DNA of 64,000 nucleotides, from positions 4,216,001 through 4,280,000 of the forward strand of contig NC_083531.1 of assembly GCF_032362555.1 (NCBI RefSeq). Reading direction: 5' to 3'. The stretch is from Amyelois transitella. Its lineage: Eukaryota > Arthropoda > Insecta > Lepidoptera > Pyralidae. Made by a program: the position numbers and the translations under genes. The stretch's first letter is position 1, and each line of letters begins with the position of its first letter. Positions 1 through 64,000 of this stretch are shown here, in pieces. The notes beneath the pieces were generated by a model. That model saw nothing but the letters and a program-made list of their open reading frames with translations. It was not told the DNA's origin and ran no database searches.

Positions 1-571
1 AATACCGACATTTTTCGGTAATGTACAAAATGTGTGCCCTCAAATTACTTTTTGGCACGGATTGTTATAAATTTAAATTATGCGATTTATTTATGATATG
101 TCGTCGAAGCGAGCGCTCGTGTCGACGGTTCAATAACTTTTGAGATCGACTTGAAGTTTGTCGCGCTGCGCAGTGCTGAAAATCAATAGATAACGTTTCA
201 GTACGACGTCGTTTTTGCTATTTCTTTTATTGCAGGCGCTTCATATTGCAAATATCAAAGGAAAAGATTTAAGTTTTCTTCTTTTTCAACGAAATTACTA
301 TATATTCAACTAAATGCAATACACTTATTGGAATTACGTAGGTTAATGTAGTTTTGAGAAATAGCATGACACACAAGGCTCTTCGAGAAGGATGTTAGTA
401 AATTAAATTATGACATAACAGTAGGGTATGGGTAGAGCTATATATAACAGCCTTCCTTCAGCCTTCTAATTATAACAAGGTCTTATTGATGGGCGGGAAG
501 GTTATGTAATCGATTAGAAGAATCGATAAAAAGGCTTGAGTTTAAAAATATATTTAAATGTTTAATGTTAA
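1..571. other. Intergenic, no gene recognised
   Basis: AT-rich DNA with a short CpG-containing patch around 105-215 and a pyrimidine tract ending in an acceptor-like TTGCAG near 235. This could be an edge of an unseen exon, but no coding frame supports it. Nothing else is recognised. Confidence 0.4.
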
Positions 572-735
572 GCGTGTCGTGTGGTTCCCGGCACCAATAC
601 AAAACAGAACAGGGCCACTAGGTACATCTCTTCCCATGGATGTCGTAAAAGGCGACTAAGGGATAGAGTTATAAACTTGGGATTCCTCTTGTAGGCGATG
701 GGCCAGCAACCTTGCACTGTCTGAATGTGCCAATT
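572..735 (+). repeat. SINE-like repeat (family S1), 5' part
   Basis: A partial copy of the commonest short repeat in this window. In full-length copies the family is about 280 bp, begins near GTGCCGTGTGGTTCCCGG, contains the marker GATGTCGTAAAAGGCGACTA, and ends in a (TATG)n tail. Here the second half is missing. Confidence 0.8.
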
Positions 736-787
736 ATTCCCTCAGTCGCCTTTTAAAAATATTTTAAATCCATACATATATGTATAC

Positions 788-1120
788 TAGGTTTACCTGC
801 GACTTCGTCCGCGTGGAATAGTTATTTTGGGCATCATTTATTTTTGCGAACAGCTCAGCTTTATAAATTTTGATTACCATAAAAACGGTTCTATTGAGTT
901 AATCTTAAAAGATAGATAATATTACTGTCGTGAACATTTTTTAAAATTATTTCAAAAGGAATAATTCTTTCATACATACATATATTTTTGGTATCTTGAA
1001 CCGTTTTCGCAGCGCACGCAATAGAAGCCCTCACGCCTAAAGCCTTCCTCGATAATAGTAGTTCCTGAGATTAGCGCGTTCAAACAAACAAACTCTTCAG
1101 CTTTATAATATTTGTACAGA
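788..1120 (-). mobile_element. Non-autonomous Helitron-like element (family H1)
   Basis: On the minus strand this runs from TCT-like start sequence with TTATAAAGCTGAAGAG to an end rich in CGCGGACGAAGTCGC followed by CTAG. The TC...CTAG ends and insertion between A and T fit Helitrons. The copy is degenerate inside. Other H1 copies lie at 2650-2912, 9203-9477, 15671-16229, 21826-22096, 31642-31826, 38015-38292, 40488-40779, 56401-56600 and 62069-62363. Confidence 0.6.
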
Positions 1121-1222
1121 TTTTGAAATAAAACTAAATAAACTTTGGAATAATTTATTATTCTATTACAATTTAAACTTATCTTAATATGGCACAAAAC
1201 ACTCATTAAATAGCGTTCACTT

Positions 1223-2221
1223 ATGTGTGTCAGAATGGCGGGTGTACCTCACGGATTTTAATATCTGTTTTGGATTAAAAACCTACCTGATGTGTACCTC
1301 AGTGTACCTATCCTAAAAATCTGTGTACCTCCTTCTATGTAAAGATTTTTAATAAAATAGGTACACCCGCGGTCCTGACGTCAGGACCGCGGGTGTACTT
1401 CTAGTTAGCATATGTAAGTAAGTTAACTGTATATGTAGATTTAGTACCTCTTGTGTACCTGCAGAAACAAATATTAAATAAATAAAAAATATTAAGGGTA
1501 CTGAGAAAATGAAAAAAAAATAAAAATAAAAAAAGGAACTCTTATAGGATCACTCTAGTATCTGTCTGTATGTGATTATACATTTATGTACAGAATTGTA
1601 ACATTCCTAAATCACAAAATATATTTTATGTATATTACAAAAAAATATTTCAATCTATAAAGGTCACATTCTGAAATCATACATTTAGCTTTTTCTTACA
1701 TTATTACGAAGATCGTCATAACACTCCCATCGCTTGCCTCGGAAGGATACCTACATAAAAGTATATACTGTAGTAATGAACTAGAACTAGATCATTTACC
1801 TATATTGTTGTTGATATATGTTAATTATAATTTGTATTGTGCAACTTTTCTGTTTTGTTCAGAATGTATCATAACTGGCCAGTTACAAAAAAAAGAAAAA
1901 GAAAATTTTAACATGAAAAAAAATGTTTTTTTACATTTTCTCAGCACCCTTAATATTTTTTATTTATTTAATATTTGTTTCTGCAGGTACACAAGAGGTA
2001 CCAAATCTACATTACAGTTAACTTACCTACATAAGCTAACTAGAAGTACACCCGCGGTCCTGACGTCAGGACCGCGGGTGTACCTATTTTATTAAAAATC
2101 TTTACATAGAAGGAGGTACACAGATTTTTAGGATAGGTACACTGAGGTACACATCAGGTAGGTTTTTAATCCAAAACAGATATTAAAATCCGTGAGGTAC
2201 ACCCGCCATTCTGACACACAT
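1223..2221. mobile_element. Foldback (long terminal inverted repeat) DNA element
   Basis: Left arm about 1223-1517 and right arm about 1925-2221 are reverse complements with only a few mismatches, separated by an unrelated AT-rich loop of about 400 bp. The outermost bases ATGTGTGTCAG and CTGACACACAT are perfectly inverted. An 8-bp target duplication, GTTCACTT, lies at 1215-1222 and 2222-2229. Each arm contains a 38-bp perfect palindrome (1361-1398 and 2046-2083) and several copies of GTGTACCT. No transposase is encoded. The 8-bp duplication suggests mobilisation by a hAT-type transposase; that is inference. Confidence 0.9.
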
Positions 2222-2649
2222 GTTCACTTTCGTAGTTAGTACTTAGTCTTATTAAAAATTTTACTAAAAAACAGTTATTTTAAATTACTTAAGCGATGCG
2301 ATGCCTTCAATTAATAAATAAAATAATACACACATATAATCACGTCTATATCTCTTGCGGGGTAGGCAGAGCCAACAGATTTGAAAAGACTAAAAAGCTA
2401 TGTAATTAACACATAGATATTATGACGTTTTATTATACTTATATTATTACGTAATAAATAGATTATGCACAAATTAATTAAATTAGGTATTGGGTTGCCA
2501 ACTATCTAAAAGTACATGTTATAACACATTATGTATGTACTATAAATTTGATAAACTCTATGGATAGAATTAAGCTCTATAGATAGATCGGGCCAAATCA
2601 TAAATATCTATTTATTACATTATTTTTCGTACATATTTATTTATTATGT

Positions 2650-2912
2650 ACTGTGCCCGCAACTTCGTCCGCGTGGAATAGTTATTTTGGGAATCGGTAA
2701 AGCCCTCAAGGATGAATAATTTTCCCCGACTTTTTCACATTTTCCATTATTTTTTTTGCTCCTTACAGTTGCAGCGTGATGTTATATAGCCTAAAGCCTT
2801 CTTCGACAAATGGTCTATTTAAGGCAAAAATAATTTTGTCTATTTGAACCAGTACTTCCTGAAATTAGCGCGTTCAAACAAACAAAGCTTTGTAATATTA
2901 GTATAGATATAT
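2650..2912 (-). mobile_element. Helitron-like element H1, copy
   Basis: Same family as the element at 788-1120: it contains GACTTCGTCCGCGTGGAATAG-type 3' sequence and AGCGCGTTCAAACAAACAAA near the other end, closing with TTAGTATAGATA. Confidence 0.6.
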
Positions 2913-3007
2913 TCCATCGCCTTGTTCCTTTTCACGACACGCTTAAGCACCGAGAACCACAAGGCACAGGCATAAACAAACCTGTCTTACAAAAATTGCT
3001 GCCAATA

Positions 3008-5893
3008 TCACAAACTGTTCTTATCAAAATCCCCATCGAAGTAAGTCTGGGTTTCCGTTGAACAACTTAATAAAACATCCGACTTAACTATCATTTTGTC
3101 AGCTGTTTGTGTCTCTGTCGATTTCGACACACCGTCGCCCATATTCAACAATTTTGGCGAATCCAAACAACAGCACGTCTGAGTCTCCTTAATCGTGAAA
3201 TCAGGGTATTTAATCTCAGTCAGAGTCTCCTTGTTTGAACGACCAAAGTCTATGGGTAACGTCTGAGTCTGAATATCTGATAGCGACACTGTTTCCGAGA
3301 AAAATATCGAGTCGTCCTCACTCGTGACCGATTTTAAAGACAACAAATCTTCGAACACAGTCTGAGTCGATATCTCGTCTGTTTTTGTCTCATAATTGTC
3401 GTTCTTCCAAAAGCAAACGTCATTTTTCAAATTGTCTTCCAATTTCGAAGTTTGCGTCGCCGACGAACGCTTGGGACTGTCACAGAGGTACTCGTTCAAT
3501 TTTTCCGCTTCGGTCTTTTGTTTTTTTTTATTTTCGAAATTCGAATCCAACTTTCTTTTCAACGCTCGACTCTCTTTGTATTGTTTATGGACGTCCGGAT
3601 GTCTCCTCATCAAATGAACGATTAATTGTTCGTGCACTTTATAATATTTATTGCATATCTGACACGAATAAACAACATTACATGTTTCTAAATGCTTATA
3701 AAAATTGGCAGTGTTAATAAAACTACTATTGCACTTTTCGCATTTAATGTCTTTGCTTTTATGCACTTTATTGTAATGTTGATTCAAATATTTCCGGCCG
3801 GTAAAATATTTTTTTTCTTTGCTCACATGATAATGACAATTTGGATGAGAACAATAATATTGCAAATCTATATAACATTTTTTATCAACTTGATGCGTTT
3901 TGAGGAGGTGGTAAAATAAGTCTTTTTTCTTCTGGAATTTTTCTCGACAATCGTAAGGGCAGTTTAGGTAGATTTTCGCGTCCATATCCGGCGCTGTTAT
4001 CATGAAGACTAACTTTTTGTCATGTTGTACACACACCGCTGTGTTTTCCATTTCCTTTTCCTGTTGAACTGCTTCTTTTGCTGATTCTTCTTCATTCTGG
4101 AAATAAAATAATTAACACTTAAAAATCACATGTGTTCCAGCCTCCATCAACTTGCCCTAGAAGAAGACCAGTCCATCTCTTTCCCATAGATGTCGTAAAA
4201 GGCGACTAAGGAATATGCTTATAGTATACATGGGATTCCTCTTTTAGGCGATGGGCTAGCAACCTGTCACTATTTGAATCTCAATTTTGTCATTAAGCCA
4301 AACAGCTGAACGTGGCCTTTCAGTCTTTTGATGAATGTTGGCTTTGTCTACCCCGCAGTGGATATAGACGTGATAATATGTTATGTTATATGTGTGTGTT
4401 ATAACAAGATAACTTTCGAACTGTTCATCTGAATTTGATGAAATTTGAAAAATATAAGAATGTAGAATTTCTCAATAGAATTTATAAGTTGGTGGGGCAT
4501 CATAACGCCAAATAGCTGAACATGGAATATCAGTCTCTTCAAGACTGTTGGCTCTGTCTACCCCGCAAGGGATGTAGACGTGACTATATGAATGAATGCA
4601 TTAAAATTGGTCATATAGTTTTTGAGATAATATATTGTAAATTGACATCCAATGAAAATGCTGCATTGTAGTTTGTTCCGCCGCTTCTTCTACACATGCG
4701 CTTTGGAAGCGGTAGTAGTTATAAGTAGATTTAAGTAATGTGACATCAATAAGTCATACCTTGTATCCAATTTTGAAAATAAACCTATTCTATTCTATTC
4801 TAAGATATCGATACAACTTTGTAAAAATTTCATAGAAGAAGTGATCACAACTTCAACAACTATTATGAGACAGCAAATAGCAAGCCGCCACAGCCGTATG
4901 GTTCCCGGCATAGCCGTATGGTTCCTGGCACTAATAGAAAAAAGAATAGGACCACTCCATCTCTTTCCCATGGATGTCGTAAAAGGAGACTAAGGGATAT
5001 AATATTAAACTTCGGATTCTTATTTTAGGCGATGGGCTAGCAACCTGTCACTATTTGAACCTCAATTTCTATCATTAAGCCAAACATCTGAACATGGCCT
5101 ATCAGTCTTTTCAAGACTGTTGGCTCTGTCTACCGTAAAAGGGATATACACATGACCATATGTATGTATGTATGAGACGGCAATTAACACCTGCAATTTG
5201 TTTTTCAGCGCAATGTCGGTACGCTGACACCGCTCCCGGAACCGCATGCAGGAGGTCAGGGTCTCCTCGCACGAGACGCACAGCAACTGAGATAGACCGT
5301 CCAGATTTGACACCTGCAATTAAAAAATAAATAAATACATAAAATCACGCCTCATTCCCGGAGGGGTAGGCAAAGACTATATCTTTCCACTTGCCACGAT
5401 ATCTGCATACTTCCTTCGCTTCATACACATTCATAACTCTCTTTTGACAGTTTTTGACTGCTCATAAAGGCATGCAAAGCTCCATTCACAAAACATCCTG
5501 TAGGATCCTGTTTCTTCTTTTTCTTTTTTATCTTATTATATGTACTTAGTTGTATTCTATTATTTGTAATAATAATAAATAAATAAAATTTCATTTACGG
5601 ATAACCCCCAAATCTCATAACAAAGTCGAGTGATAGAAAAGCAACAAACGCTGCTATTTCACAGTTTAAACTGATTGGGAATCACCGAAAGTCTGGCGGA
5701 AGCCATTATATAGCCATATAAGGAAAGAAAAAATAAAACATTAGCTTGCCTCAATATCAGTACACTTGTAAAACTCGTCAACTAATCCCCATTCGACGAT
5801 GTTTTTCATTTCCCCCGAATCTGCCAGGCAGCCCCGGCACATAAGCGAATATTCGCTAATGGGATTCGGCAGCTCTGTAAATGGTGCACTCAT
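3008..5893 (-). CDS. Asciz: ASCIZ/ATMIN-like zinc-finger transcription factor (ZAD + C2H2 + TQT motifs)
   Basis: Three coding exons on the minus strand: exon 1 5893-5750, exon 2 5313-5191, exon 3 4096-3008, all joined in phase 0, giving 451 residues. Residues about 18-80 form a ZAD zinc-binding domain (MCRGC ... LCVSC). Four Cys/His fingers follow at about 135-157, 171-201, 208-228 (C2HC) and 234-255, then a basic stretch near 269-283. The acidic C-terminal half carries six TQT motifs (about 303, 333, 366, 394, 418, 438). Finger spacing and the TQT cluster match ASCIZ/ATMIN, which drives expression of the dynein light chain LC8 and binds LC8 through TQT sites. Intron 1 uses a GC donor (GAG|GCAAGC). 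The nuclear LC8-feedback role is inferred from the family. A generic ZAD zinc-finger gene is the alternative. Confidence 0.8.
4130..4385 (+). repeat. SINE-like repeat S1 in intron 2 of the zinc-finger gene
   Basis: Near full-length but diverged S1 copy, with CCATCTCTTTCCCATAGATG, GATGGGCTAGCAACCTGTCAC and GTGGATATAGACGTGATAAT. A second partial copy lies at 4497-4595. Confidence 0.75.
4655..4801 (+). mobile_element. LINE 3'-end fragment with (ATTCT)n tail
   Basis: A short segment containing CCGCTTCTTCTACACATGCG and GACATCAATAAGTCATACCT, ending in AATAAACCTATTCTATTCTA. This is the form of a 5'-truncated non-LTR retrotransposon end. Related pieces occur at 29690-29810, 46870-46990, and in reverse at 32395-32520, 57130-57260 and 61060-61160. 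Confidence 0.6.
4893..5175 (+). repeat. SINE-like repeat S1, with duplicated head
   Basis: S1 copy with (TATG)n tail at 5160-5172. Its first about 22 bp (CCGTATGGTTCCYGGCA) are tandemly duplicated at 4893-4935. Confidence 0.75.
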
Positions 5894-6364
5894 TTTACTT
5901 TCAATTTAATTAAAACAAGTGGATATTAATTTGTATTTCACTCTGTAACATAATACTATTTTCTAGTTCTGTTTTGGATTGGATTAATTTGACATTTAAG
6001 ATTTGACTTTGACGCACAGTGGTTAAATAAGGATTGACGTGAAACGATTGATTTGACATTGACAATCCTGTTCTTTTTCTCTGACAATATTTTTTTTGCG
6101 AAATCTTGACCTTACACCGAGACGGGGGTGAACATGGTCACCGTTCCATTTTAGATAATATCAAAGCTAGGAAAGGAAAGATGTAAAGTAGTTTCTGCCT
6201 ACCCCTGCAGGAAAGAGGACTTATTTTATGTTAAATATAAGAACAACCTATATAAGCTACAGCCATGAAAATGCTATAAAGTAGTAAATTCTCAGAAATT
6301 CAAATCCAAGACGTATGTAGATAAAAATTTCAAGTGGACATCTGTCTAACTTTATCCAAATTAA
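5894..6364. promoter_or_regulatory. Presumed 5' flank of the zinc-finger gene
   Basis: Upstream of the minus-strand ATG at 5893. No TATA box is evident. Several TTTGACATT and TTGACGTGA-like words occur at 5985-6060. It may also serve the plus-strand exon candidate that follows, but no transcript start can be placed. Confidence 0.35.
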
Positions 6365-6539
6365 TTGTTTTTGAAAAAAGAACAAACAATTTTGACAACC
6401 ATTTTGGCTCAACTAAATTTACAAGAGAATGTTAGTCAATATTATAGATTATTTATCTATTTTATTCCACAAAAGTTTTACATCGAAACAAAAAGCCGGC
6501 ATATTAATCGCTGCGAAGTTAGTAATAAATTTTTGATAC

Positions 6540-6744
6540 GTTCCATTCGATACCGACGCAGACTTCAGCTCGGTCGCCATTTGCGCCACGAGACGGGAAA
6601 GATTGCTGGCAAGAACTTTTTCTGTGAAAATATAGGTTATTGTGATTATTTAGTTGTTATCCGTGCGTAAAACATTCAAAATCAGCAATAAAACCTGTGT
6701 TATAAGTTTGTTCTTCGTCAAAACACAGGAAGTGCGTCGAATAT
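6540..6744 (+). other. Candidate non-coding first exon (plus strand)
   Basis: A locally CpG-richer segment ending at a strong donor (AT|GTAAGTATTA, exon end 6744) and lacking a long reading frame. It sits about 650-850 bp from the ATG of the divergent zinc-finger gene, so it could be the first 5' UTR exon of Paip2 copy A, whose next exon has an acceptor at 14428. The link is inference. Confidence 0.3.
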
Positions 6745-7369
6745 GTAAGTATTACATGGCTTTGATTTTCATTAATTTTTATACACGTGTTAAGATTTTC
6801 TTCAGAATTTACTGCAAATATCATTCTTATTTACCCGTTATCAACTTTTTTCATGTTATCTACATTGATTAGTTTCTATTACGTCGCGTATAAATGGGCG
6901 GGATGGCTTGAAATGTCGGTCAAACTTATTATTTTTAATCCAAGTGCTATTTTGGGCCGTTGTAAGAGTAGAATTATTGTCTGCCAGTATCTTGTAAACA
7001 AGATATGATACCGTTGCATAGAAAGTAGAATATTTTATATAATCTAGGGCGATTTTTTAACTGTTTCAAGAGCATATTAATAATTTTGTTGTAACGCAAA
7101 TAAGGTTAATAATTTTTTTAAAGATTCGCAAACCGATGTGTTAATTTTTATATTTCCCTCATAATTTGTTACACAAACTTTTATTTTTTTACAATGCATT
7201 AAGCATGTATTGGTAACAGTTGTATTATTTTGTGCAACTTTTTCTAGACATATGGAGATAATATTGTCTGTTGCTATTGTAAACAAAGTAAAAAAAAAAT
7301 TGGCAACCAAGTACCTACCTATATCTACACATAATTGAGTGGGTGTATTGTGTTGTGATTTCAAATTGT
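6745..7369. other. AT-rich DNA, no gene recognised
   Basis: No domain-bearing frame, RNA gene or clear repeat was found. If the upstream candidate exon is real, this is the start of its intron. Confidence 0.3.
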
Positions 7370-7495
7370 ACATACATATAATCACATCTATAGCACTTGC
7401 CGGGTAGACAGAACCAACATTCTTGAAAATACTGGTAGGCCACGTTCAGCTGTTTGGCTTACTGATAGAATTGAGATTCATATAAAGTGACAGTT
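7370..7495 (-). repeat. SINE-like repeat S1, 3' part
   Basis: Partial minus-strand copy: (ATACATA) tail, ATCACATCTATAGCACTTGC, and GGCCACGTTCAGCTGTTTGG. Confidence 0.7.
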
Positions 7496-8334
7496 TGTCC
7501 AGTTTACTGAGTTCTCTTGAGGTCCTCATAGGTCATCAATCACGCTTCAAGTAGGTACTTAAAGCTTGGCAAACCAAATATTGTGAGTTTTTAGAGGGAT
7601 ACTCTAAAACAATTAAAGGCCGGGTGACTGTATTTAAAAAAAAAAAACTATAGATTAGGAGTAAAAAACTATAGATTAGGAGTAGGGTATTGAGAACCGG
7701 TACTGTCTCAAGGAACCGGGATATTCGGTACTGGACTCTGCTAGAATCAGGAAATCTCGGGATTTTCAGGAAATTTTAAAATGCCATTATTATTTTATTG
7801 AATAATCTAAATTTTAATGGTCTAATGAATAAAACAACAAATAAGTTGTATCATAACAATGCAAAATGATGCAATAATCAGTCTTAAGCTTGAGTTGAGT
7901 CACATTAGGACATATAATCTTGATAAAATCAGACTTTCATTGACTGAGATCAAAAGAAATCAACTTGAGCAATAATCAAACAATCTATAACTTATTCTAA
8001 ATATAATTAAACTCTAAAAAAACAAAAAGAAATATTTAAAGAATCACTTATCTTGAGTATTAATAAGAATCAACAATAATTAGTCATAAAACTAAGGAAC
8101 AGTCTTTCATTGAATGAAAATAACAATCAGCTTCAGAATTTAGCTTTAATAGTAGAACTGAACATTCATTAAAAACTACTAATATACATAATAAAAATAA
8201 ACAATTAATAAAAATTACCTATGTAATAAAATAAAGTTAAAAACAAAAATCAAAATAAAATCTAGACCAAAGTAGAATAGATAAAGTGAAACTACCTATT
8301 TGGTTTTAATAGCTTTTTTTTTCGTTATAATGGG

Positions 8335-8918
8335 TCAACCCAAACGCGATCTAATTTTGTTACTTTGTAAACCAGCTGAAGAAAAGATCATCTCAGGTTC
8401 AACACTCGTCGGTGAAATAGTTAGAAAGTAGTCAAAAGCTTTTGATAAATGTCGCCCACGATCACCTCCATTCTCAAAATCGTCATTCTGCGTTACAACA
8501 CGTTACATACATACATATAGTCACGTCTATATCCCTTGCGGGGTAGACAGGGCCAATAGTCTTGAACTGAATGGCCATGTTCAGCTGCTCGGCTTAATGA
8601 TGGAATTGAGATCCTAATAGTGACAGGTTGCTAGCCCATCACCTAAAAAAAGGATCGCAATTTTATAAGCCTATCCCTTAGTCGCCTTTTACGACATCCA
8701 TGGGAAAGAGATGTAGTGGTCCTATTCTTTTTTGTATTGGTACCGGGAACCACACGGCACGTTCCTTGCAAATTTTGTTGATTTCTGGCATTTAACTCCT
8801 TTGTTAAATTACTTCTTTCCGCTCCGTTCGAGAGCTCCGAGTCTTCTTCTATTTCAATGATCTGATTAGGTTGGATTGTTGTTAATAGCGGGGGACTAGT
8901 GCGTTTTAGTAATAACAC
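8335..8918 (-). pseudogene. hAT transposase C-terminal remnant, split by a SINE
   Basis: Downstream of the SINE, a minus-strand frame (about 8500 to the TGA at 8335-8337) contains FLTISPTSVEPEMIFSSAG followed by NKIRSRLG and stop. This is the C-terminal dimerisation signature of hAT transposases (usual form ISPTSVESER-FSSAG). Upstream of the SINE (8918-8767) an acidic frame with IEIEEDSELSNG may be the preceding part of the same protein. The N-terminal and catalytic regions are absent, so the copy cannot encode active transposase. Confidence 0.8.
8504..8766 (-). repeat. SINE-like repeat S1 nested in the hAT element
   Basis: Near full-length minus-strand S1, from the (ACAT)n tail at 8504 to CCGGGAACCACACGGCAC at 8766. 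It interrupts the hAT transposase remnant, so it is younger than the hAT insertion. Confidence 0.85.
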
Positions 8919-9202
8919 ATTTCGTTACTATTTTGTTGGAGAAATAAATACACTTAAATCATCATCACTTACATTTGCAAAATATGTATCTGGGTTCTGC
9001 AAGTAATTTAGTATAGATGCTTCTATTAACCGCTGCTAAAATACCGAAAGTACCGACAATCCCGGTTTTTTGTTTTGAATTCCCGGTACTTTTATTACTA
9101 CAAAAATACCGGAACTTCCCGGGATTTTCGGTGCCGGGATTTCCCAGTTCTATACACTAATTAGGAGTCTCCAAAGGACTAAGTTAAATTTGGAATTATT
9201 TT

Positions 9203-9477
9203 ATCTATACTTATATTATAAAGCTGTAGAGTTTGTTTGTTTGTTTGAACGCGCGCTAATCTCAGGAACTTTTAGTTTTCAATTGAAAAATTATTTTTGC
9301 GTTGAATAGACCACTTATCGAGGAAGGCTTTAGGCTATATAACATCACGCTGCAACTATACGGAGCTAAGAAATAATGGAAAATGTAAAAAAAAAAACGG
9401 TGTAAATTATTCATCCTTGAGGGCTTCAATGATGCCTAACATAACCATTCCACGGGGACGAAGTCGGGGGCACAGCT
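9203..9477 (+). mobile_element. Helitron-like element H1, copy
   Basis: Begins TCTATACTTATATTATAAAG and ends GGGGGCACAGCTAT. The terminal CTAG is mutated. The interior has the H1 markers TTATCGAGGAAGGCTTTAGG and ATAACATCACGCTGCAACTA. Confidence 0.65.
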
Positions 9478-9484
9478 ATTGTTA

Positions 9485-10455
9485 AATAAAACACATTATT
9501 ATTATATTTATACACATTATAGAGTGTGTTACCAAAGAGTACTTAAGTATATTTATAACATTCTATTTTTGTCTCTATATTGTCTATTTAAACAGAAAAA
9601 AAAAACAATGAAATCACAACGTTTTTCTTGAAAATTCGCTTCGCCTGATCGTTTATTTATATTTTTCTAATAAATGACAATTAAATTAAAAAATGTGTTA
9701 CATTAATTTTCTTAAAAAATATACATATGTCCGATGACAATTATATTTTCTTATTGTTATTGTATAAATTTTATTTTTATTGTAATAAATTAGCGATCTG
9801 AAAATTGAGTCTGTGGGATATGGCGCACTAAATATGAATGAAATTCATTTCATTAAATCTGTTACATTAAATTTGTAGTCTTAAATTATGGCAAATATTT
9901 TTCAAATATTTTTTTGTGAGCTTAAGTAAGTGCAACTGAAGATAGTCAAAATCGAGTCAGAAATAAGTTGAAATCCAAGAACTGCGTGCGGAGTATTAAA
10001 TGCCTCTTAATTGTAGCCTAAAAATTTACGCGTGTAGAATTAATTGCTTACTATGTACCTAAGTAAGTAAGTAAGTAGTCGTGTGGTTCCCGTCACCAAT
10101 ACAAAAAAGAATAGGACCACTCCATCTCTTTCCCATGGATGTCGTAAAAGGCGACTAAGGGATAGGCTTACAAACTTGGGATTCTTTTTTAGGCGATGGG
10201 CTAGCAACCTGTCGCTATTTGAATCTCGATTCTATCATTATGCCAAATAGCTGAACGTGGCCGATCAGTTATTTCAAGACTATTGACTCTGTCTACCCCG
10301 CAAGGGATACAGACGTGACCATATGTATGTATGTTTTTCAAATATTTTTTGCGAGCTAAAGTTGAAATCCAAGAACTGCGTGCGGATGTATGAAGTGCCT
10401 CTTAACTGTACCTATCCTAAAAATTTACACGTGTAGAATTAATTGCTAACTAAAA
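9485..10455. repeat. Direct repeat of about 150 bp flanking an S1 SINE
   Basis: The segment at about 9895-10050 (marker TTGAAATCCAAGAACTGCGT) recurs at about 10332-10450, on either side of the SINE at 10078-10334. The rest (9485-9890) is plain AT-rich DNA with nothing recognised. Confidence 0.65.
10078..10334 (+). repeat. SINE-like repeat S1, near full length
   Basis: Complete order of family markers, from GTCGTGTGGTTCCCGTCACC through GATGTCGTAAAAGGCGACTA to CCATATGTATGTATG. Confidence 0.85.
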
Positions 10456-10649
10456 AGTACATGCACAGATTCAATACTTATTGGTTGAGAGGAAAAAGCA
10501 TGAAGAGTTTGGTTGCAAACTAACTAAGGTACTGAGAAGAATATTTTAAGAGTATCTTTCATGCCGAAAAAATGGATAATGTATATGTTCCCGTGGGATT
10601 GTCTATGAACGACAACGTGCCGAGCGAAACCGCGGAAAATGATATTTAC

Positions 10650-10980
10650 ATACATACATACATATATATAAAGTCACGTCTATATCCCTTACGGGCTAGA
10701 CAGAGTCAACTGTCTTGAAAAGACTAATTGACCACGCTCAGTTTTTTGGCTTGATGAAAGAATTGAGTTTCAAATAAATATATACAGGCCAAATTACACA
10801 TATTGAGTCAGCCTCGAAGTAAGTTCGAGACTAGTGTTACGAGATACTAACCCAACGATACTACATTGTATAATAAATACTTATATAGATAAACATCCAA
10901 TCATAAAAAGTTATTTTTCTCATCATGCCCTGGCCGGGATTCGAACCCGGAACTACCGCTGCGCCAGAGAGGCTGTCAAA
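10650..10980 (-). repeat. S1 fragment followed by a tRNA-derived SINE (family S2)
   Basis: 10650-10770 is an S1 3' part. 10775-10980 (minus strand) is a tRNA-derived SINE: TGGCGCAGCGG matches the pol III A box and GGTTCGAATCCCGG matches the B box, followed by a tRNA-unrelated body with AGTATCGTTGGGTTAGTATC. Its tRNA head is an internal promoter remnant, not a tRNA gene. Confidence 0.8.
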
Positions 10981-11486
10981 TAGTGGCAGAAGAAGTTCCC
11001 CTTTACCCCGAAATCTGCAATGAATTGAAATTAAATCATTATTGCGAAAATATGGTTACCTATACCATGGTAGATGAATGGATGATAGATTTTTTTTATT
11101 TTTAAGTATTAAGCAAATTTTAATTTCTCCCTGAAAAAAAATTTCATGCAGTTTATGACAATGGATACATTGTTGCACATTATTATTACTCACATACATA
11201 TTTAAGAACATGAGATACAGGAACAATAATATGTCAAATAAAATAAGTCAAATTGTACTAAAATATTTTGATTTTGCATTAAAATTAAAATACAATATTT
11301 TACTTACATTTAATGTATGAAGAAAAAAATATCCTACTGGAGCGAATCCCCGGGACGCATCTAGTCACAAATATAACCATAAATAACTAATATAAAATTT
11401 TCTTTAACTGATTCATCTCTCGTTAGGTAATGTTAGGTAATGGCACATAAAATTGTTACCTGTTAACTAATGACATTTTTAGTTAA

Positions 11487-11719
11487 CTAGTTGTCCCGGC
11501 AAACGTTGTTTTGCCATATGAATAATTTTGAAGTAATTTCTAGTTAAAACAAAAAAATGTTAAGAATGGACAACTCTTATCACTAAGGGGTATGAAAAAT
11601 AGATGTTGGCCGATTCTCAGACCTACACAACATGCTCACAAAATTTCATGAGAATTAGTCAATCCGTTTTGGAGGAGTACGGGAACGAACATTGTGACAC
11701 GAGAATTTTATATTTAAGA
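11487..11719 (-). mobile_element. Non-autonomous Helitron-like element (family H2)
   Basis: Minus-strand ends TCTTAAATATAAAATTCTCG and TGCCGGGACAACTAG, the classic TC...CTAG structure, flanked by A and T. Related copies lie at 12367-12596 (+), 38326-38556 (-) and 54450-54674 (+). Confidence 0.75.
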
Positions 11720-11733
11720 TAGATACACCTTTA

Positions 11734-12366
11734 ATGTATGAAATAAAATTATTCCATTGGGGCGAAGCCCCGGGACGCAGCAAGTTACAAATATAACCAT
11801 AAATGACTATTATAAAATTTCTTTCACTGATTCATCCCTTCTTAGGTAATGGCACATAAAAATTGTTACCTGTAAACTAATGATATTTATTAATGACTAG
11901 TGACCCGTCTTAACAATTGAAAATGACCATTCCAAGACCCTCATTCACAAATTGTTATCTATAAACTAATTGCTCATAGATAACATTATAATTAGACTTT
12001 TAAATATTTTCCTATAAAAAGGAACGTCACCTTCCTTTTTATATTAGTGCGAATTATTTTGTGATACTGGAAGGTAACTCTCTGCGCGACGCTTTTCGTA
12101 TATTGAGGTTAGTTTTCTTTTTTGTTTTAATTATTACTACCTATTTGATTTTAAATATAGAACTATGTGACGGTGCCGTATGTTTATTGTAGATTTTTTG
12201 AGCATAAAGGCAGTTCTTTTTTTTTAATTATTACGATTTTAATATAGAATATGGTGATTGTTATTTTTTACTATGATTTATGTTGAAGTCGAAGGAAATT
12301 TATTTTCTGTTGTGGGTGAAGTAAATTTTTAGTTGTTAATTTTGTCGCCTTTTATCTTATGACCTG
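11734..12366 (+). promoter_or_regulatory. Upstream module 1 of unit A with candidate core promoter
   Basis: Contains TATAAAA at 12013-12019 and a TTAGT initiator-like word whose A is 33 bp downstream (12046), then a 62-nt stretch ending at a possible donor GAG|GTTAGT (12107). The same module recurs as module 2 at 13495-14428. The DPE position here reads GGTAA, a weaker match than in module 2. Promoter activity is inferred from motif spacing only. Confidence 0.4.
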
Positions 12367-12596
12367 TCTTATATATAAAATTCTCATGTCACAATGTTCG
12401 TTCCCGTACTCCTCCGAAACAGCTTGACCGATTCTAATGTTTTGAGCATGTTGAGTATATTGAGTAGGTCTGAGAATCAGCCAACATCTTTCATAACCCT
12501 AAGTGGTAAGGGTTATCCACCATTAACATTTTTTTTTAACTAGAAATTACCTAAAAATTATTTATATGGCAAAACGACGTTTGCCGGGACAGCTAG
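12367..12596 (+). mobile_element. Helitron-like element H2, copy
   Basis: Begins TCTTATATATAAAATTCTCA and ends TGCCGGGACAGCTAG. The paralogous copy in unit C is at 54450-54674, so it was present before the unit was duplicated. Confidence 0.75.
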
Positions 12597-13039
12597 TAAA
12601 ACTTTAAAAAATACCAGATGCGATTCTAACGAAATTATTTTTTGACAACTTAAATCTCTTCTGTATTAGTATGTATATATGTATTTCTACATAATTCATT
12701 TCGTATGTTTTATCGGAATTTATATTTATATTTATTTCTACATACATCCATACATAAAATCACGCCTCTTTCCCGGAGGGGTAGGCAGTATTTATTTCTA
12801 ACAAACATATAAAAAGAAATCTTCTGTCCAAGACTTAAGATGTTATATTTAATTAACTCCTGAACTATTCCCGCGTTAGGTGTTAAAATTGACGCTAATC
12901 CTGAACGTTTAAATCAAAATATATTTTTTTAAATCGATTACCACGTATACAGTACAATTTGCCGGAAATAAAGTATCATTATATATGTTAAATTCATTAC
13001 TCCTATGCGTTAAATTTGTTAAATTATGCGTTAAATTCG

Positions 13040-13478
13040 GCTAGGCATCAACACTATATCCCTTGCGGGTTAGACAGAGCCGGCAGAATTTAAAAACTGA
13101 TAGGCCACGTTCAGCATTTTGGCTTGATGATAGAATTGAGATTCAAATAGTGACAAGTTGCTAGCCCATCGCCTAAAAGAAGAATGCCAAGTTTGTAAGC
13201 CTTTTAGGCGTTTATACATACATACTTAAATTCACATCTTTATCCCTTACGGGTAGACAGAGCCAACAGTCTGATAAAGACTGAAAGGCCACGTTCAGCT
13301 ATTAGGCTAAATTATAGAATTGAGATTCAAATAGCGACAGGTTGTTAGCCCTTCGCCTAAAAGAAGAATCCTTAGTTTATTAGCCTATACTTAGTCGCCT
13401 TATACGATATCTATGGGAAAGAGATGGAGTGGTCCTATTCTTTTTTATATTGGTGCCGGGAACCACACGGCACCAACA
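13040..13478 (-). repeat. Two adjacent S1 SINE copies
   Basis: A partial copy at 13040-13200 and a near full-length copy at 13215-13478, both minus strand, the latter ending GTGCCGGGAACCACACGGCA. Confidence 0.8.
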
Positions 13479-13717
13479 TAACACGTTATTTTATAGTTGA
13501 GACATAAATAAAAATTTCTTTCACTGAGTCATCTCTCGTTAGGTCATGTTTGGTAATGGCACAAAAAAAATTGTTACCTGTAAATTAATGACATTTATTA
13601 CTGAATAGTGAGCCGTCTTAACAATTGAAAATGACCATTCCAAGACCCTCATTCACAAATTGTTATCTATAAACTAATTGCTCATAGATAATATTGTTAT
13701 ACTTTTAAATAATTTCC

Positions 13718-13809
13718 TATAAAATGGGGCGACGTTTCGTTTTTATGTTTAGTGCGAATTATTTTGTGATACTGGAAGGTTCACTGCTCGACGCTTTTCG
13801 GACATTGTG
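13718..13809 (+). promoter_or_regulatory. Candidate TATA/Inr/DPE promoter and 5' exon of Paip2 copy A
   Basis: TATAAAA at 13718-13724, an initiator-like TTTAGTG with its A at 13751 (33 bp downstream), and GGTTC at 13778-13782. If 13751 is +1, GGTTC sits at exactly +28 to +32 and fits the DPE consensus RGWYV. A 59-nt exon would end at the donor GTG|GTTAGT (13809) and splice to the acceptor at 14428. The same array with the same spacing is kept in copies B and C. No transcript evidence is available. Confidence 0.5.
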
Positions 13810-14557
13810 GTTAGTTTAGTTTTTTTTTTTATATATTACTATTTCATTTTAAATATAGAATTATGTGACGGTGCTGTGTATGTTTACGAATTGTGCTTTA
13901 AATTTATTTATTGTGGATTTTTTTAGTATAAAGTTAGTTATTTTTCAATTATTACGATTTTAAATATAGAATTAGGGGTGTCTTATTTTTTTTTTTTACT
14001 ACCATTTATGTTGAAGTCGAAGGAAATTAAATTATTGTTGGGTAAAGTCAGTTTTTAGGTAGTTGTTAATTTTATCGCCTCGTTATTTTGTGCTATATCT
14101 TACTTTAAACAAATACCAGATATGATCCTAAAGAAATTATATTAATACAATTTATATCACTTCTGTATTAGTATTTATTTGTACATATTTAATTTCGTAT
14201 GTTTTGGCGGAATTTATATCTATATTTTATTTCTAACAAACATAAAAAAATCTGTCCAAGACTTAGGGTGTTACTACTCGTAATCGATTCAGTAGTTTTT
14301 GAGTCGTTAAAGAGTAGCAAACATCCATACTGACATCCTCACATACTCACAAACTTTCGCATAATATTAGTAGGATTAAAAAAAAAGTTATAATAAAATA
14401 TTAAATACGATTCTCTCCTTATTTACAGATCGTGGTGCGCCGGCGATGGTAACAATCACGTCGAACGTACAACGCGAACCTAACAGTGCCTGAATAAGTG
14501 TTGAAAAATTAAAAAATTAAAAAATATTTTTTTTACTCGTACACGCGTGAACATTTA

Positions 14558-14572
14558 ATGGTGACAGTATGA
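14558..14572 (+). promoter_or_regulatory. Minimal uORF overlapping the Paip2-A start codon
   Basis: ATG GTG ACA GTA TGA. The TGA overlaps the main ATG as ATGA (14569-14572). Copies B and C read ATT instead of ATG, so only copy A has it. Reinitiation or start competition is plausible but unproven. Confidence 0.7.
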
Positions 14573-17500
14573 AGATCCCAGAGACATCGGCAAACGTTGG
14601 TGCTTACTATGGTAACGAGGAGAATGGACAGTGGCAGGTATGTTGATCTATCTACCTACATATAATCACGTCTATATCCCTTGCGGGTCAGACAGAGCAA
14701 ATAATCTTAAAAAGACTGATAGGTCACGTTTAGCTATTTGGCTTAATGATAGAATTGAGATTCAAATAGTGACAGGTTGCTAGCCCATCGCCTTAAACAA
14801 AAAGATCTTTAGTTTGTACGCCTATCCCTTAGTCAACAAACTTGAGATAATTTTTTTTAGGCGATGGGCTAGCAATCTGTCACTATTTGAATTTCAATTC
14901 TATCATTGATCTAAATAGCTGAACGTGGCCATTCGGTCTTTTCAAGACTGTTGGCTCTGTCTACCCCGCAAGGGGTATAGACGTGACCATATGTATGTAT
15001 GTAATACAATATGTATGTATGTATTTCAGCAGCCCAACGGCGTGATAATGGATTCCGGCGTGGGCGGCGGCGTGGTGGGCGCCGGCGACGCGGGCGTTCA
15101 GCGGCCACCCCTCTACCCCGTACATGTGCCGAGGTCGCATATACCCGGTAAGTGTCTTCTTCTTCTTTAGCCCATATTTTTTTTTATTAATAAATAAATA
15201 TATACGGGACAAATTACACTGATTGAGTTAGCCTCGAAGTAAGTTCGAAACTTGTGTTATGAGATACTAACTCAACGATACTATATTTTATAACAAATAC
15301 TTAATATAGATAAACATCCAAGACCCAGGTCAATCAGAAAAAGTTCTTTTCTCATCATGCTTGCCGGGATTTGAACCCGGGACCTCCGGTGTCACAGACA
15401 AGCGTACTTGACCTTCCAGCAATCTTGACCAGATCGTCCGTCCATCTGATAGGGTTTTTCATGACATTCTCAATATCTTTGTATGTATATGTAATACCTT
15501 TCTTACTTTAAATTAATGAATCGATTGAACAGCCAAGGTGACGCAACACATACTTGTCAATGTTGAACCAATCAGTGTAAACCACATTAATAGTGTTATT
15601 TGTCATCAAATTTTTCACCATAACGTCATAAATTCTTATATGAAAATTTACATAAACTTTGCGTGTATGCTTCTATCTATACTTATATTATATAGCTGAA
15701 GAGTTTATATAAATAAATATAAATATAAATATATACGGGACAAATTACACTGATTGAGTTAGCCTCGAAGTAAGTTCTAAACTTGTGTTACGAGATACTA
15801 ACTCAACGATACTATATTTTATAATAAATACTTATATAGATAAACATCCAAGACCCAAGACAATCAGAAAAAGTTCTTTTCTCATCATGCCCTGACCGGG
15901 ATTCGAACCCAGGACCTCCGGTGTCACAGACAAGCGTAGTACCGCTGAGCCACAGAGGCCGTTTGTTGTTTTTTTGAGTTTGTTTGTTTGAACGCGCTAA
16001 TCTCAAGAACTAGTGGTTCGAATTGAAAAATTCTTTTTGCATTGAATAGACCATTTATCGAGGAAGGCTTAAGGCTATATAACATCCCGCTGCAACTATA
16101 AAGAGCAAAGAAATAATGGAATGCATATGTTTAAAAATCGGGAAAAATTATTCATCCTTAAGGGGTTCCAATGATGCCCAAAGTAACTATTCCACGCGGA
16201 CGAAGGAAGTAGTAGACGGGCACAGTTAGTATTTGATAACTAGCATTTTGTCTGGGGGCGGCATCCATTAAAAAGAGATGGAGTGGTCGTATTCTTTTTT
16301 TCATTGTTGCCGGGAACCACACGGCATAAATTCTTATATGAAAGTTTATTTAAAATTTTTGGTGTATATTATCCAGGCTACGTGATGGCCGGCGCGTATT
16401 ACCCCCCGGCGCCCTACGCGGCGCCGGCGACGCCCGACGACTTCGCCGACTACATGTGGATGGAGAACGAGGAGGAGTTTGATAAACAGGTATATATAGT
16501 TTGTTCATTACAAATTGCTCGTTTGCTATTGCTAGTTTTTGTTGTTGACAGGATGTCGTAAAAGGCGACTAAGGGATAGGCTTATGAACGTGGGATTGTC
16601 CGTTTGGGCGTAAGGCCATCATCCAAAAGGAGAATCCCAAATTATACAGGGTGACTTTTAATTCAACTGCATAAATTTAACTGTTAAGTGTACTCATCTA
16701 AAGGATATTTAAAAAGGTTAAAAAAAAATATCGGTTCATATTTCAGAAAGCACGAAAAAAATAAAAGTATAAAAATCCACGATCCTAAATACGTCATATC
16801 ACCCCGGTCGGCGGAAAAGCGACGCGTAAGATTCAGAGGTCAACGACACAATTCATTCAGCTGAGCGATCTCGACAACTCCGTACTTTACTTGATCTTGA
16901 TACTAGAAAAATAATTTATTTCTTAGACATTTATTACATGTTTAGTTTTAATTTCTTTTTGTAGTATTGGTATGTATAAAAACGCGTGTGACGTAGTTTT
17001 TGAGGGTTTTTTAAATGTGAAAATGATGACGTTTAATTTAAATAAAGATAGGCTCAAACGGCTTAGAAGCATGGGTTGGCAGTTGTTTTAAATGTCACCC
17101 TGTATAAGCCTATCGCTTATTCATGAAGAAAAATGAGTGGTCCTATTTCTTTTTCTATTTGTGCTGGGAACCACACGGCACGGTTTAATACAATATTAGG
17201 TTAATATTTGTACGGAATTGACCTCACACGGCAATAATTTCAGGTGATGCAACAGTTGGAGGAGGAGGCGTTGATGGAGCAGTGTATAGAGGCGATGTTG
17301 GAGGACGAGCAGAGGGAGAGGCGCAGGCCGAACGGGCACCATCAGTATCCCACGTGAGTGTCAAATTGTATATCACGGTAGAACCACACGGCTCAATGTG
17401 TGTAGTTTGTCCCGCCAAAAGAAAAAAAAGAACTTCAGTGCTACACTGCAGATAGACTGCAGAACTACATACATACATATAACCACGTCTATATCCCTTG

Positions 17501-20500
17501 CGGGGTAGACAGAGCCAACAGTCTTGAAAAGGCTGATGGGCCACGTTCAGCTGTTTGGCTTTATGATGGAATTGAGATTCAAATAGTGACAGGTTGCTAG
17601 CCAATCGCCTGAAAGAAGAATTCCAAGTTTATAAGCCTACAGCCTTAGTCGCCTTTTACGACATCCATGGGAGAGAGATAGATAGTGGTCCTATTCTTTT
17701 TTGTATTTGGTGCCGGGAAACACACGGCACATAAACAACATGTGAAACCAAAAGTCATGACAATTATTAACTGACGTTGGAAGTGTCCCATAATAATGAA
17801 CAAATAAAATGTATAACATTGAAGTATGCAGAGATCGTGGCGAGTGGAACGAGGTGGTCTCCGCCTACCCCTCCGGGAAAGAGGCGTGATTTTATGTATA
17901 TATATTGACAAAAGTTATTTGGACAAATTTGTGTTGCGTCACCTTGGCTGTTCAACCCATTCATTAATTTAATGTATGTCATGTATGTATGTATAACATC
18001 CTGAATATCCTGATTAAGGTTGCAGGCAGGCTAGACTGCCTATATGTCAACCATTCTTGCGCCATTTCGGGGGGAGTGGTGCAAGAATGGCCACTTTAGA
18101 AATCATGCTGTCCCTAGCTAGGTACTAACATAGTTTTTAAGCATTACTAATACAAACGAGTCCTTGTTACTTATTTAAATAAAATTCATTCATTCATTCA
18201 TTATTATCTGCGACAGAACCAGCAACGGTGCTTCATCGCTGTCCCTCGAGGAGACCGTGTCCCGGTCTCGCCTCAACCCCCTCGCCGCCGAGTTTATTCC
18301 CACGGCCGCCGTCACTAGGACGGTTACAGGTAATTTTAACTGTACATTACATACCAGGCCTGTTACAGGTAATTTTAACTGTACATTACTTACTAGGCCT
18401 GTTACAGGTAATTTTAACTGTACATTACATACCAGGCCTGTTATAGGTAATTTTAACTGTACATTACATACCAGGCCTGTTACAGGTAATTTTAACTGTA
18501 CATTACATACCAGGCCTGTTACAGGTAATACTGTACATTACATACCAGGCCTGTTACAGGTTATTCACTATACATAACATATGATCGTGTTTATATCCCC
18601 TTGCAGCGGGGTAGACGGAGTTTGGAACTTTGTCTAATTGTCCTCGGTTTTGGTCGTTATATATAAAAATATTTATTATGAAATATAGTATCGTTAGTTA
18701 GTATCTCGTAACACAAGTCTCGAACTCACTTCGAGGCTGACTCGATCTGTGTAATTTTCCCCGCATATATTTTTCTAATAATTCTAATTTATTTTAATTA
18801 TTTAGGAATAAAATGAAACCACGCATTCAACTCGGGAACGGAAGAGAGAGAGATTTTATTCGGTTTTGCACACTTGTTACAGATTATTATTAATTGAAGG
18901 CAAAAGAAAGTAGCTCACATACAGACAAATAGACAGGTATAGAGGGCGCTGCTGGTGCAATATTTTTTGAGTAAATTATAACAATATATTTTTTTGTATT
19001 ACAGAAGAGAAACGAGACACGCCGGAGACTCCGAGCACGGAGTCCCAGCAGTCGGAGCAGGAGGAACAGAAACCCGAGGAGGCTGAACAGCTCACAGACA
19101 CACACACAGACCCGCAGATAGGTGGGTTGATATGTCACACAAGCTGAATTTTTATATATATATAAATTCAGCTATATATACAGGGTGACTTTTAATACAA
19201 CTGCATAAAATTTAACTGTTAAGTGTACTCATCTATAGGATATTAAAAAACGTTAAAAGAAAATTATCGGTTCATATTTCAGAAAGTACGAAAAAAAATA
19301 AAATATCAAAATCCACGATCCCAAATACGTCATATCACCCCGCGACAAATACCAAAAGCGACGCGTAAGATTCAGAGGTCAACGACACAATTCATTTAAC
19401 TGAGCGATCTCGACAACTCTGTACTTTACTTGATCTTGATACTAGAAAAATAGTTTATTTTTCAGACATTTATTTACATGTTTAGTTTTAATTTCTTTTT
19501 GTAGTATATTGGTCTTTAATAAAGCGTGTGACGTATAGTTATTGAGGGTTTTTTAAATGTGAAAATGATGACGTTTAACTTAAATAAAAATAGGCTCAAA
19601 CGGCTCAGAAGCATAGGTATAGTCTATGTTTAAAAGGATGCAGTTGTTTCAAATGTCATCTTGTATATATATATATATATATTTTATATGTAGGCACGTC
19701 TGTATCCCCTACGGGGGTGGACAGAGCCGACTGCCATCGGAAAACTGAAAGTATATAAGCCTATCCCTTGGTCGCCTTTTACGACATCCATGGGAAAGAG
19801 ATAGCAGTTCTATTCTTTTTTTCTATTACACTGCACGATTTTTATACATACCGAGACACTGATTAAGAAAGTTTGTCATACAAAAAAAAATTGAATATAT
19901 ATCTCAATTAAATTATTGTTATTATATTACATTATTAATATATATTCAATATAATTTCAGAACCCACGCCGCCCCCCACGGACCCGCCGGAAGTGTCCGC
20001 GGCGGACGTTCAGACAGACGACAAGCGGAAAGACAAACACAACAAGAGATCTGAGCCGAAGAGAGCGGTCAGAGACAACAAGGCTAAAGGGAAGGCCGCG
20101 CAAGTTAAAGAGGCGACTAAGGTCGGGAAGAAGGAGGAGAGGCGAGAGGGGAGGGTGGGCAACAGCGGGGATGACAGCGATGGGGATGTTCAGGTGAGAT
20201 GTGCAGACATACATACACACAAACTTAATATACAGGGTGACATTTAAAACAACTGCATCCTTTTAAACATAGACTATACCCATGCTTCTGAACCGTTTAA
20301 GCCTATTTTTATTCAAAATAAACGTCATCATTTTTACATTTAAAACCCTCAAAAACTATACGTCACACGCTTTATTAAAGACCAATATACTACAAAAAGA
20401 AATTAAAACTAAATAAATGTCTGAAAAATAAACTATTTTTCTAGTATCAAGATCAAGTAAAGTACAGAGTTGTCGAGATCGCTCAGCTGAATGAATTGTG

Positions 20501-21270
20501 TCGTTGACCTCTGAATCTTACGCGTCGCTTTTGGTATTTGTCGCGGGGTGATATGACGTATTTAGGATCGTGGATTTTGATACTTTAATTTTTTTTCGTA
20601 CTTTCTGAAATATGAACCGATATTTTTCTTTTACCGTTTTTAAATATCCTTTAGATGAGTACACTTAACAGTTAAATTTATGCAGTTCAATTAAAAGTCA
20701 CCCTGTGTAGAAGATGGGAGTGAATGACCGACTGATATATCACTGCGCAACACAAACAGCTTTGGAGAGTTGAAATTTGGCGTGTAGATCCTTTAGGGTG
20801 CACTAAGAGGGTATTTCCCAAAATCTCCCGCGGGAACGGGAATTATTGTTTCACGCGGGCGGAGCCGCGGGCGTCGTATAAGCCGACTAAGGGATAGCCT
20901 TATAAACTTGGAATTCTTCTTGTAGGCATTGGGCCAGCAACCTGTCACTATTTGAATCTCAACTCTAACAGCTGAACGTGACCTCTCAGTATTTTCAAGA
21001 CTGTATACCCTGTCTACCTCGCAAGGGATATAAACGTGATTTAACATATGTATGTAACTATTCATTTCATTACAGCCCCAACCGGCCCCAGTAGAAGAGC
21101 AAACCGGCCCCAAACCCATAAACTACGCGGCGGCCGCCAAAGCGAACAAACCCAAAAAGCCCAGCACGCCGCCCGCCGCGGAGAAGACGTCGCCCGTCCC
21201 CACCGCTGGCACCAAAATTGACAAGAAGAAGGTCGACAAACCCGTGCAGAGGAAGAATTCGGCCAAGTGA
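14569..21270 (+). CDS. Paip2: Paip2 copy A, poly(A)-binding-protein-interacting protein 2
   Basis: Eight coding exons: 14569-14637, 15030-15147, 16377-16489, 17244-17353, 18217-18329, 19005-19121, 19961-20193, 21076-21270; 1068 bp, 355 aa, all GT-AG. Exons 3-4 encode the acidic PABP-binding region, with DDFADYMWMENEEEF at about 83-97 and LEEEALMEQCIEAMLEDE after it, as in Paip2 PAM1. Exon 5 encodes the PAM2 motif SRLNPLAAEFIP (154-165), which binds the PABP MLLE domain. Paip2 displaces PABP from poly(A) and represses translation. The Glu/Pro and Lys-rich tail (175-355) has no counterpart in the roughly 127-aa vertebrate protein. The first exon also has a 5' UTR part from 14429. A four-codon uORF overlaps the start. 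This copy has no lesion and is the best candidate for the ancestral functional gene. Confidence 0.92.
14655..15001. repeat. Two S1 SINEs in inverted orientation in Paip2-A intron 1
   Basis: 14655-14838 is minus strand and about 14842-15001 plus strand. Together they can fold into an intronic hairpin. Copies B and C have only the minus-strand element. Confidence 0.75.
15183..15408 (-). repeat. tRNA-derived SINE S2 in Paip2-A intron 2
   Basis: Contains GGGTTCAAATCCCGG (B box) and the shared body with TTAGTATCTCATAACACAAG. The A-box end is lost after GCTTGTCTGTGAC. Confidence 0.75.
15671..16229 (+). mobile_element. Helitron H1 interrupted by a tRNA-derived SINE S2
   Basis: H1 start at 15671-15703, SINE S2 (minus strand) at about 15708-15962 with A box TGGCTCAGCGG and B box GGTTCGAATCCCGG, then the H1 remainder to GGGCACAGTTAGT at 16229. 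Confidence 0.75.
16647..17102 (+). mobile_element. MITE (family M1) with TA target duplication
   Basis: Ends CAGGGTGAC and GTCACCCTG are inverted. Flanking TA dinucleotides (16645-16646, 17103-17104) are the duplicated target: the paralogous sites in B (about 33360) and C (about 58110) read through without it. No coding capacity. TA targets suggest a Tc1/mariner-type transposase. Other copies: 19181-19663, 20233-20705, 29106-29574, 37583-38014, 38846-39325, 46280-46748, 60243-60717. Confidence 0.85.
17467..17733 (-). repeat. SINE-like repeat S1 in Paip2-A intron 4
   Basis: Near full-length; paralogous copies lie at 33727-33988, 36012-36283 and 58475-58735, so the insertion predates the duplication. 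Confidence 0.85.
17998..18208 (+). mobile_element. LINE 3'-end fragment with (ATTC)n tail in intron 4
   Basis: A short 3' end (markers GCAGGCAGGCTAGACTGCCT and ATGGCCACTTTAGAAATCAT) ending in ATTCATTCATTC. Also present at 34258-34480 and 59000-59225, but absent from B module 2 (around 36548), which shows the empty site. Confidence 0.75.
18323..18580 (+). repeat. Minisatellite carrying repeated exon-5 splice donors (copy A)
   Basis: About six units of 39 bp (later ones 35 bp) plus a partial one. Each contains GTTACAGGTAAT or a close variant, so each recreates the ACAG|GTAAT donor at the exon 5 end (18329). Because 39 bp is 13 codons and the first units lack stops, downstream donors could lengthen the protein by 13-residue steps. 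Confidence 0.85.
18658..18770 (+). repeat. tRNA-derived SINE S2, body fragment
   Basis: Contains AGTATCGTTAGTTAGTATCT and CACTTCGAGGCTGACTCGAT; no A or B box. Equivalent to 37130-37258 in unit B. Confidence 0.7.
19181..19663 (+). mobile_element. MITE M1 in Paip2-A intron 6
   Basis: CAGGGTGACTTTTAATACAA at the left, and ...AAATGTCATCTTG at the right. Same intron and orientation as the copy C element at 60243-60717; opposite to B at 37583-38014. Confidence 0.8.
20233..20705 (-). mobile_element. MITE M1 in Paip2-A intron 7
   Basis: Reverse-orientation copy: CAGGGTGACATTTAAAACAA to AAAAGTCACCCTG. Shared with B (38846-39325) and absent from C. Confidence 0.85.
20880..21055 (+). repeat. S1 SINE remnant in Paip2-A intron 7
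   Basis: S1 body preceded by a GC-rich segment (CACGCGGGCGGAGCCGCGGG) of unclassified transposon origin at 20810-20880. Paralogous to 39495-39665. Confidence 0.65.
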
Positions 21271-24200
21271 AAGAGATAGAACGATTGTAAGTTTGTAAAA
21301 AGGATAGGGACGGAATGAGTGTTGGGTTTTTTTATCTGCCGATTGTTTTTGTGTTTCGAATTGTTTTTAATGGAAGCCGTAGTTTTTTTAGCGATGTAGG
21401 TATAATCGAATGATATAAACTGGATTCACAGATGATTTGTTGGATTTAAAATATTATCGCGTCTGTGTTCTAGACAGAGCCTGAATATTTAAACTGTAGC
21501 GGTTTGATCAGTGAATAGTCTGTATTTTTAATTTTTTTTGGTCGAAATGTGGTAATATAATTGTATAGGAAATTGGGATGAATGATGATCAAAGTTTAAG
21601 ATAAAATTACAATTGCAATTTTAAAATAATTTTTTTCGTGAATGATAAATAAATGTCACTGATTGTATTTTGAAAAAAAAAAAGAATGAGAATAGAAAAT
21701 TTGATAATTACTTGTATAAGTAACGAAATTTAATGATTTATCTATGGCCATGTCGACCACATAAATGATTTTTTTTTAATACTTAGCGTGCAAATTCTAC
21801 TAGCTTCGCGGCCACACGTGATAATCTATACTATAATATTATAAAGCTGACGAGTTTGTTTGTTTGTTTGAACGCGCTAATATCGGGAACTACTGGTTCT
21901 AATTGAAAAAATATTTTTGTGTGCAGTAGACCATTTATCGAGGAAGTCTTTAGGCTATTTACCATCACGCTACAACTATAAGGAGGAAAGAAATAATAGC
22001 AATTGTAAAAAAAACGGGGAAAATTATTCCTCCTTGAGGGCCTCAATGATGCCCAAAATAAATGTACCACGCGGACGAAGTCGCGTGCGCAGCTAGTAAT
22101 AACATATTTGTGAAACTGAAAAAATCGGCAGTTAAAAAAAATCAACAGTGAAAAAAAAAACGTGAGCGATCGAACGTCGACGCTTTAAGCGGTTTTTTTT
22201 TTGGATAACCGTAGATCATATTTCTACGATGTCTTGTGTCGTTTGCGCATGTTTTCAATTGTGAAATAGCACGTTTTATTCATAAATAATAACAATATTG
22301 TCACGTTTATAAATCGCATTGTACGACGGCGCGGAATATCGCATTAAAGCAACCTACCGCCTACCGAATTGAACCGGATAATAACTCAGCAGAATAACAA
22401 CCTTATTTACATAACACAACTATATATCAAGTGATATAGCCCAAACGACACGAAAAACTAACTGCGTATAAGGTTTACATACAAGCCGCGGCGGTCCTAG
22501 GTACGAATGCCATTTCGAATAATTGAATAGTTACTAAATAAAATGTTCGGACAAAAATAAAATAAAAATACACTAATTCATACATAGTTTACGTCTTTAC
22601 CCCTTACGGGACAGACAGAGTTGCAAAGTTCACGCTCGATTTAGTAACTTGCATAATGGAATGGATTTAGTAACTTGCATTCAGTTATATGAGAAGTATT
22701 TTTTTTAAATAAATTATTTCAATCTCTAACCTTGATGTTGTAGTAATATATGGCAGTTGTACCTAGGTTTTGTATAGTAAATGTATATGTTTAAAATTAT
22801 AATTATGATAAATTTAGTATATATGTGATATTGACATTAAGCATTTTTTTTAAAGTTCTAATGAATAAAAAAAGTAAAAAAAAAGCTGTATAAAAATCTA
22901 ATTTTAAAAATAGTATTACGTTAGTGTTCACGGCTGGGTAGTGTAGGTTTTTTTTTATAAATAAGGATTTTGAGAGAGTCATTAACTAAAAATTCTTTCG
23001 AAGGTATGTTATGCAACAGAGATAATCTTTTGGGGAAGTTATGGGGGGCTATTTTTAATAGGGAATTTAAGAATGCTTTGAAAATCTATTAAAATGGTCA
23101 CTTGTTATTTATATATTCAGTGTGATTTTAAGTTGTTTAAACAGTTACAATTATAACTTTAAGGCAAAATTGTAGGTTTTAAATGTTGACAATATTTTAT
23201 CTATAATTTTTTGTGCTGTATTTTAATAGTTTTTTTTTTGGATTAAATTTAAGGCCCAGTCTGTGAAGTTTAGATAACAGATTCAGTGACACAAAAATAC
23301 AATGATAATAAAATAAAATAAATAATTTGATCTGTATTAATAAATATAAGAAAACTGCCTAAAATATTTAACGTGCACTAGGAAAATGTTCTTTTGTAAT
23401 AATAATAATAAAAAAAAAAACGAAAAAAATATTGTTTTTTGTGTCACTGGATTTCATTAAGGAGTAAGCCGTATGGCAGTCCATTATAATCCTACGTAGA
23501 AAATATTAAAAAAAAAATAGTCTTGTACATTTTATGAAAGTTAAAAAATAAAAATGTATATGAAAAAAAAAGTGCACCTGAGTGGTTTTAAATGGGTAAT
23601 AAATACATTTTATTTATAAATTTCTAGTAAGTATGTTTGGTGCGCACATATTGAGTAAAGATAATATTTATGGTCACGTTCAGGCATGTTCGCGTATACT
23701 TTTTTTAATGTTATATATTATATATAAACGCGTATGTCAAGATTTTCATACGCTTTTATTAAAGGTTTTTTTTTTCTGTTTTAACAGATAAAATTATGAG
23801 TCAAACATAACATTACATATGATCACGTCTATACCCCTTGCGGGTAGACAGAGCCGACAGTCAAATAATTATGAATAAAATAATATTATAAATTAATGCA
23901 ACTGACGACAGACCACTAACTAATACTGACCATAAATTGTTTATACTCAATGCGTGCGAACCTTATTTATAATGTAGTTCATTTCGTACGAAACTCATGT
24001 AGGGAAATGAAGATTTTAGCGGAAATAGGTAGTATTTACAAATATAATTAGATGTGAAATGGTGCAATTTTTTTTATCCGAAACTCGATCAATATAGGGG
24101 TAACACAATTATAATTGTAATATTCCCGATAAATTTCCGAAGAAACAGTGATGAAGAAAGTTACAAATAAAAAAAAACAAATGCAACTGTTTTCTTTTTT

Positions 24201-25620
24201 AATATTTTTTTCTAAATGAGTTCCGTATGGATATTTGTGTTAATCAGTTTAGCGTACCGTGCTGGTAATATTGTTTTGACAGGGAAAATATTTCTCTCAC
24301 TATAATTGTTATTATTATTATATTATTCTTATGATTAAAATTAGTTGTATTGTGCATTGTCGAAATGATTTTAAGACTCGTTCAAATTCAATTTATTGGA
24401 ATGTAATGCATTTTTTTAGGCATAGAATGTTACTATGCAATTAATTTAGAGATGGCTCTAAAATATTTGAGGTATTTTATTTTCTGTCATTGGAATAAAT
24501 TTTAATTGAAGCGAAAATATGATTTTTCCTTTGTCCAAGCATAAAAAAGACTTGTATGTAATTGAAAGTTGATCGTTACGAGAGACACTCATAGCACAAT
24601 CAATCAATTTGTAAGCACTGTAGAAGTCCTAGTGAAATTTTCACCAAAAACATCGCTAACACTAGCTTAAAGGGCTTTAATTATTTGAGCTTATGAAGAA
24701 GGAATATAGTCCGCTATCGAAATTGAAGCCTTTTTAAGATATTAGTAACTTATGTGGCGATTATATATGTACCTACCTATTTTGAAATAGATTTTTCATT
24801 ATGCCTAGTGGTTTATATCTGTTTAACGAAGTGTAGTCCAAGGCCGAATTTGTCAATGAAAGCAATAAATATTAGAAAGAATATTTTCTATTTAAATAAA
24901 AAATTGAAAAAAAAAATATTGTTTTTTTTTTACATGGGGTGATGAGTCCCATAGATAAATTTATTAGGCGTTATAACGGCTACACTTTGTTATTTCATAC
25001 TAATTAAGGTTAATTAATATTGTACTAAATTCAATTAACCGTATCAACATTGATTTGTATGTAAATAGCACGTGAAACCCACACCCCTAACATAGTTATT
25101 TCGGATTTGTATATAGCTAAAAAAATGTACAATAATCACGGAAAATGTAAATTTATAATAATTAAGCCGTACGAATGCGTCAGGTCCTATATGTTTGTGA
25201 ATTGGTTATAAACAGAAAAATAAATTAAAAAATTATGCGATTTTTTTATATCTATTTATCCTTAATTATTTGAATTAAAAGAATATGTCTAGACTGCTCA
25301 AATTTGATTAATACATAAATCTGTAAGTTCATCGCTTATTTCAAAGTGATTTATTTTTTTAAATTAATATTCTGATGTCAAATTTTCAAATATTTCATTT
25401 TCTGTTTATGACCAATAGCCTAAGGTCATTTTAAATATTTAAAAGTATTCGTTATAATGTTTGATTATTGGAATTTGTATAATTTTGAGTTAGATGTGCG
25501 AAGGTAAATTTTTATAGTTCACAAATTCGGTTCTAAGTAAAATGCAGTAAGTAAATATGAAACTGTATTCCTTTGTTTTATTTGTGTGCCCTTTTAGTTA
25601 TGATGAAGAAAATAAAGAGA
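21271..25620 (+). other. 3' UTR and downstream flank of Paip2-A
   Basis: AT-rich, no coding frame. A candidate poly(A) signal AATAAA lies at 21648-21653, about 380 nt after the stop, followed by T/G-rich sequence; it is conserved in B and C. A Helitron H1 occupies 21826-22096. The rest is conserved with the B and C downstream regions, so it may hold a longer 3' UTR or be passively duplicated. Confidence 0.6.
21648..21653 (+). terminator. Candidate polyadenylation signal, Paip2-A
   Basis: AATAAA followed by TGTCACTGATTGTATTTT; the same context is found at 40322-40327 (B) and 61893-61902 (C). Confidence 0.5.
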
Positions 25621-25754
25621 TGATTCAGCAATGATATTTAATACATATATTTGTATAGCTATAGTAGGCATTGCCAGTTGCTATACGTGGCCTCGTGTCT
25701 TCAATTGGAAGCGGCTGAAGAGCATGCTCGTAGCGAGAAACGGCTTTTAATCAT

Positions 25755-26160
25755 ATAATAATACATACGGGGAAAATTACACAGATCGAGTTAGCCTCGA
25801 AGTAAGTTCGAAACTTGTGTTACGAGATAACTAACTCAACGATACTATATTTTATAATAAACTAGCGACCCGCCCCGGCTTCGCACGGGTGCAAAATTAT
25901 AAATGTTATTATACATAAAAACCTTCCTCTTGAATCACTTTACCTGTTACAAAAAACCGCATGAAAATCCGTTGCGTAATTTTAAAGATTTAAGCATACA
26001 GACAAACAGACTAAAATAGCGACTTTGTTTTGTACTATGTAGTGATACTTATTTAGATAAACATCCAAGACCCAGGCCAATCAGAGAAAGTTCGTTTCTC
26101 ATCATGCCCTGGCTGGAATTCGAACCCGGGACCTCCGGTGACACAGACAAGCCAAAGCAG
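25755..26160 (-). repeat. tRNA-derived SINE S2 split by a Helitron fragment (family H3)
   Basis: The S2 body resumes exactly where the inserted 184-bp element (25862-26045) ends. The insert has minus-strand TCACTACATAG start and GGGTCGCTAG end, flanked by A and T, as Helitrons require. Unit B keeps the same insertion (44633-44815) but loses the tRNA head of the SINE. Confidence 0.8.
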
Positions 26161-26349
26161 AGGGAGAAGCTTTTCGTACACATGCTATATTATTCAGCAA
26201 TGACATTCAATACATAGGTATAATGTGCTATAGTATTGCCAATTGCTAATCGTGGTCTTTGTCTTTTTAAGATTTTGCCCTGTCCACACCGTAAGGGATA
26301 GAGACGTGAGTACATGTATGTCCGTTACGATGCTTATGATTGTCTTGTG

Positions 26350-26973
26350 TAATTTTTGCGGACTATATCTGGTCTCGCGGAAGGATATGGACAAGGAGTA
26401 CCTCTGGTCCGTAACTCGAGCTCTCGTCCAGCGCCGGTATCTTCCACGATCCAATAGGTAGTTTTTGGGAAACACAAATCACTGCACTTCACAGACCAAC
26501 CCCGGGGTGCGTAGTTAATAAAGTTTTAGCGTCTTTGATGAATTTTGAGAATATTCACAACCGATGCAGAGAGCGAAGCAGTTGCGCGAGGAGAGACGAA
26601 TGGCGCGCTTTTTTGTTTTTAAATTATTTTGACATTTGGGAAAGGAGTGAGAGTGGGACAGGAATAGGATTGAGTGCGTGCGTGAAAGAGTGCGTGTATG
26701 TAGTGTTGCGTTTATAAAAAATATATTAAAAAATAAATAATTGGCGAAGACAATATCTTAGCTGCCTAAGCACTATCCTCAACTGCTTAAGCTCTGATCA
26801 GCGCTCGTCCTATCGGCCACTTTTTTATTTCGAATATTAAATGCATTATTATAAGTTTGGAAATACTCCTTTCTCGCTCGAAAAATTGATCACCCGCGTC
26901 AGATTGCGGGTGTAAATCGGGTCGCGGATTCGGCAACTCAAATTCAAACGTTTGTTTGCCAACTATCTACTTA
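26350..26973. repeat. Unclassified segment duplicated between units A and B
   Basis: Nearly identical to 44895-45480. Contains GGTCTCGCGGAAGGATATGG and GAATATTCACAACCGATGCA. No terminal repeats or protein domain were recognised, so its origin is open. Confidence 0.5.
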
Positions 26974-26975
26974 TA

Positions 26976-28293
26976 CATTCAGTCAGAAAAGTATCGGGAA
27001 TGGATTATTTATTTATGGTTCCAAATTCAAATTTTTGTTTTTTTTGTTGTTGTTAGATTGGCACAACTGTTTTCCATTTTGGCGCGGAGTTTGAGTTGCA
27101 TCTGTTGTTTACATTAAATACAGTGCTATTTTTAGTTATATCATATCTAGTGTGTATTGCTAATTTCATAATGGATAAAAACATCGAACAAAGAGTTTGT
27201 CTTAAATTTTGCATTGCCAATGGAATATCGTGTTCGGAGTCACTGAAAATGTTACAGAAGGCTTACGGTGAATCGACTTTATCAAAAACTCGTGCTTATG
27301 AGTGGTACAAAGCGTTCAAAAGCGGTCGAGATGTGATGGAAGATTTGCCTCGCTCTGGTAGGCCATCAACGTCTGCAACTGAAGTTAACATCGCAAAAGT
27401 GAAGGAAATAGTGACTGAAAATCCTCATTCAACTTTGAGAGAGATAGCCACCGAACTTTCTGTATCTCACGAGTCGATCCGTACCATTTTAACTAATAAT
27501 TTGGGTATGAAACATGTTACCGCTCGGCTAGTCCCAAAAGACCTGAATTTTTTTCAAAAACTCAATCGCATGAGAGTCGCTGAGGACATGCTAGAACGAG
27601 TCAATTCCGACCCAACATTCATGAAACGCATTGTTACTGGTGATGAGACGTGGGTTTACGAGTTTGACATGCAAACTAGTCAACAAGCTTCGGAGTGGCG
27701 CCTTCCAACTGAACCGAAACCGAAAAAACCACGCCAAAGTCGTTCAAAAGTCAAAGTCATGTTGACTGTTTTCTTTGACTATCGCGGTGTTGTGCACTCG
27801 GAATTCTTGCCGGAAGGTCAAACGGTAAATAAGGAATATTATTTGAGTGTTATGCGGCGTTTAAGAGAGCAAATCCGACGAAAAAGGCCAGATTTGTGGA
27901 AAGAAAATTCTTGGATTTTGCACCATGATAATGCACCTTCGCACAAGGCCATCATTGTGAACGAATTTTTAACCAAACACTCAACAAATACCATCGAGCA
28001 ACCACCATATTCACCAGATATGGCTCCAGCCGACTTTTTTCTTTTTCCTAAACTCAAATTACCACTTCGTGACACCCGTTTTCAATCGGTAGAAGACATA
28101 AAAGAGAATTCGCGGCGAGAACTGACCTCAATTCCGGAAACAGCGTTTAAAAAATGTTTTGATGATTGGATTATTCGTTGGCGTAAGTGTATCGTTTCTA
28201 AAGGAGCATATTTTGAAGGTGATAAAATAAATTTGGATGAATAACAAACAGTTTGTGTATTATTGATCTTTTCCTGCTACTTTCTTGACAGAG
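26976..28293 (+). mobile_element. mariner element, apparently complete
   Basis: 1318 bp, flanked by TA (26974-26975 and 28294-28295). Ends CATTCAGTCAGAAAAGTATC and, on the reverse strand, CTCTGTCAAGAAAGTAGCAG form imperfect inverted repeats of about 25 bp. It contains one open transposase frame. Unit B lacks it. Confidence 0.88.
27171..28244 (+). CDS. mariner transposase
   Basis: 357 aa from the ATG at 27171; the frame is open further upstream but without an ATG. An N-terminal helix-turn-helix region (about 1-110) contains the linker-like RSGRPSTS. The catalytic domain has TGDETWVYEFD, HHDNAPSH and SPDMAPADFFLF; the second and third aspartates are separated by 34 residues, giving the D,D34D triad of mariner. 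The length is typical of the family (about 345-360 aa), and no stop or frameshift was seen, so it could be active or only recently silenced. The enzyme cuts at the inverted repeats and inserts at TA. The subfamily was not assigned. Confidence 0.93.
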   Translation: MDKNIEQRVCLKFCIANGISCSESLKMLQKAYGESTLSKTRAYEWYKAFKSGRDVMEDLPRSGRPSTSATEVNIAKVKEIVTENPHSTLREIATELSVSHESIRTILTNNLGMKHVTARLVPKDLNFFQKLNRMRVAEDMLERVNSDPTFMKRIVTGDETWVYEFDMQTSQQASEWRLPTEPKPKKPRQSRSKVKVMLTVFFDYRGVVHSEFLPEGQTVNKEYYLSVMRRLREQIRRKRPDLWKENSWILHHDNAPSHKAIIVNEFLTKHSTNTIEQPPYSPDMAPADFFLFPKLKLPLRDTRFQSVEDIKENSRRELTSIPETAFKKCFDDWIIRWRKCIVSKGAYFEGDKINLDE

Positions 28294-28317
28294 TAGTATA
28301 TATATCTACTTATATAT

Positions 28318-28810
28318 AAAAGCGAAAAACACTGACTTAGGAATCACGAAATCTCCAAATCTACTGAGCCAATAAAGATGAAATTTGGCAGAAAGGTAGA
28401 CTTTAATTAGGAGGGATCCACTAAGAAAGGATTTTTGGAAATTCTATTCCTAAGGGGGTGAAATAGGGGTTGCAAGTTTGTATGAAACTTTGTAATTTTT
28501 AGTATTGGACACCAGAAAATTGTGATTTAAATTTACGGTTAGATTAAAATAATAATTCATTACTTACATTTTGTAAATTGCATTTCTAATGGGGTGAAAT
28601 AGGGATTGCAAGTTTGTATGAAACTTCGTCATTTTTAATATTGGACGTATGAAAATTAAGATTAAAATTTACGGTTAGATTAAAATAATAATTCATTAAT
28701 TAAATTTTGAAAATTGCATTTCTATAGGGTTGAAATAGGGGTGATAAGTTTGTATGAAACTTTGTCATTTTTAATGTTGGACACATGAAATTAAATCCCT
28801 ACATAAAACA
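28318..28810 (+). repeat. Helitron-associated tandem repeats
   Basis: Three near-repeats of about 120-130 bp, each with GGGGTGAAATAGGG-type and GCAAGTTTGTATGAAACTT words, lying just before the helicase remnant. The counterpart in unit B is 45487-45985. Confidence 0.6.
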
Positions 28811-29105
28811 TAATTGAGGCAACAATTTTCACTGGTGTATATGCAGGAGAAACAGTTTTTATTCCACGGATCCCATTAATGCCATCGGATTACCAAATTC
28901 CATTTAAGCGTGTTCAATTTCCAGTCAAGCTGTGCTACGCCATGACTATAAATAAGGCACAGGGGCAAACATTAAAAGTGGCTGGCATAGATTTGAGGAA
29001 CGATTGCTTCTCCCACGCTCAGTTGTATGTAGCCTGTTCCAGAGGGAGTGATTGCGACAGTTTATATATACTACAATCAGAGAGTAAGACTAGAAATGTG
29101 GTATA
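28811..29105 (+). pseudogene. Helitron helicase C-terminal remnant (unit A)
   Basis: A frame with FIPRIPLMPSDY, FKRVQFPVKLCYAMTINKAQ and CFSHAQLYVACSRG matches the C-terminal motifs of the Pif1-like helicase of Helitron Rep/Hel proteins (motifs V/VI: MTINKAQGQT, YVACSR). Only about 95 residues remain of a protein normally well over 1000. It is cut off by the MITE at 29106. Non-functional. Confidence 0.85.
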
Positions 29106-29574
29106 CAGGGTGACATTTAAAACAACTGCATCCTTTTAAACATAGACTATACCCATGCTTCTGAGCTGTTTGAGCCTATTTTTATTTAAATTAAACGTCA
29201 GCATTTTCACATTTAAAAAACCCGCAAAAACTACGTCACACGCTTTATTAAAGACCAATAACTACAAAAAGAAATTAAAACTAAATGAATGTCTGAAAAA
29301 TATATTATTTTTCTAGTATCAAGATCAAGTAAAGTACAGAGTTGTCGAGATCGCTCAGCTGAATGAATTGTGTCGTTGACCTCTGAATCTTACGCGTCGC
29401 TTTTCCGCCGGCCAGGGTGATATGACGTATTTAGGATCGTGGATTTTGATACTTTAATTTTTTTTCGTACTCTCTGAAATATGAACCGATATTTTTCTTT
29501 TAACGTCTTTAAAAATCCTTTAGATGAGTACACTAAACAGTTAAATTTATGCAGTTGAATTAAAAGTCACCCTG
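29106..29574 (-). mobile_element. MITE M1 inserted in the Helitron remnant
   Basis: CAGGGTGACATTTAAAACAA to AAAGTCACCCTG flanked by TA. Present at the same place in unit B (46280-46748), so it predates the A/B duplication. Confidence 0.85.
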
Positions 29575-29689
29575 TATAAAGAGGTTTTTTCAAAAATAAT
29601 CCTTACACCCATCATCACTCATTCAAATCCAAACTTATTTTGAATGTAGTATTCGTCCTTCTTCATCTAATACATAAAAATAAATATTT

Positions 29690-29935
29690 TAAAGGGACGT
29701 CTTTGTAGAAAAAGCAGCAGTAAAGTAAAAGTTGCGCTGCTTCTTCACCTGTGCTTTGGAAGGAGGCAGTAAACTTAATTATGAATAACTTTTTGACATC
29801 AATAACAGATGTATTACATCCGATATTGAGAATAAATAATTTGTTAATTATAAAAATGAGTAAAACTAAAATAGTATAATTTGTGTAGTCTACGTGTGCG
29901 AAGACGCGGGTAAAAGCTAGTTTTATATCTAAGAT
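29690..29935 (+). mobile_element. LINE 3' fragment and Helitron end in the inter-unit flank
   Basis: CTGCTTCTTCACCTGTGCTT and TTTGACATCAATAACAGATG mark a LINE 3' end; CGCGGGTAAAAGCTAG at about 29905-29920 looks like a Helitron 3' terminus. Confidence 0.5.
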
Positions 29936-29942
29936 AGATACC

Positions 29943-30235
29943 TTAAATGTATGAAATAAAATTATCCCATTGGGGCGAAGCCCCGGGACGCAGCAAGTTA
30001 CAAATATAACCATAAATGACTATACTAAAAATTTCTTTCACTGATTCATCCCTCCTTAGGTAATGGCACATAAAAATTGTTACCTGTAAACTAATGATAT
30101 TTATTAATGAATAGTGACCCATCTTAACAATTGAAAATTACCATTCCAAGACCCTCATTCACAAATTGTTATCAATAAACTAATTGCTCATAGATATTAT
30201 TATAGTTAGACTTTTAAATATTTTCCTATAAATAA
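29943..30235 (+). repeat. Truncated upstream module 1 of unit B
   Basis: Matches 11734-12015 but ends at CCTATAAAT, inside the TATA word, where module 2 begins. This copy of the candidate promoter is therefore broken. Confidence 0.6.
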
Positions 30236-30455
30236 CAAATAATAATATAACCATAAATGACTACAATAAAAAAATTTTTCACTGATTCATCCCTCCTTAG
30301 GTAATGGCATATAAAAATTGTTACCTGTAAACTAATGATATTTATTAATGAATAGTGACCCGTCTTAACAATTGAAAATGACCATTCCAAGACCAAATTG
30401 TTATCTATAAACTTATTGCTCATCGATAATATTGTTACACTTTTAAATATTTTCC

Positions 30456-30547
30456 TATAAAATGGGGCGACGTTTCGTTTTTACGTTTAGTGCGAATTAT
30501 TTTGTGACACTGGAAGGTTCACTGCTCGACGCTTTTCGGACATTGTG
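30456..30547 (+). promoter_or_regulatory. Candidate TATA/Inr/DPE promoter and 5' exon of Paip2 copy B
   Basis: TATAAAA at 30456-30462, initiator A at 30489, GGTTC at 30516-30520, donor GTG|GTTAGT at 30547. Identical spacing to copy A (33 bp, then +28). Confidence 0.5.
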
Positions 30548-31300
30548 GTTAGTTTAGTTTTTTTATATATTACTATTTCATTTTAAATATAGAATAATGT
30601 GACGGTGCTGCATGTTTACGAATTGTGCTTTAAATTTATTTATTGTGGATTTTTTTAGTATAAAGTTAGTTATTTTTCAATTATTACGATTTAAAATATA
30701 GAATTAGGTGTCTTATTTTTTTTACTACGATTTATGTTAAAGTCGAAGGAAATTAAATTCTTGTTAGGTAAAGTCAGTTTCTAGATAGTTGTTAATTTTA
30801 TTATTTTGTGCTATATAACTAGCTAACTAAACACAAGCTAACTTTAAACAAATACCAGATTCGATCCTAAAGAAATTATATTTTTATAATTTATATCACT
30901 TCTGTATTAGTATTTATTGTACATATTCATTTCGTATGTTTCGGCGGAATTTATATCTATACTTTATTTCTAACAAACATCTATCCAAGACTTAGGGTGA
31001 CTCGTAATCGATTCAGTAGTTATTGCGTGAAAGAGTAACAAACATCCATACTGACATCCTGACTGATATACTCACAAAGTTTCGCATTTATAATATTAAA
31101 AGAATTTAAAAAAAAGTGATAATAAAATATTAAATACGATATTCTCCTTAATTACAGATACGTGGTGCACCGGCGAAGGTAACAATCACGTCGCACGTAC
31201 AACGCGAACCTGACAGTGCCTGAATAAGTGTTGAAAAATATAAAAAATAAAAATATATTTTTTTTTACTCGTACACGCGTAAACATATAATTGTGACAGT

Positions 31301-34300
31301 ATGAAGATCCCAGAGACATTGGCAAACGTTGGTGCTTACTATGGAAACGAGGAGAATGGACAGTGGCAGGTATGTTGATCTATCTACATATAATCACGTC
31401 TATATCCCTTGCGGGTCAGACAGAGCCAACAGTCTTAAAAGACTGATAGGCCACAGCTCAGCTATTTGGCTTAATGATAGAATTGTGACTCAAATAGTGA
31501 CAGGTTGCTAGCCCGTCGCCTAAAAAATATAATCTCAAGTTTGTAAGTCTATCCCTTAGTCGCCTTTAACGACATCCATGGGAAAGAGATGGAGTGGTGT
31601 TATTCTTTTTTGTATTGGTGCCGGGTACCACACGGCACTATCTATAATATTAAAAAGCTGAAGAGTTTGTTTGTTAAACTACCGGTTCGAATTGAAAAAT
31701 TATTTTTGCGTTGAATAGACCATTTATCGAGGAAGGCTTTATATAACATCACGCTGCAACTATAGGGAGCGTAGAAATAATGGAATGAGTGAATAAAAAA
31801 CCGGGAAAATTATTCATCCTTGAGGTCTCCCATGTACCTATGCAGAGATCGTGGCAAGTGGAAAGAGGTAGTCTCTGCCTACCCCTCCGGGAAAGAGGCG
31901 TGATTTTATATATGTATGTATGTATGTATAAATACAAATAATACAATAATATACATGTTTTTCAGCAGCCCAACGGCGTTATGACGGATTGCGGCGTGGG
32001 CGGCGGCGTGGTGGGCGCCGGCGACGCGGGCGTTCAGCGGCCGCCTCTCTACCCCGCACTTGTGCCGAGGTCGCCTATACCCGGTAAGTGTCAACTTCTT
32101 ATTCTAATTCTAGATATTCATTCATTATTACGGGACATTTCAAAGTGAAATTCTTCTGGCTTTCCCCGAGCTGTGCCTTTGATCCTGGATTGGGTGAGTC
32201 AGGTTTTAGACGTAGAGACTCCCGTCTGACCTCCGCAACCTTTGCAGGGGAACCTAACCCGTATTGGATACATGTTTATTTATACATACAGTTGACTGAA
32301 TGTGCAGGTTTTCTCACGATGATCTCCCTCGCCGTAAGACATTTCAACATCACTTAATAATTGTTATATTTTTTTATTTCAAAAATTGGTTGACGTCAAA
32401 TAAATTACTTAAAACGACAGTTTGCTGCCGCTTCCAAAGTGCCAGTCAGTGTACAAGAAGCATTAACAAACTGCACTGCAGCATTTTCTTCAATAACGTC
32501 GTCTTCACAAATATTCGAACTTGAATAGAAATGTGGACGAGATAAATGTATTACGAATACATTGTTGTGATTAATTGATTTATACGAAATTTGAAAAATT
32601 AAAAATATAATTTAAAATGGAATGTTAACTAGGTCGATGTACAGAGTGTACTGAATTTTGATTAAGATTCAAAGCAAACTATTCATCTTTACAAGGTTCC
32701 TGCGCCAAGCTCAAGCCAGATATTTGTATAAAATTTAGTATCTATATATACATACCTTGTTCCCCTCAGGGGTACTCGTACCTACACATGACTACGGATT
32801 TCTACTCGCAACACACTCTGGTCGCTTTTCACAATTTTTTTTTGTATACTCTCCTCTCATCTTCCCTTTTCAAGATATTCTCAATATCTATCTATATTTA
32901 ATACCTTATCTACTTTTAATTAATGAATCGATTGAACAGCCAAGGTGACGCAACACATACTTGTCAAATAACTTTGTCAATGTTGAACCAATCGTGTTAT
33001 ATGGCATCAAATTTCTCACCATGACGTCATAAATTCCTATATGAATGTTTACATTAAATTTTTCCTGTATATATCCAGGCTACGTCATGGCCGGCGCGTA
33101 TTACCCCCCGGCGCCCTACGCGGCGCCGGCGACGCCCGACGACTTCGCCGACTACATGTGGATGGAGAACGAGGAGGAGTTTGACAAACAGGTGTGTATA
33201 GTTTGTTCATTACAAATTGCTGGTTTTTGTTGTTGACAGGTTGGTTGACGTTAAAGGTCCCGCGGATGTCGTAAAAGGCGACTAAGGGATAGGCTTATGA
33301 ACGTGGGATTGTCCATCTGGGCGTTCGTTTGGGGCCATCACCCAAAAAGAGAATCCCAAATTATATAAGCCTATTGCTTATTCATGAAAAAAAATGAGTG
33401 GTCCTATTTCTTTTTCTATTTGTGCCGGGATCTACACGGCACGGTTTTATATAATATTAGGTTAATATTTATACGGAATTGACCTCATACGGCAATAATT
33501 TCAGGTGATACAACAGTTGGAGGAGGAGGCGTTGATGGAGCAGTGTATAGAGGCGATGTTGGAGGACGAGCAGAGGGAGAGGCGCAGGCCGAACGGGCAC
33601 CATCAGTATCCCACGTGAGTGTCAAATTGTATATCACGGTAGAACCACACGGCTCAATGTGTGTAGTTTGTCCCGCCAAAAAAAAAAGAACTTCAGTGCT
33701 ACACTGCAGATAAACTGCAGAACTACATACATACATATAATCACGTCTATATCTATTGCGGGGTAGACAGAGCCAACAGTCTTGAAAAGACTGATGGGCC
33801 ACGTTCAGCTGTTTGGCTTTATGGTGGCATTAAGATTTAAATAGTGACAGGTCGCTAGCCAATCGCCTCGCCTCGAAGAAGAATTCCAAGTTTATAAGCC
33901 TACACCTTAGTCGCCTTTTACGACTTCTATGGGAAAGAGATGGAGTGGTCATATTCTTTTTTGGATTTGGTGCCGGGAATCACACGGCACATATACAACA
34001 TGTGAAACCAAAAGTCATGACAATTATCAACTGACGTTGGAAGTGTCCCATAATAATGAATAAATAAAATGTACAACATTGAAGTATGCAGAGATCGTGG
34101 CGAGTGGAAAGAAGGTAGTCTCTGCCTACCCCTCCGGGAAAGAGGCGTGATTTTATGTATACATATGCATGTATATTGACAAAAGTTATTTGGACAAGTT
34201 TGTGTTGCGTCACCTTGGCTGTTCAACCGATTCATTAATTTAATGTATTTATGTATAACATCCTGAATATCCTGAATATGATTGCAGGCAGGCTAGACTG

Positions 34301-37300
34301 CCTATATGTCAACCATTCTTGCGCCATTTCGGGGGGAGTGGTGCAAGAATGGCCACTTTAGAAATCATGCTGTCCCTAGGTACTAACATAGTTTGTAAGC
34401 ATTACTAATACAAATGAGTCCTTGTTACTTATATAAATAAAATTCATTCATTCATTCGTTCATTCATTCATTATTATCCGCGACAGAACCAGCAACGGCG
34501 CCCCGTCGCTGTCCCTCGCGGAGACCGTGTCCCGCTCCCGCCTCAACCCGCTCGCTGCTGAGTTTGTTCGCTCCCGCCTCAACCCGCTCGCCGCCGAGTT
34601 CGTGCCCACCGCCGCCGTCACCAGGACTGTTACAGGTAATTTATTGTACATTACATATGTTACATAGTGCCGTGTGGTTCCCGGCACCAATACAAAAAAG
34701 AATATGTCACACACTCCGTCTCTTTCCCATGGATGTCGTAAAAGGCGCGACTGAGGGATAGGGCTTACAAGCTTGGGATTCTTTTTTTTTAGGCGATGGG
34801 CTAGCAACCTGTCACTGTTTGAATCTCAATTTTATCATTAAGCCAAATAGCTGAACGTGGCCGTTCAGTCTTTTCAAGACTGTTGGCTCTGTCTACCCCG
34901 CAAGGAATATAGACGTGAACATAATAAAATGACGTGAATAAAATGAAACCACGTATTCAACTCGGGAACTGAAGAGAGAGAGAGAGAGATTTTATTCAGT
35001 TTTGCACACTTATTACAGATTATTAATTGAAGGCAGGCAAAAGAAAATAGCTTGCATACAGCCATATAGATAGACACATGACTACGGATTTCTACTTGCA
35101 ACACACTCTGGTCGCTTTTCACAATTTTTTTTTGTATACTCTGCTCTCATCTCCCCTTTTCAAGATATTCTCAATATCTATCTATATTTAATGCCTTATC
35201 TACTTTTAATTAATGAATCGATTGAACAGCCAAGGTGACGCAACACATACTTGTCAAATAACTTTGTCAATGTTGAACCAATCGTGTTATATGTCATCAA
35301 ATTTCTCACCATGACGTCATAAATTCTTATATGAATGTTTACATTAAATTTTTCCTGTATATATCCAGGCTACGTCATGGCCGGCGCGTATTACCCCCCG
35401 GCGCCCTACGCGGCGCCGGCAACGCCCGACGACTTCGCCGACTACATGTGGATAGAGAACGAGGAGGAGTTTGACAATCAGGTGTGTATAGTTTGTTCAT
35501 TACAAATTGCTGGTTTTTTGTTGTTGACAGGTTGGTTGACGTTAAAGGTCCCGCGGATGTCGTAAAAGGCGACTAAGGGATAGGCTTATGAACGTGGGAT
35601 TGTCCGTCTGGGCGTTCGTTTGGGGCCATCACCCAAAAAGAGGATCCCAAATTATATAAGCCTATCGCTTATTCATGAAAAAAAATGAGTGGTCCTATTT
35701 CTTTTTCTATTTGTGCCGGGATCTACACGGCACGGTTTAATATAATATTAGGTGAATATTTATACGGAATTGACCTCACACGGCAATAATTTCAGGTGAT
35801 ACAACAGTTGGAGGAGGAGGCGTTGATGGAGCAGTGTATAGAGGCGATGTTGGAGGACGAGCAGAGGGAGAGGCGCAGGCCGAACGGGCACCATCAGTAT
35901 CCCACGTGAGTGTCAAATTGTATAGCACGGTAGAACCACACGGCTCAATGTGTGTAGTTTGTCCCGCCAAAAAAAAAAGAACTTCAGTGCTACACTGCAG
36001 ATAAACTGCAGAACTACATACATACATATAATCACGTCTATATCTATTGCGGGGTAGACAGAGCCAACAGTCTTGAAAAGACTGATGGGCCACGTTCAGC
36101 TGTTTGGCTTTATGGTGGAATTGAGATTTAAATAGTGACAGGTCGCTAGCCAATCGCCTCGCCTCGAAGAAGAATTCCAAGTTTATAAGCCTACACCTTA
36201 GTCGCCTTTTACGACTTCTATGGGAAAGAGATGGAGTGGTCATATTCTTTTTTGTATTTGGTGCCGGGAATCACACGGCACATAAACAACATGTGAAACC
36301 AAAAGTCATGACAATTATCAACTGACGTTGGAAGTGTCCCATAATAATGAATAAATAAAATATATAACATTGAAGTATGCAGAGATCGTGGCGAGTGAAA
36401 AGAGGTAGTCTCCACTTACACCTCTGGGAAAAAGGCGTGATTTTATGTATGTTATGTATGTATATTGACAAAAGTTATTTGGACAAGTTTGTGTTGCGTC
36501 ACCTTGGCTGTTCAACCGATTCATTAATTTAATGTATGTATATATAACATTATTATCCGCGACAGAACCAACAACGGTGCTTCATCGCTGTCCCTCGAGG
36601 AGACCGTGGCCCGCTCTCGCCTCAACCCGCTCGCCGCCGAGTTTGTTCCCACGGCCGCCGTCACTAGGACTGTTACAGGTAATTTTAACTGTACATTACA
36701 TACCAGGCCTGTTACAGGTAATTGACTGTACATTACATACCAGGCCTGTTACAGGTAATACTGTACATTACATACCAGGCCTGTTACAGGTAATTGACTG
36801 TACATTACATACCAGGCCTGTTACAGGTAATTGACTGTACGTTACATACCAGGCCTGTAACAGGTAATACTGTACGTTACATACCAGGCCTGTTACAGGT
36901 AATACTGTACATTACATACCAGGCCTGTTACAGGTAATTCACTATACATAACATATGATCGTGTTTATATTCCCTTGCTGCGGGGTAGACGGAGTTAACA
37001 GTCTCGAAAAGATTGGTAGGCCATGTAAATACACTGCAGCATTTATCCGTGGGCAAGCATCACAATTTTTACTTGTGGCGTTCATATACTTGAAATATTT
37101 GGAACTTTGTCTAATTGTCCTGGGTTTTGGTCGTTATATATACATATATATAAGTATATATTATAAAATATAGTATCGTTAGTTAGTATCTCGTAACACA
37201 AGTCTCGAACTTACTTCGAGGCTAACTCGATCTGTGTAATTTGCCCCGTATATATTTTTAAATCGGGAACGGAAGAGAGAAAGATTTTATTCAGTTTTGC

Positions 37301-39900
37301 ACACTTATTACAGATTATTAATTGAAAACAAAAGAAAGTAGCTCACATACAGCCAAATAGATAGGTATTGAGGGCGCTGCTGGTGCAATATTTTTTGAGT
37401 AAATTATAACAATATATTTTTTTGTATTACAGAAGAGAAACGAGACACGCCGGAGACTCCGAGCGCGGAGCCCCAGCAGTCGGAGCAGGAGGAACAGAAA
37501 CCCGAGGAGACTGAACAGCTCACAGACACACATACAGAACCGCAGATAGGTGAGTTGATATATACACAAGCTGAATTATCTACAGGGTGACATTTAAAAC
37601 AACTGCATCCTTTTAAACATAGACTATACCCATGCTTCTGAGCTGTTTGAGCCTATTTTTATTTTTATTAAAAGTCATCATTTTCACATTTAAAAAACCC
37701 TCAAAAACTACGTCACACACTTTATTAAAAACCAATACTACAAAAAGAAATTAAAACTAAACATGTAAATAAATGTCTGAAAAATAAATTATCTTTCTAG
37801 TATCAAGATCAAGTAAAGTACAGAGTTGTCGAGATCGCTCAGCTGAATGAATTGTGTCGTTGACCTCTGAATCTTACGCGTCGCTTTTCCGGCCGTCATA
37901 TGGGGTGATATGACGTATTTAGGATCGTGGATTTTGATACTTATATTTTTAAATATCCTTTAGATGAGTACACTTAACAGTTAAATTTATGCAGTTGAAT
38001 TAAAAGTCATCCTGTATACTAATATTGTAAAGCTGAAGAGTTTGTTTGTTTGTTTGTTTGAACGCGCTAATCTCAAGAATTACTGGTTCGAATTGAAAAA
38101 TTATTTTTGTGTTGAATAGACTATCTATAGAGGAAAGTTTTAGGCTATATAACATCACGCTGCAACTATAAGGTGCGAAGAAATAATGGAAAATGGGGGG
38201 AAAAACACGGGGAAAATTATTCATAATTGAGGGCTTCAATGATGCCCAAAATAAGTAGTAGTCCACGCGGACGAAGTCGCGGGCACAGATAGTTACTATA
38301 TACTATATATATATATATATATATACTAGCTGTCCCGGCAAACGTTGTTTTGCCATATTAATAATTTTATAAGTAATGTCTAGTTAAAAAAAATGTTAAG
38401 GGTGGACAACACTTAACACTTAGGGGTATGAGAAATAGATGTTAGCCGATTCTTAGACCTACTGAATATGCATGCAAAATTTGGTTAAAATCGGTAAAGC
38501 CGTTTCGGAGGAGTACGGAGACAAACATTGTGACACGAGAATTTTATATATATGTATATATATATAATTTCAGAACCCACGCCGCCCCCCACGGACCCGC
38601 CGGAAGTGTCCGCGGCGGACGTTCAGACAGACGACAAGCGGAAAGACAAACACAACAAGAGATCCGAGCCGAAGAGAGCGGTCAGAGACAACAAGGCTAA
38701 AGGGAAGGCCGCGCAAGTTAAAGAGGCGACTAAGGTCGGGAAGAGGGAGGAGAGGCGAGAGGGGAGGGTGGGCAACAGCGGAGACGACAGCGATGGGGAT
38801 GGTCAGGTGAGATGTGCAGACATACATACACACAAACTTAATATACAGGGTGACATTTAAAACAACTGCATCCTTTTAAACATAGACTATACCCATGCTT
38901 CTGAACTGTTTAAGCCTATTTTTATTCAAAATAAACGTCATCATTTTTTCATTTAAAAACCCTCGAAAACTACGTCACACGCTTTATTAAAGATCAATAA
39001 TACTACAAAAAGAAATTAAAACTAAACATCTAAATAAATGTCTGAAAAATAAATTATTTTTCTAGTATCAAGATCAAGTAAAGTACAGAGTTGTCGAGAT
39101 CGTTCAGCTGAATGAATTGTGTCGTTGACGTCTGAATCTTACGCGTCTCTTTTCCGCCGGCCGGGGTGATATGACGTATTTAGGATCGTGGATTTTGATA
39201 CTTTAATTTTTTTTTTTGTACTTGCTGAAATATGAACCGATATTTTTCTTTTAACGTTTTTAAATATCCTTTAGATGAGTACACTTAACAGTTAAATTTA
39301 TGCAGTTCAATTAAAAGTCACCCTGTATAGAAGATGGGAGTGAATGACCGACTGATATATCACTGCGCAACACAAACAGCTTTGGAGAGTTGAAATTTGG
39401 CGTGTAGATCCTTTAGGGTGCACTAAGAGGGCTTTCCCAAAACTCCCGCGGGAACGGGAATTATTGTTTCACGCGGGCGGAGCCGCGGGCGTCGTATAAG
39501 CCGACTAAGGGATAGCCTTATAAACTTGGAATTCTTCTTGTAGGCATTGGGCCAGCAACCTGTCACTATTTGAATCTCAACTCTAACAGCTGAACGTGAC
39601 CTCTCAGTATTTTCAAGACTGTATACCCTGTCTACCTCGCAAGGGATATAAACGTGATTTAACATATGTATGTACTCATGTATGTAACTATTCATTTCAT
39701 TCCAGCCCCAACCGGCCCCAGTGGAAGAGCAAACCGGCCCCAAACCCATAAACTACGCGGCGGCCGCCAAAGCGAACAAACCCAAAAAGCCCAGCACGCC
39801 GCCCGCCGCGGAGAAGACGTCGCCCGTCCCCACCGCTGGCACCAAAATTGACAAGAAGAAGGTCGACAAACCCGTGCAGAGGAAGAATTCGGCCAAGTGA
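31301..39900 (+). CDS. Paip2: Paip2 copy B, with duplicated PAM1-PAM2 module
   Basis: Eleven exons: 31301-31369, 31966-32083, 33079-33191, 33505-33614, 34487-34635, 35369-35481, 35796-35905, 36566-36678, 37433-37549, 38574-38806, 39706-39900; 1440 bp, 479 aa, no stops. Exons 6-8 repeat exons 3-5. Because the block begins and ends in phase 1, exon 5a (ending G) joins exon 3b (starting GC) as glycine in frame. The product would carry two acidic PAM1 regions (about 83-125, 207-249) and three PAM2 motifs (154-165 ending VR, 166-177, 278-289). The N-terminal set resembles copy C and the second PAM2 exon resembles copy A, so the locus looks chimeric. Expression and actual splicing (inclusion or skipping of either set) cannot be told from DNA. 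Confidence 0.85.
31385..31637 (-). repeat. SINE-like repeat S1 in Paip2-B intron 1
   Basis: Paralogous to 14655-14838 and 56150-56398. Confidence 0.8.
32090..33078. other. Paip2-B intron 2
   Basis: Contains a short GC-richer segment (32145-32270), a reversed LINE 3' fragment (32395-32520) and otherwise plain AT-rich DNA. Almost identical to copy C intron 2 and largely different from copy A intron 2. Confidence 0.6.
33727..33988 (-). repeat. SINE-like repeat S1 in Paip2-B intron 4a
   Basis: Near full-length; paralogous to 17467-17733. Confidence 0.85.
34669..34925 (+). repeat. SINE-like repeat S1 after exon 5a
   Basis: Follows a single donor unit, where copy A and B module 2 have the minisatellite. 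Shared with copy C at 59413-59668. Confidence 0.85.
35071..35078 (+). other. Junction of the exon 3-5 duplication
   Basis: Sequence left of the junction (ACAGCCATATAGATAG) matches intron 5 of copy C near 59805. Sequence to the right (ACACATGACTACGGATTTCT) matches intron 2 of C near 57527. Intron 5 has thus been joined to intron 2, the expected product of a tandem duplication or unequal crossover. Confidence 0.85.
36012..36283 (-). repeat. SINE-like repeat S1 in Paip2-B intron 4b
   Basis: Second intronic copy created by the module duplication; very similar to 33727-33988. Confidence 0.85.
36672..36950 (+). repeat. Minisatellite with repeated splice donors (copy B, after exon 5b)
   Basis: Seven full units and one partial, of 39, 37 and 35 bp, each with GTTACAGGTAAT or close variant. 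Eight potential donors in a row; because 37 and 35 are not multiples of three, downstream donors would shift the frame, unlike in copy A. Confidence 0.85.
37583..38014 (-). mobile_element. MITE M1 in Paip2-B intron 6, inverted relative to A and C
   Basis: CAGGGTGACATTTAAAACAA to AAAAGTCATCCTG. It is followed directly by Helitron H1 (38015-38292) and H2 (38326-38556), both absent from A and C at this site. Confidence 0.8.
38015..38556. mobile_element. Helitron H1 (+) and H2 (-) inserted before Paip2-B exon 7
   Basis: H1 from about 38015 to GGGCACAGATAG and H2 from CTAGCTGTCCCGG to about 38556. The exon 7 acceptor (TATATAATTTCAG, 38573) lies only about 17 bp beyond the H2 edge. Confidence 0.75.
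38846..39325 (-). mobile_element. MITE M1 in Paip2-B intron 7
   Basis: Paralogous to 20233-20705. Confidence 0.85.
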
Positions 39901-42900
39901 GAGAGATGGAACGATTGTAAGTTTGTAAAAAGGATAGGGACGGAATGAGTGTCGGGTTTTTTTTTTCATCTGCCGATTGTTTTTGTGTTTCGAATTGTTT
40001 TTAAGGGAAGCTGTAGTTTTTTTTAGCGATGTAGGTTTGTATAATCGAATGATATAAACTGGATTCACAGATGATTTGTTGGATTTAAAATATTATCGCG
40101 TCTGTGTTCTAGACAGAGCCTGAAGATTTAAACTGTAGCTGTTTGAACAGTGAATTGTCATATATTTCAATTTTTTCGGTCGAACTGTGGTAATGTCGGA
40201 ATAATTGTATAGGAAAAAGAAAGATATAAAAAGAAAGAGATAGGAAAAAGGATGAATGATTATCAAAATTTAAGATAAAATTACAATTGCAATTTTAATA
40301 TAAAATTTTCCGTGAATGATAAATAAATGTCACTGATTGTATTTTGGAAAAAAAAGAATGAGAATAGAAAATTTGATAAGTAAGTAACGAAATGTAATGA
40401 TTTAACTAAGGCCATGTCGACCACATTTTTTTTTTAAATACTTAGCGTGCAAATTCAACTAGCTTCGCGGCCACACCACACGTGATAATCTATAATATTA
40501 TAAAGCTAACGAGTTTGTTTGTTTGTTTGAACGCGCTAATCTCAGGAACTACTGGTTCGAATTGAAAAATTATTTTTGCGTTGAATACACCATTTTTCGA
40601 GGAAGGCTTTAGGCTATTTACCATCACGCTATAACTATAAGGAGCAAAGAAATAATGGAAAATGTAAAAACAAACTATTCATCCTTGAAATTTCAAAACT
40701 TGAAAATTATTCATCCTTGAAGGCCTCAATGATGCCCAAAATAACTGTACCACGCGGACGAAGTCGCGGGCGTAGCTAGTAATAACATATTTGTTAAAAA
40801 CAAATTAGTGAAACTGAAACAATCGGCAGTTAAAAAAAGTCAACAGTGAAAGAAAACGTGAGCGATCGAACGTCGACGCCTTGAAGCGGTTTTTTTTTTG
40901 GATAACCGTAGATCATATTTCTACGATGTCTTGTGTCGTTTGCGCATGTTTCCAATTGTGGAATTGCACATTTTATTTATAAATAATAACAATATTGTCA
41001 CGTTTATAAATCGCTTTGTACGACGGCGCGGAATAACGCATTAACGCAACCTACCGCCTACCGAATTGAACCGGATAATAACTCAGCAGAATAACAACCT
41101 TATTTACATAACACAACAACACAAATAGCATGGTTATTTTGAAAAAGTGTATGTATGTATGTATATCAAGTGATATAGCCCAAACGACACGAAACACTAA
41201 CTGCGTATAAGGTTTACATACAAGCCGCGGCGGTCCTAGGTACGAATGCCATTTCGAATAATTGAATAGTTACTAAATAAAATGTTAAGGCAAAAATAAA
41301 ATAAAAAAACCACTAATTCATACATAGTTTACGTCTTTACCCCTTACGGGACAGACAGAGTCGCAAAGTTCACGCTCGATTCAGAAACTTGCATAATGGA
41401 ATCAGTTACTGAAATCTATAACCTTGATGTTGTAATAATACCTATATGGCAGTTCTACCTAGGTATTGTATAGTAAATGTATATGTTTAAAATTATAATT
41501 ATGATAAATTTAGTATATATGTGATATTGACATTAAGCATTTTTTTTAAAGTTCTAATGAATAAAAAAAAGTAAAAAAAAAAACTGTATAAAAATCTAAT
41601 TTTAAAAATAGTATAACGTTAGTGTTCACGGCTGGGTAGTGATAGGTTTCATTTTTTTTGTTTAATTATTATTATTGTTTAATAAGGATTTTGAGAGAGT
41701 CATTAACTAAAAATGATTGTGAAAGTATGTTAGAACCACAGAATACATTCAGATGGTATTGCAACAGAGATAATCTTTTGGGGTAGTAACATGGGGGGCT
41801 ATTTTTAATAGGGAATTTATGAATGCTTTGAAAATCTATTAAAATGGTCACTTGTTATTTATATATTAAGTGTGACATGATTTTGAAGTTGTTTAAATAG
41901 TTACAATTATAACTTTAAGGCAAAATTGTAGGTTTTAAGTGTTGACAATATTTTATCTATAATTTTTTGTGCTGTATTTTAATATATTTTTTTTTCATTA
42001 AATTTAGGGCCCAGTCTGTAAAGTTTAGATAACAGATTCAGTGACACAAAAATACTATAATATTAAAATGAAATAAATAATTTGATCTGTATTAAAAAAA
42101 AATATAAGAAAACTGCCTAAAATATTTAACGTGCACTAGGTAAATGATTTTCGTAATAATAAAAAAAAACCGAAAAAAATATTGTTTTTTGTGTCACTGA
42201 ATTTCATTAAGGAGTAAGCCGTATGGCAGTCCATTATAATCCTACGTAGAAAATATTAAAAAAAAAAATAGTCCTGTACATTTTATGAAAGTTAAAAAAT
42301 AAAAATGTATATGAAAAAAAAAGCGCACTTGAGTGGTTTTAAATGGGTACTACAATGGGTACAATACATTTTATTTATAAATTTCTAGTAAGTATGTTTG
42401 GTGCGCACATATTGAGTATAGATAATATTTATGGTCACGTTCAGGCATGTTCGCGTATACTTTTTTTACATACATACATACATACATATAATCACGTCTA
42501 TATCCCTTGCGGGGTAGACAGAGCCTACAGTCTTGTAAAGACTGATAGGCCACGTTCAGCTATTTGGCTTTAAGATAGGATTGAGATTCAAATAGTGACA
42601 GGTTGCTAGCCCATCGCCTAAAAGAAGAATCCCAAGTTGATAAGCCTACCCCTTAGTCGGCTTTTACGACATCCATGGGAAAGAGATGGAGTGGTCCTAT
42701 TCTTTTTTGTATTGGTGCCGGGAACCACACGGCACTTTATTTCACTTTATACTTTTTTTAATGTTATATATTATATATAAACGCGTATGTTCAAGATTTT
42801 CATACGCTTTTATTAAAGGTTTTTTTTTCTGTTTTAACAGATAAAATTATGAGTCAAACATAACATTACATATGATCACGTCTATACCCCTTGCGGGGTA

Positions 42901-44525
42901 GACAGAGCCGACAGTCATCAAAAGACTGAAATGCCAAAGGATTATGAATCAAATAATATTATCAATTAATGCAACTGACTGACAGACCACTAACTAATAC
43001 TGACCATAAATTGTTTATACTTATGATTAAAATTAGTTGTATTGTGCATTGTCGAAATGATTTTAAGACTCGTTCAAATTCAATTTATTGGAATGTAATG
43101 CATTTTTTTAGGCATAGAATGTTACTATGCAATTAATTTAGAGATGGCTCTAAAATATGTATTTGAGGTATTTTATTTTCTGTCATTGGAATAAATTTTA
43201 ATTGAAGCGAAAATATGATTTTTCCTTTGTCCAAGCTTAAAAAAGACTTGTATGTAATTGAAAGTTGATCGTTACGAGAGACACTCATAGCACAATCAAT
43301 CAATTTGTAAGCACTGTAGAAGTCCTAGTGAAATTTTCACCAAAAACATCGCTAACACTAGCTTAAAGGGCTTTAATTATTTGAGCTTATGAAGAAGGAA
43401 TATAGTCCGCTATCGAAATTGAAGCCTTTTTAAGATATTAGTAACTTATGTGGCGATTATACATGTACCTACCTATTTTGAAATAGATTTTTCATTATGC
43501 CTAGTGGTTTATATCTGTTTAACGAAGTGTAGTCCAAGGCCGAATTTGTCAATGAAAGCAATAAATATTAGAAAGAATATTTTCTATTAAAATAAAAAAT
43601 TGAAAAAAAAAATTTTTTTTCTTTTTTTTTACATGGGGTGATGAGTCCCATAGATAAATTTATTAGGCGTTATAACGGCTACACTTTGTTATTTCATACT
43701 AATTAAGGTTAATTAATATTGTACTAAATTCAATTAACCGTTTCAACATTGATTTGTATGTAAATAGCACGTGAAACCCACACCCTAACATAGTTATTTC
43801 GGATTTGTATATAGCTAAAAAAATGTACAATAATCACGGAAAATGTAAATTTTATAATAATTAAGCCGTACGAATGCGTCAGGTCCTATATGTTTGTGAA
43901 TTGGTTATAAACAGAAAAATAAATTAAAAAATAAAATACGTCTCGAAATGAGTACCTACCTTAACGATTGGCGAGAAATGATAAGCAATTATTACCAATG
44001 GTGTATCGTTTATTTGTTTATGCGTTTTTTTTATATCTGTTTATCCTTGAATATTTGAATCTAAACAATATGTTTAGACTACTCAAATTTTAAGTTCATA
44101 GTTTATTTCAAGGTGATTTATTTTTTAAATTGACATTCTGATGTCAAACTTTTCAAATATTTCATTTTCTGTTTATGACCAATAGCCTAAGGTCATTTTT
44201 AATATAAAAGTATTCGTTATAATGTTTGATTATTGGAATTTGTATAATTTTGAGTTAGATGTGCGAAGGTAAATTTTTATAGTTCACAAATTCGTTTCTA
44301 AGTAAAATACAGTAAGTAAATATGAAACTGTATTCCTTTGTTTTATTTGTGTGCCCTTTTAGTTATGATGAAGAAAATAAAGAGATGATTCAGCAATGAT
44401 ATTTAATACATATATTTGTATAGCTATAGCTATAGTAGGCATTGCCAGTTGCTATACGTGGCCTCGTGTCTTCAATTGGAAGCGGCTGAAGAGCATGCTC
44501 GTAGCGAGAAACGGCTTTTAATAAT
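39901..44525 (+). other. 3' UTR and downstream flank of Paip2-B
   Basis: Collinear with 21271-25760. Candidate AATAAA at 40322-40327. Helitron H1 at 40488-40779; a recent SINE at 42468-42747; a deletion of about 380 bp near 43020 relative to unit A. No coding frame. Confidence 0.6.
42468..42747 (-). repeat. Full-length S1 SINE with 12-bp target duplication
   Basis: Flanked by TATACTTTTTTT at 42456-42467 and 42748-42759. The paralogous sites in unit A (about 23695) and in the inverted block (about 53045) are empty. It defines the S1 family as about 280 bp and places this insertion after the duplication. Confidence 0.9.
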
Positions 44526-44632
44526 ATAATAATACATACGGGGAAAATTACACAGATCGAGTTAGCCTCGAAGTAAGTTCGAAACTTGTGTTACGAGATA
44601 ACTAACTCAACGATACTATATTTTATAATAAA

Positions 44633-44815
44633 CTAGCGACCCGCCCCGGCTTCGCACGGGTGCAAAATTATAAATGTTATTATACATAAAAACCTTCCTC
44701 TTGAATCACTCTACCTGTTACAAAAACCGCATCAAAATCCGTTGCGTAATTTTAAAGATTTAAGCATACAGACAAACAGACTAAAATAGCGACTTTGTTT
44801 TATACTTTGTAGTGA
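44633..44815 (-). mobile_element. Helitron H3 fragment in unit B
   Basis: Paralogous to 25862-26045; the host SINE is truncated just after it. Confidence 0.75.
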
Positions 44816-45985
44816 TTAATAGCGTGTGAGAAGTATTGCGTTGAAGAGTAATGTGAGGATATCAGATAGGGATACGGCTCGTGAGGACCACTTGGTCTCG
44901 CGGAAGGATATGGACAAGGAGTACCTTTGGTCCGTATCTCGTCCAGCGCCGGTATCTTCCACGATCCAATAGGTAGTTTTTGGGAAACACAAATCACTGC
45001 ACTTCACAGACCAACCCCGGGGTGCGTAGTTAATAAAGTTTTAGCGTCTTTGATGAATTTTGAGAATATTCACAACCGATGCAGAGAGCGAAGCAATTGC
45101 GCGAGGAGAGACGAATGGCGCGCTTTTTTGTTTTTAAATTATTTTGACATTTGGGAAAGGAGTGAAAGTGGGACAGGAATAGGATTGAGTGCGTGCGTGA
45201 AAGAGTGCGTGTATGTAGTGTTGCGTTTATAAAAAATATATTAAAAAATAAATAATTGGCGAAGACAATATCTTAGCTGCCTAAGCACTATCCTCAACTG
45301 CTTAAGCTCTGATCAGCGCTCGTCCTATCGGCCACGTTTTTTATTTCGAATATTAAATGCATTATTAAGTTTGGAAATACTCCTCTCTCGCTCGAAAACT
45401 TGATCTCCCGCGGCAGATTACGGGTGTAAATCGGGTCGCGGATTCGGCAACTCAAATTCAAACGTTTGTTTGCCAACTATCTACTTATATATAAAAGCGA
45501 AAGACACTCACTTAGGAATCACGAAATCTCGAAATCTACTGAGCCAATAAAGATGAAATTCGGCAGAAAGGTAGACTTTAATTAGGAGGGATCCACTAAG
45601 AAAGGATTTTTGGAAATTCTATTCCTAAGGGGGTGAAATAGGGGTTGCAAGTTTGTATGAAACTTTGTTATTTTTAGTATTGGAAACCAGCAAATTGTGA
45701 TTTAAATTTACGGTTAGATTAAAATAATAATTCATTAATTACATTTTGTAAATTGCATTTCTAATGGGGTGAAATAGGGGTTGCAAGTTTGTATGAAACT
45801 TCGTCATTTTTAATATTGGACGTATGAAAATTAAGATTAAAATTTACGGTTAGATTAAAATAATAATTCATTAATTAAATTTTGAAAATTGCATTCCTAT
45901 AGGGTTGAAATAGGGGTGATAAGTTTGTATGAAACTTTGTCATTTTAAATGTTGGACACATGAAATTAAATCCCTACATAAAACA

Positions 45986-46279
45986 TAATTGAGGCAACAA
46001 TTTTCACTGGTGTATATGCAGGAGAAACAGTTTTTATTCCACGGATCCCATTAATGCCATCGGATTACCAAATTCCATTTAAGCGTGTTCAATTTCCAGT
46101 CAAGCTTTGCTACGCCATGACTATAAATAAGGCACAGGGGCAAACATTAAAAGTGGCTGGCATAGATTTGAGGAACGATTGCTTCTCCCACGGTCAGTTG
46201 TATGTAGCCTGTTCCAGAGGGAGTGATTGCGACAGTTTATATATACTACAATCAGAGAGTAAGACTAGAATGTGGTATA
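45986..46279 (+). pseudogene. Helitron helicase C-terminal remnant (unit B)
   Basis: Same remnant as at 28811-29105, with AMTINKAQGQT and CFSHGQLYVACSRG. It has lost one base near 46270 relative to unit A, which shifts the last codons. Confidence 0.85.
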
Positions 46280-46748
46280 CAGGGTGACATTTAAAACAAC
46301 TGCATCCTTCTAAACATAGACTATACCCATGCTTCTGAGCTGTTTGAGCCTATTTTTATTTAAATTAAACATCAGTATTTTCACATTTAAAAAACCCTCT
46401 AAAACTACGTCACACGCTTTATTAAAGACCAATAACTACAAAAAGAAATTGAAACTAAATAAATGTCTGATAAATAAATTATTTTTCTAGTATCAAGATC
46501 AAGTAAAGTACAGAGTTGTCGAGATCGCTCAACTGAATGAATTGTGTCGTTGACCTCGGAATCTTATGCGTCGCTTTTCCGCCAGCCAGGGTGATATGAC
46601 GTATTTAGGATCGTGGATTTTGATACTTTAATTTTTTTTCGTACTCTCTGAAATATGAACCGATATTTTTCTTTTAACGTCTTTAAGTATCCTTTAGATG
46701 AGTACACTAAACAGTTAAATTTATGCAGTTGAATTAAAAGTCACCCTG
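46280..46748 (-). mobile_element. MITE M1 in the Helitron remnant (unit B)
   Basis: Same position and orientation as 29106-29574, with substitutions. Confidence 0.85.
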
Positions 46749-47848
46749 TATAAAGAGGTTTTTTCAAAAATAATCCTTACACCCATCATCACTCATTCAA
46801 ATCCAAACTTATTTTTAATGTAGTATTCGTCCTTCTTCATCTAATACATAAAAATAAATATTTTAAAGGGACGTCTTTGTAGAAAAAGCAGCAGTAAAGT
46901 AAAAGTTGCGCTGCTTCTTCACCTGCGCTTTGGAAGGAGGCAGTAAACTTAATTATGAAAAACTTTTTGACATCAATAACAGATGTATTACATCCGATAT
47001 TGAGAATAAATAATTTGTTAATTATAAAAATGAGTAAAACTAAAATAGTATAATTTGTGTAGTCCACGTGTGCGAAGACGCGGGTAAAAGCTAGTTTTAT
47101 ATCTAAGATAGATACCTTAAATGTATGAAATAAAATTATCCCATTGGGGCGAAGCCCCGGGACGCAGCAAGTTACAAATATAACCATAAATGACTATACT
47201 AAAAATTTCTTTCACTGATTCATCCCTCCTTAGGTAATGGCACATAAAAATTGTTACCTGTAAACTAATGATATTTATTAATGAATAGTGACCCGTATTA
47301 ACAATTGAAAATCACCATTCCAAGACCCTCATTCGAAAATTGTTATCTATAAACAAATTGCTCATAGATAATATTATAATTAGACTTTTAAATATTTTCC
47401 TATAAAATATGGTGACGTTCCTTTTTATTTTCGCTTCAATTAAAATTTATTCCAATGACAGAAATAAAATACCTCAAATATTTTAGAGCCATCTCTAAAT
47501 TAATTGCATAGTAACATTCTATGCCTAAAAAAATGCATTACATTCCAATAAATTGAATTTGAACGAGTCTTCAAATCATTTCGACAATGCACAATACAGC
47601 TAATTTTAATCATAAGAATAATATAATAATAATAACAATTATATATATTTTTCGCTGTGGGTAGTTGCAAATAATAGACCTAAAATCAGCTGATCCTTTT
47701 ATTTTAAAGATTAAAAATAATAAACAATAGTAACAATATATAATTTTGTCATATACATATAAACAATAACTTTAGGTTTATGTACATATAATAAATTCTG
47801 CGCTAGCCTGCCTTACTGGACTTCCACATCACAACACAATTTATCGCA

Positions 47849-48673
47849 ATGGAGACATCAAACCACTCTGAATTAGAGCAAGTACAGATGACACAGAAGC
47901 AACTGGAGAAGTCACTGGCTGATCGCATGGCCAATTTTGAGAAGCGGCTCACCATCACTCCTGCTGCAGAGGTTAGTCAGTTGCGGGAAGAGTACTCAGA
48001 CTTTAAGAATATTGTGCACTCAATCTTCCTTCTGTTGAAACAACAGATCCATAATTTGAGCAGCAAAATTGACTCCATTGAGATGAGGACTCGTAGGAAA
48101 GTTCTGCTGTTTAATGGCATACAGGAGGACTCCAATGAAAATATCTCAAATACAATATGCAGCATTCTTACTGATCAATTTGATTTCACCGATGTTAGTA
48201 GTCACATCAAAGTATGTCACCGCTTAGGAGCTACTAAACTGGATCGTGCAAGACCTGTTCTTGTCCGTTTCAATTCGACAGATGCCAGAACAACTGTGTG
48301 GAACAAAAAAACTGCTTTGAAAGGATCTCCAATAAGTATCTCAGAGTTCCTCACTCGTGCCAGGCAGGAGGTGTTCATGGCTACTCGATTGCACTTTGGT
48401 ATGAGGCGGTGTTGGACTATGGATGGCGTAATTTGTGTCAGGACTCCGGCGGGTGACCGCGTGAAGTTCACCACAGCTGCTGAGTTGGCTGTTTTGACGA
48501 AGAGGTTTCCTGCTGTAGATGCTGATAACAAGCGAGTGTCGCCAGAGGAAAACAAGCAGCGAACCGATCAACCGCGGAGCTCCTTGTTGCAGACGCAGCC
48601 TTCCAAAAAAACTGCCACCATTGCTGCTAAAAACATGACTCGTCGTCAGATGCAGGCAGGCAAGTCCAAGTAA
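47849..48673 (+). CDS. LINE ORF1 protein (RNA-binding)
   Basis: 274 aa from ATG 47849. A heptad-like coiled coil spans about 10-85 (QLEKSLADRM, LREEYSDFKN, LLLKQQIHNLSSKIDSIE). It is followed by RRKVLLFNGI and VCHRLGATKLDRARPVLVRF, which match the RRM-like core of L1-type ORF1 proteins, and a basic C-terminus ending RRQMQAGKSK. Such proteins trimerise and package the element RNA. No gag-type CCHC knuckle is present. The frame is intact. Confidence 0.85.
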   Translation: METSNHSELEQVQMTQKQLEKSLADRMANFEKRLTITPAAEVSQLREEYSDFKNIVHSIFLLLKQQIHNLSSKIDSIEMRTRRKVLLFNGIQEDSNENISNTICSILTDQFDFTDVSSHIKVCHRLGATKLDRARPVLVRFNSTDARTTVWNKKTALKGSPISISEFLTRARQEVFMATRLHFGMRRCWTMDGVICVRTPAGDRVKFTTAAELAVLTKRFPAVDADNKRVSPEENKQRTDQPRSSLLQTQPSKKTATIAAKNMTRRQMQAGKSK

Positions 48674-49179
48674 AAGGTGTAACGTCTCATTATTGTACTG
48701 TTTAGTTTGTGTACTTTCGCCCGTAGGCTATTTTTATTGTAAAACGTAGGTAGCTAGCGTACAAACTCAGAACTTTTTAATACATAGTTTTATTTTATTT
48801 ACTAACGGGTAGACAGTTTTAAAATTTATAGTTATTTGTTTTTAAAATGGCACTTCACAGGCGTTATTTAAATATTTTGCTTTGTTAACTTTGTTTTTCT
48901 TTCTTTTCTATTGTCGTTCGCCGTTCATTTCGTGAATGTCGATGTCAACTTAACTGTCAACTTCATTTAATTGTATGCTTGGTTGTTTCTTACATACAGC
49001 CATGGTGTTCTTGCTTCGGTTTGTGATAAATTGTTTTTACTTTTTTATTTTCTTTGTTTGTAAGGTCCGGCTGGCGGGTTTGGCGAGAACTTTTACTTTA
49101 GTTCGTCAAACTAAATACACCACTTATATTAATAGTTAGTTTGTAAGAACCATATATATATTTATTGTGTTTATTAATT
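48674..49179 (+). other. LINE inter-ORF spacer
   Basis: About 506 bp, T-rich, without a coding frame in step with ORF2. It is long for a LINE inter-ORF gap, so ORF2 translation would need reinitiation or internal entry. Confidence 0.5.
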
Positions 49180-52122
49180 ATGCAGCAACAGCAACTTTCA
49201 TTTAACAATAATGATTCCTTATGCACTGCAGAGGACTCTGGTTCCTCCAGTTTTGCCTCTCATGGCTCTTCAGGGACACTGGGAGAATTTGTCAGGGATG
49301 CCTTCCACAACTTTCCTCAAAATTTCAATGTATGCCACATAAATGCACAGAGCATTCCCGCTCATTACTCTGACCTCGTTGAAGCTTTTTCTTCTGATGA
49401 ACTGAGTGCAGTACTTGTCTCAGAAACCTGGTTTAAGCCTAGTCTACCTTCTACTAGCTACTCGCTGCCTGGATTCGTACTGATACGAAATGATCGTGTT
49501 GATAAGGGGTCGGGAGGTGTTGCTATATATTTGCGTAGTGACATTCCTTACCGCGTAATCTCCACGTCACCTTCTGAATATTCAGCTTCAATGGAGTATA
49601 TCTTGTTAGAGGTCACAGTTAAAGGTTGTAAATCTATTCTTGGCATCTTTTATTCCCCTTCTTTAAGAATAGATTATTTTTCTACCTTTGAGTCGCTTCT
49701 GGAATCGGTTTGTTCAGACTATGCTCATCATCTGATCCTTGGGGATTTTAACACGTGCCTTTTAAAGGGAAATTCTAGAACTTCTAAATTACTAAATATT
49801 GTCAAGTCGGTTAATTTTTCTATTCTCCCATCTGGACCAACTCACTTCACAGAACATGGACCTACCTTGCTTGACTTGATAATCACTTCTTCAGAAAAGC
49901 TTGTCACCAGTCATGGTCAAATACCGGCCCCGGGGTTTTCCCATCATGACTTAATCTATGTCTCTTACAAGCTCAGAATTCCCAAAATAAAGCCTACAAT
50001 CCTCCAACTGCGCTGCTTCTCAAAAATAGACCACAGGGCCTTAATAACTGACGCCTCTAATATTGACTGGTCTCCGGTGACTGCAGCGAATACAGTCGAC
50101 GAGAAAATTTCTCTGTTTAACAATAAAATCTTGGCTCTGTATGATGCGCATGCTCCAGTGAGAGCAGTCAAAATAAGGCGTCCTCCCGCACCGTGGATAA
50201 CTAATGCAGTTCGTATAGCCATGAGACGACGGAACAATGCTTTTCGTAGGTTTAAACGGGAGCGCAGTGATGAAAATTGGTCATTGTATAAAGCTGCAAG
50301 GAATCGATGCAACCAATTTTGTCGTAACGCTAAACGCCGCTATTTCACTGACAACATCGAAAATGTTTCTACTGCCAATCTCTGGAAATTTCTCAATTCT
50401 CAGGGCATAGGCAAAATAAAAAATGAATCTTCAAAAATACCTTTTTCCTTAAATGCTCTCAACAATCATTTTACAACTGTCCCACTCTTGGATCACACAG
50501 TTAAAAACTGTACTATATCTTATATTTTTGATTTGCCTGTTCCTGATGGTAGTTTATTCGAATTTTCCACAGTCACCGAGGACGACGTTTCAAAAACCAT
50601 CCAATCCATAACTTCTAATGCTGTCGGGCCGGATGAAATCAGTCGCGGGATGCTGATCCCAATTCTCAGTTTTATTCTCCCTGTCATCACGCACATTATA
50701 AATACCAGTTTTATAGATCATCGTTTTCCTACCTCATGGCTTAATGCTTATGTTCGTCCTCTCCCCAAGATTCCTGATCCTATCCGTTTAAATGATGTGC
50801 GTCCCATTTCCATCCTTTCCTTCCTGTCTAAAATCCTCGAAGCCTCTGCCTTTAATCAGTTTTTAAAACACTTGATTGACAACAATCTTCTCAATCGATA
50901 TCAGTCTGGTTTTAGGCCCGGACACAGCACAACTACTGCACTGCTTCGTGTTACTGATGACATAAGAAAGGGCATGGAAAACCAAAAAGTTACCATATTG
51001 GTGTTAATTGATTTTAGTAACGCGTTTAATACTGTCGATATCGATATTTTACTAACTATTCTAACCCGTTGCAACGTCTCCCCTTCGGTGATTGATTGGT
51101 TCTCGAGTTATCTTCGCGGTCGTCGGCAGCAGGTTCGCAACGGAGCGGAGACATCCGACTGGTGTGATCTGAAAGCCGGCGTACCGCAAGGCGGCATTTT
51201 ATCTCCTATCCTTTTTTCTATTTTTATTAATCTTCTCTCGTCTCATATTACATGTTCTTATCACTTTTATGCAGACGACTTGCAGCTTTATACACATACT
51301 AGTTTAGACGACATAGATAAGTCAATATCCATAATAAATAACAATTTAAACATTATACTGGGGTGGTCTAAAAACTTTGGGATCCAGGTTAATGTAAAAA
51401 AGTGTCAGGCGGTTGTAGTTGGAAGTACCTATCAAATAAATAACATAGACATCAATAGTACGCTGCCTCTGATGTTTGACGGGACTCCAATACCTTTTAG
51501 TCCTACTGTCAAAGACCTCGGTCTTCTCATCGATTCAAACCTTTGCTGGAACCCATATGTCGTTGAGCTCAGTCGAAAGGTCTACGGGTCTCTACATTAC
51601 CTGCAACGTCTGAAACATTTTCTTCCCATTAAAACCAAAGTAATGTTGGCTCAAGCACTTGTTATACCCATTGTTGATTATGCTGATGTGTGTTGTCTGG
51701 ATCTAACTGAAGAACAACTTAATAAGCTTGAACGTCTTCTCAATAATTGTATCAGATTTATTTTCTGTCTTCGTAAGTATGACCATGTCTCTGAATTCCG
51801 TTCTCAGCTTAAGTGGCTGCCCATCCGACAACGTAGGAATCTTCATATTCTTTGCCAACTTTATAATATACTTAATAATCCCCTAGCTCCAGATTATCTT
51901 AGATCCGAATTTCAACTTTTAAGTTCCACTCATGAAAGAATCCTACGTTCCTCTAACAGGTTGACCCTTGCAACACCTTTTCACCGTACAGGTTTTTATT
52001 CAAATTCTTTCGCTGCTACAGCTGTTAGACTTTGGAATGCACTTCCCGATTCCGTTCAAGCTTCTCTGAGCCGCGCCAGTTTTAAGTCGCATGTGGTCCA
52101 GTTGTTTCTGACTCAGTCATGA
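49180..52122 (+). CDS. LINE ORF2: endonuclease and reverse transcriptase
   Basis: 980 aa from ATG 49180; the frame is open upstream but without an ATG. An APE-type endonuclease fills about 48-270 (NVCHINAQS, SETWF, GDFN at about 188-191, and SHHDL). The reverse transcriptase spans about 515-770, with RPISILSFLSKILE, YQSGFRPGHSTT, VLIDFSNAF, GVPQGGILSP and YADD at about 697-700. The C-terminal region ends with AVRLWNALPDSV, typical of Jockey/CR1-like elements. Catalytic motifs are all present and there is no stop, so the element may be or recently was competent. It nicks genomic DNA and primes reverse transcription from the nick. Confidence 0.95.
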   Translation: MQQQQLSFNNNDSLCTAEDSGSSSFASHGSSGTLGEFVRDAFHNFPQNFNVCHINAQSIPAHYSDLVEAFSSDELSAVLVSETWFKPSLPSTSYSLPGFVLIRNDRVDKGSGGVAIYLRSDIPYRVISTSPSEYSASMEYILLEVTVKGCKSILGIFYSPSLRIDYFSTFESLLESVCSDYAHHLILGDFNTCLLKGNSRTSKLLNIVKSVNFSILPSGPTHFTEHGPTLLDLIITSSEKLVTSHGQIPAPGFSHHDLIYVSYKLRIPKIKPTILQLRCFSKIDHRALITDASNIDWSPVTAANTVDEKISLFNNKILALYDAHAPVRAVKIRRPPAPWITNAVRIAMRRRNNAFRRFKRERSDENWSLYKAARNRCNQFCRNAKRRYFTDNIENVSTANLWKFLNSQGIGKIKNESSKIPFSLNALNNHFTTVPLLDHTVKNCTISYIFDLPVPDGSLFEFSTVTEDDVSKTIQSITSNAVGPDEISRGMLIPILSFILPVITHIINTSFIDHRFPTSWLNAYVRPLPKIPDPIRLNDVRPISILSFLSKILEASAFNQFLKHLIDNNLLNRYQSGFRPGHSTTTALLRVTDDIRKGMENQKVTILVLIDFSNAFNTVDIDILLTILTRCNVSPSVIDWFSSYLRGRRQQVRNGAETSDWCDLKAGVPQGGILSPILFSIFINLLSSHITCSYHFYADDLQLYTHTSLDDIDKSISIINNNLNIILGWSKNFGIQVNVKKCQAVVVGSTYQINNIDINSTLPLMFDGTPIPFSPTVKDLGLLIDSNLCWNPYVVELSRKVYGSLHYLQRLKHFLPIKTKVMLAQALVIPIVDYADVCCLDLTEEQLNKLERLLNNCIRFIFCLRKYDHVSEFRSQLKWLPIRQRRNLHILCQLYNILNNPLAPDYLRSEFQLLSSTHERILRSSNRLTLATPFHRTGFYSNSFAATAVRLWNALPDSVQASLSRASFKSHVVQLFLTQS

Positions 52123-53876
52123 GAGAGTAATCTCTGTATGTAATCTGCTGCAAATATATATATATATATTTATGTATATATATGTATTTATGTATATGTA
52201 TGTTTACTGTAGTATATAGGTATATATTATGTATAGGTTTTTAGTATATATCATATAGTAAGTAAGTATGTTTATTGTACATTATTATTATCACCCACAC
52301 AAAGGTTCTCCGCTTAACCCAATGGTAGACTGTTAGATAATGCTATTAGCATTAAGTCCGCCTATTGTACTTTACAAATTGTTATTGTTACAATAAAGAA
52401 TAAATAAAAAAAAAAAAAATATAGTGAGAGAAATATTTTCCCTGTCAAAACAATATTACCGGTACGGTACGCTAAACTGATTTAACACAAAAATCCATAC
52501 GGAACTCATTTAGAAAAAAAAAATTAAAAAAGAAAACAGATGCATTTTTTTTAAATTTGTAACTTTCTTCATCACTGTTTCTTCGCAAATTTATTGGGAA
52601 TATTACAATTATAATTGTGTTACCTATAGGTATTGATCGAGTTTCGGATAAAAAAATTGCACCATTTCACATCTAAGTATATAATTGAAAATACTACCTA
52701 TTCCCGGTAAAAATCTTCATTTCCCTACATGAGTTTCGTACGAAATGAACTACATTATAAATAAGGTTCGCACGCATTGAGTATAAACAATTTATGGTCA
52801 GTATTAGTTAGTGGTCTGTCAGTCAGTTGCATTAATTTATAATATTATTTGATTCATAATCCTTTGGCCTTTCAGTCTTTTGATGACTGTCGGCTCTGTC
52901 TACCCCGCAAGGGGTATAGACGTGATCATATGTAATTTTATGTTTGACTCATAATTTTATCTGTTAAACAGAAAAAAAAACCTTTAATAAAAGCGTATGA
53001 AAATCTTGAAGATACGCGTTTATATATAATATATAACATTAAAAAAAGTATACGCGAACATGCCTGAACGTGACCATAAATATTATCTATACTCAATATG
53101 TGGGCACCAAACATACTTACTAGAAATTTATAAATAAAATGTATTACCCATTTAAAACCACTCAGGTGCACTTTTTTTTTCATATACATTTTTATTTTTT
53201 AACTTTCATAAAATGTACAGGACTATTTTTTTTTAATATTTTCTACGTAGGATTATAATGGACAGCCATACAGCTTACTCCTTAATAAAATTCAGTGACA
53301 CAAAAAAACAATATATTTTTCGTTTTTTTTATTATTACGAAAAACATTTACCTAGTGCACGTTAAATATTTTAGGCAGTTTTCTTATATTTTGTTTTAAT
53401 ACAGATCAAATTATTTGTTTCATTTTAATATTAAGTATTGTATTTTTGTGTCACTGAATCTGTTATCTAAACTTCACAGACTGGGCCCTAAATTTAATGA
53501 AAAAAAAAACTATTAAAATACAGCACAAAAAATTATAGATAAAATATTGTCAACATTTAAAACCTACAATTTTGCCTTAAAGTTATAATTGTAACTGTTT
53601 AAACAACCTAAACATCATGTCACACTGAATATATAAATAACAAGTGACCATATTAATAGATTTTCAAAGCATTCATAAATTCCCTATTAAAAATAGCCCC
53701 CCATGTTACTACCCCAAAAGATTATCTCTGTTGCAATACCATCTGAATGTATTCTGTGGTTCTAACATACTTTGACAATCATTTTTAGTTAATGACTCTC
53801 TCAAAATCCTTATTAAACAATAATGATAATTAAACAAAAAAAAAATGAAACCTATCACTACCCAGCCGTGAACACG

Positions 53877-54141
53877 GAGAAGTAGGACTAGTGGCCGGTT
53901 CACTAGGTACCGCCCCACGGCGGCACCTGGTGGATCCGCCACTTAGTCAGCCCTTATGGCAGTTGAACACTAGGTTCAACCTACACGGGTGGCGCCAAAG
54001 CCGAGGTTCGTCCCACTTTGGGAACCCTTTGAGCAGCCACTGCGTCGGCAGGAGGCCCTTCAGGCCCCGCCACTAATAGTCCGGTTAAGTTGTTAAGCCC
54101 TTCAGGCAACAGCGAGATATTTAAAAAAAAAAAAAAAAACT
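53877..54141 (+). mobile_element. Unclassified GC-rich retroposed segment with poly-A
   Basis: A unique 240-bp GC-rich sequence (GGTACCGCCCCACGGCGGCA, CAGGAGGCCCTTCAGGCCCC) ending in an 18-base A run at about 54123-54140. It looks like a 3' end of a LINE or a SINE. It abuts the inverted block on one side and module 1 sequence on the other. Confidence 0.5.
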
Positions 54142-54449
54142 TATTTTGTGTTATTATTTGTGATTCTGGAAGGTAATTCACTGCGCGGCGCTTTTCGGAT
54201 ATGGAGGTTAGTTTTCTTTTTTTCTTATTATTACTATTTGATTTTAAATATAGAATTATGTGACTATGCGTGGATTTTTTAAGTATAAAGTAAGTTTTTT
54301 TTCAATTATATATTATCTTTTTAAATATTAGAATTAGGTGATTGTAATTTTTTTACTACAATTTGTGTTGGAGTCGAAGGAAATTTATTTCTTGTTGGGT
54401 AAAGTCAGTTTTTAGTTCTTAATTTTATCGCCTCTTATCTTGTGATTCA
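54142..54449 (+). repeat. Decapitated upstream module 1 of unit C
   Basis: Resumes the module at the post-initiator part (TTCTGGAAGGTAATTCACTG); its TATA and initiator were separated from it by the insertions. Confidence 0.6.
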
Positions 54450-54674
54450 TCTTATATATAAAATTCTCGTGACACAAATGTTCGTTCCCGTACTCCTCCG
54501 AAACGGTTTTACCGATTCTCATGAAATTTTGAGAGCATATTGAGTAGGTCTAAGAATCTGCCAACATTTTTCATACCCCTAAGTGATAAGGTTGTCCATC
54601 CTTAACTTTTTTTTTTACTAGAAATTTCTTAAAAATTATTTATATGGCAAAACAACGTTTGCCGGGACAGCTAG
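54450..54674 (+). mobile_element. Helitron H2, unit C
   Basis: TCTTATATATAAAATTCTCG to TGCCGGGACAGCTAG, flanked by A and T. Confidence 0.8.
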
Positions 54675-55208
54675 TCAAACTTTAAAAACACGAAATTCGA
54701 TCCTAACTAAATTATTTTTTTACAACTGAAATCAGTTCTGTATCAGTATTTATTTCTACATATTTCATTTCGTATGTTTTATCGGAATTTATATCTATAT
54801 TTATTTCTAACAAACATATAAAAAGAAATCTTCTATCCAAGACTAGGGTGTTATATTTAATTAACTCCTGAACTATTCCCGTGTTAGGTGTTAAAATTGA
54901 CGCTAATCCTGGACTTTTAAATCAAACTAAGTAATTTTTCGTTTAATATCGATTACCACACGGCACCAATATAACACTTTATTTTATAGTTGAGACATAA
55001 ATAAAAATTTCTTTCACTGAATCATCTCTGGTTAGGTCATGTTTAGTAATGGCACAAAAAAATACTTACCTGTAAACTAATGACATTTATTACTGAATAG
55101 TACCTGTATTAACAATTGAAAATGACCATTCCAAGACCCTCATTCACAAATTGTTATCTATAAACTAATTGCTCATAGATAATATTGTTACACTTTTAAA
55201 TATTTTGC

Positions 55209-55300
55209 TATAAAATGGGGCGACGTTTCGTTTTTACGTTTAGTGCGAATTATTTTGTGATACTGGAAGGTTCACTGCTCGACGCTTTTCGGATATTGTG
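55209..55300 (+). promoter_or_regulatory. Candidate TATA/Inr/DPE promoter and 5' exon of Paip2 copy C
   Basis: TATAAAA at 55209-55215, initiator A at 55242, GGTTC at 55269-55273, donor GTG|GTTAGT at 55300; the same spacing as A and B. Confidence 0.5.
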
Positions 55301-56059
55301 GTTAGTTTAGTTTTTTTTTTTAAATATTACTATTTCATTTTAATTTTAAATAAATAATTATGTGACGGTGCTGTATGTTTACGAATTGTGCTTTAAATTT
55401 ATTTATTGTGGATTTTTTGAGTGTAAAGTTAGTTTTTTTTTTTAATTTATTACGATTTTAAATATAGAATTAGGTGTGTCTTATATTTCTTTTGCTACGA
55501 TTTATGTTGAAGTCGAAGGAAATTAAATTCTTGTTGGGTAAAGTCAGTTTTTAGGTAGTTGTTAATTTTATCGCCTCTTATTTTGGGCTATATCTTACTT
55601 TAAACAAATACCAGATACGATCCCACAGAAATTATATTTTTACAATTTGTATCACTTCTGTATTAGTATTTATTGTACATATTCATTTCGTATGTTTCGG
55701 CGGAATTTATATCTATACATACTTTATTTCTAACAAACATCTATCCAAGACTTAGGGTGACTCGTAATCGATTCAGTAGTTTTTGCGTGAAAGGGTAACA
55801 AACATCCATACTGACATCCTGACTGACATACTCACAAAGTTTCGCATTTATAATATTAAAAGAATTTAAAAAAAGTGATAATAAAATATTAAATACGATA
55901 TTCTCCTTAATAACAGATACGTGGTGCACCGGCGAAGGTAACAATCACGTCGCACGGACAACGCGAACCTGACAGTGCCTGAATAAGTGTTGAAAAATAA
56001 AAAAAATAAAAAAATATTTTTTTTTACTCGTACACGCGTAAACATTTAATTGTGACAGT

Positions 56060-59000
56060 ATGAAGATCCCAGAGACATTGGCAAACGTTGGTGCTTACTA
56101 TGGAAACGAGGAGAATGGACAGTGGCAGGTATGTTGATCTATCTACATATAATCACGTCTATATCCCTTGCGGGTTAGACAGAGCCAACAGTCTTAAAAA
56201 GACTGATAGCCCACAGCTCAGCTATTTGGCTTAATGATAGAATTGTGATTCAAATAGTGACAGGTTGCTAGCTCGTCGCCTATAAAATATAATCATAAGT
56301 TTGTAAGCCTATCCCTAAGTCGCCTTTAACGACATCCATGGGAAAGAGATGGAGTGGTGTTATTCTTTTTTGTATTGGTGCCGGGTACCACACGGCACTA
56401 TCTATACTAATATTATAAAGCTGAAGAGTTTGTTTGTTAAACAAATAAACTACCGGTTCGAATTGAAAAATTCTTTTTGCGTTGAATAGACCATTTATCG
56501 AGGAAGGCTTTATATAACATCACGCTGCAACTATAGGGAGCGTAGAAATAATGGAATGAGTGAATAAAAAACGCGGAAAATTATTTATCCTTGAGGTCTC
56601 CCATGTACCTATGCAGAGATCGTGGCAAGTGGAAAGAGGTAGTCTCTGCCTACCCCTCCGGGAAAGAGGCGTGATTTTATATATGTATGTATAAATACAA
56701 ATAATACAATAATATGTATGTTTTTCAGCAGCCCAACGGCGTTATGATGGATAACGGCGTGGGCGGCGGCGTGGTGGGCGCCGGCGACGCGGGCGTTCAG
56801 CGGCCGCCTCTCTACCCCGCACTTGTGCCGAGGTCGCCTATACCCGGTAAGTGTCAACTTCTTATTCTAATTCTAGATGTTCATTCATTATTACGGGACA
56901 TTTCAAAGTGAAATTCTTCTGGCTTTCCCCGCCTTTGATCCTGGATTGGGTGAGTCAGGTTTTAGACGTAGAGACTCCCGTCTGACCTCCGCAACCTTTG
57001 CGGGGGAACCTAACCCGTATTGGATACATGTTTATTTATACATACAGTTGACTGAATGTGCAGGTTTTCGCACGACACCAGACATTTCAACATCACTTAA
57101 TAATTGTCATATTTTTTTATTTCAAAAATTGGTTGACGTCAAATAAATTACTTAAAACGACAGTTTGCTGCCGCTTCCAAAGTGCCAGTCAGTGTACAAG
57201 AAGCATTAACAAACTGCACTGCAGCATTTTCTTCAATAACGTCATCTTCACAAATATTCGAACTTGAATAGAAATGTGGACGAGATAAATGTATTACGAA
57301 TACATTGTTGTGATTAATTGATTTATACGAAATTTGAAAAATTAAAAATATAATTTAAAATGGAATGTTAACTAGGTCGATGTACAGAGTGTACTGAATT
57401 TTGATTAAGATTCAAAGCAAACTATTCATCTTTACAAGGTTCCTGCGCCAAGCTCAAGCCAGATATTTGTATAAAATTTAGTATCTATATATACATACCT
57501 TGTTCCCCTCAGGGGTACTCGTACCTACACATGACTACGGATTTCTACTTGCAACGCACTCTGGTCGCTTTTCACAATTTTTTTTTGTATACTCTCCTCT
57601 CATCTCCCCTTTTCAAGATATTCTCAATATCTATCTATATTTAATGCCTTATCTACTTTTAATTAATGAATCGATTGAACAGCCAAGGTGACGCAACACA
57701 TACTTGTCAAATAACTTTGTCAATGTTGAACCAATCGTGTTATATGTCATCAAATTTCTCACCATGACGTCATAAATTCTTATATGAATGTTTACATTAA
57801 ATTTTTCCTGTATATATCCAGGCTACGTCATGGCCGGCGCGTATTACCCCCCGGCGCCCTACGCGGCGCCGGCGACGCCCGACGACTTCGCCGACTACAT
57901 GTGGATAGAGAACGAGGAGGAGTTTGACAAACAGGTGTGTATAGTTTGTTCATTACAAATTGCTGGTTTTTTGTTGTTGACAGGTTGGTTGACGTTAAAG
58001 GTCCCGCGGATGTCGTAAAAGGCGACTAAGGGATAGGCTTATGAACGTGGGATTGTCCGTCTGGGCGTTCGTTTGGGGCCATCACCCAAAAAGAGGATCC
58101 CAAATTATATAAGCCTATCGCTTATTCATGAAAAAAAATGAGTGGTCCTATTTCTTTTTCTATTTGTGCCGGGATCTACACGGCACGGTTTAATATAATA
58201 TTAGGTTAATATTTATACGGAATTGACTTCACACGGCAATAATTTCAGGTGATACAACAGTTGGAGGAGGAGGCGTTGATGGAGCAGTGTATAGAGGCGA
58301 TGTTGGAGGACGAGCAGAGGGAGAGGCGCAGGCCGAACGGGCACCATCAGTATCCCACGTGAGTGTCAAATTGTATATCACGGTAGAACCACACGGCTCA
58401 ATGTGTGTAGTTTGTCCCGCCAAAAAAAAAAAGAACTTCAGTGCTACACTGCAGATAAACTGCAGAACTACATACATACATATAATCACGTCTATATCCC
58501 TTGCGGGGTAGACAGAGCCAACAGTCTTGAAAAGACTGATGGGCCACGTTCAGCTGTTTGGCTTTATGGTGGAATTGAGATTTAAATAGTGACAGGTCGC
58601 TAGCCAATCGCCTCGCCTCGAAGAAGAATTCCAAGTTTATAAGCCTACACCTTAGTCGCCTTTTACGACTTCTATGGGAAAGAGATGGAGTGGTCATATT
58701 CTTTTTTGTATTTGGTGCCGGGAATCACACGGCACATAAACAACATGTGAAACCAAAAGTCATGACAATTATCAACTGACGTTGGAAGTGTCCCATAATA
58801 ATGAATAAATAAAATGTACAACATTGAAGTACGCAGAGATCGTGGCGAGTGGAAAGAAGGTAGTCTCTGCCTACCCCTCCGGGAAAGAGGCGTGATTTTA
58901 TGTATATATATGCATGTATATTGACAAAAGTTATTTGGACAAGTTTGTGTTGCGTCACCTTGGCTGTTCAACCGATTCATTAATTTAATGTATTTATGTA

Positions 59001-61350
59001 TAACATCCTGAATATCCTGAATATGATTGCAGGCAGGCTAGACTGCCTATATGTCAACCATTCTTGCGCCATTTCGGGGGGAGTGGTGCAAGAATGGCCA
59101 CTTTAGAAATCATGCTGTCCCTAGGTACTAACATAGTTTGTAAGCATTACTAATACAAATGAGTCCTTGTTACTTATATAAATAAAATTCATTCATTCAT
59201 TCGTTCATTCTTTCATTATTATCCGCGACAGAACCAGCAACGGCGCCCCGTCGCTGTCCCTCGCGGAGACCGTGTCCCGCTCCCGCCTCAACCCGCTCGC
59301 TGCTGAGTTTGTTCGCTCCCGCCTCAACCCGCTCGCCGCCGAGTTCGTGCCCACCGCCGCCGTCACCAGGACTGTTACAGGTAATTTATTGTACATTACA
59401 TATGTTACATAGTGCCGTGTGGTTCCCGGCACCAATACAAAAAAGAATAGGTCACACACTCCGTCTCTTTCCCATGGATGTCGTAAAAGGCGCGACTGAG
59501 GGATAGGGCTTACAAGCTTGGGATTCTTTTTTTTTAGGCGATGGGCTAGCAACCTGTCACTGTTTGAATCTCAATTTTATCATTAAGCCAAATAGCTGAA
59601 CGTGGCCGTTCAGTCTTTTCAAGACTGTTGGCTCTGTCTACCCCGCAAGGAATATAGACGTGAACATAATAAAATGACGTGAATAAAATGAAACCACGTA
59701 TTCAACTCGGGAACTGAAGAGAGAGAGAGAGATTTTATTCAGTTTTGCACACTTATTACAGATTATTAATTGAAGGCAGGCAAAAGAAAATAGCTTACAT
59801 ACAGCCATATAGATAGGTATAGAGGGCGTTGGTGCAATATTTTTGGAGTAAATTATAACAATATATTTTCATTTTGTCCCTTTCCATCATGTCTCCTATC
59901 TCGGGTCTGCTGGAAGAGATTTCTTTTGAAATAAGCAGAACCTTTGTAATTTTGTTTCTTGTGTTTATCAGTCTCGATGTTTTCTGTGTACATAAATTAG
60001 TAAATAATATATATTTTTTTTGTATTGCAGAAGAGAAACGAGACCCGCCGGAGACTCCGAGCGCGGAGCCCCAGCAGTCGGAGCAGGAGGAACAGAAACC
60101 CGAGGAGGCTGAACAGCTCACAGACACACATACAGAACCGCAGATAGGTGAGTTGATATGTCACACAAGCTGAATTAATTATTATATATATATATAATAA
60201 TTCTAGTATATATATATATATATAAATTGAGCTATATATATACAGGATGACTTTTAATTCAACTGCATAAATTTAACTGTTAAGTGTACTCATCTAAAGA
60301 ATATTTAAAAACGTTAAAAGAAAAAATATCGGTTCATATTTTAGAAAGTACGAATAAAAATAAAAGTATCAAAATCCACGATCCTAAATATGTAATATCA
60401 CCCCGGCCGGCGGAAAAGCCACGCGTAAGATTCAGAGGTCAACGACACAATGCATTCAGCTGAGCGATCTCGACAACTCTGTACTTTACTTGATCTTGAT
60501 ACTAGAAAAATAATTTATTTTTCAGACATTTATTTACATGTTTAGTTTTAATTTCTATTTGTAGTATTGGTCTTTAATAAAGCGGGTGACGTAGTTTTTG
60601 AGGGTTTTTTAAATGTGAAAATGATGACGTTTAATTTCAATTAAATAGGCTCAAACGGCTCAGAAGCATGGGTATAGTCTATGTTAAAAGGATGCAGTTG
60701 TTTTAAATGTCACCCTGTATATATAGTAACATATTGCATATATAACATAACGTATATAACATATATATATATATATATAATTTCAGAACCCACGCCGCCC
60801 CCCACGGACCCGCCGGAAGTGTCCGCGGCGGACGTTCAGACAGACGACAAGCGGAAAGACAAACACAACAAGAGATCTGAGCCGAAGAGAGCGGTCAGAG
60901 ACAACAAGGCTAAAGGGAAGGCCGCGCAAGTTAAAGAGGCGACTAAGGTCGGGAAGAAGGAGGAGAGGCGAGAGGGGAGGGTGGGCAACAGCGGAGACGA
61001 CAGCGATGGGGATGGTCAGGTGAGATGTGCAGACATACATACACACAAACGAAATATATAGGAGAATAGGATAGATTTATTTTCAAAATTGGACACAAGG
61101 TATCACTTATTGACGTCACATCGCTTAAATCTAATTATATCTACCACCGCTTCCGAAGAAGGCGATGGGCCAGCGACCTGTCACTATTTGAATCTCAACT
61201 CTAACATTTAGCCAAACAGCTGAACTGGGTGGTTTAATGTATGTATGTAGGTACTCATGTATGTAACTATTCATTTCATTACAGCCCCAACCGGCCCCTG
61301 TGGAAGAGCAAACCGGCCCCAAACCCCTAAACTACGCGACGGCCGCCTAA
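56060..61350 (+). CDS. Paip2: Paip2 copy C, double PAM2, C-terminally truncated
   Basis: Eight exons: 56060-56128, 56729-56846, 57822-57934, 58249-58358, 59232-59380, 60031-60147, 60787-61019, 61285-61350; 975 bp, 324 aa. The acidic PAM1 region is intact (DDFADYMWIENEEEF). Exon 5 has a 36-bp tandem duplication giving two PAM2 motifs back to back (154-165 ending VR, then 166-177 ending VP). In exon 8, AAA GCG of copies A and B reads TAA GTG, so translation stops 43 codons early and the basic tail is lost. The old stop is still at 61477-61479. As the stop is in the last exon, mRNA decay is not expected. Intron 5 has gained a LINE-like insert next to the exon 6 acceptor. It could be functional with altered binding, or be on the way to a pseudogene. 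Confidence 0.85.
56150..56398 (-). repeat. SINE-like repeat S1 in Paip2-C intron 1
   Basis: Paralogous to 31385-31637. Confidence 0.8.
58475..58735 (-). repeat. SINE-like repeat S1 in Paip2-C intron 4
   Basis: Paralogous to 17467-17733. Confidence 0.85.
59413..59668 (+). repeat. SINE-like repeat S1 in Paip2-C intron 5
   Basis: Paralogous to 34669-34925; no donor minisatellite here. Confidence 0.85.
59868..60010 (+). mobile_element. LINE-like fragment in Paip2-C intron 5
   Basis: Insert specific to copy C (TTTCCATCATGTCTCCTATC, TTTTGAAATAAGCAGAACCT). It ends just upstream of the exon 6 acceptor, whose tract reads TGTATTGCAG instead of TGTATTACAG. Confidence 0.5.
60243..60717 (+). mobile_element. 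MITE M1 in Paip2-C intron 6
   Basis: CAGGATGACTTTTAATTCAA to AAATGTCACCCTG; same orientation as copy A. Confidence 0.85.
61060..61250 (-). mobile_element. Reversed LINE 3' fragment and S1 remnant in Paip2-C intron 7
   Basis: Replaces the MITE and GC-rich sequence found in introns 7 of A and B. Markers: TTTCAAAATTGGACACAAGG and CACCGCTTCCGAAGAAGGCG. Confidence 0.55.
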
Positions 61351-64000
61351 GTGAACAAACCCAAAAAGCCCAGCACGCCGCCCGCCGCGGAGAAGACGTC
61401 GCCCGTCCCCACCGCTGGCACCAAAATTGACAAGAAGAAGGTCGACAAACCCGTGCAGAGGAAGAATTCGGCCAAGTGAGAGAGATGGAACGATTGTAAG
61501 TTTGTAAAAAGGATAGGGACGGAATGAGTGTCGGGTTTTTTTTTATCTGCCGATTGTTTTTGTGTTTCGAATTGTTTTTAAGGGAAGCTGTAAGTTTTTT
61601 ATGCGATATACGAGTAGGTTGTTTTTGTATAATCGAATAATATAAACTGGATTTACAAATGATTTGTTAGATTTAAAAGAAAGGGATTTAAAATATTATC
61701 GCATCTGTGTTCTAGAAAGAGCCTGAAGATTTAAACTGTAGCGGTGAATAGTCTGTATTTTCTAATTTTTTCGGTCGAACTGTGGTAATGTCTGAATAAT
61801 TTGTATAGGAAATTTGCAATAAAGACATTAACATTTAATATTGTTCATATAAAATTAATAATTGCAATTTGAATATAAAATTTTGCGTAAATAATAAATA
61901 AATGTCACTGATTGTATTTTGGCAAAACAAAACTACAATGAGAAGAGAAAATTTGACAATCACTTTAATATAAGTCACAAAATTTAATGAATTAACTAAG
62001 GCCATGTCGACCACATAAATGACTTTTTTTAAAATACTTAGCGTGCAAATGTAACTAGCTTCGCGGCCATCTATACTAATATTATAAAGCTGACGAGTTT
62101 GTTTGTTTGTTTGAACGCGCTAATATCAGAAACTACTAGTTCTAATTGAAAAATTCTTTTTGTGTTCAGTAGACCATTTATCGAGGAAGTCTTTAGGCTA
62201 TTTACCATCACGCTACAACTATAAGGAGCAAAGAAATAATGGAAAATGTAAAAAAAAACTATTCATCCTTGAAATTTAAAAACTTGAAAATTATTCATCC
62301 TTGAAGGCCTCAATGAAGACCAAAATAACTGTACCACGCGGACGAAGTCGCGGGCGCAGCTAGTAATAACATATTTGTTAAAAACAAATTTGTGAAACTG
62401 AAAAAAATCGGCAGTTAAAAAAAATTCAACAGTGAAAGAAAACGTGAGCGATCGAACGTCGACGCCTTGAAACGGTTTTTTGTTTTTTTTGGATAACCGT
62501 AGATCATATTTCTACGATGTCTTGTGTCGTTTGCGCATGTTTCCAATTGTGAAATTGCACTTTTTATTTATAAATAATAACAATATTGTCACGTTTATAA
62601 ATCGCATTGTACGACGGCGCGGAATAACGCATTAACGCAACCTACCGCCTACCGGATAATAACTCAGCAGAATAACAACCTTATTAACATAACACAACAA
62701 CACAAATAGCATGGTTATTTTGAAAAAGTGTATGTATGTATGTATATCAAGTGATATAGCCCAAACGACACGAAAAACTAACTGCGTATAAGGTTTACAT
62801 ACAAACGCGGCCGTCCTAGGTACGAATGCCATTTCGAATAATTGAATAGTTACTAAATAAAATGTTAAGACAAAAATAAAATAAAAAAAACCACTAATTC
62901 ATACATAGTTTACGTCTTTACCCCTTACGGGACAGACAGAGTCGCAAAGTTCACGCTCGATTCAGAAACTTGCATAATGGAATCAGTTACTGAATTATTT
63001 TGGAATTATTTTGAATTCAGTTAAAATCTATAACCTTGATGTTGTAATAATATATGGCAGTTCTACCTAGGTATTGTATAGTAAATGTATATGTTTAAAA
63101 TTATAATTATGATAAATTTAGTATATATGTGATATTGACATTAAGCATTTTTTTTTAAAGTTCTAATGAATAAAAAAAGTAAAAAAAAAAACTGTATAAA
63201 AATCTAATTTTAAAAATAGTATTACGTTAGTGTTCACGGCTGGGTAGTGTAGGTTTTTTTTTATAAATAAGGATTTTGAGAGAGTCATTAGCTAAAAATT
63301 CTTTCGAAGGTATGTTATGCAACAGAGATAATCTTTTGGGGTAGTAACATGGGGGGCTATTTTAAATAGGGAATTTAAGAATGCTTTGAAAATCTATTAA
63401 AATGGTCACTTGTTATTTATATATTCAGTGTGATTTTAAGTTGTTTAAACAGTTACAATTATAACTTTAAGGCAAAATTGTAGGTTTTAAATGTTGACAA
63501 TATTTTATCTATAATTTTTTGTGCTGTATTTTAATAGTTTTTTTTTTGTATTAAAAATAAGGCCCAGTCTGTGAAGTTTAGATAACAGATTCTGTGACAC
63601 AAAAATACTATAATATTAAAATGAAATAAATAATTTGATCTGTATTAAAAAAAATATAAGAAAACTGCCTAAAATATTTAACGTGCACTAGGAAAATGTT
63701 TTTCGTAGTAATATAAAAAAAAAAACGAAAAAAATATTGTTTTTTGTGTCACTGGATTTCATTAAGGAGTAAGCCGTATGGCAGTCCATTATAATCCTAC
63801 GTAGAAAATATAGCACAATCAATCAATTTGTAAGCACTGTAGAAGTCCTAGTGAAATTTTCACCAAAAACATCGCTAACACTAGCTTAAAGGGCTTTAAT
63901 TATTTGAGCTTATGAAGAAGGAATATAGTCCGCTATCGAAATTGAAGCCTTTTTAAGATATTAGTAACTTATGTGGCGATTATATATGTACCTACCTATT
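61351..64000 (+). other. Truncated coding tail, 3' UTR and downstream flank of Paip2-C
   Basis: Begins with the former coding end (to 61479), then is collinear with A and B. AATAAA candidates at 61893-61902; Helitron H1 at 62069-62363. At 63811 about 1.08 kb present in unit A (about 23512-24594) is deleted. Continues past the window edge. Confidence 0.65.

Follow-up and report, generated by a model that had tools for sequence, protein, structure and literature searches.

Paip2-like genes in a tandem array of Amyelois transitella carry one to five predicted PABP-binding modules

Organization and family identity of the array

The window, a 64,000-nt stretch of the genome of the lepidopteran Amyelois transitella, covers part of an array of six tandem genes (designated A–F) that occupies about 120 kb of contig C27. 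Each gene contains one or more modules of three exons, in which exons 3 and 4 encode the two halves of a PAM1-like region and exon 5 encodes either one PAM2 motif (type 5s) or two (type 5d). Gene A (coding span 14569–21270, forward strand, as for all features given below) has one module with exon 5s and encodes 355 amino acids with one PAM2. Gene B, which extends from ATG to stop over 31301–39900, consists of 11 coding exons in the order 1-2-[3-4-5d]-[3-4-5s]-6-7-8 and encodes 479 amino acids, while gene C (56060–61479) has one module with exon 5d and encodes 324 amino acids. The numbers of modules from A to F are 1, 2, 1, 2, 2, and 5 (13 in total), and PAM2 motifs number one in the predicted protein of A, two in C, three each in B, D, and E, and ten in F, whose 859-residue predicted protein matches the Pfam PAM2 model with a whole-protein E-value of 1.2e-41. 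Splice sites and phase are intact in all 71 coding exons of the six genes, with no non-canonical sites, and none of the 39 module exons contains a frame-breaking indel or a stop. Exons 7–8 encode a long, Lys/Arg-rich C-terminal part, which ends early in C and F at the same TAA in exon 8 (61348–61350 in C).

An acidic region, ENEEEF...LEEEALMEQCIEAMLEDE, is located N-terminal to each PAM2; it has no Pfam match and presumably resembles the PAM1 of human Paip2. Pfam PAM2 (PF07145) matched three stretches of the B protein (E 5.2e-14, 51.2 bits, cut-off 20), and the A protein scored 19.1 bits, just below this cut-off. MIF4G, the absence of which separates Paip2 from Paip1, was not found among the Pfam matches up to E 1 for proteins A and B. 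Paip2 is usually described as a small protein with a single PAM1 and a single PAM2, and among the six genes only gene A has this architecture, with the same order of one acidic PAM1-like region followed by PAM2 and likewise no MIF4G found. The array differs from Paip2 in having up to five PAM1–PAM2 modules and ten PAM2 motifs per predicted protein, the long C-terminal part, and six genes in tandem. The best reading of these sequences is that the array genes are Paip2-like paralogs of variant architecture with multiplied predicted PABP-binding modules. According to a published account, Paip2 binds RRM2–3 of PABP and represses translation stoichiometrically (PMC6261967). For PABP itself, one gene was found in the genome, in which RRMs are accompanied by an intact KITGMLLE motif. 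Sequence searches of the PDB returned no related chain, only two unrelated ones (E 2.4 and 3.9), and the 17 pattern matches in viral contigs included no relative. The lepidopteran lipoprotein family PF03260 likewise gave no match, nor did the control for this search respond.

The doubled module of gene B

In gene B, the first module comprises exon 3a (33079–33191, PAM1-like core MWMENEEEF), exon 4a (33505–33614), and exon 5a (34487–34635), a 5d exon whose two PAM2 motifs arise from a 36-nt in-exon repeat. The second comprises exon 3b (35369–35481, core MWIENEEEF, with a K-to-N change two codons before the exon end), exon 4b (35796–35905), which is identical to exon 4a at the protein level, and exon 5b (36566–36678), a 5s exon with a single PAM2. 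Each of these six exons is preceded by AG and followed by GT, all introns of the gene are GT-AG with consistent phases, and the spliced coding sequence of 1440 nt including the stop is open, with no internal stops. The doubling of exons 3-4-5 at 33079–34635 and 35369–36678 agrees base for base with the preliminary description of this locus, and the two blocks are 97.5% identical over an alignment of 1,479 nt, far beyond chance. The spliced sequence and the Pfam matches likewise bear out its prediction of a frame-preserving duplication yielding 479 residues, in which three PAM2 motifs accompany two PAM1-like regions. Also as described there, the block is a portable unit, since its two outer boundaries, at the start of exon 3 and the end of exon 5, are both in phase 1 (introns 2 and 5), a phase shared by intron 6. 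Six of the 21 intron pairs in the Paip2-like gene agree in phase, and random joins between introns, weighted by length, would keep the frame by chance in 27% of cases; we therefore rejected frame preservation as strong evidence. Skipping of either set in a two-set gene would also stay in frame, with a predicted product of 355 or 367 amino acids.

The intron between the modules (34636–35368) is a hybrid, with intron-5 sequence up to 35073 and intron-2 sequence from 35074. The two parts meet at GATAG/ACACATG without microhomology, and the sequence is C-type on either side. This join is exact at five of the seven module junctions, one each in B, D, and E and two in F, and its five introns carry differing flanking changes. 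The F3–F4 junction is one base off, and the F4–F5 junction lacks the join: F4 and F5 are a 2.07-kb tandem copy (99.37% identical) with its own breakpoints. The 3-4-5 block was thus duplicated a second time in F, independently of the shared join. While the doubled block is indeed present in gene B, to which the duplication had been ascribed, it is also doubled in D and E and five-fold in F. An event private to B is rejected, as the join and the second set occur in other genes of the array.

Nor does the second set of B simply replicate the first. Exon 5a (149 nt, two PAM2) is identical to exon 5 of gene C, whereas exon 5b (113 nt, one PAM2) is of the gene A type. After removal of one 36-nt repeat, the synonymous difference between 5a and 5b was 0.245, compared with 0.025 between exons 3-4a and 3-4b. 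Thus an adjacent copy accounts for F4/F5 and fails for B, which has an A-type end. Between 31000 and 36249, B matches C at 92.7–100% per 250-nt window, whereas at 36500–36749, around exon 5b, it is 94.1% identical to A and 90.1% to C. The change from C-like to A-like sequence falls within 36286–36361 in intron 4b, the putative exchange point. B2, D2, and E2 have in common a 226-nt gap in intron 4, two 1-nt gaps, and exon 5s. Because the intron-4 deletion and the single-PAM2 exon 5 are common to all three, B probably inherited or received its second set.

Drift of PAM1-like exons and identity of doubled-PAM2 exons

Across the 13 modules, exons 3 and 4 differ by 13 amino-acid changes (178.7 sites) and six silent ones (40.3 sites), a pattern that does not depart from neutrality (p 0.14). 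The Trp of the PAM1 core is changed to Arg in four of the 13 modules (E1, F3, F4, and F5), and exon 3 is as variable as the neighboring introns (10/113 sites, compared with 16/313 in intron 3). Among 12 modules (that of gene A being omitted), 19 gap events occur in introns and no frame-breaking gap occurs in exons, where 5.0 are expected (P 0.007), several of the 19 being one homopolymer run counted four times.

The nine 5d exons of the array, in contrast, are the same DNA, with no difference over 149 nt. Variation rises gradually from exon 5d into intron 4 (5/204 sites, then 24/292), and because of this gradient recent gene conversion would suffice to explain the zero variation without selection; we rejected this lack of variation as proof of selection. 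Intron 5 positions 61–430 (158/292 sites variable) were left out of the diversity comparison since F4 and F5 carry other sequence there and the aligned bases are non-homologous. Within the exon, the 36-nt PAM2 repeats differ by four synonymous and no amino-acid changes (P 0.006 if sites are hit at random), an excess that also fits GC-biased conversion.

Proposed origin of the modules and predicted PABP valency

Repeat proteins are well known to arise when symmetric (phase 1-1) exon blocks are duplicated in tandem, and the array resembles such cases in that an intron-to-intron join multiplied a phase 1-1 block in frame. It is distinctive in that one to five blocks occur among neighboring paralogs at 94–99.8% identity, and in that two independent joins link the same two introns. 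Full-text searches of a literature collection with few subscription papers returned no description of an array of this kind. The reading that we favor, with a probability of about 60%, is that a Paip2-like array gave rise to multi-module predicted PABP binders by a join, an exchange in intron 4, and tandem spread. The 3-4-5 block would first have been doubled in a C/F-type gene with doubled PAM2, when intron 5 became joined non-homologously to intron 2; homologous exchange in intron 4 would then have combined this doubled 5' part with an A-type 3' part to give the [5d][5s] layout, which would have spread to B, D, and E by tandem copying. F may have expanded to five modules partly via the independent 2.07-kb duplication.

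Alternatively, the block may have been duplicated in place in B, with A-type gene conversion later replacing the end of the second set and D and E deriving from B. The C-type sequence on both sides of the join, the two adjacent derived bases at 33754–33755 common to B1 and B2, and a single origin of B2, D2, and E2 would suit this course. We nevertheless consider it rather unlikely: B2 exons 3 and 4 with their introns are closer to C (99.37%) than to B1 (98.56%), and in F this join lies between two 5d modules, which means that it may have arisen elsewhere than in B. Quite improbable, in our judgment, is an assembly error in which haplotypes or almost identical repeats were misjoined or placed end to end and no two-module gene exists on one chromosome. 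The copies are highly similar throughout, and D and E align over 4,984 nt without gaps at 99.78%. However, the 184 kb examined contain no N, the B tract has private changes relative to C, the flanks of the one join differ among its five introns, copy identities span about 94 to 99.8%, and all 45 matches to the exon query lie on the same contig, with no spare haplotig copy seen in the assembly.

It is also conceivable, if doubtful, that the repeats are by-products of unequal exchange and gene conversion, both occurring frequently, the extra modules being tolerated because the frame is kept, or skipped in splicing, and serving no new function. Consistent with this are the near-neutral drift of the PAM1 exons with loss of the core Trp, the TAA shared by C and F, the frequency with which random joins keep the frame, the conversion-like decay of diversity around exon 5, and the possible in-frame skipping of either set. 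Against it stand the module exons free of frame-breaking indels and stops, the retention of all splice sites, the fact that this block was duplicated twice independently, and the exclusively silent changes between PAM2 repeats.

Under the favored reading of successive join, exchange, and spread, splicing of all exons is predicted because splice sites and phases are intact. If expressed in this form, the B product would present two PAM1-like helices to RRM2–3 of PABP and three PAM2 motifs to MLLE, and compared with the one-module protein A it might bind PABP more tightly or engage more than one molecule of it, with a possible effect on translation. Several points count against simple additivity of the predicted binding. 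The first PAM2 of exon 5a has Arg in place of the motif's final Pro and lies 12 residues from the second. In eRF3/GSPT1, which likewise has two PAM2 sites close together in one protein, binding to PABPC1 is reported to be one-to-one because the sites overlap and share Phe76 (PMC2854688); the motifs of exon 5d differ in being separate, each with its own Leu and Phe. Tethered 2x and 4x PAIP2 PAM2 peptides reportedly suppressed NMD no better than 1x (PMC5118804), and these also combine several PAM2 motifs of Paip2 in a single chain, although they are engineered, lack PAM1, and are reporter-tethered, unlike the array proteins.

With both junction types and their donors still readable, the array is a clear case of symmetric exon blocks multiplying and being reshuffled among paralogs by exchange. 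A more speculative and less likely reading is that a one-shot PABP inhibitor has evolved in this lepidopteran lineage into a repeat-protein family, in which PABP valency would be set by a fast-changing number of modules (one to five, with one to ten PAM2 motifs) acting as a selected dial. PAM2 would have been kept and multiplied and PAM1 let go in the longest member, such that F might serve mainly as an MLLE-binding sponge or scaffold on PABP or on a UBR5-like MLLE ligase. Paralogs with one, two, and five modules, alongside one recognizable PABP gene, offer a natural test of valency in PABP inhibition.

Structure of the Paip2-like array and of gene B

The window contains three Paip2-like genes, A, B and C. 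A query of the 327-Mb assembly (33 contigs, with the window at C27:4216001–4280000) with the exon 2–5 peptide gave 45 matches (46 candidates), every one on contig C27 and reaching up to 4347519, and six tandem genes (A–F) were modelled over C27:4230569–4351028 from 12 stretches of 10 kb. The genes carry modules of exons 3-4-5, in which exon 5 encodes either two PAM2 motifs (5d, 149 nt) or one (5s). Gene A is predicted to encode 355 aa with one PAM2 from a single 5s module, and gene C 324 aa with two from a single 5d module. The predicted products of genes B and E, with a 5d module followed by a 5s module, are 479 aa long with three PAM2 each; those of gene D, in which exon 6 is added to the 5d module that precedes the 5s module, and gene F, with five 5d modules, the third including exon 6, are 518 aa with three PAM2 and 859 aa with ten. 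Non-canonical splice sites or phase breaks were found in none of the 71 coding exons, and the inclusion of exon 6 in the D and F modules keeps the frame because this exon is phase 1-1. A TAA at one common codon of exon 8 cuts short C (61348–61350) and F (C27:4350897), removing the C-terminal part of the predicted proteins and leaving the upstream PAM1 and PAM2 unaffected. The Chorion_1 family gave 16 matches in the assembly, all above the cut-off: 15 lie on C28 and one is on C8. Together with the intron repeats, these matches point to Lepidoptera; PF03260, also taken to be lepidopteran, had no match, and neither did its controls.

The two exon sets of gene B lie exactly where the preliminary description had placed them (3a, 33079–33191; 4a, 33505–33614; 5a, 34487–34635; 3b, 35369–35481; 4b, 35796–35905; 5b, 36566–36678). 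We confirmed that exon 3 starts and exon 5 ends in phase 1, that all introns are GT-AG, and that exons 1, 2, 3a, 4a, 5a, 3b, 4b, 5b, 6, 7 and 8 join into an open frame of 479 aa; skipping of either set would also keep the frame (355 or 367 aa predicted). Pfam matched three stretches, in agreement with the three PAM2 motifs proposed. The proposal of two PAM1 regions stood in part: the ENEEEF core occurs twice (MWMENEEEF and MWIENEEEF), with Trp in both, whereas the PAM1 identity itself rests on the acidic character of the region and its presumed likeness to human Paip2 PAM1. Pfam and PDB sequence searches provided neither a model nor a solved-structure chain as confirmation of this region. Judged from its sequence, the predicted gene B protein is a new variant of the Paip2 kind with a putative function.

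Origin of the second module

The duplication ascribed to copy B was read correctly, but the event is larger, older and common to other genes. The hybrid intron between 5a and 3b comprises 436 nt that match intron 5 of C at 99.1% and 295 nt of intron 2 at 99.3%, fused at 35073|35074 with no bases in common at the join. A 24-nt string spanning the join is exact in five of the seven module junctions (B, D, E, F1–F2 and F2–F3) and has one base changed in F3–F4; exon 6 lies upstream of the join in D and F3–F4. Among the seven junctions compared, F4–F5 lacks the string and shows a 2.07-kb direct repeat (99.37%) with ends of its own, which share no more than one base. The F4–F5 duplication is an event separate from the common join, and the block was therefore multiplied at least twice independently, always involving introns 5 and 2.

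An assembly error that created the two-module gene is improbable, given that copy identities spread from about 94 to 99.8% and that the join is present in five introns, each with different neighbours; no N bases occur across the 184 kb examined. The tract common to D and E (4,984 nt, 99.78%, gapless, with a retroelement-like reading frame) reflects either recent copying or a repeat in the assembly. Compared in 250-nt windows, B is 92.7–100% like C from 31000 to 36249, and at 36500–36749 its identity is 94.1% to A against 90.1% to C. Sites at which the second module (B2) sides with C end at 36285, save one at 36452, and a run of sites shared by the first module (B1) and C starts at 36362. In B2, D2 and E2 alike, intron 4 has one gap of 226 nt and two of 1 nt, and exon 5 is of the single-PAM2 type. 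A doubled 5' part of C/F type was thus probably joined to an A-type 3' part through exchange in intron 4. Duplication in place in B with conversion afterwards is less likely: the first part of B2 is 99.37% identical to C versus 98.56% to B1, although a few sites contradict this, such as the two adjacent bases at 33754–33755 that unite B1 and B2.

Repeats and mobile elements

Minisatellites lie directly 3' of the single-PAM2 exon 5 of A (18323–18565, 39 nt x 6.3) and B (36666–36955, 37 nt x 7.9), and their units reiterate the exon end including the GT donor. All four downstream donor-like sites in A (+39, +78, +156 and +195) give in-frame, stop-free extensions of the exon; in B, +39 is the only such site. 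Between A and B lies a mariner-type transposase frame (27057–28241, + strand, 395 aa, no internal stop; Transposase_1, E 1e-18; HTH_48), and between B and C a reverse transcriptase and endonuclease frame (49147–52119, + strand, 991 aa; RVT_1, E 2.8e-35), with a 288-aa frame (47807) upstream of it. By eye, the 4,351-nt introns of D and E contain antisense endonuclease/retroelement-like frames (C27:4291449–4294295, 949 aa, and C27:4319029–4322031, 1001 aa, both - strand), which appear to have been duplicated together with the genes. An element of roughly 300–490 nt with inverted ends ACAGGGTGAC...GTCACCCTGT, MITE-like by eye, occurs in both orientations in introns and intergenic sequence (16642–17076, 19177–19668, 20228–20714, 29102–29582, 37577–37950, 38841–39334, 46276–46756 and 60239–60723). 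A 110-aa frame resembling, by eye, a Helitron/PIF1 helicase end is present upstream of B (28807–29136), D (C27:4282617), E (C27:4303712) and F (C27:4331574), and therefore co-travels with the gene copies. Left of the array, a 367-aa frame (3011–4111, - strand) with C2H2 zinc finger-like Cys/His spacing by eye is possibly a flanking gene.

Conservation or drift of the modules and predicted PABP binding

Nine copies of exon 5d (34487–34635 and eight others on C27) are identical over 149/149 nt, and its two 36-nt PAM2 repeats show four silent and no amino-acid differences (P 0.006). In 12 modules, the gene A module being left out, 19 gap events fell in introns (four of them being one and the same homopolymer run), and exons had a single in-frame 36-nt event, with none frame-breaking versus 5.0 expected (P 0.007). 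These three observations were counted for selection. Counted against it were the near-neutral exons 3–4 of all 13 modules, in which 13 changes alter an amino acid and 6 are silent (p 0.14 against neutrality), an exon 3 as variable as intron 3, the change of the PAM1 core Trp to Arg in E1, F3, F4 and F5, and a diversity that climbs gradually outwards from exon 5 through intron 4 (0/149, 5/204 and 24/292 sites), as conversion would give. Exons 5d and 5s are set apart by ten fixed differences, mostly A/T to G/C (9:0:1 or 7:2:1, by the repeat dropped), which would fit GC-biased conversion. The 5s exons vary, A and B2 differing by three silent and three amino-acid changes. Third-position GC is 0.857 in 5d versus 0.73–0.757 in 5s, and silent-site divergence between them is far above that of flanking sequence. 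Exon 5d is possibly a gene-conversion hot spot.

Two MLLE matches were found in the genome: one, in a gene with RRMs and an intact KITGMLLE, is PABP, and the other, on C3, is partial and presumably UBR5-like, by eye. Both PAM2 copies of 5d retain the Leu, Ala, Glu and Phe residues; in the first, Arg replaces the last Pro. According to PMC2854688, the MLLE domain is the PAM2 partner, Phe is the strongest determinant, and the PAM2 Leu in Paip2 contributes three orders of magnitude. The main binding site of Paip2 is PABP RRM2-3, and PABP-driven translation is repressed stoichiometrically (PMC6261967); this repression runs through PABP according to PMC3177865, where 'Pam2' denotes a glutamate-rich part, a usage different from PAM2 here. 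PMC2854688 also reports that eRF3 binds 1:1 because one Phe is common to both its PAM2, and PMC5118804 describes a tethering assay in which 2x and 4x PAM2 brought no gain; both were counted against easy additivity. A two-module protein may occupy the two sites of a single PABP more firmly, or it may bridge two PABP molecules.
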